The translations under genes were made by a program, and so were the position numbers. Shown here one piece after another: positions 1-64,000 of a DNA stretch of 64,000 bases; position 1 is the first letter of the stretch, and each line of letters opens with the position of its first letter. Origin of the DNA: Bradyrhizobium sp. WBAH42 (GTDB lineage Bacteria; Pseudomonadota; Alphaproteobacteria; Rhizobiales; Xanthobacteraceae); assembly GCF_024585265.1 (NCBI RefSeq), contig NZ_CP036533.1, positions 7,573,001 to 7,637,000 on the forward strand, written 5' to 3'. The notes beneath the pieces were generated by a model. That model was not told where the DNA came from. It made no database searches and saw only the letters and a program-made list of their open reading frames with translations.

Positions 1-267
1 TCAGCGATGCGGTTCAGCTTTTCCTTCATCGCCCGGCGCCATATCCGGGCGAGTGAGGGTGCTGCCGCCCGGGTCCGCCGCGACCTCGACCAGATATTTG
101 CGAACCTAACGAGACCAATTGAAGACCAACAGGATCGGAGGAACCGAGGGGACAGAGCAGGCCAGCAACTTCGGTGCCGCGCAATCGTTCGCCCCATGCG
201 CTTCCGGTCGTGACGTTTCACAGACAACGCAACAATCTCAGGCTGCCTTTTTGGAACAGGACTGGTC
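1..267. other. No supported gene
   Basis: I see no convincing gene here. A short open frame from position 7 to 213 has arginine-rich, shadow-like composition and no recognisable domain. The stretch ends in the leader of the large gene that starts at 268. Confidence 0.5.
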
Positions 268-3200
268 ATGATCAGGGAATTGATGTCGTCACGCCGCTTC
301 GCGCCGTTGTTCTGGGCGCAATTCTTCTCGGCGCTCAATGACAACGTGCTCAAGAACGCACTCGTCATCATCCTGCTTTACAGCGCGGCGACCGGCCATG
401 GCGATGCGCTGGTCACGGTCGCAGGTGCCGTCTTCATCTTCCCCTACTTCATCCTGTCCGGGCTCGGCGGCCAGCTCGCCGACAAATACGTCAAATCCGT
501 CGTCGCAAGGCGGCTCAAATTCGCCGAGATTTTTGCCGCGGCCTTCGCCGCTGCCGGCTTCTTCCTGCATTCGGTGCCGCTCTTGTTCGCAGCGCTCGCG
601 CTGTTCGGCACCATCGCCGCTCTGTTCGGCCCCGTGAAATACGCCATGCTGCCGGACCAGCTGGAGCTCGGCGAGCTCGCGACCGGCAACGCGCTGGTCG
701 AAGGCGCGACCTTCATGGCGATCCTGCTCGGCACCGTCGCCGGCGGCCAGTTCGTGGCCGGCTCCGCGCATATGGGCTGGGTCGCATCGGCCGTGGTCGT
801 GCTGGCCGTGCTGTCCTGGGCGTTCGCGTCCCGCATTCCGCAGACGACGCCCTCCGCGCCTGAGCTGCCCGTCGATGCCAATCCCTGGACCTCGACGGTG
901 AGCCTGCTCAAGACATTGCATGCCGATCATCGGCTGTGGGACGGCACCGTGATCGTCTCCTGGTTCTGGCTGGTCGGCGCCATCGTGCTGTCGCTGCTGC
1001 CGGCGCTGATCAAGGAGGTCGTCGGCGGCACCGAGGGCGTGGTGACGCTGTGCCTTGCCGTCTTCGCGATCGGCATCGCCATCGGCTCGCTGTTTGCCGC
1101 CAGCCTCAGCCATGTTCGCCCGAACCTGGCGCTGGTGCCGATCGGCGCCATCATCATGGGCTTTGCCGGCCTCGATCTCGCCTGGGCGATCGGCGTCACC
1201 GCCAAGGGGCAGGACATCACCGCGCTCGGCTTCGCCACCTCGTTCGCCGGCTTGCGCATGCTGGCCGACTTCGTCGCCTTCGCGTTCGGCGGCGGCCTGT
1301 TCGTCGTTCCGTCCTTTGCCGCGGTCCAGGCCTGGTCCGAACCTTCCGAGCGCGCCCGTATCATCGCCGCCGGCAACGTGCTGCAGGCCGCCTTCATGGT
1401 GGTCGGCTCGCTGTTCGTCGCGCTGCTGCAGGCGGCCGGTCTCCATGTCGGCTGGATCTTCTTCGGCCTCGGCGTCGCCAGCTTCGGCGCGGTGTGGTTC
1501 GTGCTGACCAAGTGGGGCAAGGAAGGCGTGCGCGATGCCGGCGGGCTGCTGTTCCGCGCCCTGTTCCGTACCGAGGTGCGGGGGCTCGAGAACCTGCCGC
1601 CTCCGGGCACGCGCATGCTGATCGCGCCCAACCATGTCAGCCTGATCGACGGCCCGCTGCTGCACGCCGTGCTGCCGATCGACGCGAGCTTTGCGGTCGA
1701 CACCGGCATCGCCAAGGCCTGGTGGGCCAAGCCGTTCCTGCGCGTCGTCAAGCACTACACCATGGACCCGACCAAGCCGCTGGCCGCGCGCGACCTGATC
1801 AAGCTCGTCGCCGCAGGCGAGCCCGTCGTGATCTTCCCGGAAGGACGGATCACCGTCTCTGGCTCGCTGATGAAGGTGTATGACGGCACCGCGATGATCG
1901 CGGACAAGGCCGACGCCGTGGTCGTACCGGTCCGCATCGAAGGCGCGCAGCGCTCCTATCTCAGCTATCTCAACTCGAGCCAGATCAAGCGGTCGTGGTT
2001 TCCGCGCGTGACGGTCACCATCCTGCCGCCGGTCAAGCTTCCGGTCGACGAAGCGCTCAAGGGCAAGGCACGCCGCAACGCGGCCGGCGCCGCGCTGCAG
2101 GACGTCATGATCGACGCTCTCGTCAAGAACGCCATGCTCGATCACACGCTGTTCGAGGCACTCGGACACGCCTATCGCGACCGCGATACCGGCAAGGTCA
2201 TCATCGAGGACGCGCTCGGCACCAAGCTGACCTACCGCAAGCTGATCCTCGGCGCGCAGGTGCTGAGCCGGAAGCTGGAGAGCGGCACCGCCGTCGGCGA
2301 GAATGTCGGCGTGCTGCTGCCGAACTCCGCGGGCGTCGCCGTCGTCTTCATGGCGCTGCAGAACAGCGGCCGGGTGCCGGCGATGCTCAACTTCTCGGCC
2401 GGTCCGGTCAACGTGCTCGCCGCCATGAAGGCCGCGCAGGTCAAGACCGTGCTGACCTCGAAGGCCTTCATCGAGAAAGGCAAGCTCGACAAGCTGATGG
2501 CCGCGATCTCCGCGGGGGCGCGTGTGGTCTATCTCGAGGACGTCCGTGCCTCGATCGGCACCGTCGACAAGGTCAAGGGCCTGCTCGCCGGCACCACGCC
2601 GCGCGTACCCCGCCAGGCCAACGATCCCGCCGTCGTGCTGTTCACCTCAGGTTCGGAAGGAACGCCGAAGGGCGTGGTGCTGTCCCATCGCAACATCCTC
2701 GCCAACGCGGCGCAGGCGCTGGCGCGGGTCGATGCCAACGCCAACGACAAGGTGTTCAACGTGCTGCCGGTGTTCCACTCCTTCGGGCTGACCGGCGGAA
2801 TGATGATGCCGCTGCTCGCGGGCATTCCGATCTACATGTACCCCTCGCCGCTGCATTACCGGATCGTGCCCGAGCTGATCTACCAGACCGGCGCCACGAT
2901 CCTGTTCGGCACCGACACGTTCCTCACCGGCTATGCGCGCTCGGCGCATGCCTACGACTTCCGCACCCTGCGCCTCGTGATCGCCGGCGCCGAAGCGGTC
3001 AAGGACCGCACCCGCCAGGTGTTCATGGAGCGCTACGGCATCCGCATCCTCGAAGGCTACGGCGTCACCGAGACGGCGCCCGTGCTGGCGATGAACACGC
3101 CGATGGCCAACCGTCCCGGCACCGTCGGCCGCCTGTCGCCGCTGATGGAAAGCCGCCTCGATCCGGTCCCCGGCATCGAGGAAGGCGGACGCCTGTCGGT

Positions 3201-3672
3201 GCGTGGCCCGAACGTGATGCTCGGATATTTGCGGGCCGAAAATCCCGGCGTGCTCGAAAAGCTGCCCGACGGCTGGCACGACACCGGCGACATCGTTTCG
3301 ATCGACTCGGCCGGGTTCATCACCATCAAGGGCCGCGCCAAGCGCTTTGCCAAGATCGCGGGCGAGATGGTCTCGCTGTCGGCAGTCGAAGCCATCGCGG
3401 CGACGTTGTGGCCGCAGGCAGCATCCGTCGCGGTCTCGATCCCCGACCAGCGCAAGGGCGAGCGCATCGTGCTGCTGACCACCGAGAAGAATGCCGAACG
3501 CAGTGCGATGCAGGCCCAGGCCAAGACCATCGGCGCCTCCGAGCTGACCGTGCCCGCGACGATCATGGTGGTCGACAAGGTGCCGCTGCTCGGCACCGGC
3601 AAGACCGATTACGTCACGGCGACGACGATGGCCCGCGAGCAGGCATCAGCGCCAGAGCGCGACGTGGCATAG
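268..3672 (+). CDS. MFS-PlsC-acyl-ACP ligase fusion (Aas-like)
   Basis: 1134-residue three-part membrane protein of the lysophospholipid re-acylation type. Residues about 1-400 are a transporter of the major facilitator (LplT-like) kind, with many hydrophobic helices. Residues about 430-620 are a PlsC acyltransferase with the NHVSLID (HX4D) motif near residue 455. Residues about 650-1130 are an AMP-forming acyl ligase with the P-loop FTSGSEGTPKG near residue 790 and the GYGVTET motif. From family knowledge, such proteins flip a lysophospholipid inward, activate a fatty acid and re-acylate the lipid at the inner membrane. In E. coli, LplT and Aas are two proteins; here all three functions are in one chain. 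It is convergent with tcuB. The ATG at 268 is the first plausible start before the transmembrane region. Confidence 0.9.
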   Translation: MIRELMSSRRFAPLFWAQFFSALNDNVLKNALVIILLYSAATGHGDALVTVAGAVFIFPYFILSGLGGQLADKYVKSVVARRLKFAEIFAAAFAAAGFFLHSVPLLFAALALFGTIAALFGPVKYAMLPDQLELGELATGNALVEGATFMAILLGTVAGGQFVAGSAHMGWVASAVVVLAVLSWAFASRIPQTTPSAPELPVDANPWTSTVSLLKTLHADHRLWDGTVIVSWFWLVGAIVLSLLPALIKEVVGGTEGVVTLCLAVFAIGIAIGSLFAASLSHVRPNLALVPIGAIIMGFAGLDLAWAIGVTAKGQDITALGFATSFAGLRMLADFVAFAFGGGLFVVPSFAAVQAWSEPSERARIIAAGNVLQAAFMVVGSLFVALLQAAGLHVGWIFFGLGVASFGAVWFVLTKWGKEGVRDAGGLLFRALFRTEVRGLENLPPPGTRMLIAPNHVSLIDGPLLHAVLPIDASFAVDTGIAKAWWAKPFLRVVKHYTMDPTKPLAARDLIKLVAAGEPVVIFPEGRITVSGSLMKVYDGTAMIADKADAVVVPVRIEGAQRSYLSYLNSSQIKRSWFPRVTVTILPPVKLPVDEALKGKARRNAAGAALQDVMIDALVKNAMLDHTLFEALGHAYRDRDTGKVIIEDALGTKLTYRKLILGAQVLSRKLESGTAVGENVGVLLPNSAGVAVVFMALQNSGRVPAMLNFSAGPVNVLAAMKAAQVKTVLTSKAFIEKGKLDKLMAAISAGARVVYLEDVRASIGTVDKVKGLLAGTTPRVPRQANDPAVVLFTSGSEGTPKGVVLSHRNILANAAQALARVDANANDKVFNVLPVFHSFGLTGGMMMPLLAGIPIYMYPSPLHYRIVPELIYQTGATILFGTDTFLTGYARSAHAYDFRTLRLVIAGAEAVKDRTRQVFMERYGIRILEGYGVTETAPVLAMNTPMANRPGTVGRLSPLMESRLDPVPGIEEGGRLSVRGPNVMLGYLRAENPGVLEKLPDGWHDTGDIVSIDSAGFITIKGRAKRFAKIAGEMVSLSAVEAIAATLWPQAASVAVSIPDQRKGERIVLLTTEKNAERSAMQAQAKTIGASELTVPATIMVVDKVPLLGTGKTDYVTATTMAREQASAPERDVA

Positions 3673-3707
3673 GAGGTTCACCGGGCCCCGAGCGGGCGGT
3701 GCGCGGG

Positions 3708-4808
3708 TCACGCCGCCGTCCGCCGCTCCTGCGCGTAACGCACCAGCGCGGCAAAGCGATAAATGCCGTGTACGAACTTGCCGTAGGGCATGGTGATGAA
3801 CAATGCGAACACGGCGCCGAGATGCAGCGCGAGCAGCGGTCCCATCGCGGCGGTCTCGCGCAGCACCAGCAGCAGCATTCCGGTGAGGCCGGTCAGGAAC
3901 AGCATGGCGATGAAGGCGACATCCATGCCGTAGCTGAACTCGTCGAGCAGCGCGGGATCGCGCCGCATCTTGGCGGCGAACAGGCCGATCGGCCCGACGA
4001 TCAGGCCGATGCCACCGAGCGTGCCGAGCACCACGGGCAGGTCCCACCACGGATACGGCGCCTCGCGGCCGAGCAGATAGTGATAAAGCGTCGCAACAGA
4101 CGTCGCTGCGAAGCACAGGATGAAACCGTAGAAGGTCAGGTGGTGATAGAGCTTACGCCGGTCGGTGGGCTTGTCGTCCTCATTGTAGCAACCGACGCCG
4201 CCGCCATGAAGATAGCGCAGCTCGCCGGCATCGCGGATTGCCTGAAAGATCGAGCCGCCATCGGCACGGTCGCCGATGGGCGCGCCGATGTCGCGCCAGA
4301 AGGCGCGCACGCTCATGACAAGTGCGAGGATCGCGTAAAGGAATGCGGCGCCAAACAGCGCAGCCATCGCGTTGTGCGGCATCAGCTTGTAGAAGGCGCC
4401 GGGCCCGGTGTGCACGCCGAACAACACGCCGCGGTCATTCAAGGCGGCGAAGCCGAGAATGAACGCCACCATGCTGAGCGCAGTGGTGATGCTGATGACG
4501 AGGCCGTTCCGCGCGAATGTGCTGGATAGCGCACGCGGCCAGGCATAGGCCGCATAGGACTCCGCGCGCGCGACCGCCAGCGTCTCGGGAACGTTGACGT
4601 TGAACTCGTGCGGCGGCGAGAACTGGCAGTCGACGTAGCAGGCGCCGCAGGCATGGCAGAGATTGGCGAGATAGTTGAGATCGCCATCGGAGAAGGCGCG
4701 GCGCATCTCCATCGCCGGAAACACCGCGCACAGGCCCTCGCAATAGCGGCAGGAATTGCAGACCGTCATCAGACGGTCGGCTTCGTCCAAAATTCTAGTT
4801 CCGTGCAT
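3708..4808 (-). CDS. tcuB: Tricarballylate utilisation protein TcuB
   Basis: 366-residue inner-membrane iron-sulfur protein. The N-terminus carries two cysteine clusters typical of 4Fe-4S binding, CNSCRYCEGLC near residue 17 and CHACGACYVDC near residue 51. The rest has about six hydrophobic helices with histidines that could hold haem. From the family, TcuB passes electrons from the reduced flavin of TcuA (tricarballylate dehydrogenase) to the quinone pool. Its start overlaps the end of tcuA by 14 bases, so the two are surely cotranscribed. No TcuC transporter gene is visible beside them. Confidence 0.9.
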   Translation of the reverse strand: MHGTRILDEADRLMTVCNSCRYCEGLCAVFPAMEMRRAFSDGDLNYLANLCHACGACYVDCQFSPPHEFNVNVPETLAVARAESYAAYAWPRALSSTFARNGLVISITTALSMVAFILGFAALNDRGVLFGVHTGPGAFYKLMPHNAMAALFGAAFLYAILALVMSVRAFWRDIGAPIGDRADGGSIFQAIRDAGELRYLHGGGVGCYNEDDKPTDRRKLYHHLTFYGFILCFAATSVATLYHYLLGREAPYPWWDLPVVLGTLGGIGLIVGPIGLFAAKMRRDPALLDEFSYGMDVAFIAMLFLTGLTGMLLLVLRETAAMGPLLALHLGAVFALFITMPYGKFVHGIYRFAALVRYAQERRTAA

Positions 4809-6186
4809 GTTTCGCCGCTTCCCGTCCTGCGATCCGCCCGAACACGCTGCCGATGGTCATGCCCATGCCGGCCGCATAGCCCTTGCCGAGCACGTTGCCC
4901 GCCATGATCTCGCCGGCCGCGAACATGTTGGCGGACGGCATGCCGTCCTTCATCAGCATCCGCGCCTCCTTGTTCACCCGCGTGCCGAGATAGGTGAAGG
5001 TGATGCCGGGCCGCACCGGATAGGCGAGAAAAGGCGGCGTCTCGATCCGGCGCGCCCAATGTGTTTTCGGCGGCGTGATGCCCTCCGTCACGCAATCGTC
5101 CAGAATGGTGTGGTCGAAGGTCCCGGGCCGCACCGCCGCGTTGAATTCGGTGATGGTCTTCTCCAACGCGACCGGATCGAGCTCGAGCTTGCCGGCGAGC
5201 TCCGCGATCGTCTGCCCGGCGATCGGCGGGAACAGCGTCGGCATGAAGCTGGTCACGACGGTCGAGTCGAAAATGATATAGGCGATCTGGTCGGGCTGCG
5301 CCGCGACCAGCCGGCCCCAGATCGCGTAGCGCTTCGGCCAGATGTCCTCGCCCTCGTCGTAGAAGCGCTGGGCGTGCTTGTTGACGACGATGCCGAACAC
5401 GACGGAGTCGTGGCGCGTGATGATGCCGCCGTCGAATTTCGGCGCGCGGGCATCGATCGCGACCGCATGGCACTGGGTGGGATCGCCGATCTCCTGCACG
5501 CCCTTGTCGAGCAGCATCTTCAGGATCGAGCCGCGGTTATAGGGCGTGCCGCGGATCAAAAAATTGTCGGCGGCCTCACCCCAATATTGCTTCAGCCATT
5601 CGATGTTGGCCTCGAACCCGCCGGCCGCGGCGACCAGCGAGGTGGCGCGGATCTCGGTCTCGCCCTTGATCGGCCGCTTGAGGCGCGCGGCGAGGAACAT
5701 GCCGTCCTCGATCACGAGGTCGGTGACCTCGGCGTCGTATTCGACGGCGACGCCGAGCCGCTCCGCGGTCAGATACAGCGCGTTCAGCATCGCCCGGCCA
5801 CCGCCGAGGAAGAAGGAGTTGGTGCGGCCGAGGCTCAGCGTACCGCCGAGCGAAGGCTGCCAGCGCACGCCCTGCTCCACGATCCAGTTCAGGATGTCCT
5901 TGGATTCGCGGATCATGTGGCGCGCCAGCACCTCGTCGGTTTGCCCGCCGGTGACGCGCAGCAGGTCCTCCCAAAACTCCTCCTCGGTGTAGGGGCCGGT
6001 CAGGATTTCGGTCGCCGCGTCATGGGCGCAGCGCATGTTGCGGGTGTGGCGAGTGTTGCCGCCGCGGTAGAATTTGGGCGCGCCTTCGAGCACCAGGACG
6101 GACGCTCCGCCGCGCCGCGCGCTGATCGCCGCGCACAGGGCCGCATTGCCGCCACCGATCACCAGCACGTCGTATTTGCTGCTCAT
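4795..6186 (-). CDS. tcuA: FAD-dependent tricarballylate dehydrogenase TcuA
   Basis: 463-residue flavoprotein of the fumarate reductase/succinate dehydrogenase flavoprotein class. The chosen start (MSSKYDVLVIGGG) puts the dinucleotide-binding GGGNAA motif at the N-terminus, as in the roughly 467-residue Salmonella protein; an upstream in-frame extension to 6297 would add 37 unlikely residues running into the operator region. From the family it oxidises tricarballylate to cis-aconitate, which enters the citric acid cycle, with TcuB re-oxidising the FAD. It is the first gene of a tcuAB pair and divergent from the GntR regulator at 6335. The true substrate here could be another tricarboxylate. 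Confidence 0.88.
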   Translation of the reverse strand: MSSKYDVLVIGGGNAALCAAISARRGGASVLVLEGAPKFYRGGNTRHTRNMRCAHDAATEILTGPYTEEEFWEDLLRVTGGQTDEVLARHMIRESKDILNWIVEQGVRWQPSLGGTLSLGRTNSFFLGGGRAMLNALYLTAERLGVAVEYDAEVTDLVIEDGMFLAARLKRPIKGETEIRATSLVAAAGGFEANIEWLKQYWGEAADNFLIRGTPYNRGSILKMLLDKGVQEIGDPTQCHAVAIDARAPKFDGGIITRHDSVVFGIVVNKHAQRFYDEGEDIWPKRYAIWGRLVAAQPDQIAYIIFDSTVVTSFMPTLFPPIAGQTIAELAGKLELDPVALEKTITEFNAAVRPGTFDHTILDDCVTEGITPPKTHWARRIETPPFLAYPVRPGITFTYLGTRVNKEARMLMKDGMPSANMFAAGEIMAGNVLGKGYAAGMGMTIGSVFGRIAGREAAKHARN

Positions 6187-6264
6187 CCCATCTGCCCGAT
6201 GCGGCGAAGTTGGAGACATTCTGCCAGCCGGCGGTCTCGATCGCGCCGATTCGCCATTGCGTAC

Positions 6265-6278
6265 CTTTGTATACAAAG
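6265..6278. promoter_or_regulatory. Palindromic GntR-type operator
   Basis: CTTTGTATACAAAG is a perfect 14-base palindrome in the tcuA/GntR intergenic region, followed at 6279-6286 by GATATACA, a possible half copy. The TTGTATACAA core resembles sites bound by FCD-domain GntR regulators. It lies 79 bases before the tcuA start and 57 before the regulator start, so it could control both divergent promoters. Binding by the neighbouring regulator is inferred. Confidence 0.6.
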
Positions 6279-6334
6279 ATATACATAAGTCGCGCAAGCG
6301 GCATCTGCATGGGCAGAAGACGCATCGAGGGACA

Positions 6335-7018
6335 ATGGCCAGACGCCCGGCAAATTCAGGTGGGACGATCGCGCGCGGGGGCGGCGTTGCGCTCGGCGAA
6401 GCCGTGTTCCGCTCGCTGTGCGAGGCGCTCCAGGCCGGCAGCTACCGCGCCGGCGACCGGCTGCGCGAGGAAGAGGTCGCCCAGCGGCTGAAGGTCAGTC
6501 GCACGCCGGTGAGGGAGGCGCTGGGCCGGCTCGCCGCACGCGGCTTCGTCGCGCCTGCCGGCGGCCGCGGGCTGATCGTCCGCAATCTCGACATCTCCGA
6601 GGTGCTCGAGCTCTACGCCATGCGCGAGATCATGGAGGGCGCCGCCGCGCGCCTCGCCGCCGAGCACGCCTCAGCGCCGGAGATCGACGCGCTCCGCGAT
6701 ATCGAGCAGGCCTTTGTCGAGGCATCCGCGGCCGATGCCGCCGAGATGGCAAGGCTCAACCGCGCCTTCCACGAGGCCATCTGCCGCGCGGCGCGCAACC
6801 GCTATCTCGACAACGCCTCGCGCGAATTGCAGGATTGGATCGCCCTGCTCGGCCCGACCACTTTCACGGTGGCAGGCCGTCCCAAGACGAGTCACGGCGA
6901 GCACCAGGCCATCATTGCAGCCATCGCCGGGCGCGACGGCGACAAGGCTGAGAAGTTGGCGCGTGCACACATCCGCGAAGCTCTCCGCTGCCGGTTGAAA
7001 TTGCTGCAGAAGCAGTAA
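6335..7018 (+). CDS. GntR family regulator (FadR/FCD subfamily)
   Basis: 227-residue regulator. Residues about 15-75 form a GntR winged helix with the characteristic LREEEVAQRLKVSRTPVREA stretch, and the rest is an all-helical FCD effector domain (ELYAMREIMEG, histidines near HEAI and HGEHQAI for metal or acid binding). The ATG at 6335 was chosen because upstream residues run through the operator and lack domain character. It is divergent from tcuAB, so I infer it represses that pair in response to tricarballylate or a related acid. This differs from Salmonella, where TcuR is a LysR-type activator. Confidence 0.85.
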   Translation: MARRPANSGGTIARGGGVALGEAVFRSLCEALQAGSYRAGDRLREEEVAQRLKVSRTPVREALGRLAARGFVAPAGGRGLIVRNLDISEVLELYAMREIMEGAAARLAAEHASAPEIDALRDIEQAFVEASAADAAEMARLNRAFHEAICRAARNRYLDNASRELQDWIALLGPTTFTVAGRPKTSHGEHQAIIAAIAGRDGDKAEKLARAHIREALRCRLKLLQKQ

Positions 7019-7031
7019 GTCGTCTGCCCGA

Positions 7032-8117
7032 TCACGCCTCGAACACACGCCTCAGCAGCCAATATCCGCCCAGAAGACCGATCCCGCCGGACATGGCGTA
7101 AACCAGCCCCGCCGCCCGCGCCGGCTGCTCCCGGCCGACCGCGGTCAGCCTGTCCAACACGCCAAGTACCGGCAGCAGCAGCGCGACAATCGCGATCTGC
7201 CCGATCTCGACGCCGACATTGAAGGCGGCCAGCGCCGAAACGATCGCATCAGGCGGCAGGCCGATCTCGCGAAGCGCGCCGGCGAAGCCGAAGCCGTGGA
7301 TCAAGCCGAACAGAAAAGCCACACGCCAGCGCCTGTCGATGTCGCGCGAAAAGAAGTTCTCGACCGCGACGAACACGATCGAGGCCGCGATCGCGGGCTC
7401 AACGATGCGGCTCGGGATGACCAGGACGTTCAGGGCCGCCAGCGACAACGTCAGGGAGTGGGCGATGGTGAAGGCGGTCACGATCTTGACGACCGGCAAG
7501 AGCCGGCGTGCCCACAAGACGATCGCGACCAGGAATGCGACGTGATCGTAACCGAGGAAGATGTGCTCGACGCCGGTGATGAGATAACGCTGCATCGTAG
7601 AGGACAGCGACGGCGGCGCCGTCGAGAGGGTCACCGTCGTGTTGTGGGCGTCGAGCAAGGCCTGCGTCTCGGACCGGCCCTGCGCGATCAGCACCACCTG
7701 CCGCGCGGCCCTGTCTTTCTCCGTCAGCACCGTGGAGCGATAGACAATGTCGCCGGTCACGTTCGCGCAGGCAAAGCTGTTGCGATAGACGATGCCGTCA
7801 CCGTCCGCCAGGATCGCTGCATTTCCGGCGGAGCAGGCCCTGGCACCTCCTGTAACAGCCAGATGCGTGCCCATATAGGCGAGGATCGCGGGCTTGGCCG
7901 CTTCGACGGCGGCGGGATCGACCGCATCCCGCCTCGCATCATAAATCTTCGTGCCGATCAGGCGATCGACGTCGCTGCCCTTCAATCCGAGCTCGGCGCT
8001 CACCGTGCGATCGGGACTCAGCGCCACCCGTGCCGTGACGAGGTTGACCTCATGTGCCTCCGCCGGAAGCGCGAGGCCGAGCAGCACCGCGAGCCACGCC
8101 AGGAGCGGCCGCCTCAT
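7032..8117 (-). CDS. HupE/UreJ family membrane protein
   Basis: 361-residue protein. It begins with a signal peptide (MRRPLLAWLAVLLGLALPAEA), followed by a soluble exported region of about 130 residues and then a membrane domain of six or seven helices from about residue 170. The membrane part has the family motifs GVEHIFLGYDHVAF and GLIHGFGFAG, whose histidines may bind metal. HupE/UreJ relatives are nickel permeases, but this long form with an exported front domain has no assigned substrate. It shares orientation with the ybaK-like gene, 18 bases away. Confidence 0.75.
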   Translation of the reverse strand: MRRPLLAWLAVLLGLALPAEAHEVNLVTARVALSPDRTVSAELGLKGSDVDRLIGTKIYDARRDAVDPAAVEAAKPAILAYMGTHLAVTGGARACSAGNAAILADGDGIVYRNSFACANVTGDIVYRSTVLTEKDRAARQVVLIAQGRSETQALLDAHNTTVTLSTAPPSLSSTMQRYLITGVEHIFLGYDHVAFLVAIVLWARRLLPVVKIVTAFTIAHSLTLSLAALNVLVIPSRIVEPAIAASIVFVAVENFFSRDIDRRWRVAFLFGLIHGFGFAGALREIGLPPDAIVSALAAFNVGVEIGQIAIVALLLPVLGVLDRLTAVGREQPARAAGLVYAMSGGIGLLGGYWLLRRVFEA

Positions 8118-8135
8118 GATCCCGCTCCATCGCGC

Positions 8136-8609
8136 TCACGCCAGCACATCCGCCACGGCCGCCTTCAGAACATCCCGCACATCGGTGGGCTTCAGCCGGA
8201 CCTGCAAGCCGCGCTGGCCGCCATTGAGATAGACCAGGTCATGGGCGAGCGCGCTCTGCTCGATCACGGTGCGCGCAGGCTTGCGCTGTCCGAACGGGCT
8301 GATGCCGCCGACCTTGTAGCCGGTGACGCGCTCGGCCTCGGGCGGCTTCATCATCTGGGCCGACTTGCCGCTCGCCGCCGCCGCCAGCTTCTTCATCGAG
8401 ACCTCCTGGTCGGACGGCGCGACCACGCAGACCGGCTTGCCGTCGACCAGCGCCATCAGCGTCTTCAGGACGCGCGCAGGGTCCTCGCCAAGCGCGGCCG
8501 CCGCCTGGAGCCCGATACTCTCGGCGTCGGGATCGTAGTCGTAGGTGTGAACGGTGAAGGCAACACCGGCGGCTGCGAGTGCGCGTGTGGCGGGGGTGAC
8601 TTTGGACAT
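8136..8609 (-). CDS. ybaK: Cys-tRNA(Pro)/Cys-tRNA(Cys) deacylase YbaK
   Basis: 157-residue single-domain protein of the YbaK/EbsC family. It hydrolyses Cys-tRNA(Pro) formed by mistake by prolyl-tRNA synthetase, acting in the cytoplasm. The sequence spans the full domain: TPATRALAAAGVAFTVHTYDYD at the front, the conserved lysine region VLKTLMALVDG, and the GGISPFGQ loop typical of the family. Its length matches bacterial orthologues. It probably stands in a short transcript with the HupE-like gene downstream. Confidence 0.9.
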   Translation of the reverse strand: MSKVTPATRALAAAGVAFTVHTYDYDPDAESIGLQAAAALGEDPARVLKTLMALVDGKPVCVVAPSDQEVSMKKLAAAASGKSAQMMKPPEAERVTGYKVGGISPFGQRKPARTVIEQSALAHDLVYLNGGQRGLQVRLKPTDVRDVLKAAVADVLA

Positions 8610-8626
8610 GGACGGTATTTACCACC

Positions 8627-8779
8627 GTCATTGCGAGGAGCGAAGCGACGTGGGAAAGTCGGCACCACACATTCCCTGTCATCGCCCGGCTTGACCGGGC
8701 GATCCAGTACTCCGAGACTTTGCGATTGAATCGATGGGCCGCGGCGTACTGGATGCCCCGGTCAAGCCGGGGCATGACA
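8627..8779. repeat. Palindromic intergenic repeat pair
   Basis: Positions 8677-8779 form a large imperfect inverted repeat: the left arm TGTCATCGCCCGGCTTGACC is answered by GGTCAAGCCGGGGCATGACA on the right. Just before it, 8627-8650 holds a half copy of another element (GTCATTGCGAGGAGCGAAGC) that recurs as a full palindrome at 15714-15791. Such elements are dispersed between genes in Bradyrhizobium-like genomes. The transcript may also end here. Confidence 0.8.
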
Positions 8780-8823
8780 CCGGTTTGTGTGGCAAGCCTC
8801 GTGGGCGATGACGAGGCTTCTCC

Positions 8824-11592
8824 CTACTCCGCCGCGTCCCGCATCTCGGCGCGCTCGGCCCGCGCCGCGCAGAATTTGAACTCCGGGATCTTGCCGAACG
8901 GGTCCAGCGCCGGGTTGGTGAGCAGGTTCGCAGCCGCTTCGGCGTAGCAGAACGGCATGAACACCATGTTCTCCGGCACGTCGCGGTCGGAGCGGACCTT
9001 GACTTCGACGGCGCCGCGGCGGGTCTCCAGGCGAACGAAATCGCCGGGCACCAGCTTCTTCTTGCGCATGTCCTTGGGTGACATGAACGCGACCGCCTCC
9101 GGCTCGATCTGGTCGAGCACCTGGGCGCGGCGGGTCATCGAGCCGGTGTGCCAGTGCTCCAGCACGCGGCCGGTCGAGAGCACCATCGGATATTCGTCGT
9201 CGGGAATCTCGTCCGGCGGGACGACCTTGGCCGGCACGATCTTGCCGCGGCCGCTCGCGGTCGGGAAGCCCGTGGTGAAGATGATCTCGTTGCCGGGCTT
9301 GTTCGGATCGTCGACGGGATAAGTGACCGCGCCCTCACGCACCAGCCGCTCCCAGGTGATGTTCTTCAGCGACGGCATCAGCTCTGCCATCTCGGTGAAG
9401 ACGTCGCCGGGACCGGCATAATTCCACGGCAGGCCCATGCGCTTGCCGATCTCCTGGATGATCCAGAGATCCTGACGCGCATCGCCGGGCGGCTTGATCA
9501 CCTGACGCGCCAGCTGCACGCGGCGATCGGTGTTGGTGAAGGAGCCGTCCTTTTCGGCGAAGGCCGAGGCCGGCAGGATCACGTCGGCATGGAACGCAGT
9601 CTCGGTGACGAAGAGATCCTGCACCACGAGATGATCGAGCATCGCCAGCGCATGGCGCGCATGCTGCAGGTCGGGATCGGACATCGCGGGGTTTTCGCCC
9701 TCGATATACATGCCCTTGATCTCGCCGGCGTGGATCGCGTTCATGATCTCGACCACGGTCAGGCCGCGGACGGGATCGAGATCCTGCTGCCAGAGCTTTT
9801 CGAAGCTGCCGCGCAAATCATCGCGGCCCACCGGCTGATAGTCCGGCAGGAACATCGGGATCAGGCCGGCATCGGAGGCGCCTTGCACGTTGTTCTGGCC
9901 GCGCAGCGGATGGAGGCCGGTACCGGGACGGCCGACCTGGCCCGTGATCAGGGCGAGCGCAATCAGGCAGCGCGCATTGTCGGTACCGTGGACATGCTGG
10001 CTGATGCCCATGCCCCAGAAGATGATCGAGGATTTTGCCCGCGCATAGGTGCGCGCTACTTCGCGCAGGGTTTGCGCCGGGATGCCGCAGATCGGCTCCA
10101 TCTTCTCCGGCGTGAACTCCTTGATCTTCTCCTTGAGGTCCTCGAAACCCTCGGTGTAGCCGGCGATGTACTGGTCGTCGGTCAGGCCTTCGGTGATGAT
10201 CGTGTTGATCATCGCGTTCAGCATGGCGACGTCGGAGCCCGGCTTGAACTGCAGATGCCTGGTCGCATGACGCGACAGCGACTGCCGGCGCGGATCCATC
10301 ACGAACAGCTTGGCGCCGTTCTGCTTGACCGCGTTCTTGATGAAGGTCGCGGCGACCGGGTGGTTGACGGTCGGGTTGGCGCCGATCACGACGATGACCT
10401 CGGCATCCATCGCAGCGGAGAACGGTGCCGACACCGCGCCCGAGCTCAGGCCTTCGAACAGCGCCGCCACCGAGGAGGCATGGCACAGACGGGTGCAGTG
10501 ATCGACGTTGTTGGAGCCAAAGCCGGTGCGCACAAGCTTCTGGAACAGATAGGCCTCTTCGTTCGAGCCCTTGGCCGAACCGAAGCCGGCCAGCGCCTTC
10601 ACGCCCTTCTCGTCGCGGATCTTGACGAGACCCTTGGCGGCGATGTCGAGCGCTTCCTCCCAACTCGCTTCGCGGAAATGCGTGAACGGATTGGCCGGAT
10701 CGACCTGGTCGTTGGCGTCCTTCTTCGCGTTCGGCAGCCGCACCAGCGGCTTCGTCAGGCGATGCGGATGGTGGATGTAGTCGAAGCCGAAGCGGCCCTT
10801 CACGCAAAGACGATTGTGGTTGGCGGGGCCGTCGCGGCCTTCCGCATAGATCACCTTCTCGTCCTTGACCTCGTAGGTGACCTGGCAGCCGACGCCGCAG
10901 AACGGGCAGAGCGAATCCACCTTCTTGTCGGCATAGGTGACGCGCGTCTGGTTTTCGTCGAGCATCACGGCCGGCATCAAGGCGCCGGTCGGACAGGCCT
11001 GCACGCATTCGCCGCAGGCAACGCAGGTGGACTCGCCCATGGGGTCGTCGAAGTCGAACACGATCTTGGCGCCGGCATTGCGATAGGCCATGCCGATGAC
11101 GTCGTTGACCTGGACCTCGCGGCAGGCGCGCACGCAGAGGCCGCACTGGATGCAGGCATCGAGATTGACGCGCATCGCCGGATGGCTGGCGTCGGTTGCC
11201 CAGCGCTCGGCGGCGGGAAAGCGGCTCTCGGTGACGCCAGTGGTCTCGGCCCAGTGCCAGAACTTCGAATCCGGATCGTGCGACGTCTCACGCGCCGGCT
11301 GATCGGCAACGAGCAGCTCCATCACCATTTTTTGCGCCGACACCGCACGCGCGGATTCCGTCTTCACCTTCATGCCGACCGACGGCGTGCGCTTGCAGGA
11401 CGCGGCGAGCACGCGCTCGCCCTCGATCTCGACCATGCAGGCGCGGCAATTGCCGTCGGGGCGATAGTCGGGCGCCGGCGAATAACAGAGATGCGGAATG
11501 TCGCGGCCCTGGCGTTTTGCGACCTGCCAGATCGTCTCGCCGGGTTTGGCCTCGACCTGCTTGCCGTCGAGCTCGAACGTAATCTTCGTCAT
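8824..11592 (-). CDS. fdsA: NAD-dependent formate dehydrogenase, alpha subunit
   Basis: 922-residue molybdenum catalytic subunit. Residues 1-80 are a 2Fe-2S ferredoxin domain (CYSPAPDYRPDGNCRAC pattern). Residues about 135-215 hold two 4Fe-4S clusters (CIQCGLCVRAC, CVACGECVQAC). Residues from about 225 are the molybdopterin oxidoreductase region with its own Fe-S motif (CPFCGVGC) and DHCTRLCHA, which carries the cysteine ligand to molybdenum. Cytoplasmic: formate to CO2, with electrons passed to FdsB and NAD. The gene overlaps fdsGB by four bases (ATGA). The usual small fdsD gene is not seen downstream, where only palindromic repeats lie. Confidence 0.95.
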   Translation of the reverse strand: MTKITFELDGKQVEAKPGETIWQVAKRQGRDIPHLCYSPAPDYRPDGNCRACMVEIEGERVLAASCKRTPSVGMKVKTESARAVSAQKMVMELLVADQPARETSHDPDSKFWHWAETTGVTESRFPAAERWATDASHPAMRVNLDACIQCGLCVRACREVQVNDVIGMAYRNAGAKIVFDFDDPMGESTCVACGECVQACPTGALMPAVMLDENQTRVTYADKKVDSLCPFCGVGCQVTYEVKDEKVIYAEGRDGPANHNRLCVKGRFGFDYIHHPHRLTKPLVRLPNAKKDANDQVDPANPFTHFREASWEEALDIAAKGLVKIRDEKGVKALAGFGSAKGSNEEAYLFQKLVRTGFGSNNVDHCTRLCHASSVAALFEGLSSGAVSAPFSAAMDAEVIVVIGANPTVNHPVAATFIKNAVKQNGAKLFVMDPRRQSLSRHATRHLQFKPGSDVAMLNAMINTIITEGLTDDQYIAGYTEGFEDLKEKIKEFTPEKMEPICGIPAQTLREVARTYARAKSSIIFWGMGISQHVHGTDNARCLIALALITGQVGRPGTGLHPLRGQNNVQGASDAGLIPMFLPDYQPVGRDDLRGSFEKLWQQDLDPVRGLTVVEIMNAIHAGEIKGMYIEGENPAMSDPDLQHARHALAMLDHLVVQDLFVTETAFHADVILPASAFAEKDGSFTNTDRRVQLARQVIKPPGDARQDLWIIQEIGKRMGLPWNYAGPGDVFTEMAELMPSLKNITWERLVREGAVTYPVDDPNKPGNEIIFTTGFPTASGRGKIVPAKVVPPDEIPDDEYPMVLSTGRVLEHWHTGSMTRRAQVLDQIEPEAVAFMSPKDMRKKKLVPGDFVRLETRRGAVEVKVRSDRDVPENMVFMPFCYAEAAANLLTNPALDPFGKIPEFKFCAARAERAEMRDAAE

Positions 11593-13295
11593 TCCGCCGC
11601 TTCCTTGAACTCGTCAGGGAAATATTTGATCACGGAGGACAGCGGATTCGATGCCGCCTGTCCGAGCCCGCAGATCGAGGCATCGCGCATCGCCTGGCTC
11701 AATTCTTCCAGCAAGGCACGGTTCCAGACCGGCCTTTGCATCAGCAGCGCCGCCTTCTGGGTACCGACGCGGCACGGCGTGCACTGGCCGCAGCTCTCGT
11801 CCTCGAAGAACTTCATCAGGTTCAATGCGGCAGCGCGCACGCTGTCCTTGTGCGACAGGATCACGATCGCAGCCGAGCCGATGAAGCAGCCGTATTTCTC
11901 CAGCGTGCCGAAATCGAGCGGGATGTCGTCCATCGATGCCGGCAAGATGCCGCCGGACGCACCGCCCGGCAGATACGCGTAGAATCGATGGCCGTCGGCC
12001 ATGCCGCCGCAATATTCCTCGATCAGCTCGCGCACGGTGATACCCGCGGGCGCGAGCTTCATGCCGGGATTTTTGACGCGTCCCGAAACCGAGAAGCTGC
12101 GCAGGCCCTGACGCTCGTGGCGGCCATGGCCCTTCCACCAGTCGGCGCCCTTCTCGACGATGTCGCGCACCCACCACAGCGTCTCGATGTTGTTGATCAG
12201 CGTCGGCAGACCGAACAGGCCGACCTGGAACGGGTAAGGCGGCTTGTGCCTGGGCAGGCCACGCTTGCCCTCGATGCTCTCCAGCAGCGAGGATTCCTCG
12301 CCGCAGATGTAAGCGCCGGCGCCGCGCCGCAGGTGCAGCGTCGGGCCGCCAGGCGGGAGCTTTGCGATCTCGCGCTGGAGGATCTCGCGCGAGGCCGGAT
12401 ATTCGTCGCGCAGATAGATATAGACGTCGCTCGCCTGCACCACATGCGCGCCGATCAGCATGCCCTCGATGAAGCGATGCGGATCGGTTTCGAGGTAATA
12501 GCGGTCCTTGAACGTGCCGGGCTCGCCCTCGTCGCCGTTGATCGCCATCAGCCGCGGCCCGGGCTCCCCGAGCACCGCGCGCCATTTGCGTCCGGTGGGG
12601 AAGCCGGCGCCGCCGAGCCCGCGCAGCGAAGCGTCGTCGAGCGACTTCAGCAAATCGTCCTTCGACAGTTCGCCGGAGCGCAGGCGATTGAGCAGCTTGT
12701 AGCCGCCATCGGCGACATAGGCATCGTACTCGGTATATGTGGGCAGATGCGCGTGCGTGTCGCCGGCCTTGGCTGCCGCCATGACGTTGGCGACGGTGGC
12801 GTGGTCGACGAAATTGTGTCCGACCTCGGCGGCCGGCGCTGTGTCGCAGCGGCCGACGCAGGGCGCGCGCACGACGCGGATGCCGGGACCTGACGCGCTC
12901 TGCAGATCCTCGAGCAGCTTCTCGCCGCCAAGCATCGCGCAGGTGAGCGAATCGCAGACGCGGATCGTCAACGGGGGAATGTCGGGCTCACCTTCCTTCA
13001 CCACGTCGAAATGCGCGTAGAAGGTCGCGGTCTCGAACACCTCGGCGAAGGCGAGCTTCATCTCGTCGGCGAGCGCGGCCAGATGCGCCGCCGAGATCTG
13101 GCGGTACTTGTCCTGGATCAAGTGCAGATATTCGATCAGGAGATCGCGCCGCCGCGGCCTGTCGCCGAGCAACAGCTCGATCTCGTGCGCGGCCGTGGGA
13201 TCGACCTGCCGCCCCTTGGGAGTCGCCTTGGCGCGTCGGCGTCCCTCACCGGGATGCTCGAAGGAGCGGACCTTGTGCACGTCCTCGTGGCTCAT
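11589..13295 (-). CDS. fdsB: Formate dehydrogenase fused gamma-beta subunit (FdsG-FdsB)
   Basis: 568-residue fusion. Residues about 30-185 match the thioredoxin-like 2Fe-2S gamma subunit (cysteines in VCDSLTCAML and APCVGRCDTAP). Residues about 210-568 match the NuoF-like beta subunit, with the glycine-rich GLGGAGFPTG motif for NADH, the FMN region, and a C-terminal 4Fe-4S motif (SCGQCTPCRVGT). In Cupriavidus and Rhodobacter these are two proteins, FdsG and FdsB. It transfers electrons from FdsA to NAD. First gene of the fds operon on this strand; a sigma-54-like promoter motif lies about 50 bases upstream. Confidence 0.92.
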   Translation of the reverse strand: MSHEDVHKVRSFEHPGEGRRRAKATPKGRQVDPTAAHEIELLLGDRPRRRDLLIEYLHLIQDKYRQISAAHLAALADEMKLAFAEVFETATFYAHFDVVKEGEPDIPPLTIRVCDSLTCAMLGGEKLLEDLQSASGPGIRVVRAPCVGRCDTAPAAEVGHNFVDHATVANVMAAAKAGDTHAHLPTYTEYDAYVADGGYKLLNRLRSGELSKDDLLKSLDDASLRGLGGAGFPTGRKWRAVLGEPGPRLMAINGDEGEPGTFKDRYYLETDPHRFIEGMLIGAHVVQASDVYIYLRDEYPASREILQREIAKLPPGGPTLHLRRGAGAYICGEESSLLESIEGKRGLPRHKPPYPFQVGLFGLPTLINNIETLWWVRDIVEKGADWWKGHGRHERQGLRSFSVSGRVKNPGMKLAPAGITVRELIEEYCGGMADGHRFYAYLPGGASGGILPASMDDIPLDFGTLEKYGCFIGSAAIVILSHKDSVRAAALNLMKFFEDESCGQCTPCRVGTQKAALLMQRPVWNRALLEELSQAMRDASICGLGQAASNPLSSVIKYFPDEFKEAAE

Positions 13296-13345
13296 CGATT
13301 CGTCTCGATCTCTTCTTTTAGAACGGCTCCACTTTTAGCCCCTGG

Positions 13346-13361
13346 CATGCCAGATGCCAAG
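13346..13361 (-). promoter_or_regulatory. Sigma-54-like promoter before fdsGB
   Basis: Read on the minus strand, TTGGCATCTGGCATGC places GG and GC ten bases apart, close to the -24/-12 consensus TGGCAC-N5-TTGC (with ATGC instead of TTGC). It lies about 50 bases before the fdsGB start. A 12-base palindrome (CTGGCATGCCAG, 13342-13353) overlaps it and could instead be an operator. Confidence 0.3.
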
Positions 13362-13581
13362 CGAATTGTGATGTTCGCGGAAGCGTTTAAGCGAAACTCA
13401 GGGTAGACGTGACTGCCCAGACACGGCCTGCGTTTCGTCCCAACGGGCCATTGATGGAGCGAAGCCCGAATTGGTCGGGAGATCAATAAAGGTGTCCCGT
13501 GCTGCGATAGCGAAGTCCTATCGAATGCCCGGTCCGAGGCTACGGCGGGAGCACAAAGGCCGCCGCCGTGAACATCGCCTT

Positions 13582-13815
13582 CTACGGGGCGTCACTCTTT
13601 TCGACCAGGAACACGATGCGCGCCTCGTTGCGCTCGGTGATCTCGACCTTGTCGCCGGTCTCGCGGATCAGATTGGGGATATCGATCACCGAGAGCGGAT
13701 CGGTGCAGTGAACTTCGAGCTGGTCGCCTGCCTTGAGCGGCTTGAGCGCCTTGCGCGTCTTGAGCGCCGGCAGCGGGCATTTCAGCCCGGTGAGATCGAG
13801 TGTCGTCCTGGTCAT
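13582..13815 (-). CDS. TusA/SirA-like sulfur carrier protein
   Basis: 77-residue protein of the TusA fold. It has the defining cysteine motif in LTGLKCPLPALKT near residue 13 (CPxP), which carries a persulfide. The end of the protein (KVEITERNEARIVFLVEK) matches the family. From the family, such proteins relay sulfur to tRNA thiolation, to molybdenum cofactor enzymes or within sulfur oxidation. Placement between fds and moeA-mobB suggests service to formate dehydrogenase maturation along with FdhD, which is an inference. Confidence 0.85.
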   Translation of the reverse strand: MTRTTLDLTGLKCPLPALKTRKALKPLKAGDQLEVHCTDPLSVIDIPNLIRETGDKVEITERNEARIVFLVEKSDAP

Positions 13816-13862
13816 GGCCGCACCATGGCGGCGTGGAACGGCTGCGTCAACGCGGGGAGGCC

Positions 13863-15119
13863 TCAGATCAGGCTGGCGTAGGGCAGGAAGCCGACATCCT
13901 GCCCCGGCTCGACATTCGTGATGTCCTCGCCGAGCTCGACGAGGCCGTCGGTCTCGACCAGCGAGGACAAGAGCCCGGCCCCTTCGCGCGGGAACTTGAT
14001 CGCCTCGAGCCCGCCGTCCTGCGCGCGCCGCAACGAGGCGCGCACATATTCACGCCGCCCGGCCTTCTTCTTGTAGGTAAACGCAGCACGCACCGGAATC
14101 GGCAACAGCGGCTCCGGCAGCCCACCCGCCAGCGCCAGCACCGTCGGCCGCACCACATGGACGAAGGTGACAAAGCTCGCGACGGGATTGCCGGGCAGTC
14201 CGATCAGCGGTGTGCCGGCGACGATCCCCATCGCCACGGGACGGCCCGGCTTGATCGCCATCCGCCACAGCACCAGTGAGCCGATGCTCTCCACAGCCGC
14301 CTTGACGTGATCCTCCTCCCCGGTCGAGACGCCGCCGGTGGTGAGGATCAGGTCATGGTCGCCTGCAACCCGCTTCAGGCCGCTCGCCAGTGACGTTCGC
14401 TCGTCGCGCAGAATGCCGAGATCGCTGACCTCGCAGCCGAGCCGCCGCAGCATCGCCATCAGCATGAAGCGGTTGGAATCGAACAATTGCGAAGCGGCGC
14501 GCGGCTCGCCGGGTGAAGCCAGTTCGTCGCCGGTCGAGAACACGGCAACACGGATGCGCCTGACGACGTCGAGCCTCGTCAGGCCGAACGCGGCGGCAAG
14601 CGCGACATGCTGCGGCCGCAGGCGCTGGCCGGCGCGGAGCGCGACGTGTCCTTGGGGAATGTCCTCGCCTGCGGGTCGCACATTGGCGCCGGGCTTCAGC
14701 CCCGGCGGCAACACGATCTTCCCGGACTCATCGATGCGGACGTCCTCCTGCATGAAGACGGTCTCCGCGTCCGGCGGCATCGGCGCGCCGGTGAAGATGC
14801 GCGCGGTGTGGCCGGGCTTGATCGGCGCCTGCGCAAGGCCGCCGGCCTGAATGCGACCGTCGAGCGGGAACGCCTGTTCCGCCCTTGCCGGAAGGTCCGC
14901 GTTGCGCACCGCGTAGCCGTCGACGGCGGAGTTGGTGAAGGGCGGCAGCGGCAGAGGCGCGGCCACATCGCCCGCGAGCACGCGTCCGTCCGCGTCGGCG
15001 AGCCCAACCGTCTCGAGATCGACGATCGCACTGACGCGCGTCGTGATGAGGCCAACGGCTTCGTCGACCGACATCATCGGGCCACCGAAGGCAAAGCAAT
15101 CGTCCGACAGTTGCGCCAT
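13863..15119 (-). CDS. moeA: Molybdopterin molybdotransferase MoeA
   Basis: 418-residue cytoplasmic enzyme inserting molybdate into adenylylated molybdopterin. It shows the family blocks PPFTNSAVDGYAVR (substrate site), AVFSTGDEL and the TTGGVSTGEEDHVK segment, then GLPGNPVASFVTF. The start at MAQLSDDC fits orthologues. It follows mobB by nine bases on the same strand. Of the MoeA-like proteins in this window, this one has the canonical length and motifs, so it is the likely housekeeping copy. Confidence 0.93.
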   Translation of the reverse strand: MAQLSDDCFAFGGPMMSVDEAVGLITTRVSAIVDLETVGLADADGRVLAGDVAAPLPLPPFTNSAVDGYAVRNADLPARAEQAFPLDGRIQAGGLAQAPIKPGHTARIFTGAPMPPDAETVFMQEDVRIDESGKIVLPPGLKPGANVRPAGEDIPQGHVALRAGQRLRPQHVALAAAFGLTRLDVVRRIRVAVFSTGDELASPGEPRAASQLFDSNRFMLMAMLRRLGCEVSDLGILRDERTSLASGLKRVAGDHDLILTTGGVSTGEEDHVKAAVESIGSLVLWRMAIKPGRPVAMGIVAGTPLIGLPGNPVASFVTFVHVVRPTVLALAGGLPEPLLPIPVRAAFTYKKKAGRREYVRASLRRAQDGGLEAIKFPREGAGLLSSLVETDGLVELGEDITNVEPGQDVGFLPYASLI

Positions 15120-15128
15120 GGTGCCTCG

Positions 15129-15656
15129 TCAGCGTATCGCGGCGCTTCTTGCCACCGCTTCCTCGACCGGCATCGCCGCCCGTAGCATCAATGCCGCGGC
15201 GCCTTCGATATCGTCGAGATGGACAGTCGGCAGCCGCGTGTCAATCGCGACGTCCGTCGCGATCCCGGCAATCCCGGGATCGTCCGGAAACAGCAGCGGC
15301 TTGCCGTTGGCGGCACGATGCACCTCGATCTTGCGATGCGGCTCACGCTTGAATCCCTCGACCACGACGAGATCGACCGCGGAGAGTTTCTCGAGCAGCT
15401 CCGGCAGCCGCGGCTCCGCCGCCCCGCGCAGCTCATGCATCAGCGCCCAGCGTTTCGACGAAGCAACCAGCACCTCCGCCGCACCGGCCTCGCGATGGCG
15501 CCAGGAATCCTTGCCGGGCACGTCGACGTCGAACTGGTGATGCGCATGCTTGATCACGGAGACGCGCAGGCCTTGCGCGTTGAAATGCGGAATCAGCCGC
15601 GTCAACAGCGTGGTCTTGCCCGCACCGCTCCATCCTGCAAGGCCGATGACTTTCAT
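15129..15656 (-). CDS. mobB: Molybdopterin-guanine dinucleotide biosynthesis adapter MobB
   Basis: 175-residue GTP-binding protein. The start at 15656 gives MKVIGLAGWSGAGKTTLLTR, with the Walker A motif GWSGAGKTT at the N-terminus; the longer open frame upstream only reads through a palindromic repeat. The family motif KHAHHQFDVDVPGKDS and VVVEGFKREP follow. MobB assists MobA in attaching GMP to molybdopterin, forming the bis-MGD cofactor used by FdsA. It is probably cotranscribed with moeA. Confidence 0.92.
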   Translation of the reverse strand: MKVIGLAGWSGAGKTTLLTRLIPHFNAQGLRVSVIKHAHHQFDVDVPGKDSWRHREAGAAEVLVASSKRWALMHELRGAAEPRLPELLEKLSAVDLVVVEGFKREPHRKIEVHRAANGKPLLFPDDPGIAGIATDVAIDTRLPTVHLDDIEGAAALMLRAAMPVEEAVARSAAIR

Positions 15657-15713
15657 TCCAGCTCCGTGTCCGCGAACGACCCAGGTCCCTTCTGGAACCG
15701 CGGCCCCCTCCGT

Positions 15714-15791
15714 GTCATTGCGAGCGCAGCGAAGCAATCCAGACTGCCGCCGCGAAAGGATTCTGGATTGCTTCGCTCCGCTCGCAATGAC
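15714..15791. repeat. Palindromic intergenic repeat
   Basis: A long hairpin: the left arm GTCATTGCGAGCGCAGCGAA and the right arm TTCGCTCCGCTCGCAATGAC are nearly perfect complements around a spacer. A partial copy is at 8627-8650. It lies in the divergent mobB/fdhD gap and looks like a dispersed, non-coding palindromic element. Confidence 0.85.
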
Positions 15792-15865
15792 GAGCGGAGG
15801 CATTTTGCCCATTCCCGGCCATGCTTATATCGGCTTGACCCGAATGTCATGCTAACCTCGCCGCC

Positions 15866-16756
15866 ATGATGAAGATCGACAAAGCCCCGGTGCCCCTGAT
15901 CGTCCCCAATCCGGACGATCCACGCCTGACCCAGAGCGTGACCGGCACCGACCAGACCGGCGCCAGGGTCGAGATCAAGGTGCCGATGGAGCGGCCGCTG
16001 ACGCTCTATTTGAACGCCCAGGAGATCGTCACCATGATGACGATCGGCGACTACCCCGAATATCTGGCGCTCGGCTACCTGCTGAACCAGAACATGCTGA
16101 AATATAATGACGTGGTCACCGAGGTCGAGTACGACGACGACCTCCAGGTGGTCGTCGTGCGCACCTCACACCACACCAATTTCGAGGCCAAGCTGAAGAA
16201 GCGCACGCAGACGTCCGGCTGCGCGCAGGGCACCGCCTTCGGCGACCTCCTGGAGGCGGTCGAGAGCGTCGCGCTGCCCAAGGCGGAGCTGCGCACCTCC
16301 TGGCTCTACCAGATGACGCAGACCATCAACACCATGCCCTCGCTTTACCTGGAGGCCGGCGCGATCCACGGCTGCGTGCTGTGCAAGGAGGGCACGCCGC
16401 TCTGCTACACCGAGGATGTCGGCCGCCACAACGCCGTCGACAAGATCGCGGGCTGGATGTACCGCCACGGCGTCGACGCTTCCGACAAGATCCTCTACAC
16501 CACCGGGCGCCTCACCTCGGAGATGGTGATCAAGACCGTGCGCATGGGCATTCCGATCCTGGTGTCGCGCTCCGGCTTCACCGCCTGGGGTGTCGATCTC
16601 GCAAGACAGGTCGGCCTGACGCTGGTCGGACGCACCCGCGGCAAGCGCTTCATCGTGCTCGCAGGCGAAGAGCGCATCGTCTACGACCAGAACCTCACTT
16701 ATGTCGAAGAGGAATCGGCCAAGCACAAGCGCAAGGGTGAAGGCGGTGACGACTGA
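15866..16756 (+). CDS. fdhD: Formate dehydrogenase accessory sulfurtransferase FdhD
   Basis: 296-residue FdhD family protein that delivers sulfur from a cysteine desulfurase to the molybdenum cofactor of formate dehydrogenase. The C-terminal signature [14 protein letters not shown] and the TTGRLTSEM motif are intact. The cysteine pattern is unusual: where E. coli FdhD has a CxxC persulfide loop (CGVCG), this protein has [10 protein letters not shown] with a single cysteine. Where most have a GATHAA-like segment, it has [12 protein letters not shown], giving a CxxC there instead. The start ATG is directly followed by a second ATG. It ends just before mobA. Confidence 0.9.
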
Positions 16757-16757
16757 C

Positions 16758-17405
16758 ATGTCCGCGGCGCGTGTTCCGCCGACCCTTGGCGTGCTGCTCG
16801 CCGGCGGGCTGGCGCGGCGCATGGGCGGCGGCGACAAGCCGATGCGCACCATCGGTGGCCGCACCATTCTGGAACGCGTGATCGCGCGTCTCTCGCCCCA
16901 GTGCAGCGAGCTGATCCTCAACGCCAACGGCGATCCCGCCCGCTTTGCCGCGTTCGGCTTGCAGGTCGTCGCCGACGACGTGCCCGGCTTCCCCGGCCCC
17001 CTCGCCGGCATCCTCGCGGCGCTCGACTGGACCGCGGCGAACCGGCCGGAGATCGAATGGGTGCTCAGCGCCGCCGGCGACTGCCCGTTCCTGCCTCGCG
17101 ACCTCGTGGCGCGCCTGCATGAGGCGCGCGCGCATGAGAACGCACAGCTCGCGGTCGCTGCATCAGATGAGCAGTCGCATCCGGTGATCGGCCTGTGGCG
17201 TGTCGCCTTGCGTGAGGAGCTGCGCCACGCCCTCGTGGTCGAAGACCTCCGCAAGATCGACCGCTGGACCGCGCGCTATCCGCTCGCGACAGTGACCTGG
17301 CCGACCGAGCCGGTCGATCCGTTCTTCAATGCGAACACGGTCGAGGACATTGCCGAGGCCGAGCGGCTGGCGACGCTGGATGACCATCCTAAGCCGCTGC
17401 GTTGA
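16758..17405 (+). CDS. mobA: Molybdenum cofactor guanylyltransferase MobA
   Basis: 215-residue nucleotidyltransferase. The N-terminus has [19 protein letters not shown], the GTP-binding LAGG(x)RMGGxDK motif. The [12 protein letters not shown] block and AAGDCPFLP (metal-binding aspartate) follow. It links GMP to molybdopterin to make MGD for FdsA. The ATG at 16758 starts one base after the fdhD stop; an in-frame GTG at 16746 overlapping fdhD is the alternative start. It clearly forms a transcript with fdhD. Confidence 0.92.
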
Positions 17406-17470
17406 GCTGCCGTGAACCCGACCGAGCTGGGGAACGACCAATGATCGGTACGTTGTCCCCGGGATGAACC

Positions 17471-17707
17471 ATGGCCGACTCTCTCCTTGATGTCGTCTTC
17501 GATGTCGTCGATCTTGCGCTCGATGTTTCGGATGTGATCGATCGCACGAAGCAGCTGAGCAAGCCTGACACCGTCGAGGTTCCGCCCGATCCGAAGCCGT
17601 TGCCGGCCGCCGCGCAGCGTGCGCTGGCCGAGGCCGAGGAACGGAAGCGCAGGCGCGAGCAATCCGATCAGGCCGCCAGCGCCACCGACCAGGCGTCGCA
17701 ACCGTAG
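17471..17707 (+). CDS. Small hypothetical protein
   Basis: 78-residue acidic protein I do not recognise. The front half alternates hydrophobic and acidic residues (LLDVVFDVVDLALDVSDVID), and the rear is a charged, alanine-rich tail. It starts 65 bases after mobA on the same strand and ends just before the convergent moeA fusion. Function unknown; it could be a small cytoplasmic partner or a chance frame, though its composition is protein-like. Confidence 0.5.
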   Translation: MADSLLDVVFDVVDLALDVSDVIDRTKQLSKPDTVEVPPDPKPLPAAAQRALAEAEERKRRREQSDQAASATDQASQP

Positions 17708-17720
17708 CCCTCGCTGATAT

Positions 17721-19682
17721 CTACGCAGGCCGGAAACCCGCGCGCTCAAGTGCGGCGCGCGCTGCGCTCGAGCCGAGCGCATCGAGAAAGGCCCGCACGG
17801 CCGGCCGATCCTTGCGCGCGGTCACCAGCGCGAAATCGTAATGCTCTTCGGCCAGCGGAATGAAACCGAGGCCGCCGGCGTGGGCGACCGGCGCAATGGT
17901 CATGCCCCAGTCGGCGCGGTGCTGCGCCACGGCCGCCGCAACCGCATTGTGCGAACGCGGCTGGTTCCAATAGCCTTCCGGCCGGACGCCGCCGAGCAGC
18001 CGGTCGATCAGGATGCGCGTGCCGGCGCCCTGGTTGCGGTTGACCATGATGCAGGTGGGGTCGGCGAGCGCAGCCGCAACAGCCTCCTTTGCGCTCAGGC
18101 CTTCGAAACGTTTGTCGCCCTTGCGGAAGACAATGCCCTGCATCCGCCGCCAGCCGGCGACGAGCTCGAGTCCTTCGACGAGATAGGGCGTGTTGTAGGT
18201 CTCGCTGCGATCGTCGAACAGATGGATCGGCGCGAGATCGCATTCGCCGCGCTTGGCCGCCGCCAATCCTCCAAGGCTGCCGACCGCGATTGAGCGCACG
18301 GTCAGGCTGGCATGCGCGAGCTGTGCGGTGACGAGATCGAGGCCGGTGCAATGGCTGCCGACGATGACGAGATCCGGCACGCGCACATGCGGCGTGAACA
18401 GCGTCACCTCGGTTTCGGTGCCGGCCGGCATCTGGTCGGCAAGTGCGTCGATGCGCAGAAAGCCGTCCGCCTGCGCAAAGGACGTGATCGCACCAGACCC
18501 CTTGCCGGAGGGATAGGCGATGAGACCCGCCCTGCCCTGGACCAGCGAAACCATGACGAATTCGGTGCGGCCGAGCTCGGAGGCGATGCGCACCGGCACG
18601 GTCACGTTCACCTTGGCATCGGAACGCGGCGGCAGTCCGGCCATCCTGCGCAGCACCGGCACGATCATGTCGTGGAAGGTGAACATCGCCGAGGTTGGAA
18701 AGCCCGGCAGGATCACGACAGGTTTGCCGTCGCACACCGCAAGGCACAGCGGCTTGCCGGGCTTGAGCGCAACGCCGTGGGCGATGATGCCGGGTGCGCC
18801 GAGCCGGCCGATGATGCGATGAGAGAGGTCGCCCGCGCCTTTCGACGTGCCGCCCGACAGCACCAGCATGTCGGCATCCGCAAGCGCGTCGCGCATGGCG
18901 GCTTCGAGCTTGGCTTCGTCGTCCGGAATGGCGCCTAGGAAGACAGCCTCACCACCGTTTTCGTCGATCGCGGCCGCGACGATGGCGCCGTTGGTATCGT
19001 AGATCTCGGCGGGCCCGAGCACCTGGCCGGGCTGAACCAGCTCGTCCCCGGTGGAGATGACGGCAACCCGCGGTCTGCGCACGACACTCACCTCGGCGAC
19101 ACCGCAAGCCGCCAGCATGCCGATCTCGCGCGAGCCGATGATGGTGCCGGCGCGCAGCAAAGCCTCGCCGCGCGCGATGTCGGATCCGGCATACGAGACG
19201 AATAGCCCCGGCGAGACGGCGCGACGGACATCGATCGCATCCTGGCCGGCCGGCTGGGTGTGCTCGACCATGACCACGGCATCGGCGCCGCGCGGCAACG
19301 GACCTCCGGTGGCGATCGCCGTTGCGGTTCCGGCCGCCACCTGCAGTATCGGCGCGGTCCCGCAATGAATGGTCTCGCCATTCAGCGCGAGGCGCACCGG
19401 CGCGCCCTCGCCGGCCGCCGCAAGGTCGGCGGAGCGCACGGCGAAGCCGTCGACATTGGAGCGGTCGAACGGCGGCACGTCGATCGGCGCCGTGACGTCT
19501 TCAGCGAGGGCAGTGCCCAGCGCAGCCACGAGCTTGCGCGTTTCGGTTTGAAGCGCACGCGGGAACAAGGCCGCCTCGAAGCGCGCCAAGGCCTCCTCGC
19601 GCGACAGGATCTTGAGGAACTGCTCCTGCTCGAGCGCGCTGCGGTCTGGTGATTTCGGGATCATCGTCATACCAGAACCCAT
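17721..19682 (-). CDS. MoeA fused to a periplasmic-binding-like domain
   Basis: 653-residue two-domain protein. Residues about 20-430 are MoeA-like, with PPFDRSNVDGFAVR, VISTGDELV and LSGGTSKGAGD. Residues about 440-653 are a substrate-binding-like domain (PF12727 style; motif NRNQGAGTRILIDRLL) that resembles the rear half of the regulator at 21952. From the family, such fusions occur near molybdate or tungstate genes; I infer the rear domain binds a metal oxyanion or pterin and tunes metal insertion. Its start lies one base past the stop of the second MoeA-like gene, so they are translationally linked. Confidence 0.88.
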   Translation of the reverse strand: MGSGMTMIPKSPDRSALEQEQFLKILSREEALARFEAALFPRALQTETRKLVAALGTALAEDVTAPIDVPPFDRSNVDGFAVRSADLAAAGEGAPVRLALNGETIHCGTAPILQVAAGTATAIATGGPLPRGADAVVMVEHTQPAGQDAIDVRRAVSPGLFVSYAGSDIARGEALLRAGTIIGSREIGMLAACGVAEVSVVRRPRVAVISTGDELVQPGQVLGPAEIYDTNGAIVAAAIDENGGEAVFLGAIPDDEAKLEAAMRDALADADMLVLSGGTSKGAGDLSHRIIGRLGAPGIIAHGVALKPGKPLCLAVCDGKPVVILPGFPTSAMFTFHDMIVPVLRRMAGLPPRSDAKVNVTVPVRIASELGRTEFVMVSLVQGRAGLIAYPSGKGSGAITSFAQADGFLRIDALADQMPAGTETEVTLFTPHVRVPDLVIVGSHCTGLDLVTAQLAHASLTVRSIAVGSLGGLAAAKRGECDLAPIHLFDDRSETYNTPYLVEGLELVAGWRRMQGIVFRKGDKRFEGLSAKEAVAAALADPTCIMVNRNQGAGTRILIDRLLGGVRPEGYWNQPRSHNAVAAAVAQHRADWGMTIAPVAHAGGLGFIPLAEEHYDFALVTARKDRPAVRAFLDALGSSAARAALERAGFRPA

Positions 19683-19683
19683 A

Positions 19684-20790
19684 TCACGCCGGCATCAGAT
19701 CGGCATCGATCGGCGTACCTGCCGCAAATCCCTCGTCGCTCGCGGAAATCAGCAGCCATGCGTCCGCACGGGCGACCGCCTGGAGCGGCCATTCGCCCAC
19801 GGCAAGCGGTATCCAGGCACGATGTTCCTCGGCCAGCAAAGCGATTTCCGTCAGGCCGACGCTGGAGGCGATTTTTCGCGCAAGCGGCAGCGACACTTTT
19901 CGGCGCGGCCGATGCGCCGACAAACGCTCGACGAGCGGCAGCACGAGTGCAAGCCAGACTGCAAGCGCATGATCGGGTGAGCCGGGCAAGGCAATGACGG
20001 GAACCCGTCCCAGCCGTCCGACCGCCGCCGTGCGTCCCGGCTGCAGCGCAAGGCCGTGCGCCATCACCTCGCCGCGCCGGGCGAGGGCCGCGATGGCAGC
20101 GTCCTGGCGGCCGACACCGCTACCGCCGATGGTCAGCAGAACGTCGCAAGACGACGCATCGAGCGCATCGGCGATCGACGCTTCATCGCGCGCACGCGCT
20201 TGACGCGTTTCCACATCCAGTCCCGCTGTGTGCGCGATCCCGGCAATCATCTGCGCCGTGACCGTTCCACTCGGCACATTGACGATGCGCAGCCGCGGCC
20301 GCCTGACGGCGAGTTTCTCCACGCCCGCCACGCGCGCGAGCAGCAGGTCCGCCGCACCGATGGGATGGCCCGCAGCCGCCACGGCCATGCGCGCGGCGAT
20401 GTCGCTGCCGGCGCGCCTGACACCCTGCCCCGGCGCCCCCTCTGCGAGCACCTGGGCAAGCGGCCCCGACATCTCCACGGCGTCGGCATCGAGCACGCAG
20501 TCGCATCCCGCCGGCATCGTGTCACCGGCCTCGACCCATGCAGGGGCCGTTGTCAGCGGCACGGGCGAATAAGCGGACGCGCCGACGAGATCGTTGGCCG
20601 ATAGCGCCCAACCGTCTACGGCCGCAATGTCGCGCGAAGGATGGGCGGCGAGCAGCGGATCGCCAGCCGCGATGCAGCCGATCGCCTCCGCCAGCGGCAC
20701 CTCCACCGGCGCAACGGGATCAACGCCCCGCAACAGCGCGGCGAGCGCGGTGTCGAGCGGCGTGAGCGAGGGCGGCAGGCGCTGGGTCAT
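19684..20790 (-). CDS. Second MoeA-like molybdopterin-binding protein
   Basis: 368-residue protein starting MTQRLPPSLTPLDTALAALL. It keeps a divergent substrate block (DIAAVDGWALS) and a molybdopterin-binding core (TIGGSGVGRQDAA, ALPGSPDHALAVWLAL). It is shorter and less conserved than the canonical MoeA at 13863; for example the usual VISTGDEL block is replaced by IVNVPSGTV, so catalytic competence is doubtful. The open frame runs further upstream into tupA, but that part is a shadow. It lies between tupA and the MoeA-PBP fusion in one run of minus-strand genes. Confidence 0.8.
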   Translation of the reverse strand: MTQRLPPSLTPLDTALAALLRGVDPVAPVEVPLAEAIGCIAAGDPLLAAHPSRDIAAVDGWALSANDLVGASAYSPVPLTTAPAWVEAGDTMPAGCDCVLDADAVEMSGPLAQVLAEGAPGQGVRRAGSDIAARMAVAAAGHPIGAADLLLARVAGVEKLAVRRPRLRIVNVPSGTVTAQMIAGIAHTAGLDVETRQARARDEASIADALDASSCDVLLTIGGSGVGRQDAAIAALARRGEVMAHGLALQPGRTAAVGRLGRVPVIALPGSPDHALAVWLALVLPLVERLSAHRPRRKVSLPLARKIASSVGLTEIALLAEEHRAWIPLAVGEWPLQAVARADAWLLISASDEGFAAGTPIDADLMPA

Positions 20791-20843
20791 GCGCCATGAG
20801 GACCATGCATCGTCCGGTTTGGCAACCGCCGGCGATGCCGGCT

Positions 20844-21671
20844 TCAGCCGCCCGACCTGTCCGAATTGGGGAAAAACAGTTGCTGCGCGTCGACCTTGTA
20901 GCCGGCGATCGCCGTCTGCCCCTCGGGCGACGTCAGCCAGTCGACGAAAGTCTGCGCGAGGTCCTTCTTCACGTTCGGGAACTTCGCAGGGTTCACCAGC
21001 ATCACGCCATATTGGTTGAGCAGCCGCCGGTCGCCTTCGACGACGATGTCGAGATCGCCGCGATCCCTGAAGGCGATCCAGCTGCCGCGATCCGCCAGCT
21101 CGTAAGCATTGGCGGCGCGCGCGGCCTCGAGCGCCGCGGCCATGCCGGGCCCGGCCTCGCGATACCAGGCGCCCTTGGCGCCGGCGATATCGATGCCGGC
21201 CACGATCCAAAGCGCGAGCTCCGCGGCGTGGGTGCCCGAGCGATCGCCGCGCGTCACGAACGGCGCGCCCTTGGCTTCGATCGCCTTCAGCGCCGTCGCG
21301 ATGTCCTTGCCCTTCACGCCCGCGGGATCGCTCTTCGGCCCGATCAGCACATAGTCGCTGTACATCACGTCGTAGCGCTTCACGCCAAAGCCGTCGGCAA
21401 CGAACTTCTCCTCCTGTGGCCGCGCGTGCATCAGCACGACGTCGACCTCGCCCCGCCGCGCACCATCGAGCACCTCGTCGGCGCGCCGCGCGATCACGGT
21501 GACGTCAATGCCGGTCCTGTCGCGGAAGATCGGCAGCAGATAGTCGAGCAGCCCGGACTCCTGCGTCGCCGTCGTCGAAGCGAGGACGATTCTGCGCTCC
21601 TCCGCGGATGACGCCGCAATGCCTGCGGCAAGGCCGCAGAGGAGCACAAGTGCAACGGACAGGCGGCCCAT
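20844..21671 (-). CDS. tupA: Tungstate/molybdate ABC substrate-binding protein (TupA-like)
   Basis: 275-residue exported protein with a signal peptide (MGRLSVALVLLCGLAAGIAASSA). The mature front, LASTTATQESGLLDYLLPIF, matches the TupA class (STTxxxxSGLL) rather than ModA. The motif TRGDRSGTHAAELALW is also typical. It would bind tungstate or molybdate in the periplasm for an ABC importer, but no tupB permease or tupC ATPase lies in the window. Context with MoeA homologues and formate dehydrogenase fits supply of metal to the cofactor. Confidence 0.85.
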   Translation of the reverse strand: MGRLSVALVLLCGLAAGIAASSAEERRIVLASTTATQESGLLDYLLPIFRDRTGIDVTVIARRADEVLDGARRGEVDVVLMHARPQEEKFVADGFGVKRYDVMYSDYVLIGPKSDPAGVKGKDIATALKAIEAKGAPFVTRGDRSGTHAAELALWIVAGIDIAGAKGAWYREAGPGMAAALEAARAANAYELADRGSWIAFRDRGDLDIVVEGDRRLLNQYGVMLVNPAKFPNVKKDLAQTFVDWLTSPEGQTAIAGYKVDAQQLFFPNSDRSGG

Positions 21672-21788
21672 GATCGGGTTCCCTCAGGTTTGACGCGATC
21701 ATGATGATGATCGATTGCGCCGCACTCGTGACGCGTTTTTGCGTTGCCAGTCGGGAAATTTCGGCAATTTCGTCGAGACATAGCGCGC

Positions 21789-21810
21789 GAACGATCGTTT
21801 GGGATCGTTC
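21789..21810. promoter_or_regulatory. Inverted repeat in the tupA/regulator gap
   Basis: GAACGATC-GTTTGG-GATCGTTC has perfect 8-base arms and a 6-base spacer. It lies 118 bases before the tupA start and 142 before the regulator gene, in the 280-base divergent region. It is a candidate operator for the metal-responsive regulator. A second, weaker palindrome (GAAATTGCCGAAATTTC on the minus strand) is nearby at about 21755-21771. Confidence 0.4.
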
Positions 21811-21951
21811 ACCAAAGCGAAAATCGCGCGTGCGGATGTGTTGCAAAGCAGCGAGATGATCGGGCATGGTTCCCGCGACAAAAATCTGAAATGCAGAATT
21901 TCACCTGCGTCGGACGTCAAAAAGAAGCAAGAATTTGCATAGGAATGCAGG

Positions 21952-22845
21952 ATGGAATTCCTGACCACCAGCGAAGCCGCCGACTACCTTCGGCTCGGCG
22001 AACGCAAGCTCTACGAACTCGTCACCACCGGTGCGATCCCCTGCAGCAAGGTGACGGGGAAATGGCTCTTCCCACGGCACGAGCTCGATCTCTGGGTCCT
22101 GTCGGGCCTGGCGCGTCCGGCCGGCATGTTGATCGCCGAGCCGCCGCCGGTCGTCGGCGGCAGCCAGGACGAGCTCTTGGATTGGAGCCTGCGCGAGTCC
22201 GGCTCCGGGCTCGGATCGATGAGCGAGGGCAGCGCGCGCGGGGTCGAGCGCTTGCAGCGCAACGAGGTGATGGCCGCGGCTGTGCACTTCCACGCCCTGG
22301 ATGCCTCCGACAATCTCGCCGGCGATGCCAGTATGGAAGCGCTGCGGACCACGCCGGACCTGCATGATGCGGTGCTGGTCGCGTTCGTCCGCCGCGAAGA
22401 AGGCCTCGTGCTGCCACACGGCAATCCCCAGCACCTGCACAGCCTGACGGACGTGCTCGCAGCCGGCGCCCGGATGGCGACGCGGCAACAGGGCACGGGC
22501 GCGCAGATGCTGCTCGACGTGCTGCTGAAGCGTGCGGGCGCCTCGATGCGGGACCTGCGCCGCATCGAGACGCCGGCTTTGACGGGCCCGGATCTTGCCG
22601 AGCTGGTTCGCGCCGGCCAGGCCGATTGCGGCATCGCGACGCGCGCCGCGGCGCGCTCGGCCGGCCTCGATTTCGTGCCGCTGGTCTGGGAGAATTTCGA
22701 CCTTGCGATGCGGCAGCGCAGCTATTTCCGCCCTGCCATGCAGGCCCTGCTCCGCTTCATGAACGATCGGCGGCTGCGCCAGCGCGCGGAAGAGCTGACC
22801 GGTTACGATCCCTCGCCCGCAGGACTGATCCGCTTCGCAGCCTGA
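21952..22845 (+). CDS. HTH-PBP regulator of molybdate/tungstate genes
   Basis: 297-residue fusion. Residues 1-55 are an excisionase/MerR-like helix-turn-helix (FLTTSEAADYLRLGERKLYELV, then GKWLFPRHELDLW). Residues about 85-297 are a periplasmic-binding-like domain of the type at the end of the 17721 fusion (motif TRQQGTGAQMLLDVLL). Family members act as transcription factors sensing molybdate, tungstate or the cofactor. It is divergent from tupA, which I infer is its target. Confidence 0.85.
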   Translation: MEFLTTSEAADYLRLGERKLYELVTTGAIPCSKVTGKWLFPRHELDLWVLSGLARPAGMLIAEPPPVVGGSQDELLDWSLRESGSGLGSMSEGSARGVERLQRNEVMAAAVHFHALDASDNLAGDASMEALRTTPDLHDAVLVAFVRREEGLVLPHGNPQHLHSLTDVLAAGARMATRQQGTGAQMLLDVLLKRAGASMRDLRRIETPALTGPDLAELVRAGQADCGIATRAAARSAGLDFVPLVWENFDLAMRQRSYFRPAMQALLRFMNDRRLRQRAEELTGYDPSPAGLIRFAA

Positions 22846-22948
22846 CATTGACGCCTGCCCCCTATTAGTTGCAAAAGAAACCAATTCAGCCGGGCCATAC
22901 CCGGAACAAGCAACACCGGCCAACGCGCCGGATCAGGGGAGGAGAAAC

Positions 22949-24163
22949 GTGTATTCAACGAGATTTGGACTGCCCGTCGCGGCCGCACTTGCGGCAGCGC
23001 TGCTGCCGGGCGCGGCCAGGGCGCAGGTTTCCGACGACGTCGTCAAGATCGGCGTTCTCACCGACATGAACGGCCCGGCCTCGGCGCCGACCGGCCAGGG
23101 CTCGGTGACCGCCGCGCAGATGGCGATCGACGATTTCGGCGGCAAGGTGCTCGGCAAGCCGATCAGCATCGTGATCGGCGACCACCAGCTCAAGGCCGAC
23201 ATCGGCGGCACGATCGCGCGGCGTTGGTACGACGTCGACCAGGTCGATCTGATCGTAGACGTGCCCGTCTCCGCGGTTGGCCTCGCGGTGCAGAACGTCG
23301 CCAACGAGAAGAAGCGGCTGTTCATCACCCACTCCACCGGGACCGCGGATTTCCACGGCAAGTTCTGCTCGCCTTACGCCATCCAATGGGTGTTCGACAC
23401 CCGCGCGCTCGCGGTCGGCACTGCGGACGCCGTGGTCAAGCGCGGCGGCGACAGCTGGTTCTTCATCACCGACGATTATGCCTTCGGCCATTCGCTGGAG
23501 CGCGACGCTTCCGCCGTCGTCACCGCCAATGGCGGCAAGGTGCTGGGCTCGGTGCGGCCGCCATTGGCAACGCCCGATCTCTCCTCCTTCGTGCTGCAGG
23601 CGCAGGCCTCCAAGGCCAAGATCATCGGCATTGCCGCCGGTCCCCCCAACAACATGAACGAGATCAAGACCGGCGCCGAGTTCGGCGTGTTCAAGGGCGG
23701 CCAGCAGATGGCGGCGCTGCTGGCGCTGATCACCGACATCCACGGCCTCGGACTGCAGGCGGCGCAAGGCCTGCTCCTGACCACCTCGTTCTACTGGGAC
23801 ATGGACGACAAGACCCGCGAATGGTCGAAGCGCTATTTCGCCAAGATGAACAAGATGCCGTCGATGTGGCAGGCCGGCGTCTATTCCAGCGTGATGCACT
23901 ATCTCAACGCCATCAAGGAGACCGGCACCGACGATCCGCTGAAAGTGGCGGCGAAGATGCGCGAGAAGCCGATCGAGGATTTCTTCGCCCGCAACGGCAA
24001 GCTGCGCGAGGACAATCTGATGGTGCACGATCTCTGGCTGGTGCAGGTGAAGACGCCGGAGGAGAGCAAATATCCGTGGGACTATTACAAGATCCTCACC
24101 ACCATCTCCGGCGACAAGGCGTTCGGTCCGCCGGACCCGGCGTGTGCGATGGTGAAGAAATAG
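22949..24163 (+). CDS. Branched-chain type ABC substrate-binding protein
   Basis: 404-residue periplasmic binding protein of the Peripla_BP_6 (LivJ-like) class. An N-terminal signal peptide ends near GAARAQ, then VKIGVLTDMNGPASAP begins the mature fold. The start is preceded by GGGGAGGAG, a strong ribosome site. No permease or ATPase genes follow, so it is an orphan receptor; the ligand cannot be read from sequence. It is clearly homologous to the binding protein at 48100 (shared VKIGVLTDM, YSS-MHYL, KMRE-P-DFFA segments) and served here to detect damage in that gene. Confidence 0.9.
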   Translation: MYSTRFGLPVAAALAAALLPGAARAQVSDDVVKIGVLTDMNGPASAPTGQGSVTAAQMAIDDFGGKVLGKPISIVIGDHQLKADIGGTIARRWYDVDQVDLIVDVPVSAVGLAVQNVANEKKRLFITHSTGTADFHGKFCSPYAIQWVFDTRALAVGTADAVVKRGGDSWFFITDDYAFGHSLERDASAVVTANGGKVLGSVRPPLATPDLSSFVLQAQASKAKIIGIAAGPPNNMNEIKTGAEFGVFKGGQQMAALLALITDIHGLGLQAAQGLLLTTSFYWDMDDKTREWSKRYFAKMNKMPSMWQAGVYSSVMHYLNAIKETGTDDPLKVAAKMREKPIEDFFARNGKLREDNLMVHDLWLVQVKTPEESKYPWDYYKILTTISGDKAFGPPDPACAMVKK

Positions 24164-24196
24164 GTTTGGCTAATATGAAGCCGCGATGACGGTGCA

Positions 24197-24334
24197 CCCT
24201 CTCCCCTTGTGGGAGAGGGTGGATTCGCGAAGCGAAGCCGGGTGAGGGGTATCTATCCTCACGAACAACTTCACGAGCGGAGAGAACCCCTCATCCGGCG
24301 CTTCGCGCCACCTTCTCCCACAAGGGGAGAAGGG
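24197..24334. repeat. Large palindromic repeat / transcript end
   Basis: The left arm CCCTCTCCCCTTGTGGGAGA and right arm TCTCCCACAAGGGGAGAAGG are complementary, with inner complementary blocks (GCGAAGC / GCTTCGC region). It sits between two convergent genes (22949 and 24359) and could act as a bidirectional terminator. It looks like a dispersed intergenic element. Confidence 0.8.
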
Positions 24335-24358
24335 AGAAAGCGCGTCGTCGAAAGTTCG

Positions 24359-25321
24359 CTACTTCACCACCCCGATCTCGCGAAAATACGTCATCACGCC
24401 AGGATGGATCAGCTCTGCCTTCGGCGCCGCCGCGACCGTGTTTGCGGCGGTGGTCTCGCAGGCCTGCGCGAGCTTCTTGCAGAACGTCGCCTCATTGCCA
24501 CGCAGCGTCTTGGCGAGGCGATAGGCGATGTCGTCAGGCAGATCTTCGCGCGTGAGAACAAAACTCCAGGAGCCGAGCGAGGCGATCGGCTCGGTCTGCT
24601 TCGGGTAACTGCCCGCCGGCACCGTCAGCGGCTTCAGGAACGCATGCTTGGCGCGGATGCGCGCGATCTCGTCAGCACTTGGGGCGATGAAGCGCGCACC
24701 TGATGCGCTCGACGCGACCGCGGCAAAGCCGGGCCAGCCGATGCCGGCGCCCCAGAGCGCAGCGACGCGGCCGTCCTCGACCATCGCGGGGCCGTCGCCG
24801 GCGCGGTCGAGATAGATCGCCTTGAAGTCCTCGTCCTGCTTCAGCCCGAGACCATCGAGCACATAGCGCGCCAGGATCGGCAGGCCGGAGCCCTTGGCGC
24901 CGAACGCGACGGGCTGACCGACGAGATCGCGGATCGTCGTGTAGGGACTGTCGGCGCGCACCACGAACATGCCGGGGTTGGAATAGATCGCCGTGAGAAT
25001 CTTCAGGCGCACAGGCGCACGGCCGATGCCGGCGAAGGCCTCGTAGGCCGGCTCGCCCGCGACCAGCGCGAGGTCGAGCTCGCCCTTCTCCAGCAGCGGA
25101 ATGTTCTCGTTGCTGCCCTTGGTGTTGCGCGGCGCGATGGTGAGATGCGGATCGGCCGCATTCATCACCTCCGCGAAGGCGTTGCCATAGAGCGGGAAGC
25201 CGCCGCCGGGCGTCGCCGTACCCAAGCTGATCGTCGTGGTCGGAATGGCCGTGCCTCCGGTCTGGGCGGCGGCTGGGCTGGCGAGCAGCGCCGCACCTAG
25301 AATGATCATCGCGAATCTCAT
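24359..25321 (-). CDS. TAXI-family TRAP solute-binding protein
   Basis: 320-residue exported protein. The chosen start (MRFAMIILGAALLASPAAAQ) gives a clean signal peptide; the longer frame to 25417 adds an unrelated leader. The mature start TISLGTATPGGGFPLYGNAF is the TAXI (TRAP-associated extracytoplasmic immunogenic) hallmark. These receptors feed TRAP transporters for dicarboxylates or amino acids. No TRAP membrane subunit lies nearby, so the ligand is unknown. Divergent from the Bug-type gene. Confidence 0.9.
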   Translation of the reverse strand: MRFAMIILGAALLASPAAAQTGGTAIPTTTISLGTATPGGGFPLYGNAFAEVMNAADPHLTIAPRNTKGSNENIPLLEKGELDLALVAGEPAYEAFAGIGRAPVRLKILTAIYSNPGMFVVRADSPYTTIRDLVGQPVAFGAKGSGLPILARYVLDGLGLKQDEDFKAIYLDRAGDGPAMVEDGRVAALWGAGIGWPGFAAVASSASGARFIAPSADEIARIRAKHAFLKPLTVPAGSYPKQTEPIASLGSWSFVLTREDLPDDIAYRLAKTLRGNEATFCKKLAQACETTAANTVAAAPKAELIHPGVMTYFREIGVVK

Positions 25322-25428
25322 GGTCGCTCCTGGCGGACCTGCGTCAACACCGACTTGCGGCGATGTAGGCAGCGACCTGATTCTGTGAAAGCATGCCGCG
25401 CAAAGACAATAGAACAATGGGAGATGTC

Positions 25429-26403
25429 ATGTTGCGAATTTTGCGGTGCGGTGTTTTCGGGCTCGCAGTCCTCTTGGGTCTTTTCAGCGCCACCCCTCCC
25501 GCAGCCGCCGGCTATCCCGACCGTCCCGTGCACTGGCTGATCGGCTTTGCCGCCGGCGGCCCGGTCGACATCGTGGCGCGGATCATGGCGCAATGGCTGT
25601 CGGACCGGCTCGGCCAGCAATTCATCGTCGAGAACCGCACCGGCTCCGGCGGCAACATCGCCGCCGCCGCCGCGATCAACTCGCCGCCGGACGGCTACAC
25701 GCTGCTGTTCGTCGCGCCCAACAACGCGATCTCGACCTCGCTCTACAAAAAGCTGCCGTTCGACTTTTTGCGCGACACCGTGCCGGTGGCCAGCATCATG
25801 CAGCTCACCAACATGCTGGTCGTCTCCAACGCGTTTCCGCCGAAGTCGGTTCAGGAGTTCATCGATTATTGCAAGGCCAATCCCGGCAAGATCACCTATG
25901 CCTCCTCCGGCAACGGCACCTCGGTGCACATGTCGGCCGAGCTGTTCAAGGCGATGACGAAGTGCGACATGGTGCACGTGCCCTATCGCGGCTCGGCGAT
26001 CGCCTTCCCCGACATCATCTCCAACAAGGTGCAGCTGATCTTCGACAATCTGCCCTCGGCGATGGAGCAGGTGAAGGGCGGCAACGTCCGGGCGCTCGGC
26101 GTGACCTCGCCGCAGCGCTGGCCGAGCGTGCCCGACGTGCCCGCGATCGCCGAGACCGTGCCCGGCTTCGAATCGGTCGGCTTCTACGGCATCTCCGCGC
26201 CGAAGGGCACGCCGACCGAGGTGATCGAGATCCTCAACAAGGCGGTCGGCGAAGCGCTGAAGGATCCGAAGCTGGTGGCGCGCCTCACCGAAGTCGGCGG
26301 CCTGCCTAAGCCGATGACATCGGCCGAGTTCGGCAAGCTGGTCGCGGACGAGACCGAGAAGTGGCGCAAGGTGGTCGAGTTCGCCGGGGTCTCGGTGGAC
26401 TAG
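25429..26403 (+). CDS. Bug-family tripartite tricarboxylate transporter receptor
   Basis: 324-residue periplasmic receptor of the TctC/Bug family. The start at 25429 is favoured by GGGAG six bases upstream and gives a signal peptide (MLRILRCGVFGLAVLLGLFS). Then YPDRPVHWLIGFAAGGPVDI and the beta-strand pair typical of Bug proteins follow. These bind carboxylates for the three-part TctABC importer, whose membrane parts are absent here, or act in signalling. Confidence 0.9.
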   Translation: MLRILRCGVFGLAVLLGLFSATPPAAAGYPDRPVHWLIGFAAGGPVDIVARIMAQWLSDRLGQQFIVENRTGSGGNIAAAAAINSPPDGYTLLFVAPNNAISTSLYKKLPFDFLRDTVPVASIMQLTNMLVVSNAFPPKSVQEFIDYCKANPGKITYASSGNGTSVHMSAELFKAMTKCDMVHVPYRGSAIAFPDIISNKVQLIFDNLPSAMEQVKGGNVRALGVTSPQRWPSVPDVPAIAETVPGFESVGFYGISAPKGTPTEVIEILNKAVGEALKDPKLVARLTEVGGLPKPMTSAEFGKLVADETEKWRKVVEFAGVSVD

Positions 26404-26739
26404 GCGGCGGCCCCGCCGCCGAGCCCGGCCGCACCACGTTTGAGGGGGCCAACAGGCCCTCTCAAACAAAGTTGCGAAAACAACCCCATGCACAGTAGAC
26501 GAGGCGAGTGATTTCAATGGGTTACCGCCGCCTCGAAGACACCTTCGAAAAAGCGGTTTGCTCCGTCGGGCAAAACAGGGTTATACAGGCATCATCGCGA
26601 ATTTCGGGTATTCGAAAACGACCCTTGATGCCGCGCCGGCGTTCCAAGCCACCAGAGCCAGCATTGCACCCCCGCCTCAGGCCCTGTAAACGAACCGCGC
26701 ACCGTTGCCGGCCGCGCTACCTGCGGCCGCCTCGCGGCG
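26404..26739. other. Non-coding leader of the tRNA gene
   Basis: 336 bases with no supported gene. The front holds a terminator-like hairpin (separate entry); the rest is GC-rich leader DNA that should carry the tRNA promoter, which I cannot place. Confidence 0.5.
26438..26467 (+). terminator. Hairpin after Bug gene
   Basis: GTTTGAGGGGGCC and GGCCCTCTCAAAC pair over 13 positions (one G-U) around AACA, 35 bases after the stop. There is no T-run behind it, so factor-independent termination is uncertain. Confidence 0.5.
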
Positions 26740-26815
26740 GGGCCTGTAGCTCAATGGTTAGAGCCGGCCGCTCATAACGGTCTGGTTGCAGGTTCGAGTC
26801 CTGCCGGGCCCACCA
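26740..26815 (+). tRNA. tRNA-Ile2 (anticodon CAT)
   Basis: A 76-base cloverleaf with encoded CCA. The acceptor arms are GGGCCTG and CGGGCCC. The D arm is GCTC/GAGC, the anticodon stem is GGCCG/CGGTC with loop CTCATAA, and the T arm is GCAGG-TTCGAGT-CCTGC. Anticodon CAT with this body resembles ileX-type tRNA-Ile2, whose C34 becomes lysidine to read AUA, rather than a methionine tRNA. The integrase gene ends 14 bases downstream, so the 3' end of this gene is the likely attachment site of the island. Confidence 0.92.
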
Positions 26816-26829
26816 AAGAAATCAGTGAC

Positions 26830-28083
26830 TTAGGACGAGCCGTTTCGCCTCATCGGGATGACCGCACCAGATATCGCACCAGATACGTGCATCTTTCGTT
26901 CGCCGGCTGGGTCCCGTTTGGCGATCTTCGCGACTGCGTCAGACAAGTAGTCAGGATGATGGTGACCATAGGTGTTGAGCAACACCTCAAGTGACATTCC
27001 AAGATAGCCTGCTGCCTGCCAAGGATCCGCCCCTCTCTGCATGAGCCAAGTCGCTGCGGTATGCCGCAATGTGTGAGGGGAAATGCCTGGTCCAAGCCCC
27101 GCGAGTCTTACGGCACTTTTGAATGCCGTCTTGACTGAGTTAACCGGCTTGCCGTTGTATTCAACGAAATGCTTCGCCTCAGGATCGATTCGATGCCAAC
27201 GCCGCAGGTGAGCAAGCAAGCGCAAGGGAATGGGAACCGTTGGCTGCCGCTTATTGGTCTGCGAGGCCCCCTGCTTCAGACGGTAGTAGCGGCCGCGCTC
27301 CAGATCAACATATGAGCGACCAAGGGCGGGCACAGGAGATGCGGCTGCGATGGCGCCGGCGCGGGTGCCGCTGTAGATTCCCAACAAGATGAAACGAGCA
27401 AGATGCCGGAGTGGACGTTTGCTCGTCGGCAACTTCGTCTCATCCGACGACCGACGTGAACCCTTCTGCATTTCGCGATAGCGCCAACAGGTCCAGATCA
27501 GTTTAGCCGCATCGCTGCGCGTCAACCACTTGTCTCGCGGCTGGCCCTTCTCGGGCAGGGAGACCTTCACGATCTCTCTATGGTATCCCTCGGCTGCATG
27601 GTGGCCGATGGCAGCACGGAGATCTTCCAGGTCGCGGCGAGCCCCACCCTTTCTTTGACGTCTTTTGGTGTAGGACCGGCATGCCTCGCCATTGACTTCG
27701 CCAAGCATTTTTCCGCCCCACCAATCGTTCAGCCGTTCGATCCGCTTCTTGAACTTTCGGATGTCCGAAATGGAGTCTTCGTTTTCGGCGTCGACGCTGA
27801 AGCGACTGCGAAGTTTGTCTAGTTGGGCATCCAAGTAAATCGACAGGACATCCGCAATCGGGATATCGTCTATATGGCGAATTCTTCGCTTTGGTTTGTG
27901 CTTTGAGGTGATGTAGTCCCTTAACTTTTCCTCCGCGGCTGCAATTTCACCTGCAGCGCAGCCTGTGCCGACATCCCGACCGTTGTCTCTGATGATCCAG
28001 GTTGCTTGATGGGTAATCTTTCCATATTTGTTTCGACGGGCGGCTTTGAGCTGAAGTCGAGCCCCCTTGCTTCTCCGCGGCAT
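26830..28083 (-). CDS. int: Tyrosine-recombinase integrase
   Basis: 417-residue site-specific recombinase. The N-terminal arm-binding part (WIIRDNGRDVGTGC) is typical of rhizobial island integrases. The catalytic domain has R in GIYSGTRAGAIAAA, then SPHTLRHTAATWLMQRGADP with the H-x-x-R pair, and the nucleophile tyrosine in LLNTYGHHHPDYL. It appears intact. It lies tail-first against tRNA-Ile2, the usual setup for integration into a tRNA 3' end. Confidence 0.93.
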   Translation of the reverse strand: MPRRSKGARLQLKAARRNKYGKITHQATWIIRDNGRDVGTGCAAGEIAAAEEKLRDYITSKHKPKRRIRHIDDIPIADVLSIYLDAQLDKLRSRFSVDAENEDSISDIRKFKKRIERLNDWWGGKMLGEVNGEACRSYTKRRQRKGGARRDLEDLRAAIGHHAAEGYHREIVKVSLPEKGQPRDKWLTRSDAAKLIWTCWRYREMQKGSRRSSDETKLPTSKRPLRHLARFILLGIYSGTRAGAIAAASPVPALGRSYVDLERGRYYRLKQGASQTNKRQPTVPIPLRLLAHLRRWHRIDPEAKHFVEYNGKPVNSVKTAFKSAVRLAGLGPGISPHTLRHTAATWLMQRGADPWQAAGYLGMSLEVLLNTYGHHHPDYLSDAVAKIAKRDPAGERKMHVSGAISGAVIPMRRNGSS

Positions 28084-28280
28084 AGCTCTCGCATCCGTTC
28101 AATGTGCGCCAGCGTCGTGAATTCCTTGCCGGCGATTTTCTCAATGACTAATCGGTTGCGATCGCGCTCACGGCGTAGCCCCGCGACCGTCATCCCTCCC
28201 AAAGGAAACGCAATCTTCACGGCATCAGCAAGGCGAAGCGGCGTGTCTGGCAAAATTTCTGGTTGTGTATTACAAGTCAT
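27921..28280 (-). CDS. Excisionase-like small protein
   Basis: 119-residue protein whose first 70 residues (LADAVKIAFPLGGMTVAGLR, then RLVIEKIAGKEFTT and IERMRELCR) match a small helix-turn-helix family commonly found just upstream of rhizobial island integrases. The rear 50 residues overlap the integrase gene by 163 bases in another frame and look like read-through, so the original protein may have been shorter and the present tail the result of a shift. Confidence 0.6.
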   Translation of the reverse strand: MTCNTQPEILPDTPLRLADAVKIAFPLGGMTVAGLRRERDRNRLVIEKIAGKEFTTLAHIERMRELCRGEARGLDFSSKPPVETNMERLPIKQPGSSETTVGMSAQAALQVKLQPRRKS

Positions 28281-28491
28281 CGACGGTCGGAATTTTGCGA
28301 TAGGACCTGATGGTCATGGTGGTAAGGTCTCGTTGCGTAAAGGCACCAACCTTCTCCTGGGAAGGATCGGCGGTCATATCGCAAAATCGGGAAGCCACTG
28401 AACATGATAGCCCAGACGCATATCCAAATCGTTTGAGCTACCGGTCTCGTGAGGATAGACGGCCTCGCGTAGCACGGCGTGTGGAAAGACC

Positions 28492-28885
28492 GACGCCCAG
28501 CCTCTCTACCGGCGTGTGGTCGTGAACGTGCTGATCTCGAATGCCGACGACCACCCGCGCAACCACGGCCTCCTATAGCTCTGAAAGGCCGGCTGGTCGC
28601 TGTCTCCGGCCTATGGCCTCATTTCAGTGCCAAGCGGTGTAAAGGCTCGCGTGTTGACCACAAACATTGATCTGGATGAATGCGCTGCTCGCTCGACCTG
28701 CTCGAGGCGGCATCAGAACATTTCGGGCTGACGCTGGCGCAGGCTCGCACGATCATTAGAAAAGTCGCGAAGGTTACCGCCACATAGCGCAGCGTCGCCA
28801 AGTCAGCCGGTGCCCTTCGTCCGAGATCAACCGCATGGCAAGCGTTTGAGCATGACGGTCTTGGGCGAGCGCTGGCGCTGGACCA
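28492..28885 (+). pseudogene. hipA: HipA-family toxin kinase remnant
   Basis: Rear part of a HipA serine/threonine kinase. One frame reads VVVNVLISNADDHPRNHGLL, two stops, GWSLSPAYGLISVP and then VLTTNIDLDE. A shift gives LLEAASEHFGLTLAQARTII, and a further shift gives the SEINRMAS and FEHDGLGRAL end. NADDHxRNH and GWxLSPAYD are HipA signatures (catalytic aspartate and metal-binding loop). At least two stops and two shifts make it dead. No hipB antitoxin is seen. Confidence 0.8.
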
Positions 28886-29449
28886 AACGTCTATTCACCG
28901 ATTTATCCACCAGCGGCAAGCCGTGTCGCCCGTCGGCGCGACTTTGATCAGCTCGATTTGGGTAGCTCGCAGCGATCAAGCCAGTCGTTTTTCTGCGCCG
29001 CACAGTCAATGACGCACAATAGCTGCATGGTCGCGGGGAATACGACCAAAGTATAAGCGCGCATAAATCTAAGGTCGATAAAACTGACGAACCGAACTTC
29101 TATTGGAGAGATCGCACGATAGCTCCGTCGCGATGGCTCCGCCCGGAAGCTTGGCCCTTTGCAAGCATGCGGCAAGCAGAAGCGATCTTCATACCGGTCC
29201 AAACTCCCATGGCCGAGTTTGGCCCGGCTCACTTGTTGCGGCGCCGCTCCCTGTGCATCCCAAGCCCGCTCGTCATCTGAAATGTCGCACCGCAAGTCGG
29301 GAGGACGCCTCAATCAATTGGGTGGCAATGCGCTTACGATCACTCGGCAACTGATTTGTACCTGGGCAATCGCGAGCGCGTCCACAACTAACACGCGCGA
29401 TACTTTTGCCAACGAATTGATTTCCGCTTTGATTGAGCGGCATTGTTTT
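28886..29449. other. Unassigned island DNA
   Basis: 564 bases without a supported gene. Open frames on both strands have no protein-like character that I recognise. It may hold the promoter of the broken hamA-like gene. Confidence 0.4.
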
Positions 29450-29998
29450 ATGGACTCTAAGATTGCATCTAGCCTAACGCTTGCCGAACGATTCGCGGCA
29501 GTAACACGACGAGGCCTAGACCTAACGCCAGTGCTCACCACAGTTACAACCCATGCTGTGGCTGAACATACAAAGGCCGTTGCTCACTGCCACCATGTAG
29601 CGCTCGACGGCTCGTGCTTGCCAAGGCTTTCAGATTTTACCGACGAAGTCGCGAACTGGCTCCTCGACTATGTGACCCCTCGCAGGCTTTTGATGGCTGC
29701 GAGTTCGTCAAATCAACAAGAAGCTCGACTAAAAAACGAACGCCTCCGCCGGCAAGCGATCGACACCTTCAAGCGTTATGGCATGTCTGGAGAACAAGGA
29801 GAGATGCTTCTCTTCGTTTTGGCCGAAAGCCTGCTCAAGTACCGCAGCTCCTCTGCAAAATGGACCTCAAAACGGATAGGGAGATGCATTTTAATGGCCT
29901 TGATGGTGTCCATTGCGGACCAGTGAAGTGGCCCCCGGGAGCAGGACCACTGACGCCGCCTTCTTAGTTGGAAGTCTCGCCGCTCCGATTTTCTGATA

Positions 29999-30871
29999 TC
30001 AGGCCGCGAGGGCCTCTGTCTGCGTCTGTTGTTGAGGTTGTGGGCATGTGGGCAACGCCTCTTCGGCGTTGTCCACCATGTCCACAGCCTTTGCTGTAGC
30101 GCCGGCGCGCCAGACCGCCATCGGGGTGCGATAGCCGTGTGCCTGGTGCGGGCGCTCCTCGTTATAAAAGCCGATCCAGTCGGCGAGGCCCGCGTGCAGC
30201 TCTTTGCCGTCGGCATAGAATTTGAGATAGACGTCCTCGTGCTTGAGGCTGCGCCACAGCCGTTCGATGAACACGTTGTCCATCCAGCGGCCGCGACCGT
30301 CCATCGAGATCCGAATGCCGGCGGCCTCCAGCACGCCGGTGAAGGCCTCGCTGGTGAACTGGCTGCCCTGATCGGTGTTGAAGATTTGCGGCTTGCCGAA
30401 CCGCGCCAGCGCCTCCTCCAGGGCGTCGATGCAGAACGACACGTCCATCGTATTGGACAGGCGCCAGCTCAGCACGGCCCGGCTCGCCCAATCGATCACA
30501 GCCACCAGATAGAGGAAGCCGCGTCCGATCGGGATGTAGGTGATGTCGGTCGCCCAGACCTGGTTCGGCCGGTCGATGGTCATGCCGCGCAGCAGAGGTG
30601 CCCCGGCGCAGGCTTGCTGGTGCGCGGCTTCGGCCCCAGTGCCTCGATCCCCATCTTGCGCATCAGCCGCTGCACGCGCTTGCGGTTGATCGGAACGCCA
30701 TCCTCCCTCAGCAGCCACGCCATCCGCCGCGAGCCCAGAAACGGCCGCGCGGTGAACAGTTCGTCGATCTGGCGCATCAGCGTCAGATCGTCGTCATTGG
30801 CCGGCTGCGGCGTCCGGTAAACGCCCGAGCGCGAGCAGCCGGCACTGGCGGCGGATCGACAGCACGCCATG
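29999..30871 (-). pseudogene. IS3 transposase orfB, frameshifted
   Basis: Integrase-core transposase in two frames. The front (RPFLGSRRMAWLLREDGVPI to PRTSKPAPGH) ends early. The rear frame (LLRGMTIDRPNQVWATDITY onward) holds the DDE residues in ATDITY, NTDQGSQF and the ERLWRSLKHED segment. Around position 30596 a short deletion removes the usual link between PAPGH and LLRGM and shifts the frame. This copy therefore cannot make a full transposase, although its ends are intact. Confidence 0.85.
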
Positions 30872-30904
30872 CGCGGTCGAGCTTCGCCCTGCGGTCCGGG
30901 ACGC

Positions 30905-31210
30905 TCATCTTCCGGACCTCTTCGCTAAAAAATCCCGCTCCACGACCAACTGCCCGATCTTGGCATGCAGCTTCCCGATCTCACGGTCGCGACCAACGTC
31001 CGCCGCCTCCCCAGCGGGATCAAAAGCTCTGGCCGCCTGATCCAGCAGTTGCTTCTTCCAGGAATAAATCTGGTTGGGATGCACCTCGTAGCGCTGCGCC
31101 AGATCGGCCACGCTCACCTGTTCACGCAGCGCCTCCAAGGCGATCTTCGCCTTCAGCGCCGCGTCGATCTTCCGTCTCGTCTTCTTCGTCATCTCCGCTC
31201 CGTTTACCAA
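30905..31210 (-). CDS. IS3 transposase orfA
   Basis: 101-residue helix-turn-helix protein with [20 protein letters not shown] and [20 protein letters not shown], then a leucine-zipper-like tail ending in [19 protein letters not shown]. This is the DNA-binding half of the IS3 transposase, normally fused to OrfB by frameshifting. Intact here. Confidence 0.9.
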
Positions 31211-31749
31211 ACGGAACGGCTACATTCCAACTAGGCTTCTGGTCCCAAATCCGGGGGCCACTTCACAGGAAGCGGGCCCGATGAGCTGGCAATCTACTGG
31301 TGTGAGTCGAAAGTTCATAAAGATCTAGATCGAGCTCTATCCGAAGCGTTTGATGGTCTGAAACCTTTTCTGTTGTCGGCAGGAGCGGGAGATTCAGATA
31401 AGCGCCGAGAGCTCGCACTGCTTGATCATTACATGGACTTGGCAGACTCTGAACTGCAGAAGTTGATCCTCGACTCCATCAATCCTCACTCTGCAGCGTT
31501 CAACAGAGTTTCATGGAGGGGGATTTGCCTTGTCGGCTTTGACTACGAATACCCTCAGAAACCTAACCAGGTGCGGCAGGACGAATTCACCGCGAAGGTA
31601 AAGGCCGTCTTTCCGCAGTGGTGCCAGATGGCAAAATCAAGGGCCACCAATCGGGGCATTGAAAGCTTTGAGATCCATATTCTCTACGTTCCTTTTGGTT
31701 TTTGCGATGATTTCCGGTCCGCGATGAAGAAGTCCTTAGGATTATCAGC

Positions 31750-32120
31750 ATGACCGTCCAAGCGCTGGCAGAAAAGATTTGGGGCGATGCAAATCTGCAA
31801 ACGGCAATTGAAGCGATAACTTTACGTTCCGTTATTCGTCTTGCGACTCAGCGGCTGGCGTCCGAATTTTCTGAGTTCATGGAATACGCGAAAAGTCGCG
31901 CAATTCGGACTCGAAGTCGGTTTTACGAATATCTGCTGTCTTATCTTGTTTTTCGACAGATTGATTACGGTACGCTCGCCTCATCGCCGAGCGTACATGG
32001 CCTTTCGCAGGACCAGCTCGATATTTTGTAGACTGAAATCGATGGGATTATAAAAACCCTCGAAGTTTCTTCACGAATCGTGTTGCGCAATCCAGGGATT
32101 AGCCCGTGGGGGATGAATGC
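31750..32120 (+). pseudogene. Truncated partner of hamA (possible hamB)
   Basis: Starts by a four-base overlap (ATGA) with the end of the hamA-like gene. The open part of 93 residues (MTVQALAEKIWGDANLQTAI onward) ends at a TAG at 32029-32031. Reading through, the same frame continues as TEIDGIIKTLEVSSRIVLRN to SPWGMNA, where the IS at 32121 begins. In Hachiman systems hamA is followed by the helicase gene hamB, so I infer this is the hamB N-terminus. No helicase motif survives to prove it. Confidence 0.5.
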
Positions 32121-32204
32121 TGTTCGCCGTCAGGACCTGTGAGACAAATTGTAGGATTTTGCGGAGGGAGGATTTCTGGTTCATCGTAGCCACCAGGAGC
32201 GAAG

Positions 32205-32579
32205 ATGAAGCAGAAATCCGGACCGGGCAAAGCGCCGGCAGAACAAGTTATAAAGGACATTAGGCGACAGACCCGCCGGCATTATTCGGCGGAAGAGAAG
32301 ATCCGCATACTGCTGGAAGGATTGCGCAGCGAGGAGAACATCTCCGAGCTTTGCCGCCGAGAAGGCATTGCCGCCTCGATGTATTACGGCTGGTCCAGGG
32401 AGTTTCTCGAGGCCGGCAAGCGCCGCCTGGCCGGCGACACGGCGCGAGCTACGACCTCCGGCGAGGTGAAGGACCTCCGCCAAGAGGCTGCCGCCTTGAA
32501 GGAGGCCGTGGCCGATCTGACCCTGGAGAACCGTCTGCTCAAAAAAAGTATGAACGGAGATGGGGAGGACGACGCATGA
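32205..32579 (+). CDS. IS3-family transposase orfA
   Basis: 124-residue DNA-binding protein with RRHYSAEEKIRILLEGLRSE, LCRREGIAASMYYGWSREFL and a coiled tail (LRQEAAALKEAVADLTLENR). An A7 run at 32541-32547 near its end is a plausible slippery site, and an ATGA overlap also joins it to orfB. Intact. Confidence 0.9.
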   Translation: MKQKSGPGKAPAEQVIKDIRRQTRRHYSAEEKIRILLEGLRSEENISELCRREGIAASMYYGWSREFLEAGKRRLAGDTARATTSGEVKDLRQEAAALKEAVADLTLENRLLKKSMNGDGEDDA

Positions 32580-33555
32580 GATATCCCGCCTCCGAAAAGG
32601 CCGAGATCATCCAGCTGGTCGAGCAATCGCATCTTCCGGCCAAACGCACGCTGGACAAGCTCGGTATCCCGCGCGCCACATTCTATCGCTGGTATGATCG
32701 CTACCGCGAGGGAGGCGCTGAAGCGCTGGCCGATCATCGGTCTCGACCAGACCGGGTCTGGAACCGCATCCCGGACGATGTGCGGGGCCAGATCATCGAC
32801 CTGGCGCTGGAGTTACCTGAGCTGTCGGCACGCGAGCTGGCCGTGCGGTTCACCGACGAACGAAAGTACTTTGTCTCCGAGGCGTCGGTCTATCGGCTGC
32901 TGAAGGCGCATGACCTCATCACCAGCCCGGCCTATGTGGTGATCAAGGCCGCGAACGAGTTCAAGGACAAGACGACGGCCGTCAACCAGCTCTGGCAGAC
33001 CGACTTCACCTACCTCAAGATCACCGGATGGGGGTGGTACTATCTCTCGACCGTGCTTGACGACTTCTCGCGCTACATCGTGGCCTGAAGGCTTGGTCCC
33101 ACCATGTGCGCTTCCGATGTCACAGTCACCCTCGACCAGGCACTCGCCGCCTCCGGTCTTGACAACATCGCCGTCGCGCACCGGCCAAGGCTTCTCAGCG
33201 ACAATGGCTCGAGTTACGTGTCGGACGATCTGGCCAAGTGGCTCGACCAGAAGGGCATGCAGCATGTGCGCGGCGCTCCGTACCATCCTCAGACCCAGGG
33301 AAGATCGAGCGCTGGCACCAGACCTTGAAGAACCGCATTCTGCTCGACAACTACTACCTGCCCGGCGACCTCGAACGGCAGATACGGGCCTTCGTCGAAC
33401 ACTACAATCACGTCCGCTATCACGAGAGCATCGACAACCTCACTCCTGCCGATGTCTACTTCGGCAGGGCTGAGGCGATCCTCGCCGTGCGAAAACGCAT
33501 CAAGCGCAACACCATCGCAAACCGCCGCTTGCAGCATCAATTGCAAGCAGCTTAA
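32576..33555 (+). pseudogene. IS3-family transposase orfB, inactivated
   Basis: DDE transposase starting MRYPASEKAEIIQLVEQSHL. DDE aspartates lie in WQTDFTYLK and LLSDNGSSYVS, and the glutamate in KIERWHQTLKN. An in-frame TGA at 33086-33088 stands where relatives read WKLGPTM, and a one-base deletion at about 33299 (GGGAAG to GGAAG) shifts the frame before KIERWHQ. Both lesions inactivate it. Confidence 0.85.
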
Positions 33556-33639
33556 ACTCCAACCCCTGATGAGCCAGAGCCTCTCTTCGCGAAAAGCCTG
33601 ATCAGTCTCAAATTATCTGACGACGGACAATTCCCCGAA

Positions 33640-33665
33640 AAGAAGCGAGGGCCGGAGGGGCCCTC
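33640..33665 (-). terminator. Terminator of the mmsA remnant
   Basis: GAGGGCC (33647-33653) and GGCCCTC (33659-33665) pair around GGAGG. On the minus strand the hairpin is followed by CGCTTCTTTTC, moderately T-rich. It lies 42 bases past the mmsA stop, so the native 3' flank of mmsA survives next to the IS end. Confidence 0.6.
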
Positions 33666-33706
33666 ATAGGAGGAAGCAGCAATCCAAAAAGCTCGATGGC
33701 ATTTTC

Positions 33707-34842
33707 CTAAGACATGGTGGGCATGACGAATTCGGCACCGGCTCGTATTCCGGTTGGCCAGCGGCTGGTGACTATCTTCATTCGAGTATTGAAGCGGACG
33801 CGTTCAGGGCCGTGCATGTGGTGGTCGCCGAAGATCGATGCTTTCCATCCACCGAAGGAGTGAAAGGCCATCGGCACCGGAATTGGAACGTTAATGCCGA
33901 CCATCCCCACCTTGATCTGATGGGCGAATTCACGCGCGGCATCGCCATCACGCGTGAAGATGGCGGTACCATTGCCAAATTCGTGTTCATTGATCATGCG
34001 CGCGGCTGTCGCGTAGTCCGGCGCTCGAACGACTGACAGCACCGGTCCGAAGATCTCTTTCTTGTAGATCTTCATGTTCGGCTTGACATGGTCGAACAGG
34101 CTTCCGCCCACGAAGAAACCATTTTCGTAGCCCTGCATCCTGAACTTGCGTCCGTCGACCAGCAGTACAGGTGCTGCTTCGGGACGAGAGGCCCCATCTC
34201 CGCTTCGGGGTCGGTACCCGGCCCGACCTTCAGGCCTCGGACCTTGGGTTCGAGCGCAGAGATCAGCTTATCCGCCGTCCCCTCGCCGACCGGCACGGCA
34301 ACCGAGATCGCCATGCAGCGTTCGCCGGCGGAGCCGTAGGCGGCCCCCATCAACGCATCGACCGCCTGATCCATGTCGGCATCGGGCATCACAATCATGT
34401 GGTTCTTGGCGCCGCCCACCGCCTGGCAGCGCTTCCCGGTGTTCGCGGCCGTCGAATAGATGTACTGCGCGATCGGCGTGGAGCCCACGAAGCTGATCGC
34501 CGAAATATCCGGGTGATGCAGCAGTGCATCGACAGCTTCCTTGTCGCCTTGCACCACGCTGAACACACCGTCCGGCAGACCCGCTTCCTTCAACCACTCC
34601 GCCATGATGAGCGACGGCGATGGGTCGCGCTCAGATGGCTTCAGAATGAACGCATTTCCGCAGGCGAGGGCGACCGGGAACATCCACATCGGAACCATGA
34701 CAGGGAAATTGAAGGGTGTGATTCCGGCGACGACACCGAGCGGCTGGCGCGTAGAATAGCTGTTCCACGCTTTACCCTGCCCTTTTTTAGCTTGTATGAT
34801 CCTACCTCCGGTTGCATACCCTTTCGCCCGATATTGTTTCAA
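33707..34842 (-). pseudogene. mmsA: Methylmalonate-semialdehyde dehydrogenase remnant
   Basis: The middle frame holds [44 protein letters not shown] and the catalytic cysteine in SAGERCMA. At about 34150 some 15 codons are missing and the frame shifts to [33 protein letters not shown] and the end at 33707. Family members have about 130 residues more in front; here the sequence before YSTRQPLG is unrelated. Both defects show a dead gene. The intact enzyme converts methylmalonate semialdehyde to propionyl-CoA in valine and inositol breakdown. Confidence 0.88.
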
Positions 34843-35267
34843 TAGTCATTGTTTGAGGCAGTAATGAGTAATCGACGTCAGGTTTACAACTATTCGGCTA
34901 TTCTGCGTCAACGGGTCGAGGGGCTTATCGCACTATTTGGGGAACTGCAGGCGCTCCGGCGACGCCTGCGACCCGCTAACGCGAGAAGGATTTGTCGGCG
35001 TACAGAACGCCGCGCGGAGAAGAAGAGTTGTTCGGCGGTAACAGCTCCCGTTCAATGCAACGATCGCCCGTCCCCGCTTCGAATTTGATACGAAGCCGGG
35101 TCACGTCCCTTCACGAGCAGCTGCCGTCTGCAGCCATTAGCCGGAATACCGAAGCATTGTAGCAACAGTTTCCCCGCACTTTGACACCAGTGCGCGATTC
35201 TTAATTTGCGCCGTGTGGGCTACTCAGACCTGCTCTCTGTACGAAGAAGACAGAATGGGGCGGGGGA
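34843..35267. other. Unassigned island DNA
   Basis: 425 bases without a supported gene. A frame from 34849 to 35088 is rich in arginine and alanine and shows no family character. Confidence 0.4.
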
Positions 35268-35475
35268 ATGATTGTACGCGCGGCGGCCATTGTTGCGTTG
35301 CTGCTGATGCCGCTGGGGTCGAAGCCTTCACTTCGCGTCACCACAGGCCCACAACTCGCATATCTTGCAGCGAGGTCAGATACTACATCGCGAAATATTC
35401 GGCACCGGTGGCCGAGATGTACGCTCATAATCGCGGCGCTACCGACGCACAGTTCGAACGGGCGCAACGTTGCGG
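35268..35475 (+). pseudogene. Small exported protein remnant
   Basis: A signal-like start (MIVRAAAIVALLLMPLGS) is followed, in another frame, by ISCSEVRYYIAKYSAPVAEM and YAHNRGATDAQFERAQRC. The second part resembles short exported cysteine-containing proteins common in Bradyrhizobium (SC-x-V-x-x-Y front and a RRC end). A shift at about 35350 separates them. Function unknown. Confidence 0.4.
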
Positions 35476-35879
35476 GCCTCAAACGAAACTACGGAAACCG
35501 ACCGACCACGCCCTTATACCTGAAGCCGTACATCGGCTCCCCAATGACATGATGTCTGCCGCTCACTCCGAAGCTCGACCAAACGCCGAAAGGGCTCTGT
35601 TCTGCAAGCCGCTGCGGATGGGACTTACGTTAACCCAAGATCTCACGTCAGAAGCAAATGACTTTATCGCACCGCCAGATTTGACCCCCATGGCTGCCTA
35701 GGTCTGAGCGAATGGTCATCCCCGGCGGGGCGCGATACCGGGATTCTTCCATGTCCGGTTATTTGCGATTGTGCTTCGTCAGCCTCGTTCTTTTTGAGAC
35801 TTTTTCAACGGCTTCTGAATCCGCCAATCCTCTTGCGGAATCTCAATCCTCTTGCGGGACTGACCTGCCACTGCATTTT
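35476..35879. other. Unassigned island DNA
   Basis: About 400 bases with no supported gene. Short direct repeats (AATCCTCTTGCGG at about 35824 and a near copy at 35846) lie next to the transposase remnant. Confidence 0.4.
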
Positions 35880-36090
35880 CATCCAGCGGCAGTTAGAGTC
35901 TCGGGGTTTTGTACGCCAAGTGGCGCTGATGGAGCAACGGACGATCGGCGGAGCTGGTCGGGGTTGCGCAGCCGATCGTCCGTTGCGGTGAGGTGGGCGG
36001 CGTAGGCCGCGGGGGTCAGGTATTTCAGCGACGAGTGGGGACGCTGGAGATTGTTGATCCGCTGGTCGATCCAGGAGATCCGTCGCATCG
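35880..36090 (-). pseudogene. IS3-type transposase C-terminal remnant
   Basis: The minus strand reads RINNLQRPHSSLKYLTPAAY followed by AAHLTATDDRLRNPDQLRRS, the C-terminal end of an IS3 integrase-core transposase (RPHSSLxYLTPxEY). The catalytic part is missing. Confidence 0.75.
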
Positions 36091-36819
36091 CCCTTAAGCT
36101 AGCCCAGCGACGTATCCCGCACGCTCACATCCTCGCGTGGTCGTCCTGGCGCAGGGCTCATCAGGCCAACGCGCGCAAAGCCATCTCAAGAAAAAAAGGC
36201 AACTGTAATGCTAGGTCACTCATCGTCGTCCCCATCGCGATCTGGCTTGAAGCTGTTGCCCGTTGAGGACTTGAATGATGCGAAAACGTTCGTCGGCGCG
36301 AATCGCGTCGATGTCTAGGGTGATCGTTTCAGGCTCGGGCGCGACGGCGCGCGGTCGCAAGCCTTAGGCCAGCCCAGCGAAGACCGGGTCGGGTTGTCTA
36401 GTCATGTGGCAGTCTCGTGTGGCGGGTCTGGGTTAAGGCCGGTCTGCGCGGCGCCGCTTGGTCAGTCGACCCGGGCGCCGCGTACCGAAAGGACCAGCGC
36501 CCCGCAAACGCTGCCCCTATAGTATGGATTTCAGATGCGCCAAATTGGCTGGTTTCCGATATTGGCTGCGATATCAGACGGTTATTGACAGACCTCAGCC
36601 CTTCGGCTCGGGGCCGCCTGCCGGGTGTTCGCCCTGCGGAACACCTAGTTCGCAGTCCGTTCGCCAAAATGTCCCGTTGGAGAACAACGTGTTGGCCCCT
36701 TCGGCTCAGGGGTCCTACAGCCCTTCAGCCCGAAGAGGCCCACCAGCCCCGGTAACTTACCCTGCGGCCTTTTCGCCGTACCCTGCCGGGCCTCAGGGAC
36801 ACCCACGCAGGAGCGAGGC
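36091..36819. other. Degenerate mobile-element DNA
   Basis: A plus-strand frame near 36073-36180 (KLAQRRIPHAHILAWSSWRR, HQANARKA) looks like the end of another transposase, but I cannot name its family. The rest to 36819 has no supported gene. Confidence 0.35.
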
Positions 36820-36990
36820 ATGTACTTTCAACTCTACCGCGACGAGCGTAATGAGTGGCGTTGGACGCTGCACGCCGGAAATCAGCGCAAGATCGCTGAG
36901 TCCGGCGAGGGTTATCACCACAAGGCCGACTGCTTCGCGGCAATCGAACTTGTAAAAAGCACCGACCGCGACACGCCTATCCGCGAGTAA
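36820..36990 (+). CDS. DUF1508 / YegP-like small protein
   Basis: 56-residue intact small protein: MYFQLYRDERNEWRWTLHAG, KIAESGEGYHHKADCFAAIE and LVKST. The pattern FxLYxDxxxxWRWxLxAxNxxxIAxSGExYxxKxxC is the DUF1508 (YegP) domain, here a single copy; E. coli YegP has two. AGGAG at 36809-36813 supplies a ribosome site seven bases before the ATG. Function of the family is not firmly known. It is the only clearly intact non-IS gene in this part of the island. Confidence 0.8.
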   Translation: MYFQLYRDERNEWRWTLHAGNQRKIAESGEGYHHKADCFAAIELVKSTDRDTPIRE

Positions 36991-38054
36991 TCCCACCTCT
37001 CTCATTTCGGTTTGACTGTTGGGCTTTCAGTCGATCAGACCTGCTAGCCCCTTACCCCCGCCCACTGCCATCGCCCCGTTCTAAAGAACGGGGGCGCAGA
37101 GATGGCAATCAAGATGGGAAAATTTCTGGCTCTTTCTAGCACTTTCTGGCACTCGCCGAATTCAGTAATGTAATCAGCACTTAAGGTGCCAAAACGAACT
37201 TAAGGTGCCAAAACGAGGTGCCAGACAGCCGCCAGAATGAGGTGCCAGAACGGGTGCCAGACCGATTTGCATTGGCACCTCTTTTGGCACCTATTCTGGC
37301 ACTTGTTCCACTTGGCGGTTCGGCCTTCGCCGCTGATTTTCAACCTTTGCTGCCAGCCGCCAGTCCTGACCGCCTGAGAGCCTTTCAGCCCGCGTTGGGC
37401 TCAACGGCTGGAAGTCGTTCAGGCGATCAGCGAGGCGCCCGTCCTGCCTTCTCGCAGCGCTGGAAGCCAACGCAAAAGGGGCGGCCGGACCGTTGGTCCG
37501 ACCACCCTGAATTCGCCCCGGAGATCTGGGCGCCCGAAGTCGTGGAGACCTCGGGTAAGACAGCAATCAGGCTGCCAACTTATAGAATGGCAGCGCCTTT
37601 CTCCTCCTCTCTTGGACGACCGGAGTCCGGCGGCGCCGGCTTCGGAGCGCTTCTCACGTGATCTCTGCCCGCTTAGCCAGCCCCCGGCATAAACGGACGC
37701 TGTCGGCGGTCACCGCCGAGAGAAACAAATTCATCTATGTGGAGGATTTAGCGCAGGCGCATCGCGGGTCCGGCTTGTCGCCCGCAACCTGAATGGACGC
37801 CAGTGGCGTTGTAGAAGCACCCATCCTCCCCAAAACGCTCGAGAGCGTTGACTTTAGGCTAATCCGCGTCGGGGCGGAACAGGCCGACAAATGATAACTT
37901 TGCAATCATCGGTGAGCCGCATTCACCTGTTCTGGATGACTCTCTGAAACGAAACTGAGCGCGAATCTGCCCTATTCGCCTAACTCAATCCGCTCGCGCG
38001 GCAAACGGCCCCCGGCTCGTGCGACCACCATGTGCAACGCTAGATGCTGCCAGG
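36991..38054. other. Non-coding island DNA with repeats
   Basis: No supported gene over about 1 kb. Within it lie a 10-base-stem hairpin (37072-37095, CGCCCCGTTC-TAAA-GAACGGGG) with no T-run, and the GGTGCCA repeat cluster at 37136-37303. Open frames around 37218-37661 run through the repeats and look fortuitous. Confidence 0.5.
37136..37303. repeat. Iteron-like GGTGCCA repeat cluster
   Basis: Five GGTGCCA copies lie in forward orientation (37185, 37204, 37217, 37241, 37253) and three TGGCAC(C) copies in reverse (37273, 37285, 37297), with further TAGCACT/TGGCACT near 37136-37152. The first two are part of a perfect 19-base tandem repeat (ACTTAAGGTGCCAAAACGA at 37179 and 37198). The arrangement resembles protein-binding iterons or integrase arm sites. 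Confidence 0.75.
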
Positions 38055-38620
38055 CTGCCCTTCATCGCTCCGGAGCTCGGGAGGGCGCGGCGAAATTGAG
38101 CTGGTCCTGAAGGGCAAGCTGCCGAAGCTCTTCACCGACGGAGAACCTGCGCGGAATCCTTCACTGCCACGCCGATAACTCGGACGGGATCGAGACCCTG
38201 GAGACGATGGCGAAAAGCGGCGCGCCAGCGCGGACGAGTATTTCGGGGCGCGCAGCAGCATCGAGCAGCCGACCGGCTCAACAAGCGCTTCGGCAAGGGT
38301 TTCCGGCTCCTTAGCGGCATCGAGTCGGACATTCTGGCGGACGGCTCGCTTGACTACGACGACGAGGTGCTTGGACGTTTCGACTTTCGTTGTCGCCAGT
38401 ATCCCCGGGCGCTTCATGCTGGACTGCAAGACACAGACGCAGGGACTGCTTCGGGCCGCTTCCGATCCTCACACGATTATCGTCGGCCACATGACCGGGC
38501 GGCAGCTACAGCGCCACCCTGGTCACGAAATCGACCTGTGCGAAACACGTCGTGGTCGAGATCAACTCACATGCATGGCCTCTTTACCTGGATTGGCGTT
38601 GGCACCACTCGGCGCTTGTC
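38055..38620 (+). pseudogene. polX: DNA polymerase X / PHP domain remnant
   Basis: Fragments in several frames match the rear half of bacterial PolX. They include [43 protein letters not shown] (PHP metal-binding histidines), [47 protein letters not shown], and [20 protein letters not shown]. At least four shifts separate them. The polymerase part is absent. From the family the intact protein is a repair polymerase with 3'-5' exonuclease. Confidence 0.8.
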
Positions 38621-38653
38621 ATCGTCGTGGAACGCGACACCCTTGTGCGGCCG

Positions 38654-38935
38654 TGATTGTGGGGGCTGGTGCGGCCGGCTGCCTACTCGCAAATCGCCTC
38701 TCGGCGGATGATATGGCAACAGGCTGTCTCCTCGAGGCTGCTCCCGTGGACCGCAACCCATTCATTCATGTACCAGCGGGGTTTATCAAAACGCTTCGAT
38801 GCTTCCTCCAACTAGCAATTCAAGACGGATCCGACCGCTCGGACTGGTGGTCGACCTATCTAGACAGCTCAGGGCCGCACGCTAGGAGGCAGTTTGTCGA
38901 TCAACGGCATGGTCTATAACCGTGATCAGTGTCCC
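38654..38935 (+). pseudogene. GMC oxidoreductase N-terminal remnant
   Basis: [20 protein letters not shown] (FAD-binding), [20 protein letters not shown] and, after a gap and frame change, [15 protein letters not shown] (GGSSxINGMxYxRG family motif) mark the front of a choline/glucose dehydrogenase-type flavoprotein. The central spacing is shortened, frames change, and everything after about residue 100 is missing. Confidence 0.8.
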
Positions 38936-39190
38936 ATGAAATTTTGCACAGCCTCGAATGGGCGCTGGCTGAGCGTCGGCGGTGAACCATCGCGTCGCGA
39001 CAGTCTATTCGACGACGTCAATCGTTCTCTAGGTAGCGCCACCTGAGCAAGCGCAGCAGAGTTGACAGTTTGCCCGACAGATCTGCTGGCCGAACCATCG
39101 CCTGACGCTGAACTGGAAACTCGCGGGATTCGAGATGTTTCCGCAGATTGAGGTCAACGGCAAGAGCGGACTTGACTCCCTCGAAGTATT

Positions 39191-39213
39191 AAGTCTAGTT
39201 ATGCAAGTAACAG
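39191..39213 (+). promoter_or_regulatory. Shared operator-like motif, copy A
   Basis: AAGTCTAGTTATGCAAGTAACAG lies 58 bases before the GTG start of the crotonase gene. The same 23-mer with one change is found at 48022-48044 and a looser copy at 48046-48067. It is a candidate site for the tandem HxlR regulator. Confidence 0.65.
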
Positions 39214-39270
39214 GTGAGCCTCGACCTTCGTCGGGTATGCTCAAACCTGTCCCAGCCCAGAGAGGCATTC

Positions 39271-40044
39271 GTGGAGGAAATTCGGGTCGAGCGGCTAGAC
39301 GGCGTTGCGCACGTCGTTCTGAATCGTCCAGCTGTAAGGAATGCCGTAACGCTTGCGATGTGGCGGGAGCTTGCTGACATCTTCTCGAGTTACGCCATTG
39401 ATCGGGATGTCCGCGGCGTGATCCTGCGTGGCTCGGACCGGAACTTCTCCGTCGGCGCGGACATCTCCGAATTCGATCGCATCAGAGAAGACCGTCATCA
39501 GGCGGCTGCCTACGAAGTCGCAGTCGATGCCTGCTCGGGAGCGATTGCTGCACTGGGAAAGCCTGTCGTCGCGGCGATCGATGGCTACTGTCTCGGAGGA
39601 GGCTGCCATCTTGCGCTCGCTTGCGATTTCCGCTTCGCCCATCTCAACGCTATAATTGGCATTCCGTCGGCGAGGCTGTCGATTGTCTACGGAGTTCACA
39701 GTGTGCAGCGCCTGCTCGCACTCACCGGCGTGTCCAACGCCAAGAGGATACTCTATTCGGCAGACCGCTTCGGCGCCGAACAAGCCATTCGGATGGGCTT
39801 GATCGACGAGCTTCACGACGATGTCGTCACGGCCGCGGAGAAGTTCCTGCAACACCTCTCCGGCAATGCACCGCTCTCGATCTCCGGCGCCAAATTCATG
39901 CTGAATGGTCTCACCATGGGCAACGGAGCGCTGGATCTGGCGACAGCACAGCGGCTCGTCGACGAGGCATCCGACAGCGGCGACTTCAAGGAAGGCCGTG
40001 AGGCCTTCGCGCAGAAGAGGACGCCGCGGTTTCGCGGAGAATAG
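39271..40044 (+). CDS. Crotonase-fold protein lacking catalytic glutamates
   Basis: 257-residue enoyl-CoA hydratase/isomerase family member. The CoA-binding core is present (SDRNFSVGADISEF and IDGYCLGGGCHLALACDFRF). The two glutamates used by rat crotonase are not: GGGCE is GGGCH here and the PE of the second motif is PS (IGIPSARLS). It therefore probably does not hydrate enoyl-CoA in the standard way. GTG at 39271, preceded by GAGAGG, is the best start. First gene of the catabolic cluster, 36 bases before the FAD subunit gene. Confidence 0.8.
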   Translation: MEEIRVERLDGVAHVVLNRPAVRNAVTLAMWRELADIFSSYAIDRDVRGVILRGSDRNFSVGADISEFDRIREDRHQAAAYEVAVDACSGAIAALGKPVVAAIDGYCLGGGCHLALACDFRFAHLNAIIGIPSARLSIVYGVHSVQRLLALTGVSNAKRILYSADRFGAEQAIRMGLIDELHDDVVTAAEKFLQHLSGNAPLSISGAKFMLNGLTMGNGALDLATAQRLVDEASDSGDFKEGREAFAQKRTPRFRGE

Positions 40045-40080
40045 GTTGGATGAAGAAAGATCAGGATTTGGAGAGTGCCG

Positions 40081-40950
40081 ATGAAGCCTGCCAAGTTTGA
40101 CTATGTCGCTCCAACGACCGTGGAGGCGGCCGTCGAGGCACTAGTTGCCTCGCACGGAGAGGGAAAGCTGCTCGCCGGAGGGCAAAGTCTATTACCGCTC
40201 CTCAACTTCCGGATGGCCCGCCCTTCGGTTCTGATCGACCTCAACCGCATCGAAGGACTTTCCTATATCAAGGACCGGGGCGATAGCATCGCGATCGGCG
40301 CGCTGACCCGCCATCGTCACCTCGAACATTCGCCAATGACCGCTTCAAAGCTTCCGGTATTGTCGGCCGCAATGCGGCACGTGGCTCATCTGGCTATACG
40401 CAATCGCGGCACAATCGGCGGCAGCTTGTCCCATGCGGATCCCGCCGCCGAACTGCCGATGCTAACGGTATTCTACGATGCAACCATATCAATTCGGGGC
40501 CCGAGCGGGCTCAGGACGGTCGCCGCGGAGGAGTTCTTTGTCGATGCTCTGACAAGTTGCCTAGAGCCCGACGAGATCGTCGTGGAAATCGAATTTCCGG
40601 TCCTCGATCACGACGGGTGGGCATTTGAAGAGGTCGCCCGCCGCTTCGGCGATTTCGCGCTGGCGAGCATCGCTCTGTCCGTTCGTCGCACGGGTGCCAG
40701 GCTTGAGGATGCGCGCATCGCGGTGATGGGAGTGGCCAACACTCCGCTGCGCTTGAAGCAAGCCGAGCGAGAACTCGTTGCATTGCCGCTCGACGAACAG
40801 GCTCCGGAGCTCTTTTCCGAGATCATCGCGTCAGAGGTGTCTCCGAACGACGATGTTCATGCATCGGGTGAGTACCGCACGCACCTCCTGAAAGAGCTGT
40901 CCCGGCGCGCATTGCGCACCGCTCTGATACCGACGGAGCAGGCGGCATGA
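40081..40950 (+). CDS. Molybdenum hydroxylase FAD subunit (CoxM-like)
   Basis: 289-residue FAD-binding medium subunit of the xanthine oxidase/CO dehydrogenase family. It has AGGQSLLPLLNFRMARPSVL (FAD) and TIGGSLSHADPAAELP, the two flavin motifs. GGAG seven bases before the ATG supports the start. It overlaps the next gene by four bases. It carries electrons from the Fe-S subunit to an acceptor. Confidence 0.93.
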   Translation: MKPAKFDYVAPTTVEAAVEALVASHGEGKLLAGGQSLLPLLNFRMARPSVLIDLNRIEGLSYIKDRGDSIAIGALTRHRHLEHSPMTASKLPVLSAAMRHVAHLAIRNRGTIGGSLSHADPAAELPMLTVFYDATISIRGPSGLRTVAAEEFFVDALTSCLEPDEIVVEIEFPVLDHDGWAFEEVARRFGDFALASIALSVRRTGARLEDARIAVMGVANTPLRLKQAERELVALPLDEQAPELFSEIIASEVSPNDDVHASGEYRTHLLKELSRRALRTALIPTEQAA

Positions 40951-41426
40951 CAGAGATCTCGGTGAAAGTGAACGGAGAGCGCTACGACATTACTGACGTC
41001 GAGCCGCGCATGCTGTTGTCTGACTTCTTGCGCGACCGACTAGGTCTCACCGGAACGCATGTCGGGTGCGAGCATGGTGTCTGCGGAGCCTGTACCATCC
41101 TTGTGAACGGCGACAGCGCGCGCGCCTGCTTGATGTTGGCAGTCCAGACCGATGGTGCCGAAATTGTAACAGTCGAGGGACTGGGGTCGGCCGAAGAACT
41201 AAACGTCCTTCAATCGCAGTTCCGCGAGCATCACGGGCTTCAGTGCGGCTATTGCACGCCCGGTATGCTGATGACCGGTGAGGACCTGCTTCGAAAGTAT
41301 CCTCTAGCTACCGATGAGGACATCCGGGAGGGGCTTTCCGGAAATCTTTGCCGTTGTACGGGCTATCAGAACATTGTGGCCGCGATCCGCAGCGCCGCCA
41401 CTATGCGCGCAGGGAAAAAGTCATGA
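40947..41426 (+). CDS. Molybdenum hydroxylase 2Fe-2S subunit (CoxS-like)
   Basis: 159-residue small subunit with both 2Fe-2S clusters: the plant-type CEHGVCGACTILVNG and the helical pair CGYCTPGM and NLCRCTGYQNI. It relays electrons from the molybdenum site to FAD. It overlaps both neighbours by four bases, so M, S and the MBL gene are translationally coupled. Confidence 0.95.
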   Translation: MTEISVKVNGERYDITDVEPRMLLSDFLRDRLGLTGTHVGCEHGVCGACTILVNGDSARACLMLAVQTDGAEIVTVEGLGSAEELNVLQSQFREHHGLQCGYCTPGMLMTGEDLLRKYPLATDEDIREGLSGNLCRCTGYQNIVAAIRSAATMRAGKKS

Positions 41427-42184
41427 AGTTGAACTTCCTCGCCGCCGGGCGCCTTCGGATGAAGAAGAGTATCTACGTGGCCGGCGCAGAGCGGAGCGAG
41501 ACGATCGATCTCTCGGTCAGCAGCGCGCTGGTTCGGCATAAGCAGGGCAATGTGCTGTTCGATACCGGATGTCATCCGTCCGTCGTCACCGACGCTGAGG
41601 GTCGTTGGGGCCCGCTCGCAAAGGTCATGAAGCCGATGATGCGAGAGGATGAGACACTGCTGCCAAGCCTGGCATGCACGGGCCTCGGGCCGGATGACAT
41701 CGACATCGTCGTCAACTCGCACTTTCATCCGGATCATTGCGGTTGCAATCAGTTCTTCCGCAAGGCGACAATTCTCGCACATGCCAAGGAGATCGAAGCG
41801 GCGAAGGCGCCTGGCGCAGACGCCGCAGGATACCTCAGAGCCGACTGGGATTACGGACAGCCGATCGAGCCAGTAAACGGAGAGAAAGATGTCTTCGGCG
41901 ACTCTAGTCTGGTTCTGCTTCCGCTGCCGGGCCACACGCCGGGGACGATGGGAGCGCTCGTCAATTTGGATAAGGATGGGCAGTTCCTGCTCGCCTCGGA
42001 TGCCGTCAGCCTGCGCCAGAACCTCGATGCTGACGCGGCCCCCCGCAACACTTGGAACGTCGAACAGCAGTTGAAGACGTTTGCGGAGGTTCGCCGGATC
42101 GAGAAGTCCGGTGCAACGGTGATCTGCGGACACGACGATGCGCAATGGCAAGGCTTGCGCAAAGGCGGCGACAGCTATGAATAG
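41423..42184 (+). CDS. Metallo-beta-lactamase-fold lactonase-like protein
   Basis: 253-residue hydrolase. The zinc motif is HFHPDHCG (HxHxDH), followed by LPGHTPGTMG and CGHDD for the remaining ligands. It resembles the N-acyl-homoserine lactonase family, which includes Agrobacterium BlcC/AttM, a gamma-butyrolactone lactonase. It starts by ATGA overlap with coxS and overlaps the large subunit gene by eight bases, an unusual placement that ties it to the Mo-enzyme reaction. I infer it opens a lactone made by, or entering with, this pathway. Confidence 0.85.
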   Translation: MKLNFLAAGRLRMKKSIYVAGAERSETIDLSVSSALVRHKQGNVLFDTGCHPSVVTDAEGRWGPLAKVMKPMMREDETLLPSLACTGLGPDDIDIVVNSHFHPDHCGCNQFFRKATILAHAKEIEAAKAPGADAAGYLRADWDYGQPIEPVNGEKDVFGDSSLVLLPLPGHTPGTMGALVNLDKDGQFLLASDAVSLRQNLDADAAPRNTWNVEQQLKTFAEVRRIEKSGATVICGHDDAQWQGLRKGGDSYE

Positions 42185-44573
42185 AGATCATCGCCCCAAC
42201 CCCTCCGACGTGCAGTGCCCGAAAAAAGTCGGCGCGCCGATAAGGCGCACCGAGGATCCACGCCTGCTCGCGGGAAGCGGTGAATACGCCGCCGATCGAA
42301 AGCTGGATCGGCCGTTGCATATCGCCTTCCTACGCAGCGCCCAAGCGCATGCCAGACTTGTGCGGGTCGACACGTCTGCCGCCCTGGAAGCGCCGGGTGT
42401 CGTGGCGGTGCTGACCGCGGAGGAGATAGCCGGCGATTTCAAGCCGGTCATCCCATTCTCTCGGATGGCGAACTACTACGCGACGCCGATTCTGCCGCTC
42501 GCCTCCGGAAAAGTCCGTTATGTTGGAGAGGCCGTCGCCGCCGTCGCCGCCACCTCGCGCTACCTGGCCGAAGATGCGATCGAATTGATCGACGTCGACT
42601 ACGAACGTCTGGAGCCGGTCGCGCGCCCGGAAGCGGCGGTCGCGGAAGGTGCGGCTCTGCTCCACGAAGAGGCTGGGACGAACGTCCTGATCGCCCGCGA
42701 GTTCAAGAAGGGGGACGTCGAAGCCGGTCTGGCTGGCGCCGCGGTGAGGGTGGGTGGGCGTTTCGAGATGACTCGAAAGGCGGCGCTTGCGATGGAGCCG
42801 CGCAGCTATGCTGCCGAATACGAGAAGCGAAGAGATGCGCTCACGCTCTACACGTCCTCGAACATCCCAGGCATCATCCGCGATGCCATCTCGGAATCGC
42901 TCTCGCTTCCAGGACATCGCCTGAGGGTGGTCGCCCCCGACGTCGGTGGCAGCTTCGGGTCGAAAGGCTCGCTGTATGCGGAGGAGCTTCTGATCTGCAT
43001 CGCCGCACGCAAGCTGCGCCGATCGATCAAATGGACGGCGGACCGGCTCGAAGACATCAGCAGTAGCAGTCAGGCTTTTGCCGAGATCGTTGACGCCGAA
43101 ATGGGCTTCGACGTGAACGGCATGGCTACCTCGCTGCAAGCAGACGTGATCGGCGACGTCGGCGCCTTTTCCATCTATCCGTGGACTTGCGGCCTGGAGC
43201 CCGTGCAGGTCGTCAGCTTTCTGCCCGGCCCCTACAAGATACAATCATATCGTGGCGCGGTTCGCGGTGTAGCGACTTGCAAGCCGCCGACCGGACCCTA
43301 CCGAGGTGTTGGCCGGCCGGTTTCGACCTTCGTTTGCGAGCGTCTGATGGACATGGGCGCCAAGGCACTGGGGATCGATCCACTCGAGATCAGGCGCCGC
43401 AACATGGTGCGGGCTGAAGAATTCCCATACCGGATCGCGTCCGGCATCATTTGGGACAAGACCGGCTTTGTCGACTGCTTGGAGGCTGCCGCCGAGGCAG
43501 CGGGCTACGATCAGCTTCGAAAGCAACAGTCCGAGGCCCGCAAACGTGGGCGACTTTTCGGGATTGGCATCGCTTCATACGCGGAACTGACCGGCATCGG
43601 CTCACGTATAGCGGTCGCGCCAGGCATGCCGATCAATACGGGCTCGGAAACGGCGAAGATCACGATCGATTCGACCGGAGGCATCACCGCAGCGTTTGGC
43701 GTCGCCTCCCATGGCCAGGGCCTCGAGACAACTTTGGCGCAGATCGTTGCCGACGACCTCGGTGCGCGCTTCGAGGACATTCGCGTCATTCAAGGTGATA
43801 GCGACGAGGTCCCGATGTCGACCGGGACGTACGCCAGCCGCAGCGCGGTGCTCGGCGGTGGTGCCGCGAAGCATGCCTCAGAGATCCTGAAGGGCAAGAT
43901 CAAGAGGGTGGCATCGCATCTCCTGGAAGCTAACGCGGATGACCTCGAAGTCTCCGAGGGAATGGTGACTGTACTCGGCACCGATCGCACAGTGTCTTTC
44001 AAGCAGATTTCCAAGGCCGTCTATTCCGACATGAAGACCTTGCCGGTCGATGCGCGGGAAGAGCTGACTGCGAGCTACACCTACGATCCAGTCAATGGCA
44101 CAACCGCGGCGGCAACCCACATCGCGGCGGTCGAGATCGATCCGGCGACGTGCTTCGTAAAGATCAACAAGTTTGTCGTCGCCGAGGATTGTGGCCGCAT
44201 CATCAATCCGATGATCGTGGATGGTCAGGTCCACGGGGGCGTCGCACAGGGCATCGGTGCCGCGCTGTTCGAGGAACTCATCTACGATGACGATGGCCAA
44301 CTTCTCAGCGCGAGCCTTGTCGACTACGTGATTCCGTCGGCCCCGGAAGTGCCGATGATGGATGTCGTCCACGTCGAAAGCGAGTCTGCGGTGGCGGGCG
44401 GGTTCCGCGGTATGGGCGAAGGCGGCACAATCGGTGCGCCGGCGGCGATCGCCAACGCTATCGCCGACGCGCTATCGCCCCTCGAGATTGATGTCTCGAT
44501 CCTTCCAATGACCCCGGAACGCATCTTCAGGCTTATCCAGAACGCCAAGTTCAGAGCAAAGGGAAAATCATGA
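42177..44573 (+). CDS. Molybdenum hydroxylase large subunit (CoxL-like)
   Basis: 798-residue catalytic subunit of the xanthine oxidase family. It shows GAPIRRTEDPRLLAG at the front, VAPDVGGSFGSKG, PTGPYRGVGRP in the active-site loop, and GMGEGGTIGAPAAIANA with the catalytic glutamate. The CO dehydrogenase signature AYRCSFR is absent, so it oxidises an organic substrate, unknown from sequence. Related three-subunit enzymes hydroxylate heterocycles and CoA esters such as 2-furoyl-CoA. The start at 42177 overlaps the MBL gene. Confidence 0.93.
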   Translation: MNRDHRPNPSDVQCPKKVGAPIRRTEDPRLLAGSGEYAADRKLDRPLHIAFLRSAQAHARLVRVDTSAALEAPGVVAVLTAEEIAGDFKPVIPFSRMANYYATPILPLASGKVRYVGEAVAAVAATSRYLAEDAIELIDVDYERLEPVARPEAAVAEGAALLHEEAGTNVLIAREFKKGDVEAGLAGAAVRVGGRFEMTRKAALAMEPRSYAAEYEKRRDALTLYTSSNIPGIIRDAISESLSLPGHRLRVVAPDVGGSFGSKGSLYAEELLICIAARKLRRSIKWTADRLEDISSSSQAFAEIVDAEMGFDVNGMATSLQADVIGDVGAFSIYPWTCGLEPVQVVSFLPGPYKIQSYRGAVRGVATCKPPTGPYRGVGRPVSTFVCERLMDMGAKALGIDPLEIRRRNMVRAEEFPYRIASGIIWDKTGFVDCLEAAAEAAGYDQLRKQQSEARKRGRLFGIGIASYAELTGIGSRIAVAPGMPINTGSETAKITIDSTGGITAAFGVASHGQGLETTLAQIVADDLGARFEDIRVIQGDSDEVPMSTGTYASRSAVLGGGAAKHASEILKGKIKRVASHLLEANADDLEVSEGMVTVLGTDRTVSFKQISKAVYSDMKTLPVDAREELTASYTYDPVNGTTAAATHIAAVEIDPATCFVKINKFVVAEDCGRIINPMIVDGQVHGGVAQGIGAALFEELIYDDDGQLLSASLVDYVIPSAPEVPMMDVVHVESESAVAGGFRGMGEGGTIGAPAAIANAIADALSPLEIDVSILPMTPERIFRLIQNAKFRAKGKS

Positions 44574-45319
44574 CTGATCTCAAGGGACGTATAGCGCTGG
44601 TCACGGGAGGCGGCCGCGACGTTGGGGCTGCTATCTGCAAGATGCTGGCGGAACGTGGCGCGTCCGTCGCAGTCAATTACCACAGTTCGAACGTGGATGC
44701 AGAAGGAGTCGTCGCTGAGATCGAAAGGACCGGCGGAAAAGCAAAAGCCTATCAGGCCGACATCGCTGATCCGACCGTCGTCAAGAAGATGATCGCCGAC
44801 ATCAAGAACGACTTCGGCGGCCTAGATATTCTTGTCAACAACGCCGGCCTGGTATTCCGAAAGAAGTTCACTGAGAGCACGCCGGAGGACTGGAAGAAGC
44901 AGGTCGACACCTGTCTTTACGGCGCATTAAACTGCTCGCATAGCGCCGGGCCGCTGCTTGAGACTTCGGGCCGTGGACGCATCATCTCGATCATGGGCGA
45001 CTCCTCCCGCGTCGGCGAATCCGGGCTCGCGATCGGCGCAGCCGCGCGCGCCGGAACGATCGCGCTGATGAAATCGCTCGCTCGCGAGTGGGGTCGTTCG
45101 GGCGTTACCGCGAATTCGATCTCGCTTGGTCTGATCGAGACCGCACACGACAAGGCCTGGGTCGACGCCAATCGCGACAAACTGGTCAAGGCCTACGCCA
45201 TTCGTCGCCTGGGCCTGCCATCGGATGTGGCTCCCCTCGTAACTTTGCTCGCCTCGGACGCCGGCGCCTGGATTACCGGCCAGGTAATCAGCGTGAACGG
45301 CGGATATTCGATGGTCTGA
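44570..45319 (+). CDS. SDR-family protein without the YxxxK motif
   Basis: 249-residue Rossmann protein of the FabG-like class. The cofactor motif TGGGRDVGAAI and the NNAG motif (ILVNNAGLVF) are present, and the end (GAWITGQVISVNGGYSMV) is classical. The catalytic stretch, usually YSASK, reads GAAAR (GLAIGAAARAGTIALMKSLA), so both the tyrosine and lysine are lost. It is coupled to coxL by an ATGA overlap. It may bind NAD(P) and act by another mechanism, or be inactive. Confidence 0.85.
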   Translation: MTDLKGRIALVTGGGRDVGAAICKMLAERGASVAVNYHSSNVDAEGVVAEIERTGGKAKAYQADIADPTVVKKMIADIKNDFGGLDILVNNAGLVFRKKFTESTPEDWKKQVDTCLYGALNCSHSAGPLLETSGRGRIISIMGDSSRVGESGLAIGAAARAGTIALMKSLAREWGRSGVTANSISLGLIETAHDKAWVDANRDKLVKAYAIRRLGLPSDVAPLVTLLASDAGAWITGQVISVNGGYSMV

Positions 45320-45330
45320 GGGAGGCGGCG

Positions 45331-46875
45331 ATGCTCAATGTCGATCTAATCGCACCTATCGCGAGGCTCATGGAGCGTCAGGCGAAAAGCCGACCGGAGC
45401 AGGTGGCGTATTGGGCTTCGGCGCGGTCAATCACCTACGCACAACTCGCCGACCGTACCGCCTCAATCGCTGCGAACCTGACGAGGGCAGGGTTGAAGGA
45501 GGGCGACAGGCTCGCGGTGTACTTGCCGAATGGGGTGAACTGGATCGAAGCCTGCTTCGCTGCGTTGCGGGCCGGGGCCGTTGTGGTGCCGATCAGCTTT
45601 GATGCAGCCGAGGGGGAGGTCAGCTATCGTCTGACCGACGCCGACTGCGGTATTATCGTCACAGCGGGTGCCCGAAAGGACCTGCTGGAAAAGATCTGTC
45701 GGGACGCGAGTATCTCGCCGACAGTGATCTTCGCTGGGCCGGACGCCGGTGGAGCCGGAGTATCTATGGAGGATCTCGCTAAGGCGCATGGCGCGGCGTC
45801 GCTCGATCCGGCGGACATCGATCGATCTTCGTTTATCATCTACACGTCAGGAACGACGGCACGGGCAAAGGGCGTGCTGCTGTCGATCCGCGGTATGCTG
45901 TGGATTTCGGCAGCGTGCTGGGCGCCGATCGCCGAATTGACGAGCGAGGACGTGATCCTATCGCCGCTTCCACTCTTCCATTCCTATGGTCTGAACCTCT
46001 CGGTTCTTGGTGTGCTTGCAGTCGGCGCCAGTGAGCACACCATGGAGCGCTTCTCGCCGCAGCATGCGCTCGAACTGCTCCAGACCGGCAAATATTCGGT
46101 CATGCCGGGCGTGCCAACGATGTTTCACTACCTTTTGCTCCGCGCGCATGAGGCCGGCATCGAGCGTTTGGGAGCCGTGCGCCTGTGCATCTCGGCAGGC
46201 GCGATCATGCCCGCAACCTTGAACAAGGCGTTCGAGGAACGCTTCAAGACGCGGCTTCTCGACGGATACGGTATCACCGAGACATCTACGATGGTGACCA
46301 TGAACTGGCTGCACGGCGGCAGGCCGATGGGATCGTGCGGCCTTCCGGTGCCCGGCCTCGCGGTCCGCATCGTCGATCCGTCCTCGCTGGAGGACGTCCC
46401 GATCGGCGAGGAAGGCGAACTGATCGTCCGCGGGCCGAACCTCATGCACGGCTATCACAACAAGCCTGCGGAAACTGCTTCGGCGCTGCGCAAGGGTTGG
46501 TATCATACCGGCGATCTCGCGAAATCGGACCGGTCGGGCTATCTGACGATCACCGGCCGGATCAAAGAACTGATCATTCGCGGCGGTCTGAACATTTCGC
46601 CGGCCGAGATCGAGGAAGTGGTCGTGAAGCACCCCCAGGTCAGGGATTGCGCCGTCGTCGGGATGCGGCACGCGACATTAGGCGAAGTGCCGTGCCTCTT
46701 CGTTGTCCCGAAGGATGAGGCTCTCGACGTCCCCGCGCTGCTGGAGCATTGCAGAGCGCATCTCTCCTCATACAAGATCCCGGAATCCACACATCTCGTC
46801 GGAGAAATTCCGCGCACGGGGTCTGGCAAAATCATGCGCTTCAAGCTCGTCGAGGCCTTGAGCGCCCAGGCTTGA
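45331..46875 (+). CDS. AMP-forming acyl-CoA synthetase
   Basis: 514-residue ligase with the P-loop IIYTSGTTARAKGV, DGYGITETS, the GWYHTGDL motif, and the C-terminal catalytic lysine in GSGKIMRFK. It activates a carboxylic acid to its CoA ester in the cytoplasm; the substrate is not readable. The start at 45331 has GGGAGG upstream. It ends the first operon, 11 bases after the SDR gene, and fits a role of preparing the acid for the dehydratase at 49384 and the crotonase. Confidence 0.92.
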   Translation: MLNVDLIAPIARLMERQAKSRPEQVAYWASARSITYAQLADRTASIAANLTRAGLKEGDRLAVYLPNGVNWIEACFAALRAGAVVVPISFDAAEGEVSYRLTDADCGIIVTAGARKDLLEKICRDASISPTVIFAGPDAGGAGVSMEDLAKAHGAASLDPADIDRSSFIIYTSGTTARAKGVLLSIRGMLWISAACWAPIAELTSEDVILSPLPLFHSYGLNLSVLGVLAVGASEHTMERFSPQHALELLQTGKYSVMPGVPTMFHYLLLRAHEAGIERLGAVRLCISAGAIMPATLNKAFEERFKTRLLDGYGITETSTMVTMNWLHGGRPMGSCGLPVPGLAVRIVDPSSLEDVPIGEEGELIVRGPNLMHGYHNKPAETASALRKGWYHTGDLAKSDRSGYLTITGRIKELIIRGGLNISPAEIEEVVVKHPQVRDCAVVGMRHATLGEVPCLFVVPKDEALDVPALLEHCRAHLSSYKIPESTHLVGEIPRTGSGKIMRFKLVEALSAQA

Positions 46876-46888
46876 TCCGCGCGCGCAT

Positions 46889-47929
46889 TCAGTCGACGGA
46901 GCGCGGACCAAGCGCGCCAAAGGATTTCGGATCGTAGGCGAGACGATACCGCATGTCTGCGGCCACGATCGGCGTCTTGCACCGATCGCAATCGACGACA
47001 GGATCAAAGTCGTGGCCGCACTTGATGTGCGTGAGGATAAGGGGCGGCTTTCCCTTCGAAAGCCAGCGATCACCCCATCTCAGCATGGCGATGAAGGAAC
47101 CGTAAAGCTCTAAACCCATGTCCGTTAGCAGGTATTCGTAGCGGTCGGGAGAAGTTTGATAGCGTCTCCGTCGGAGCACTCCCCTGGCGACCAAGCGATT
47201 CAACCGATCAGTCAGGATATTGGGTGCGATTGCGAGCTCGTTGAGAATCTTGTCGTAGCGCCGGTTGCCGAAGAATCCCTCCCGGACGACCATAAAGCTC
47301 CATTTGTCGCCGATGATCTCAAGGGCGCGAGATACGGAGCTGGGGCGACCGAGCATGAACCGGCTTCCATCCGAAGGGCGCCTTGTATTACGACCAGCTT
47401 TCGCGGGACTGCGGCCGGCACCAGGTCCATCGCGGTATTTCGCGTCGCGCGCCGAGATGCTTTCGCCGCAATGGGAGCACGTGACGATCGGGTGACTTTC
47501 GCAGCCGCAGGTCGCGTGGACAAGCGTCAGTGGAGGCGGCTTGCCTTTGGACAGCCAACGGTCTCCGAACTGCATGAGCGCAATAAAGCTCGGATAGAGA
47601 TCGAAGCCCATTTTCGTCAGTCGGTACTCCTTCCTCTGTGACGAGCCAGGCGCAACTTGGCGGAAGATCCCGAGCTGCGTCAGTTTTTTCAGCCGATCGG
47701 TCAGAGTGGCCCGCGGAATGCCAAGCGCCGATCGAAAGGCTTCAAAGGTCTGAGTTCCAAAAAATGCCTCGCGGATGATCAGGAAAGCCCATGCGTCCGA
47801 GACGATGTCCAACGTGCGAGCGACAGAGCAGTTGCGCTCCGTTCGTCCAGCGGCAGTACGGGCAGCAGTGGGTGCCGTCTTGGACTTGGCCGATGTTCTG
47901 GACGTTTGGAGCTTAGCGGCGACAGGCAT
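46889..47929 (-). CDS. Tandem HxlR-family regulator
   Basis: 346-residue protein with two HxlR winged-helix domains in one chain. The first has NCSVARTLDIVSDAWAFLII and TLTDRLKKLTQLGIFRQV; the second has SVSRALEIIGDKWSFMVVRE and ILTDRLNRLVARGVLRRR. Each is followed by a zinc-ribbon-like segment (HATCGCESHPIVTCSHCG; HIKCGHDFDPVVDCDRC). HxlR proteins normally dimerise as about 110-residue units; here a covalent dimer is encoded. It is divergent from the binding protein gene and next to two operator-like copies, so it likely controls both operons and itself. Confidence 0.9.
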   Translation of the reverse strand: MPVAAKLQTSRTSAKSKTAPTAARTAAGRTERNCSVARTLDIVSDAWAFLIIREAFFGTQTFEAFRSALGIPRATLTDRLKKLTQLGIFRQVAPGSSQRKEYRLTKMGFDLYPSFIALMQFGDRWLSKGKPPPLTLVHATCGCESHPIVTCSHCGESISARDAKYRDGPGAGRSPAKAGRNTRRPSDGSRFMLGRPSSVSRALEIIGDKWSFMVVREGFFGNRRYDKILNELAIAPNILTDRLNRLVARGVLRRRRYQTSPDRYEYLLTDMGLELYGSFIAMLRWGDRWLSKGKPPLILTHIKCGHDFDPVVDCDRCKTPIVAADMRYRLAYDPKSFGALGPRSVD

Positions 47930-48021
47930 TCCGACGGTCCGTTTCGCACAGCCGCCACGACCGGACAGCCCTGAAAGTTGCGCACCTGTAGCACATCGCG
48001 CGATTGACTCGTTGAAAAAAT

Positions 48022-48067
48022 AAGTCTAGTTATGCATGTAACAGCAGTCTAGTTATGATAGTAAGAG
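48022..48067 (+). promoter_or_regulatory. Shared operator-like motif, copies B and C
   Basis: AAGTCTAGTTATGCATGTAA (48022-48041, continuing CAG) and AGTCTAGTTATGATAGTAAG (from 48046) are tandem copies with a 23-base period, close to two helical turns. They lie in the gap between the tandem HxlR gene and the binding protein gene, and copy B differs from copy A at 39191 by a single base. Confidence 0.7.
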
Positions 48068-48099
48068 CGGGATTGGAAACCAAATGCGGGAGGCGTGTC

Positions 48100-49324
48100 A
48101 TGAAGGGTAGAGTGAATAGCGGCCTGATCGCGGCGGCAACGATTCTGACGGTGAGCGTCGGCGCCGGTGCTCAGACCGTTACAATCTCGGACAATGTCGT
48201 GAAGATCGGCGTGCTGACGGACATGTCCGGTCAATTCTCGCACGAGTCGGGCGAAGGCGCGGTGACTGCGATCAAGATGGCTGTCGAGGATTTCGGGGGC
48301 AAAATCCTCGGAAAACCGATTCAGGTCATTGTCGCCGATCATCAGAACAAGCCCGACACGGCCTCCGCATTGGCGCGCAAATGGTTCGATGTTGAGAAGG
48401 TTGACATGATCGGGAACCTGATCAATTCCTCAATCGCACTTACCGTTTCCGGGCTTGCGAAGGACAAGAACCGGATTGCCATCATCAACGGCTCCGGATC
48501 TTCTCGTCTGACTGGCGATGCGTGCACGCCGAACAGCATACACTACTCTTATGATACCTACGCGCTCGCGCGCGGAACCGGCGCTGCGCTGGCGAAGGAA
48601 GGAAAGAAGTCCTGGTACTTCCTGACCGCGGACTATGCGTTCGGGCACGCCCTCGAAGCCGACACTTCCGCTGTCGTGAGGGCAATGGGTGGTGAGGTCG
48701 TCGGATCGACACGATACCCGCCTGAGTCGTTCGATCAGTCCTCGTACCTGCTCCAGGCGCAATCGTCGAAAGCCCAGGTTGTTGCACTAGCCGGATCGGG
48801 CAACGTACTGGTCAACTCAATCAAGTCCGCGCAGGAATTTGGAATTCAACAACGCCAAACGCTGGCTGGCCTGCTCGTTTGGGAAACTGACATTAAGGCC
48901 CTTGGCCTTTCGGCCGCTCAGGGTCTGGTATTGACGAACGCATTTTACTGGGACCGCGACGATGAGACGCGCGCATGGTCGAAGCGGTTCTTCGAAAAGA
49001 TGAAGGTGATGCCGCACATGGGTGATGCCGGCGACTATTCGTCGCCTGAGCTTCGTCCGTGCCGGCCGCTTCGACCGCGCGCAGGTAGTGCATGGTCCAG
49101 TCATGAAAAAAATGCGCGAAATGCCCGTGAATGACTTCTTCGCCAAAAACGGACGTATTCGAGAGGATGGCCGCATGGTGCACGACATGTACGTATACGA
49201 AGTCAAGAAGCCGTCGGAATCGAAGGGGGATTGGGATTTCTACAGGCTCCGCGAAGTGATTCCGGGCGATCAGGCGTTCCGTCCGCTCAAGGATAGCGCC
49301 TGCCCGATCGTGAAGAAAGGTTGA
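48100..49324 (+). pseudogene. Branched-chain type binding protein with a micro-inversion
   Basis: Binding protein with a signal peptide (MKGRVNSGLIAAATILTVSV) and mature start VTISDNVVKIGVLTDMSG. It aligns with the intact homologue at 22949. After GDAGDYSS (49044) the plus strand is nonsense, but the minus strand of 49043-49096 encodes TMHYLRAVEAAGTDEAQA, exactly the 18 residues expected at this place. From 49100 the homology resumes (VMKKMREMPVNDFFAKNG) to the stop at 49322, in a frame shifted by one base. A block of 54 bases has therefore been inverted in place. GGGAGG before the ATG is a good ribosome site. Confidence 0.85.
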
Positions 49325-49383
49325 GCGAGGAGAGCCGGTTCGAACCCGTGTGCGTCATGGCTCAAACTCAAGGAGGCATCTCG

Positions 49384-50935
49384 ATGGATCAGGAAGTTGT
49401 GGCGGCGAGATCTGGAGTTGCGAACCCGATCCGCAGTGCGAGCCGAATATGTCGAGAGCCTCCGCGGACGTAGATTGACAGTCTATTTGATGGGCGAGCT
49501 GGTCGATGAACCGGTCGATCACCCCATGATCCGGCCGTCGATCAATGCGGTGGCAAGAACCTACGATCTTGCAAATGAGGACCCCGCCCTCGCGTCAGCA
49601 GTGTCACCGATCACGGGCGGCAACGTCAACAGGTTCCACCATATCTCCACCAGCTCTGCCGATCTTGTGATGCAGAACAAGATGCAGCGCCGTCTTGGAC
49701 AACTCACGGGTACCTGCTTTCAGCGTTGTGTGGGCATGGATGCACTAAACTCACTGCACTCGGTAACCTACGATTTGGACGGAAAGTACGGCACCCAATA
49801 CCACGCGCGATTTATACAGTTCCTCGCGCGCATACAGGCCCTGAACCTGGTCATCGGAGGGGCAATGACCGATGTCAAGGGAGATCGCGGTCGCTCGCCT
49901 TCACAGCAGTCGGATCCAGACCTGTTCCTGCACGTCATCCGTCGAACTGCGGAAGGCATTTTCGTCCGAGGAGCGAAAGCGCATCAAACCGGGTGCTTAA
50001 ACTCGCATTGGCTGATCGTTATGCCAACAATGAGATTGGAGGCGGCCGACAAGGATTACGCAATTGTCGGCGCGATCCCGGTCGATGCTGCGGGCATCAC
50101 CTACATTTACGGCCGGCAGTCCTGTGATACCCGAAGCACCGAAGGCGGAGATATCGACGCAGGCAACGCTCAATTCGCCGGCCAGGAGGCGATGATCATC
50201 TTTGAGGATGTCTTCATTCCCAATGAGCACATTTTCCTGGATGGGGAGGTCGAATTTGCCTCGACGCTCGTCGAGCGCTTTACCTGCTATCACCGCCGTA
50301 GCTACGTCTGCAAAACGGGAGTGGGCGATGTCCTGATCGGTGCTGCAGCAACCATTGCTGACTACAACGGTGTCGATCGCGCATCGCATATCCGCGACAA
50401 GCTCGTCGAGATGACCCATCTCAACGAGACGATCTACGGCACAGCCATTGCCGCGAGCAATCAAGGAATCGAGATGAAATCCGGTGCTTTCTTGCCGGAT
50501 GAGATGCTCGCGAACGTCTGCAAGCATCATGTCACGCGGTTACCTTACGAGATCGGCCGATTGGCGCAGGATCTCGCTGGGGGGCTGATGGTGACGCTGC
50601 CGTCCGAGCGCGAGCTCAGGCACGAGAAGATCGGTCCGATGATCGAGAAATATCTGAAGGGGCGAGCTGAGATCGCAACGGAAGACCGGATTCGCATCCT
50701 TCGCCTGGTCGAAAACATGACTCTCGGAAGGAACGCTGTGGGCTATCTGACTGAGTCCATGCATGGTGCCGGCTCGCCGCAAGCACAGCGTATCCAGATC
50801 GCCCGATCCATGCAGATCGAGCTCAAGAAGGAACTGGCCAAAGCGCTCGCTGGCATTTCTTCCACGACGCGGGCAGAGATCGAGAACGACCTATCGACTT
50901 ACATGGCCAGAGTCTTTGCGCCTGTTACCAACTGA
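49384..50935 (+). pseudogene. abfD: 4-hydroxybutyryl-CoA dehydratase homologue (AbfD/HpaB family)
   Basis: About 515 codons, homologous along its length to AbfD of clostridia and archaea. It has VYLMGE, CFQRCVGMDA (two of the 4Fe-4S cysteines), GAKAHQTG, IYGRQSCDTR and TESMHGAGSPQAQR. The histidine and last cysteine lie in CYHRRSYVCK; spacing is six residues, one less than I recall for H292-C299 in Clostridium. The strong ribosome site AAGGAGG (49370-49376) and ATG at 49384 start the frame MDQEVVAARSGVANPIRS. An extra base at about 49441 shifts it, so the conserved frame (AEYVESLRGRR) is open only from a TTG at 49397. Known AbfD makes crotonyl-CoA from 4-hydroxybutyryl-CoA by a ketyl-radical route. 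Confidence 0.82.
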
Positions 50936-50977
50936 GCCCACAGAAGCGGGCCGATCTCGGCGATTTCGGATACATCA

Positions 50978-51419
50978 ATGGCAATGACAATGAACGGGGA
51001 AATCCTGCTCGCCGCCTCGCGAGAAGTTGTCTGGACCAAATTGAACGATCCCACCGTCTTGAAGGCCTGCATTCCCGGATGCGAAGAGTTGGAGAGGAGC
51101 GATGGGGAGGGGTTTCGGGCCATTGCAAAGATGAAGGTGGGACCTGTTTCGGCGCGATTTCAGAGGCAGGGTTACTCTAAACGATCTCGATCCGCCGAGA
51201 AGCTATACTATCGTTGGCGAGGGTGAGGGCGGCGTCGCGGGCTTCGCGAAGGGTGGCGCAAAAGTCAGCCTGCTCGAGCGGGATGATGGCACGCTCTTGA
51301 CCTATCACGTCGACGCGCAGATTGGTGGAAGGCTTGCGCAGTTGGGACAGCGGCTTGTCCACCGAACGGCTAAGAAGCTCGCCGACGAGTTCTTCGCCAA
51401 TTTTGCCCGAGCACTTTAG
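50978..51419 (+). pseudogene. CoxG/SRPBCC-family protein, frameshifted
   Basis: The front MNGEILLAASREVVWTKLND, LKACIPGCEELE and AKMKVGPVSARF is CoxG-like (PGCexle motif). One inserted base at about 51161 shifts the frame; the other frame continues GRVTLNDLDPPRSYTIVGEG, GGVAGFAKGGAKVSL, ending LADEFFANFARAL. CoxG proteins help assemble or anchor molybdenum hydroxylases at the membrane. It fits the coxMSL genes upstream, but it is broken here. Confidence 0.82.
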
Positions 51420-51561
51420 TTGAAGCCGACATACCGGGAGCTGCTCATTCTGCCCGGGCGCTCCGCACGCGCTGTAATCGAGCCGTGACGTTCATCGGGC
51501 GCTTCCTGATGCCTGCTCGCCGAGCGGGTTCTTGGGGCGCGAGCGGACACGCAAGACGGCA

Positions 51562-52284
51562 TCAGGGTAGAAGGAGGGTCACCGCGATCGGGACCAAGAA
51601 CGACGTCACAAGCGCGTTCAGGCCCATGGCAATCCCGGAGAAAACGCCGGCCACCTCGTCGACTTGAAACGCCCGTGCTGTGCCGATGCCGTGTGCGGCG
51701 ATGCCGACCGCGAAACCACGGGCGCGAAAATCGGTAATGGCGGCCCGGTTCATGAGGGGCGTGACGATGATGGCTCCCAGGATCCCGGTGAGTACAACCG
51801 AGACAGCGGTCAGGGACGGATCGGCGTGCAGGGATTCGCTGATTCCCATGGCCACGCCGGCTGTAACTGATTTTGGCGAAAGCGATAGGATAACTGATCG
51901 AGGCAGACCGAAGGCCTCGGCTAACAGTACGACCGTAATGATCGCGGTAATCGAGCCAACTACCAGCGAAACCAACATTGGCAGAAGCGCAGCGGTGACC
52001 CGTGCCCGGTTGTCGTAGAGTGGGATCGCGAGCGCAACCGTCGCTGGCCCGAGAAGAAAGTGCACGAACTGGGCGCCCGCGAAGTATGTGGTGTACGTAG
52101 TGTCCGTGACGATCAAGAAAGCGCCGATGATCCAGATCGAGTGCAATACAGGATTTGCCAGCGGATGCCGGTGCGTCGTAAGCGAGATAGCGTCCGCGAT
52201 GGCGTAAATCGAGAGCGTTACGGTGAGCCAAAGCAGAGGGGACTGCGAGAGGTAGACCCACAGCGAGAATGAGTTTTCGCTCAT
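51562..52284 (-). CDS. lrgB: LrgB/CidB family membrane protein
   Basis: 240-residue protein with seven or eight hydrophobic helices. It has the LrgB motifs LLGPATVALAIPLYDNR, LSPKSVTAGVAMGISE and AAHGIGTARAF. Together with LrgA it belongs to a holin-antiholin-like pair; in plants and bacteria related proteins export glycolate, glycerate or pyruvate. It overlaps lrgA by four bases. Confidence 0.9.
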   Translation of the reverse strand: MSENSFSLWVYLSQSPLLWLTVTLSIYAIADAISLTTHRHPLANPVLHSIWIIGAFLIVTDTTYTTYFAGAQFVHFLLGPATVALAIPLYDNRARVTAALLPMLVSLVVGSITAIITVVLLAEAFGLPRSVILSLSPKSVTAGVAMGISESLHADPSLTAVSVVLTGILGAIIVTPLMNRAAITDFRARGFAVGIAAHGIGTARAFQVDEVAGVFSGIAMGLNALVTSFLVPIAVTLLLP

Positions 52285-52667
52285 AGCGCCGGTTGGCTCC
52301 TTGAGAGAAGCCGGTTGACCGCGAGGAATGTAGTCACGGTCACGAGCAGTGTGATGACCACCGAGGCCGACAAGGCCAATAAAATTGCGGCGCCGTGCTC
52401 GATGACCAAGTCGAGTTTCTTCACGACGCCTACGCCAGCGGGAATGAACATTAGAGATAGATGGCCGAGCAGGCTACGGCCCGTTGTCTCAACTGCATCG
52501 TTCTGCAATGGGCCCCGCCTGAGGGCGGTGAAGTGATCGCGAGTCAAGAGAAGCAGCAGCAAGAACGCCATGCCGAGCACCGGTCCGGGCATCGGCAGCC
52601 CGACACCGCGCACAATTGCTTCGCCCACCAACTGGCAGAGCAGAATCAGGCTGAGACCTGCGATCAT
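52281..52667 (-). CDS. lrgA: LrgA/CidA family holin-like protein
   Basis: 128-residue four-helix membrane protein with GLPMPGPVLGMAFLLLLLL, the PxPGxVxG motif of CidA/LrgA, and SLMFIPAGVGVV. It is the partner of LrgB. It lies 157 bases behind the GntR gene on the same strand, so that regulator may share its transcript. Confidence 0.9.
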   Translation of the reverse strand: MIAGLSLILLCQLVGEAIVRGVGLPMPGPVLGMAFLLLLLLTRDHFTALRRGPLQNDAVETTGRSLLGHLSLMFIPAGVGVVKKLDLVIEHGAAILLALSASVVITLLVTVTTFLAVNRLLSRSQPAL

Positions 52668-52824
52668 GCGAGGCGCTCGACGGTGGCCAAACTGGGCTCA
52701 ATCAGGCTTGCATGAGTATTTTGCCGGCAAGACGGATGCGAGGTCGATGTGAGAAAGCTCAGCCGTATGGCAGAAACAGGCCTACCGGGCCCGAGCTGTG
52801 CCTGAATCGAGGTTGCCACAGGCG

Positions 52825-53535
52825 CTACGCCGCGGGAATCTTCAAGGAAGACATGAAGTGCTCCATGTTCGCCTCCACGCTTTCCCGACTGAGCATGCCC
52901 GTCTTCTGATCGCGGATCATTGCATACATCTTCTCGTGTAGGCCCACAGCGCGGTAGCGTCCGCTGACCTCCAGCGATTTGCGGATCCAGGGAGCGACCA
53001 TGTTCAGCACGAAATCGGCGATCACCACGATCAGTTTGTTGCCCGCTGCCGCATAGACTGCTCGGTGGAAGTCGAGATCCGCTTCCAGCAGTTTGTCGAT
53101 CGGCGAATGGGGGTCTTCGGAGAGAGCCTTCAACCGGTCGATGCTCTCTCTCATGACGGCTAGATCCTTTTCGGTGCGTCTTATCGAGGCCAGCTCTGCG
53201 CAATTGCGGTCGAAAATGTATCGAAGCTCCATCAGCATCTCGGGAGTTGAATCCTGGAGATAGAGCTGAAACATCATCAGCGGCATCACGGCGGTGCCTT
53301 CATCCTTCCGGATGTAGTTGCCGTGCCCATGTCGGGTTTCGATCAATCCCGACACCGCAAGCGTCTTCATCGCCTCACGGATAGGAGTGCGACTGATGCC
53401 AAGCTTCTCTGCGAGCTCCTTCTCATTGGGCAATTTGTCTCCGGGACTTAGATTTCCGTTGGCGATCTCACCCGTAATGTAATTCAGCGCGACTTCGACA
53501 CGCGTGGGCAGTTTTTTGGTTTCCATTCGCTCCAT
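52825..53535 (-). CDS. GntR family regulator (FadR/FCD subfamily)
   Basis: 236-residue regulator. The winged helix is LPNEKELAEKLGISRTPIRE with AMKTLAVSGLIETRHG, and the FCD domain follows (RYIFDRNCAELAS, DLDFHRAVYAAAGN, HEKMYAMI, with conserved Asp/His metal ligands). It is divergent from the sugar ABC operon, with two operator-like repeats between. I infer it represses that operon and perhaps lrgAB, with a sugar acid as effector. Confidence 0.9.
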   Translation of the reverse strand: MERMETKKLPTRVEVALNYITGEIANGNLSPGDKLPNEKELAEKLGISRTPIREAMKTLAVSGLIETRHGHGNYIRKDEGTAVMPLMMFQLYLQDSTPEMLMELRYIFDRNCAELASIRRTEKDLAVMRESIDRLKALSEDPHSPIDKLLEADLDFHRAVYAAAGNKLIVVIADFVLNMVAPWIRKSLEVSGRYRAVGLHEKMYAMIRDQKTGMLSRESVEANMEHFMSSLKIPAA

Positions 53536-53630
53536 GGGTCGCTCGCAACTCTAATTTTCTGCCGTCGCAAGCCAAGCGAACACATAAGCCGCTAGGCGAC
53601 CAGCCCAAACCACCGAACATCCACAACGTA

Positions 53631-53672
53631 GGAGGTATGATCTCCATTGACAACAGGTATAAGGTATGACCT
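53631..53672. promoter_or_regulatory. Paired GntR operator-like sites
   Basis: GGAGGTATGATCTCC (53631-53645) and AGGTATGACCT (53662-53672) share AGGTATGA(T/C)CT, with a period of about 29 bases. GTATGAC fits the FadR-subfamily core GTM-N-KAC. They lie between the GntR start and the ABC operon start, suited to control both. Confidence 0.6.
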
Positions 53673-53720
53673 CATATCTCTACAGAAGAGCGCGATCAAA
53701 GACGCCGCTGGAGGAAACCG

Positions 53721-55259
53721 ATGCATTTGTCGACCGGCGCAAATCCGGAAGGCCGCGACGGGGTCGCCGTTAAGGCACGAGACGAGCCGCTATTGGTGGC
53801 GGAAGGAATCACGAAGTCTTTCAATGGCGTTCCAGCCCTTCGCGACGGTCGGCTGGTTCTCAAACGCGGAACCGTCCACGCGCTGTGTGGAGGTAACGGC
53901 GCTGGAAAATCGACTTTCCTGAACATCGTGATGGGCTTGCTGCACCGCGACGAGGGCAGCATTCAGATCGACGGGGTGGCCGTCGATTTCAGGAGCGCCG
54001 CAGACGCACTGCGACACGGTGTGACGATCATCACTCAGGAGCTGTCTCCGGTTCCGGAAATGACAGTGGCCGAGAACATCTACTTGGGAAGAGAGCCGAA
54101 GATCGGCGGGCTTGTGGTGGACTTCCCCAAGATGCGGCAGGCCGCAAAACGGCTTCTGGATGACCTTGAATTCGACGTTCCGGTCAGTGCCCGCATGAGA
54201 GACTTGAGCTTGGCCCAGGTCCAGCTCGTCGAGATTGCGAAGGCGCTGAGTCACCGTGCGGACATCGTCATTATGGATGAGCCGACCTCGGCCATCGGCG
54301 AACACGAGGTGCACATCCTCTTCAATGCGCTGAAGCGGCTAAAGGCGCGTGGAGCCGCGATCATCTACGTCTCGCACAAGCTGACCGAGATTTTCGAGAT
54401 TGCGGACGAATACACGGTCTTCCGCGATGGCCGCTTCATCGAAAGCGGACCAATTTCCTCGATTGACCGAAATCACCTTGTGACTCAGATCGTCGGCCGC
54501 GAAATCAAGTCGGTGGAAAAGGGAAGGCCGAACGAGGGCGCGCCAATCCTGCTCGAAGTGCGCTCCTTGTCGCGTGGATCTCATTTCAAGAACATCTCTG
54601 TGACCGTCGCTGCAGGAGAAGTTCTGGGAATCTACGGTTTGCTTGGCTCTGGTCGGACCGAATTCCTGGAGACGATCTATGGCATCCACGCGCCGACTGC
54701 CGGCGACGTCTTTCTTGATGGAAAGAGGGTCGATCCCGGCAATCCCAAGAAGTGCATTCAACGAGGCATGGCCATGGTGCCCGAGGATCGGAAGGATACC
54801 GGCCTCGTTCTGTGTGCCTCCATCGCCCATAATATTGCCTTGTCGTCCCTTGCGCTGCGGGCCGTCAGCGGATTTGTCCGCCGCAAGGCGGAGGCGGCCG
54901 CGACCGATGGCATGATGCGTTTGCATCGGATTAAGGCGGCATCCCCAAATGTCGCCGTGGAGACGCTCAGCGGCGGAAACCAGCAGAAGGTCGTTTTCGC
55001 ACGCTGCCTTCTGACCAACCCGCGTCTTTTGATATGCGACGAGCCGACACGCGGGATCGACGAGGGTTCAAAGCAGGAGATCTACACCTTTCTCCGCGAA
55101 TTCGCGGCGAAGGGCAATGGCGTGCTCGTGGTCTCATCCGAAGCGCCGGAGATCCTCCAGATCAGCGATCGGATTGCCGTGTTTAGGCAAGGACGACTGG
55201 ATTATGTCGTGGATGGACACGAGACAACCCTGCAAATGCTGACAGATCTCGCCAGTTGA
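53721..55259 (+). CDS. Sugar ABC transporter ATPase (RbsA/MglA-like)
   Basis: 512-residue double ATPase of the carbohydrate uptake type 2 class. First half: Walker A GGNGAGKSTF, the D-loop region VIMDEPTSAI. Second half: the degenerate Walker A GLLGSGRTEF, ABC signature LSGGNQQKVVFARC and LLICDEPTRGIDEGS. It energises import with the permease at 55321 and the binding protein at 56392. First gene of the sugar operon. Confidence 0.95.
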   Translation: MHLSTGANPEGRDGVAVKARDEPLLVAEGITKSFNGVPALRDGRLVLKRGTVHALCGGNGAGKSTFLNIVMGLLHRDEGSIQIDGVAVDFRSAADALRHGVTIITQELSPVPEMTVAENIYLGREPKIGGLVVDFPKMRQAAKRLLDDLEFDVPVSARMRDLSLAQVQLVEIAKALSHRADIVIMDEPTSAIGEHEVHILFNALKRLKARGAAIIYVSHKLTEIFEIADEYTVFRDGRFIESGPISSIDRNHLVTQIVGREIKSVEKGRPNEGAPILLEVRSLSRGSHFKNISVTVAAGEVLGIYGLLGSGRTEFLETIYGIHAPTAGDVFLDGKRVDPGNPKKCIQRGMAMVPEDRKDTGLVLCASIAHNIALSSLALRAVSGFVRRKAEAAATDGMMRLHRIKAASPNVAVETLSGGNQQKVVFARCLLTNPRLLICDEPTRGIDEGSKQEIYTFLREFAAKGNGVLVVSSEAPEILQISDRIAVFRQGRLDYVVDGHETTLQMLTDLAS

Positions 55260-55320
55260 GCGGATCGAACAGCTTTCGAAATTGGCTTTGCGCATGCGGT
55301 CGAAGCGAGGAGTTGAGGTG

Positions 55321-56301
55321 GTGACCAACGTAATAAGCAGCGTCCCGACGGGTGCGCGATCGAAAAGTATGGCCGCCCTAGGACCGTACCTGAAGTCGTT
55401 CAGCATCGTCATCGTGTTCATGGTGATTTCGGCATTCTTCGCCGTGGCCAACGAATACTTCATGACCTGGCTGAACTGGGTGAACCTGTTGCGCCAATCC
55501 TCGATCAATGGCGTTCTGGCGATCGGGGTGACATTCGTCATTCTGACAAAAGGCATCGACCTTTCCGTCGGCTCCGTTATGGCTCTCGCAGGTATGATCG
55601 CTGCGAGCCTTGTGACTTCGACCAACCAGCACTTCGTGCCCTGGGCGGTTCTGGCGGGCCTCGGAACGGGCGCAGCGTTCGGCTTGGTCAATGGCGTCAT
55701 TGTGACGACATTCAATGTTCCACCCTTCGTCGCCACCCTCGGAATGCTGAGCATGGCGCGCGGCTTGACCCTGATCTTTTCTGAGGGGCGTCCTGTTCCC
55801 AATCTCTCCGAGTCGTTTCGATGGATCGGCGGCGGCAGCGTTGCTGGCGTTCCTGTGCCGGTCTTGATTCTGTTTCTTGTATTCGCCATCGGATGGGTCG
55901 TTCTTTCTTACACGACGTTCGGGCGCTACGTGTACGCAGTGGGAGGAAATGACAAGGCCGCCAGGACAAGCGGCGTCTCCACGCGGAGCGTCATTGCATC
56001 GACCTACGTTATCTCAGGCCTTCTCGCCGGCCTCGCGGGCCTGGTGCTTACTTCCCGTACGACTGCCGCGCTCCCACAGGCGGGCATCGGCTACGAACTC
56101 GATGCGATTGCAGCCGTGGTGATCGGCGGGACCAGCCTCGCAGGAGGGCGCGGCTCGCTAGTCGGGACCTTGTTCGGCGCACTCATCATCGGGACGATCA
56201 ACAACGGCATGGATCTGATGGGCGTGTCTTCCTATTACCAACAGCTTCTCAAGGGCGCGATCATTGTCGTCGCCGTGATGCTTGACCAATTTCGCAAGTG
56301 A
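55321..56301 (+). CDS. Sugar ABC transporter permease (RbsC-like)
   Basis: 326-residue inner-membrane permease with eight to ten hydrophobic helices. It has the family motifs GIDLSVGSVMALAGMIAA, PPFVATLGMLSMARGL and AVGGNDKAARTSGV, then GTSLAGGRGSLVGT. GTG at 55321 is chosen because GAGGAG lies eight bases upstream and the length then fits RbsC; an ATG at 55294 and a TTG at 55282 are the alternatives. Confidence 0.92.
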   Translation: MTNVISSVPTGARSKSMAALGPYLKSFSIVIVFMVISAFFAVANEYFMTWLNWVNLLRQSSINGVLAIGVTFVILTKGIDLSVGSVMALAGMIAASLVTSTNQHFVPWAVLAGLGTGAAFGLVNGVIVTTFNVPPFVATLGMLSMARGLTLIFSEGRPVPNLSESFRWIGGGSVAGVPVPVLILFLVFAIGWVVLSYTTFGRYVYAVGGNDKAARTSGVSTRSVIASTYVISGLLAGLAGLVLTSRTTAALPQAGIGYELDAIAAVVIGGTSLAGGRGSLVGTLFGALIIGTINNGMDLMGVSSYYQQLLKGAIIVVAVMLDQFRK

Positions 56302-56391
56302 CACCTGCGAAGACCATTACAGGCGATGACAACGGCTGTAACGCCCGGCATGGGCGGACTAGGTGACTGACCACATCAATCGGAGGAGACG

Positions 56392-57378
56392 ATGAAGGTT
56401 ACGCGTAGATCGACGATGGCGAGTTTCGCCGCTGCTGCAATCATTCTATCGACCGGTACGGCCTTTGCTCAAAGCAAGACACGGATCGCAGTCCTCTCGT
56501 TCGGGGAATCCGGCGAGTACATGAAGGCCTGGTCCAGCGAGATTCAGAGCCACCCGGCAGTCAAGGACGGCTCTGTCGCAGTCACGATCTTTGACGGCAG
56601 GTACGATCCTCTCGTCCAAGCGAACCAGATCGATACGGCCATTACCCAAAAGTTCGATGCCATCATTATGTCGCCGTTCGATCTCCAGGCGTCGGCGCCC
56701 GCAATCGATAAAGCCGTCGCTGCTGGCATTCCGGTGATCGTATCGGCGCTGAAAACCGCATCGAAGAACTACACCGCCTCGATCATCGTCAACGACACGG
56801 AGGGAGGCCGTATCATCGGGGACCAGTTAGGCAAGCTGCTTCCGAATGGTGGGAACGTGGTGTTGATGGAAGGCCCCATTGGCCAGTCGGCGCAGATCGA
56901 GCGCAAAGCTGGCATCGATGCCGGCTTGGCCAAGTTCCCGAAGCTCAAGTTGATCGCCAGCAAGTCGGGCAACTGGAGCCGTGCCGAGGGGCAGTCGCTC
57001 ATGGAGAATTGGCTGCTCGCGCATCCAGGGCAGATCAATGCCGTACTCGCCGAAAATGACGAGATGGCGCTGGGCGCGATCGAGGCCATGAAGAGTGCCA
57101 AGGTCGACTTCAAGTCCGTTCCGGTGCTCGCAATCGATGGCATCCCGGACGGAAAGCGCGCAGTGCAGAAAGGCGAAATGACCGTCACGCTCTACAAGTA
57201 CGCCCGTGCCGAGGGGCAGGGTGCGGTCGATCTCGCCCTGCGTGCCGTCAAGGGAGACAGCTATAAGCCCCGGTCCGAGATCTGGGAGTCGTTGATGGAG
57301 TGGAAAGGCGGGACCCAGAAGGACTACACCGTTCCATGGCTCATCTTGGATTCTGCGAACGTCGCAAAATACATGTGA
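56392..57378 (+). CDS. Sugar ABC substrate-binding protein (RbsB-like)
   Basis: 328-residue periplasmic protein of the Peripla_BP_4 class. A signal peptide ends at GTAFA-QSK. Then KTRIAVLSFGESGEYMKAW, IIMSPFDLQASAPAIDKAV and INAVLAENDEMALGAIEAMK are the ribose-binding fold blocks. GGAGGAG precedes the ATG. Ligand unknown; the downstream aldose dehydrogenases suggest an aldose. Confidence 0.93.
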   Translation: MKVTRRSTMASFAAAAIILSTGTAFAQSKTRIAVLSFGESGEYMKAWSSEIQSHPAVKDGSVAVTIFDGRYDPLVQANQIDTAITQKFDAIIMSPFDLQASAPAIDKAVAAGIPVIVSALKTASKNYTASIIVNDTEGGRIIGDQLGKLLPNGGNVVLMEGPIGQSAQIERKAGIDAGLAKFPKLKLIASKSGNWSRAEGQSLMENWLLAHPGQINAVLAENDEMALGAIEAMKSAKVDFKSVPVLAIDGIPDGKRAVQKGEMTVTLYKYARAEGQGAVDLALRAVKGDSYKPRSEIWESLMEWKGGTQKDYTVPWLILDSANVAKYM

Positions 57379-57443
57379 ACCCTATCGTGCGCACGCGGTG
57401 GACAGCTGCGTGCGCACTGATGCTTAAACAGGGATATTTGGAA

Positions 57444-58508
57444 ATGGTGGCTCTGCAGAAAAGGGCGCTTCCGAACGGGCGTCTGAGTTTGACTTCGCTT
57501 GGGCTTGGGACGTCACCTTTGGGCGGGTGCGGTGTTCCGGTCGGCTTCGAGACCTTCGAGGCGGTGATCCTGAGGGCCTATGAGCAGGGCGTACGCTATT
57601 TCGATGTTGCTCCGCTTTATGGTCTCGGAAAGTCCGAGCATTTCCTCGGTCATGTTCTTCGTGTGCACGGCCTTCGTCCGGACGTTGTGGTGAGCACCAA
57701 GGCGGGCCGGCTTTTGAAGCCAGCAAGCCGGTCGAAGCGCGCGGAAAGCCTCTATGGGATCAATTGGGTTGATCCGCTGCCCTTCGTCGACGAATACGAT
57801 TACAGCTACGACGGCATCATGAGGTCTTTCGAGGATAGTCAGCAGCGCCTCGGTCTCGACCACATCGACATTCTTTTCCTGCATGACGTGAGCGGAGTTT
57901 GGCACGAGGAGAAGTATCCCCTGTATCTGGGGCAACTCCGCGAGAGCGGATACCGGGCTTGCGATGAGCTCCGTCGGTCGGGAGCCGTCAAGGCGATCGG
58001 CCTCGGCGTCAACGAGACGGCTTCAGTGCTTGAAGTGGCTGCCGAATTCGATCTCGACTGTTCACTCGTAGCAGGACGGTACACGCTCCTTAATCATGCG
58101 CCGTTGACAGAGTTCTTTCCCGAGGCTCAACGCCGCGGCATCGGCATCATCGCCGGCGGTGTCTACAATTCGGGGATCTTGGCTGAAGGTAGTCGAGGTA
58201 ACGCATTAACCCGGACCTATGACTATCAGGCGGCTCCCGAATCGATCGTAGAGCGCGTAAAGACGCTGGAAGCTGTCTGCGAACGTCACAAAGTCGTGCT
58301 CGCCAATGCGGCTTCCCAGTTCGTCTATGCGCATCCCGCCGTGACATCGGTCGTTCAGGGCGCACTCACGACCGCGCATGTCGCGCAGAACGTCGCCTCG
58401 ATATCGACGCCAATTCCTCAGGCGTTCTGGATGGACCTCAAGAGCGAAGGCCTGATTCCCAAACAAGCCCCGCTCCCGGATCCGGGGTCGCTGGCCCGGT
58501 CGGGCTGA
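57444..58508 (+). CDS. Aldose 1-dehydrogenase-like aldo/keto reductase, copy 1
   Basis: 354-residue AKR of the L-fucose/D-threo-aldose/galactose 1-dehydrogenase and pyridoxal 4-dehydrogenase group. Catalytic tetrad positions: D in YFDVAPLYG, Y in the same motif, K in VVSTKAGR, H in LFLHD. LGLGTSPLGG at the front and AGRYTLLNHAPL are group hallmarks. Such enzymes turn an aldose (or pyridoxal) into the lactone with NAD(P). ATG 57444 matches the start of its neighbour copy; an ATG at 57420 is possible. Confidence 0.9.
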   Translation: MVALQKRALPNGRLSLTSLGLGTSPLGGCGVPVGFETFEAVILRAYEQGVRYFDVAPLYGLGKSEHFLGHVLRVHGLRPDVVVSTKAGRLLKPASRSKRAESLYGINWVDPLPFVDEYDYSYDGIMRSFEDSQQRLGLDHIDILFLHDVSGVWHEEKYPLYLGQLRESGYRACDELRRSGAVKAIGLGVNETASVLEVAAEFDLDCSLVAGRYTLLNHAPLTEFFPEAQRRGIGIIAGGVYNSGILAEGSRGNALTRTYDYQAAPESIVERVKTLEAVCERHKVVLANAASQFVYAHPAVTSVVQGALTTAHVAQNVASISTPIPQAFWMDLKSEGLIPKQAPLPDPGSLARSG

Positions 58509-58539
58509 AGTTCCAAATCAAGCAAGGAGAAGAGCGATC

Positions 58540-59586
58540 ATGCCGCTCGAGACACGTACTCTAGGCCGCACCAAAGTTTCCGTCACGTCGCTGGGGCTCG
58601 GGACGGTACCTCTTTCTGGGTTCAATGTCGCTGTGCCATATGCCGAATTCGAAGCTGTCGTGAAAGCTGCATTCGATCTCGGCGTGCGCTACTTTGATTG
58701 CGCGCCGATGTATGGTCTCGGAAAGGCCGAGCATTTCCTCGGCCGCGCCATCCGTGACCTCCGTATCCGAGACCAAATTGTAGTAAGTACGAAATGCGGC
58801 CGGGTGCTCAAGCCAGCCAGTCGGACACCGAAGCTCGATACCGTCTACGGGATCGAATGGGTTGATCCGTACCCGTTTCGAGACACGTATGATTATACGT
58901 ACAATGGCGTGATGCGCTCGTTCGAGGACAGTCAGCAGCGCTTGGGCCTCGATTATATCGATGTGCTTTTGGTTCACGACGTCGGGCGCGCATGGCACGG
59001 CGATCAGGCAGAATTTTACTGGAACCAGCTTCGTGAGAGCGGGTACCGAGCGCTCGAGGAGCTGAAGAGCTCGGGAGCCATTGGTGCGGTCGGGTTAGGA
59101 GTGAACGAGACCGACTCGGTTGTCGGAGTAGCGCGCGAATTTCCGATTGACTGCGCATTGATCGCAGGTCGATACACGCTGCTCAACCATGCACCGCTTG
59201 ATGGACATTTCGATGAATTGCGGTCTCGAAATGTCTCGGTAATCGCCGGCGGCATCTACAATTCGGGCATCCTGGCCGCTGGATCGAAGGCGGCGGCCTC
59301 GACTTATGACTACCAGCAGGTCCCGAGCGCCATCCTTGAGCGCGTCCGTTCAATCGAGGAAGTTTGCGAACGGCAGGGTGTCGATTTGCCGACCGTCGCG
59401 ACGCAGTTCGTGCAAGCGCATCCCGCCGTAGCCACCGTGGTTCATGGCGCGAAGTCGACAAGCGAGGTTACCCAGAACGTCCATGCTGTCTCGGCGCGGA
59501 TACCCGCCGCCCTCTGGCAGGACTTGAGGGCCTCCAAACTGATCCCATCGAATGCTCCGGTTCCTGAAGGCGGGCAATCCTCGTGA
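58540..59586 (+). CDS. Aldose 1-dehydrogenase-like aldo/keto reductase, copy 2
   Basis: 348-residue tandem paralogue of the 57444 protein, matching along its whole length (LGLGTVPLSGFN, YFDCAPMYGLGKAEHFLG, VVSTKCGRVLKPASR, VLLVHDVG). The tetrad is intact. AAGGAGA precedes the ATG. Two related oxidases in a row could take the two anomers, two sugars, or serial steps. Its stop overlaps the next start (GTGA). Confidence 0.92.
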   Translation: MPLETRTLGRTKVSVTSLGLGTVPLSGFNVAVPYAEFEAVVKAAFDLGVRYFDCAPMYGLGKAEHFLGRAIRDLRIRDQIVVSTKCGRVLKPASRTPKLDTVYGIEWVDPYPFRDTYDYTYNGVMRSFEDSQQRLGLDYIDVLLVHDVGRAWHGDQAEFYWNQLRESGYRALEELKSSGAIGAVGLGVNETDSVVGVAREFPIDCALIAGRYTLLNHAPLDGHFDELRSRNVSVIAGGIYNSGILAAGSKAAASTYDYQQVPSAILERVRSIEEVCERQGVDLPTVATQFVQAHPAVATVVHGAKSTSEVTQNVHAVSARIPAALWQDLRASKLIPSNAPVPEGGQSS

Positions 59587-60065
59587 GCGGGTTTGTGGGC
59601 GCACAGTTCAGTGCCGACGATCCCTTCGAAGGCATTGCACCTGGTTCAGCGGTCGCCGAATACGATATCGTGATCGTGCCGGTCATCCGCTATCTGCGCG
59701 ATGTCGTGACTGACCGCTCTGTTCGTCTTCTCGCGAACTTCATCGGGACGTCGGATCTGGAGGACGAAAGCAAGCCTGACGACGGCGATTCGGATCATGT
59801 GTACGATGTTCTTACAGCGGTTCGGGTGCCGCTGCAGCGGCGGCACGAGCATCACCACGTGAAGCAGGCGGCGCATTTGCTGCTGCCGTCGCGGGCGGCC
59901 CCTTTGGCGCCGCATCGGCGCACGAGCGAGGCGAGCTTGCTGTCAAGGGCTTGGGGCCATCTGCGTCGGGCGAGCCCGGTCGGTAGCGGCGGTTTGATCG
60001 ACCTGCGGCAGTGCTGCGGCCAACTTAAGCTTGGTGCTGACCTTCTGATTGGAGCCTCCGAATGA
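59583..60065 (+). CDS. Hypothetical protein with GTGA-coupled start
   Basis: 160-residue frame that begins by overlapping the AKR stop and ends by overlapping the MBL gene start (ATGA). The coupling argues for a real reading frame. I recognise no domain. The front half is acidic and plausible (AEYDIVIVPVIRYLRDVVTD); the rear half is rich in histidine, arginine and alanine and looks like non-coding DNA, so an insertion or shift near 59800 may have replaced the original end. Confidence 0.45.
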   Translation: MSGFVGAQFSADDPFEGIAPGSAVAEYDIVIVPVIRYLRDVVTDRSVRLLANFIGTSDLEDESKPDDGDSDHVYDVLTAVRVPLQRRHEHHHVKQAAHLLLPSRAAPLAPHRRTSEASLLSRAWGHLRRASPVGSGGLIDLRQCCGQLKLGADLLIGASE

Positions 60066-60910
60066 CGAGATATGCGATCACTGTGCTCGAATACGCAGCG
60101 AGTCCCAAGCATCCGACAAGTGGAGTCTTGTACGGCCGGCATAACAGCGGAAGCATCAACCTGCCGTTTGCCTATGTGCTCCTGCGCAGCAGCGACACGG
60201 TCGCCTTGGTCGACACCGGTTACGATCAGTCGGATTTCGGAGGCGAGATCGCCAATTCCATCGGCGTCACCGGCTGGACCCCACCTTTTGAGGTCCTGGG
60301 AGCCGTCGGCATTCGTCCCGAGGATGTGCAGCACGTGTTCCTGACACACGCTCATTTCGACCACATGGGGGGGCTGGACTACTTCCCGAACGCCAAGTTC
60401 TACATCCAGAAGCGCGAGATCGACAGCTGGGTCTGGGCCATGACCAAGGGACGTCGTTTTCGTTCCCTCCTCGGCGGCATCAATCCTGCCGATATCTTGA
60501 AGCTCGTGGATCTCGGACTGAAGAATCGGCTGGTCGTGCTGGACGGTGCGTCGCACGATGTCCTGCCGAATATCGATCTTCTTCCCGCCTTCGACACGCA
60601 CACGGCAGGTTCGCAGTACGTGGTGGTCCGCAACGGCGGAAGCATCGAGGACCGATGGGTCCTTACCGGAGACGTCGTCTACACGTACGAAAACCTGCAC
60701 GGAGGCGATCGGGATGATCCATGCTTCGTGCCGCCCGGACTCGCGACGGGAAGCCAGACCAATCTGATTCTCACGGCAGAAGAGATGCTCGCCAGCGTCG
60801 GCGGCGACATGCTGAGGCTGGTACCCGTCCACGAGGAAAAGCTCAGAGAACACTTCCCCTCACGGGTGAGCGATCGGGGACTTCGAATCACCGATATCGC
60901 GACACTTTGA
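60062..60910 (+). CDS. Metallo-beta-lactamase-fold lactonase-like protein
   Basis: 282-residue zinc hydrolase of the N-acyl-homoserine lactonase-like group. It has LTHAHFDHMGG (HxHxDH), LLPAFDTHTAGSQYVVV and TGDVVYTY for the remaining ligands. In this operon, after two aldose 1-dehydrogenases, I infer that it hydrolyses the sugar lactone product. A 4-pyridoxolactonase role, as in vitamin B6 breakdown, is an alternative given the AKR type, but an RbsABC-type importer argues for sugar. Confidence 0.85.
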   Translation: MTRYAITVLEYAASPKHPTSGVLYGRHNSGSINLPFAYVLLRSSDTVALVDTGYDQSDFGGEIANSIGVTGWTPPFEVLGAVGIRPEDVQHVFLTHAHFDHMGGLDYFPNAKFYIQKREIDSWVWAMTKGRRFRSLLGGINPADILKLVDLGLKNRLVVLDGASHDVLPNIDLLPAFDTHTAGSQYVVVRNGGSIEDRWVLTGDVVYTYENLHGGDRDDPCFVPPGLATGSQTNLILTAEEMLASVGGDMLRLVPVHEEKLREHFPSRVSDRGLRITDIATL

Positions 60911-60949
60911 AACGGCTCAGGGGCTGGCAAGCCAGCGAGGGTATTGCTC

Positions 60950-61930
60950 ATGGATTACATGCGTTTGGGCCGCTCGGGCCTCAAGATTTCGCGGATCGTA
61001 CTGGGTTGTATGAGCTACGGAGTAGGAGAGCGAGGGAATCATCCTTGGACTCTCGGTGAGAGCGAGAGCCGGCCCTTCATACAGAAGGCCCTCGATTGCG
61101 GAATCAATTGCTTCGATACGGCCAACATGTACTCGGACGGTACGAGCGAGGAGATCGTCGGCAAAATTCTAAAGGAAATGGTGCCGCGAGACGGGGTCGT
61201 GATCGCTACGAAGGTCTACGGCCGTATGCGGCCGGGGCCAAACGGGATGGGCCTTTCGCGAAAGGCAATTCTTGCCGAAGTGGAAGCCAGTCTCCGGAGG
61301 CTCGGCACCGACTATATCGATCTGTACCAGATCCATTTTTGGGACAACGACACGCCAATCGATGAAACGCTTGAAGCCTTGAACGATCTCGTGCGGAGCG
61401 GGAAGGTCCGTTACATCGGTGCCAGCAACACCTACGCTTGGCAGTTTGCCAAAGCTCTCCATCGGGCCGACGCAAATTCTTGGGCGCGTTTCGTGTCGAT
61501 GCAATGCCACCTAAATCTCCTCTATCGTGAAGAGGAACGAGAGATGCTGCCGCTTTGTCGCGACGAAGGGATCGGTGTGATCGCCTTTAGTCCGCTGGCT
61601 CGCGGGCGCTTGACCCGCCCGTGGACCGAGAAAAGTGCCCGTTCGGAGACTGACAATGTAACTTCGCAGTTTTACGGACATGCTGAAGCGGCCGATCGGA
61701 GTATTGTGGATGTGGTTTCCGATGTTGCAAGGGAGCGCCGAGTAGCACCGGCGCATGTAGCACTGGCCTGGGTGGCCGGAAAAGATGGTGTAACGGCACC
61801 GATCATAGGCGCTACGAAGCCTCAGCACTTGGACGATGCGATCGCCGCTTTAAGTCTGAAGCTAACCTCAGAAGAAATCGCGCGACTGGAAGAGCGTTAT
61901 GTGCCTCACAGCGTTGTCGGATTGAAGTGA
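60950..61930 (+). CDS. YajO-like aldo/keto reductase
   Basis: 326-residue AKR of the YajO/YghZ-like group, not close to the two upstream copies. Tetrad: D and Y in FDTANMYSDGTSEEI, K in VIATKVYGR, H in LYQIHFWD. GASNTYAWQ and FSPLARGRLTRPW are family motifs. It reduces or oxidises an aldehyde or keto sugar with NADPH. GAGGG eight bases before ATG 60950 supports that start over the TTG at 60944. Confidence 0.9.
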   Translation: MDYMRLGRSGLKISRIVLGCMSYGVGERGNHPWTLGESESRPFIQKALDCGINCFDTANMYSDGTSEEIVGKILKEMVPRDGVVIATKVYGRMRPGPNGMGLSRKAILAEVEASLRRLGTDYIDLYQIHFWDNDTPIDETLEALNDLVRSGKVRYIGASNTYAWQFAKALHRADANSWARFVSMQCHLNLLYREEEREMLPLCRDEGIGVIAFSPLARGRLTRPWTEKSARSETDNVTSQFYGHAEAADRSIVDVVSDVARERRVAPAHVALAWVAGKDGVTAPIIGATKPQHLDDAIAALSLKLTSEEIARLEERYVPHSVVGLK

Positions 61931-61989
61931 GTAGCCGCTGGAACCCGATTTTGCTGCTTGGCTTTGTAGAGCAGAGGCAAATAAGTTTG

Positions 61990-62024
61990 TAAAAAAAGTG
62001 CCGGGATCACTGAAGTCCCGGCAC
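61990..62024 (-). terminator. Rho-independent terminator of the BKACE gene
   Basis: GTGCCGGGA (61998-62006) and TCCCGGCAC (62016-62024) form a perfect 9-base stem. On the minus strand it is followed by seven T residues (61997-61991). It lies about 95 bases past the BKACE stop. From the plus strand it also lies after the AKR gene. Confidence 0.85.
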
Positions 62025-62118
62025 AGTCAGGGAGAGAGCCTCGAGGGAGTGGAACGGCGCGGTCGTTCGCCCGGCGCCCGTTGGTTAGCGGCGAAGCACG
62101 GACGCCGGGACGAGCGCC

Positions 62119-63048
62119 TCAACAAATTTCAAGCATCTCTCGAACGTCGTCAGGAGAAGCGATCTCGCGACCGCAATTTCTTGCAATGTCACATGTCCGG
62201 CGAACGAGTTCCTCGTTAGTTGGGCAGCCATACTCTACGTAGGGATAGTCTCCAATGCCCGGAGCGATGTTGCCGCCGCGCCTGGCCACGCCCTCGCACA
62301 GAGCCAGCAGGTTTCCGCCGACGATGTTGGCAGTCCAAGTGTGGCGGATCTGCTTCGGTAAGAACGGCAAGAATGCGTCTAGACCTTCGAGTGTCCCCGG
62401 ATGGCCGGTGAGATACGGACCGTCCGTCATGTTGAGAAGGAAATAGCCCGGCGCCGCCACAAGGCCCATCTCCATGAATGCTATCGCGCGTCGAACAAAC
62501 CCGATCGACCAGCACGTCATCTTCGGTTTGATGCCTGCGGATTTGAGAGAGCGGAAGTAGTGCTCTACAGCGGCCGTACGATTTTCATAGATGCGCTCGG
62601 AATGTTCGAACACGAGCTTGTCGCGATCGAACACGTCGAGATTGGTGCTTCCCGTGTCTATGGGAACGATATCCGGTTTGGTCTGCGGATCCCTGGCAAG
62701 CTCAAGAATGCAGTCGATCCGTGCGTTCGGGTCAGTGTCGTTGGCGAAAAAGCCGAGCGTCGGCAGTATCAGGATGTCGCATTTCTGCCTGACCTTGCGG
62801 ATGATCTCAGCGTTCTTCTCAGCTGTGTGGAGCGGCGCCCCATCGTCTGCGCGGGCGTGAAAATGAAGGATCGACGCTCCCGCCTCGCGACAGCGGGCCG
62901 CGGTCTCGGCTATTTCATCGGCTGTCCATGGCACGTTTGGGTTATCGTCCCGCATCGCGTATTCGTTCACGCGGGCTTCAACGATCATCTTTCTCAACAT
63001 AGTCTGTTTCTCTCGCGAAGTGCCGGCGGTGCTCGAGCTTCGGTTCAT
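62119..63048 (-). CDS. Beta-keto acid cleavage enzyme (BKACE, DUF849)
   Basis: 309-residue TIM-barrel protein of the Kce/BKACE family. It has IVEARVNEYAMRDDNPNVPW, the zinc-binding HFHAR, VPIDTGSTNLDVFD and MTDGPYLTGHPGTLEGLDAF. The family condenses a beta-keto acid with acetyl-CoA and yields acetoacetate plus a new CoA ester. ATG 63048 has GGAGG five bases before it; 63060 is the longer option. It is divergent from the LysR gene. It may finish the breakdown of the sugar-derived acid. Confidence 0.9.
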   Translation of the reverse strand: MNRSSSTAGTSREKQTMLRKMIVEARVNEYAMRDDNPNVPWTADEIAETAARCREAGASILHFHARADDGAPLHTAEKNAEIIRKVRQKCDILILPTLGFFANDTDPNARIDCILELARDPQTKPDIVPIDTGSTNLDVFDRDKLVFEHSERIYENRTAAVEHYFRSLKSAGIKPKMTCWSIGFVRRAIAFMEMGLVAAPGYFLLNMTDGPYLTGHPGTLEGLDAFLPFLPKQIRHTWTANIVGGNLLALCEGVARRGGNIAPGIGDYPYVEYGCPTNEELVRRTCDIARNCGREIASPDDVREMLEIC

Positions 63049-63144
63049 GGCGGCCTCCATCGCAGTGCATCAGCCACGAACGATCCTCCGGCAGAAAGAC
63101 TATGGCTCCGTCGCCAAATGCCCAAACGACTTTTATCGCGGCAC

Positions 63145-63177
63145 TTGTGACTAAAGCTCACAACGGCTAAACTTTAG
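63145..63177. promoter_or_regulatory. LysR-type operator in the BKACE/LysR gap
   Basis: TTGTGA-N7-TCACAA (63145-63163) is a perfect inverted repeat, followed at 63167-63177 by the palindrome CTAAACTTTAG. Both lie between the divergent genes, 15-50 bases before the LysR start, as usual for LysR self-control and activation of the divergent gene. Confidence 0.6.
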
Positions 63178-63192
63178 GCTTTCGAGGTATCG

Positions 63193-64000
63193 ATGGTGCG
63201 TCCCCGGCCTTCGCTCAATGCGCTGCGTGCCTTCGAGGCGACGGCGAGATTGCGCAGCATGACTGCCGCGTCGGTGGAATTGTCCGTCACCCATGGGGCG
63301 GTTAGCCGGCACATCCGATCGCTGGAGGAATTGCTCGGTGTCCCGCTATTGGTGCGAGGGTCGTCCTCCACAGACCCGACGCCGGAGGGGATTCGTCTGG
63401 CGGAAGGACTATCTGGCGCATTTAGCCTTATCGACGCGAGTGTAGAGCAAATCCTGCCGGGGCCGCTGACGGTTTCATGTTCTGCGACCATCATGATGTA
63501 TTGGCTGATTCCCCGCCTCGCAGCCTTCCACGACGCTCACAGAGGCATCGATCTCCAGTTCAACTTGAACTACGACCAGGTAGATTTCATTCGTGACAAG
63601 GTCAGTATTGCTATCCGTTCAAGTACCATCGCACCGCCGCGGGACGTAGTCATCAAGGAGCTTGCGCGGGAGTGGATTTCCCCGGTTTGCGCAGCTTCTT
63701 ACGCCAAGGCCAACAGCCTGAATGATCCGGATGATATCGCGGGGTGCCGTTTGCTCGGCACGCGAACACGCCCGGAGGCTTGGTCAGATTGGCTGGATGA
63801 GATGCGGTTGAAGCAGGATATCCGCATTCAAGAGTCGTATGATCACTTCTATCTTCTCATCCAGGCGGCGCTATGCGGGCTGGGCTTGGCGCTGGTCCCG
63901 ACGATGTTCGTCTTGGAGGAGATCAATAGCGGCAGACTGATTGCGCCCTTTGGCAGCATCCCCGGTAAACGCACCTTAATGCTATGGACGGCGCCCCACG
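63193..64000 (+). CDS. LysR family regulator (cut by window end)
   Basis: At least 269 residues, continuing past the window. The front is a winged helix of the GcvA-like type (RPSLNALRAFEATARLRSMT, VTHGAVSRHIRSLEELLGVP), followed by the effector-binding domain (LTVSCSATIMMYWLIPRLAAF and GLGLALVPTMFVLEE). It is divergent from BKACE and probably controls it. Confidence 0.9.
   Translation, partial: MVRPRPSLNALRAFEATARLRSMTAASVELSVTHGAVSRHIRSLEELLGVPLLVRGSSSTDPTPEGIRLAEGLSGAFSLIDASVEQILPGPLTVSCSATIMMYWLIPRLAAFHDAHRGIDLQFNLNYDQVDFIRDKVSIAIRSSTIAPPRDVVIKELAREWISPVCAASYAKANSLNDPDDIAGCRLLGTRTRPEAWSDWLDEMRLKQDIRIQESYDHFYLLIQAALCGLGLALVPTMFVLEEINSGRLIAPFGSIPGKRTLMLWTAPH

Follow-up and report, generated by a model that had tools for sequence, protein, structure and literature searches.

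The locus in Bradyrhizobium sp. WBAH42

The window analysed here comprises 64,000 nt of Bradyrhizobium sp. WBAH42 DNA. Between 39.2 and 51.4 kb, ORF reading located all genes named in the preliminary description, in the order stated there, with the core operon on the plus strand (Table 1). The MBL ORF overlaps both neighbours as had been described, by 4 bp with CoxS and by 8 bp with CoxL. Gene starts were judged by eye and by relatives. At the island edge, the GC content drops from about 0.66 to 0.58-0.60, and the ORF beside tRNA-Met looks, by eye, like a tyrosine-recombinase integrase. Membership of a symbiosis island found no support: nifH is about 0.68 Mb away, although relatives of the locus reside on plasmids of nodule strains.

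Table 1. Features of the locus and of the island edge in the window
Feature	Position	Strand	Remarks
tRNA-Met and neighbouring ORF (island edge)	26740..28083		tRNA-Met 26740-26815 (+) beside ORF 26830-28083 (-)
Predicted promoter and operator, core operon	39172..39213	+	TTGACT 39172-39177, 18 bp, TAGTTA 39196-39201
Element GTCTAGTTATGCAWGTAACAG	39193-39213	+	21 bp; contains TAGTTA of core promoter
Crotonase-fold protein	39271..40044	+	Catalytic Glu pair replaced by His and Ser; does not qualify as a canonical hydratase
CoxM-like FAD subunit, Mo-hydroxylase	40081..40950	+	
CoxS-like subunit	40947..41426	+	2x[2Fe-2S]
MBL-fold hydrolase	41423..42184	+	AiiA/AttM-related; retains Zn ligands; Ser196 in place of the lactonase Tyr
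CoxL-like Mo-binding subunit	42177..44573	+	Loop PYRGVGR; catalytic Glu kept
SDR-fold protein	44570..45319	+	Ser-Tyr-Lys triad replaced (Gly143, Gly156, Arg160); conserved GDSSRxGE motif
AMP-forming acyl-CoA ligase	45331..46875	+	
Transcription regulator	46889..47929	-	Two HxlR domains; predicted operator binder
Predicted promoter before SBP	48004..48067	+	TTGACT 48004-48009, 17 bp, TAGTTA 48027-48032
SBP, Peripla_BP_6 substrate-binding protein	48100..49324	+	Frameshift near residue 315/408
AbfD, 4-hydroxybutyryl-CoA dehydratase homologue	49384..50935	+	First 18 codons in different frame
CoxG homologue	50978..51419	+	Frameshift near residue 61/146, versus annotated CoxG of L172

The preliminary description had named intact syntenic clusters in relatives as a check, and these exist: Of 18 Bradyrhizobium loci obtained by the AbfD scan, whose 10-kb flank cuts the crotonase at its start, 13 keep the gene order completely, and the same synteny is present on B. 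elkanii plasmid pS15H. L016 displays the order too and is cut by a contig end. Among the 18 loci, the order is missing from L013, L018, L020 and L022. Recurrence in 13 of 18 loci shows that the cluster is real and not a chance arrangement. Cluster loci have been located in an island and on plasmids, several of which are typed as conjugative. A literature search that covered few subscription journals found no paper describing this cluster.

The copy in the window is not intact. SBP and CoxG are each divided over two frames, and 18 of the 518 AbfD codons are read in another frame than the rest. The AbfD frame is intact in 10 of 11 relatives compared; L096 has a deletion. The decay hinted at earlier is thus seen as frameshifts in three genes, with sequencing error as a possible cause. 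The AbfD exit is probably impaired in this strain.

Promoter element and regulator

Allowing up to three mismatches, the 21-bp element occurs three times in the window and never in 100 shuffles, the pattern having been derived from the window itself. Two predicted operator copies with a 23-bp period are located before SBP (48024-48044 and 48047-48067, the second weaker). In close relatives scanned that have the respective stretch, the element precedes SBP in 18 of 18 cases and crotonase in 10 of 10, with or without AbfD. It was not found at up to four mismatches in L173, L174, L175 and L179. The double HxlR regulator is also encoded in L175. Since both transcription units carry the conserved element, the core operon and the SBP-AbfD unit are likely to be co-regulated as one regulon.

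Active sites of the core proteins

CoxM, CoxS and CoxL constitute a three-subunit Mo-hydroxylase of the xanthine oxidase family. Glu749 of CoxL is kept in 47 of 47 loci, and the PYRGVGR loop was found in the 46 rows covered, four of which have Ala instead of one Gly. The active-site loop of form I aerobic CO dehydrogenase is AYXCSFR, and the CoxL loop rules out this enzyme. The closest solved structure is quinoline 2-oxidoreductase. A second CoxMSL type was observed in L137, L152, L158 and L167.

The three remaining folds have altered catalytic residues. In the MBL protein, the dinuclear Zn ligands (HxHxDH, His, Asp, His) are kept in 66/66 loci, and among solved structures it is closest to AHL lactonases. 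The catalytic Tyr194 of AiiA, which we take to be located three residues past the metal Asp, is visible in the aligned rows of 9khq and 2r2d. No Tyr occupies this position in any of the 66 loci; 61 have Ser. What had been called a BlcC-like lactonase therefore retains the fold and the Zn ligands and lacks the lactonase Tyr. MBL proteins were also seen within acyl-CoA dehydrogenase clusters (L018, L094, L095, L148, L154, L165, L168). Enoyl-CoA hydratase uses two catalytic Glu, both visible in the aligned 5z7r row. At these positions, the crotonase-fold protein has His (51/51) and Ala or Ser (51/51). In the SDR protein, whose triad positions were set by alignment with solved FabG-type reductases, Gly143 and Arg160 are found in 56/56 loci, and position 156 is Val, Ala, Gly or Thr. 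Roles as hydratase and dehydrogenase cannot be deduced from the folds of these two proteins, as both Glu and the Ser/Tyr/Lys triad are gone. The changes in all three proteins are conserved replacements, and the fold names lactonase, hydratase and dehydrogenase are unreliable here.

AbfD and its lineages

Elsewhere, AbfD is familiar from fermentation by anaerobes and from CO2 fixation by archaea. The homologue at the locus bears the database name 4-hydroxyphenylacetate hydroxylase. This function is ruled out by bit scores and cluster ligands: Among solved structures, vinylacetyl-CoA isomerase 6vjr scores 783 bits and 1u8v, a 4-aminobutyrate-pathway dehydratase/isomerase, 583 bits, and HpaB-type hydroxylases score at most 138 bits. 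C107, C111, H299 and C305, presumably the Cys, Cys, His and Cys ligands of the [4Fe-4S] cluster, are aligned with 1u8v and 6vjr and conserved in 23/23 loci counted. AbfD is predicted to dehydrate 4-hydroxybutyryl-CoA to crotonyl-CoA. The WBAH42 genome contains a single AbfD copy, that of this locus. AbfD of the Bradyrhizobium loci and AbfD of L155, L156 and L166 are not one clade (p-AU 5e-28; 36 of 90 rows, the group having been specified once the first tree was known). Two AbfD lineages are present at the locus according to this tree comparison. L156 and L160 have AbfD matches (65% and 53%) beside CoxMSL, MBL, SDR and ligase and no crotonase match; the match of L160 is below the threshold of the genome-wide AbfD/ADH count.

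Predicted alternative exit modules among relatives

We examined 75 loci, 58 of which satisfy the core definition, and scored only the stretch read. AbfD is encoded in 19 core loci and an iron alcohol dehydrogenase (ADH) in 20, with both in one (L166). A thioesterase accompanies ADH in 20/20 loci versus 2/19 for AbfD, L164 being a locus with AbfD and thioesterase together. The Fisher p values for the AbfD/ADH and thioesterase counts are 7e-4 and 5e-5, with kinship ignored; the loci share descent and transfer, and the counts are therefore not independent. Thioesterase and succinate-semialdehyde dehydrogenase (SSADH) are both present in 17 of the 20 ADH loci (17/58 core loci). Partial exits comprise thioesterase alone (4), thioesterase with SSADH (3) and ADH with thioesterase without a full SSADH (3). 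No exit gene was found in the stretch read of 13 core loci, among them L163, whose AbfD is 1.2 kb outside, and L096 with its AbfD fragment. ADH and SSADH are absent from the window's own locus.

The preliminary description regarded the pathway as built around AbfD. This does not hold, because 39 of the 58 core loci have no AbfD in the stretch read; hence, crotonase, SDR and ligase do not serve its product alone.

ADH of at least 76% identity was found in 10 of 57 genomes, always within the locus, and co-occurs with AbfD only in G695. ADH relatives at 56-62% are encoded elsewhere in the AbfD-bearing genomes G034, G047, G120 and G157. The SSADH of L093 scores 838.9 against the NCBIfam GabD model (cut-off 828) and 760 bits against NADP-dependent SSADH 3jz4. 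ADH belongs to a broad family: its best NCBIfam/PDB matches are ErcA, sulfoacetaldehyde reductase and methanol and propanediol dehydrogenases. Against the model for 4-hydroxybutyrate dehydrogenase it reaches 253.7 bits (cut-off 500). In L093, L141, L145, L147, L150, L151, L153, L162 and L166, ADH, thioesterase and SSADH are encoded on the same strand as crotonase, SDR and ligase; in the annotated plasmid loci L173, L174, L175, L183, L184 and L186, they are adjacent in the same core. L174, L175, L183 and L184 additionally encode adenylate kinase and XdhC, as expected with an AMP-forming ligase and a Mo enzyme.

Seventeen of the 75 loci are below the core definition, some owing to contig or record ends (L016, L137, L148, L149, L152, L154, L156, L158, L159, L160, L165, L167-L171, L188). 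Outside the 75 are AbfD or MBL loci of different make-up, partial loci or genome repeats (L013, L018, L020, L022, L062, L092, L094, L095, L097-L101, L104, L176, L178). L019 and L164 denote one and the same locus.

Proposed pathway and alternatives

Our preferred reading, which we consider reasonably probable, is that of a catabolic locus: A probably ring-shaped acid would be converted to 4-hydroxybutyryl-CoA, which would yield crotonyl-CoA by AbfD here and succinate in relatives. The acid would be imported via a Liv-type ABC system and attached to CoA by the ligase. CoxMSL would hydroxylate it beside the ring heteroatom, and MBL would open the ring hydrolytically, assisted by the SDR and crotonase-fold proteins. 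In this lineage, crotonyl-CoA would enter beta-oxidation or poly-3-hydroxybutyrate. In relatives, thioesterase, iron alcohol dehydrogenase and SSADH would form succinate for the TCA cycle. We infer each reaction, their order and the branch point at 4-hydroxybutyryl-CoA. The ring-opening steps lean on folds with altered catalytic residues. This reading retains from the preliminary description an AbfD in an apparently catabolic, non-autotrophic locus with Mo-hydroxylase, lactonase-fold protein and CoA ligase. A C4 form of the 4-hydroxy acid postulated there is a probable intermediate, because relatives replace AbfD by thioesterase, iron alcohol dehydrogenase and GabD-type SSADH.

The starting compound is probably ring-shaped, and a hydrolytically opened O-heterocycle is favoured. 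A furoate pathway is chemically attractive but was rejected, since 2-furoate degradation should end in 2-oxoglutarate and not in a C4 compound. Other candidate routes considered would start from 3-furoate, cyclopropanecarboxylate, tetrahydrofuran acids or pyridine. More speculatively, an undescribed rhizobial pathway might use a Mo-hydroxylase to open an O-heterocycle of plant origin, together with three re-purposed folds whose active sites are new (a lactonase without Tyr, a crotonase without Glu and an SDR without triad). AbfD would have been plugged in at least twice, so that 4-hydroxybutyryl-CoA goes to crotonyl-CoA and a storage polymer rather than to succinate. If true, nodule 4-hydroxybutyrate would be linked to poly-3-hydroxybutyrate.

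In the route proposed earlier, CoxMSL forms a gamma-lactone, MBL opens it, the ligase and AbfD act on the product, and crotonase and SDR perform beta-oxidation. The kinship of MBL with AHL lactonases and its Zn ligands, the AbfD cluster ligands and the SSADH and ADH of relatives, which suit a C4 4-hydroxy acid, agree with it. Nevertheless, it is unlikely in view of the replaced residues in crotonase, SDR and MBL and of the many loci in which crotonase, SDR and ligase are present and the stretch read has no AbfD. Equally doubtful is that the core forms a product other than C4, with AbfD, ADH, thioesterase and SSADH as mobile neighbours on islands or plasmids that belong to no single pathway. 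Although the plasmid and island locations and the 13 core loci without a nearby exit gene would fit, the promoter element links the SBP-AbfD unit to the core, the three oxidative-exit genes are on the strand of the core genes in nine loci and in the annotated plasmids, and AbfD is represented by two lineages. Quorum quenching, with N-acyl homoserine lactones or a different signal lactone being degraded, is very improbable: Plasmid records annotate MBL as N-acyl homoserine lactonase family and the NCBIfam AttM model is matched, but with 136.9 bits far under the cut-off of 390, the lactonase Tyr is replaced, and Mo-hydroxylase and CoA ligase would have no obvious role. Despite 6vjr being the nearest solved structure and the grouping of Bradyrhizobiaceae AbfD with suspected autotrophs in PMC4195664, AbfD hardly marks 3-hydroxypropionate/4-hydroxybutyrate CO2 fixation, as it has operator and neighbours in common with a transporter-plus-catabolic set, relatives have oxidative genes in its stead, and the genome contains a single copy.

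Relation to known systems

The catabolic locus favoured here can be set beside four systems by description. BlcABC/AttKLM comprises a lactonase, an alcohol dehydrogenase and an SSADH. It is the gamma-butyrolactone route of Agrobacterium (PMC4313370). Shared are a lactonase-fold MBL and, by homology in relatives, alcohol dehydrogenase and SSADH, with a predicted conversion of 4-hydroxybutyrate to succinate. In contrast to Blc, the locus adds Mo-hydroxylase, CoA ligase, crotonase-fold and SDR proteins and, in relatives, a thioesterase; its MBL lacks the lactonase Tyr, and Bradyrhizobium has AbfD where relatives have ADH and SSADH. With 1u8v, which we take to be the clostridial AbfD of 4-aminobutyrate/4-hydroxybutyrate fermentation, AbfD shares the cluster ligand positions and the predicted reaction from 4-hydroxybutyryl-CoA to crotonyl-CoA. 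It differs by its rhizobial host, a locus with Mo-hydroxylase and ABC import, and the higher score of 6vjr. The HmfABCDE 2-furoate pathway employs a CoA ligase, a three-subunit Mo-hydroxylase and a crotonase-fold hydrolase that opens the furan. The locus encodes proteins of these classes, with MBL, SDR and a predicted C4 exit as extras. Preprint PMC12636752 describes GhbD/P4HB of Sinorhizobium meliloti HM006, a locus proposed to make polymer from succinate semialdehyde. Both have an iron-containing dehydrogenase, and for both, 4-hydroxybutyrate and its CoA ester are proposed to occur as intermediates in rhizobia. No gene named PHA synthase was found in the annotated stretches examined here.

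Alternative exit modules indicate a branch metabolite ahead of any biochemistry. Many root-nodule and soil bacteria have the common core, many with one or the other predicted 4-hydroxybutyrate finishing set. AbfD in Bradyrhizobium, for which CO2 fixation was suspected in PMC4195664, gains a testable catabolic role. Preprint PMC12636752 reports 4-hydroxybutyrate and succinate semialdehyde in nodules and, for one host, that diversion of succinate semialdehyde to 4-hydroxybutyrate stops nitrogen fixation. Thus, the exit type of a strain could matter for symbiosis. According to PMC4313370, gamma-hydroxybutyrate utilization in six R. leguminosarum isolates proceeds without att genes, the pathway genes not being known there; the locus provides candidate genes for this att-free utilization.

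Gene content and conservation

In the window, the genes for the crotonase-fold protein, CoxM, CoxS, the metallo-beta-lactamase-fold protein (MBL), CoxL, the SDR and the acyl-CoA ligase lie on one strand. Next, on the opposite strand, comes a double-HxlR protein, then the Peripla_BP_6 binding protein, AbfD and CoxG. All genes named in the preliminary description are present, and MBL is indeed embedded in coxMSL, sharing 4 bp with CoxS and 8 bp with CoxL. AbfD scores 783 bits against 6vjr and 583 against 1u8v; the best HpaB-type hydroxylase reaches 138. Its closest relatives belong to Bradyrhizobium (91% to B. agreste).

Of 124 confirmed loci in the AbfD scan, 80 were retained, including 18 whose titles name Bradyrhizobium. 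Intact syntenic clusters, whose search in relatives had been proposed, do exist: the full order from crotonase to AbfD is found in 13 of these 18 loci (the crotonase start being cut by the 10-kb flank) as well as on pS15H, a B. elkanii plasmid from a soybean nodule, where the whole set is annotated as separate open genes. A fourteenth locus, L016, is cut by a contig end, and the full order is absent from L013, L018, L020 and L022. Across the genus, MBL with at least 70% identity occurs in 23 of 195 genomes; AbfD is located about 8 kb from it on the same contig in 16 of the 23, one of which (G106) has only a fragment.

Two other arrangements were observed. In Bradyrhizobium sp. dw_411 (L018, 4700-11539), relatives of AbfD, the binding protein, crotonase and MBL accompany two acyl-CoA dehydrogenases, and CoxMSL is absent nearby; this is perhaps another variant of the pathway. 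In an uncultured alphaproteobacterium (L062, 1430-9408), a glyoxalase/dioxygenase-fold protein, CoxMSL relatives (51-71%), AbfD (74%) and an MBL of a different kind represent a further CoxMSL-AbfD association.

Two proposed alternative exits from a common core

The same core is found without AbfD in relatives. MBL matches with E 1e-60 or better were obtained in 43 of 296 family genomes (17 of 47 genera) and in four of 385 class genomes, the window's own among them. At L093, whose home genome G066 yielded no AbfD, the strand run of the core includes an iron-containing ADH, a 4HBT-type thioesterase and a succinate-semialdehyde dehydrogenase (SSADH). The latter scores 838.9 with the NCBIfam GabD model, above the cut-off of 828, and 760 bits against the solved SSADH 3jz4. 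On Aminobacter, Rhizobium and Agrobacterium plasmids, these three genes are adjacent within the same core; the Rhizobium/Agrobacterium plasmid loci L174, L175, L183 and L184 additionally carry adenylate kinase and XdhC, which are absent from the Aminobacter ones. In Sinorhizobium chiapasense pB, ADH and thioesterase are present, and the annotated genes include no SSADH. A stretch on a plasmid of R. leguminosarum bv. trifolii TA1 (L189, 9001-13454) appears to be a relic of this locus: it contains ADH, a short thioesterase, a nucleotidyltransferase and a split XdhC.

Of 75 loci mapped by script, 58 qualified as core loci, having MBL, ligase, SDR and crotonase above set identities; the other 17 did not. 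AbfD alone is present in 17 core loci, ADH with thioesterase and SSADH in 16, and no exit gene in 13; thioesterase only occurs in four, ADH with thioesterase in three and thioesterase with SSADH in three, so that seven core loci have thioesterase and lack both ADH and AbfD. Two loci are mixed: L164 (AbfD and thioesterase) and L166 (all four exit genes). With the frameshifted AbfD of the window counted as AbfD, 19 core loci carry AbfD, 20 carry ADH and one carries both (Fisher p 7e-4, kinship ignored). Thioesterase accompanies ADH in 20 of 20 loci and AbfD in 2 of 19 (p 5e-5, kinship ignored). Among the 13 exit-free loci, L163 has AbfD 1.2 kb past the fetched stretch and L096 an AbfD fragment.

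Genome-wide, AbfD is present in 23 of 57 genomes. ADH of at least 76% identity was found in 10 of the 57, always within the locus, and coexists with AbfD only in G695. ADH of 56-62% also occurs away from the locus in the AbfD-bearing genomes G034, G047, G120 and G157. Between L093 and the Rhizobiaceae/Aminobacter loci, ADH identity is 56-59%.

Since thioesterase always accompanies ADH and seldom AbfD, these gene contents suggest a CoA ester as the input common to both exits. Judged from the enzyme families, of which that of ADH is a broad one, the branch metabolite may be 4-hydroxybutyryl-CoA, which would fit both. AbfD would convert it to crotonyl-CoA. In the other exit, the thioesterase would release 4-hydroxybutyrate, ADH would yield succinate semialdehyde and SSADH succinate.

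AbfD at the locus represents two lineages. The Bradyrhizobium proteins fall with proteobacterial kin in a 90-row tree, and those of L155, L156 and L166 in a different group together with L152, L099 and L100. In a test on 36 of the 90 rows, with the group chosen once the first tree was available, forcing all core AbfD together costs 371 log-likelihood units (p-AU 5e-28).

Literature searches found no paper on the cluster. PMC4195664 groups Bradyrhizobiaceae AbfD with suspected autotrophs. According to PMC4313370, six R. leguminosarum isolates use gamma-hydroxybutyrate without att genes, and the responsible genes are unknown. R. leguminosarum pPR1 carries the core with ADH and SSADH, which makes the locus a candidate for this att-less use. 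A preprint (PMC12636752) reports SSA and GHB in nodules.

Upstream chemistry

Lactonase, hydratase and dehydrogenase functions cannot be deduced from the folds, as catalytic residues are replaced in the relatives of all three proteins, which were also aligned with solved structures. In the crotonase-fold relatives (51 of 51), His stands at the position of the first catalytic Glu and Ala or Ser at that of the second. The SDR relatives have Gly for Ser and Arg for Lys (56 of 56); the Tyr position is occupied by Val, Ala, Gly or Thr. The MBL relatives possess the Zn ligands and lack the lactonase Tyr (66 of 66), with Ser in its place in 61. The upstream chemistry is thus predicted to differ from what the folds suggest.

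CoxL has Glu749 in 47 of 47 sequences; its best solved relative is quinoline 2-oxidoreductase (550 bits), which favours hydroxylation next to a ring heteroatom. In a second locus type (L137, L152, L158, L167), MBL and SDR occur with a CoxMSL of a more distant kind, and the core-type ligase and crotonase are absent; therefore, MBL, SDR and CoxMSL probably act together. The altered residues, the CoxL affinity and this association favour a route in which a ring, perhaps furan-like, would be hydroxylated and then hydrolytically opened. This is the weakest part of the explanation. Among plasmid records, 169 hold MBL relatives at E 1e-20, and identity is below 60% in 163 of these.

Regulation

The element GTCTAGTTATGCAWGTAACAG occurs exactly before both the core operon and the binding-protein gene. 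Each exact site contains TAGTTA, with TTGACT 17 or 18 bp upstream. The pattern was derived from the window itself and had no match in 100 shuffles. It precedes the binding protein in 18 of 18 close relatives scanned and crotonase in all 10 with that stretch covered, and is also kept in L087, L088, L132 and L133, all without AbfD. A scan with up to 4 mismatches did not find it in L173, L174, L175 and L179. The core operon and the binding-protein unit likely form one regulon, and the position of the double-HxlR protein makes it the putative binder of the element. This regulator (46889-47929) has two HxlR domains per chain and travels with the locus into Rhizobiaceae (L175, 1664-2650).

Features in the window outside the coding genes of the cluster
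Feature	Position	Remark
Element, exact	39193-39213	before core operon
Element, exact	48024-48044	before binding protein
Element, weaker third copy	48047-48067	
tRNA-Met	26740-26815	at GC drop
Integrase-like ORF	26830-28083	strand opposite to tRNA-Met; judged by eye

Genomic setting and decay

The host genome consists of one contig of 8.29 Mb. Near 26-28 kb of the window, GC drops from about 0.66 to 0.58-0.60. Because this drop coincides with tRNA-Met beside an integrase-like ORF, the cluster is probably located in an integrated island. The distance to nifH is about 0.68 Mb. Between integrase and cluster (29999-38919), transposase-, aldehyde-dehydrogenase- and GMC-oxidoreductase-like fragments were seen by eye, as in a decaying island. 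The block downstream (51562-63060) begins with genes named after their pS15H counterparts: LrgA/LrgB-like ones, a GntR regulator and a sugar ABC transporter. After these, three genes for aldo-keto reductases, a further gene of the MBL fold (60062-60910) and one resembling BKACE were recognised by eye. In L004, L009, L011, L096 and pS15H, too, the cluster is followed by the initial portion of the block.

Decay of the locus seems frequent. In the window, open reading frames are retained by the seven core genes and by the regulator. Each of the genes for the binding protein and CoxG is distributed over two frames, and the first 18 codons of AbfD lie in another frame, possibly through sequencing errors. 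Among 11 relatives compared, AbfD is in a single frame in 10, and CoxG is broken in L005 and unmatched in L008. L096, the eleventh, is a separate loss of AbfD: at 15496-16289, AbfD up to residue 172 is joined by a deletion to CoxG from residue 34. On the Rhizobium phaseoli plasmid pRetR611c (L178, 13889-16500), the annotated MBL remains, and CoxM, CoxS and CoxL persist only as pieces.
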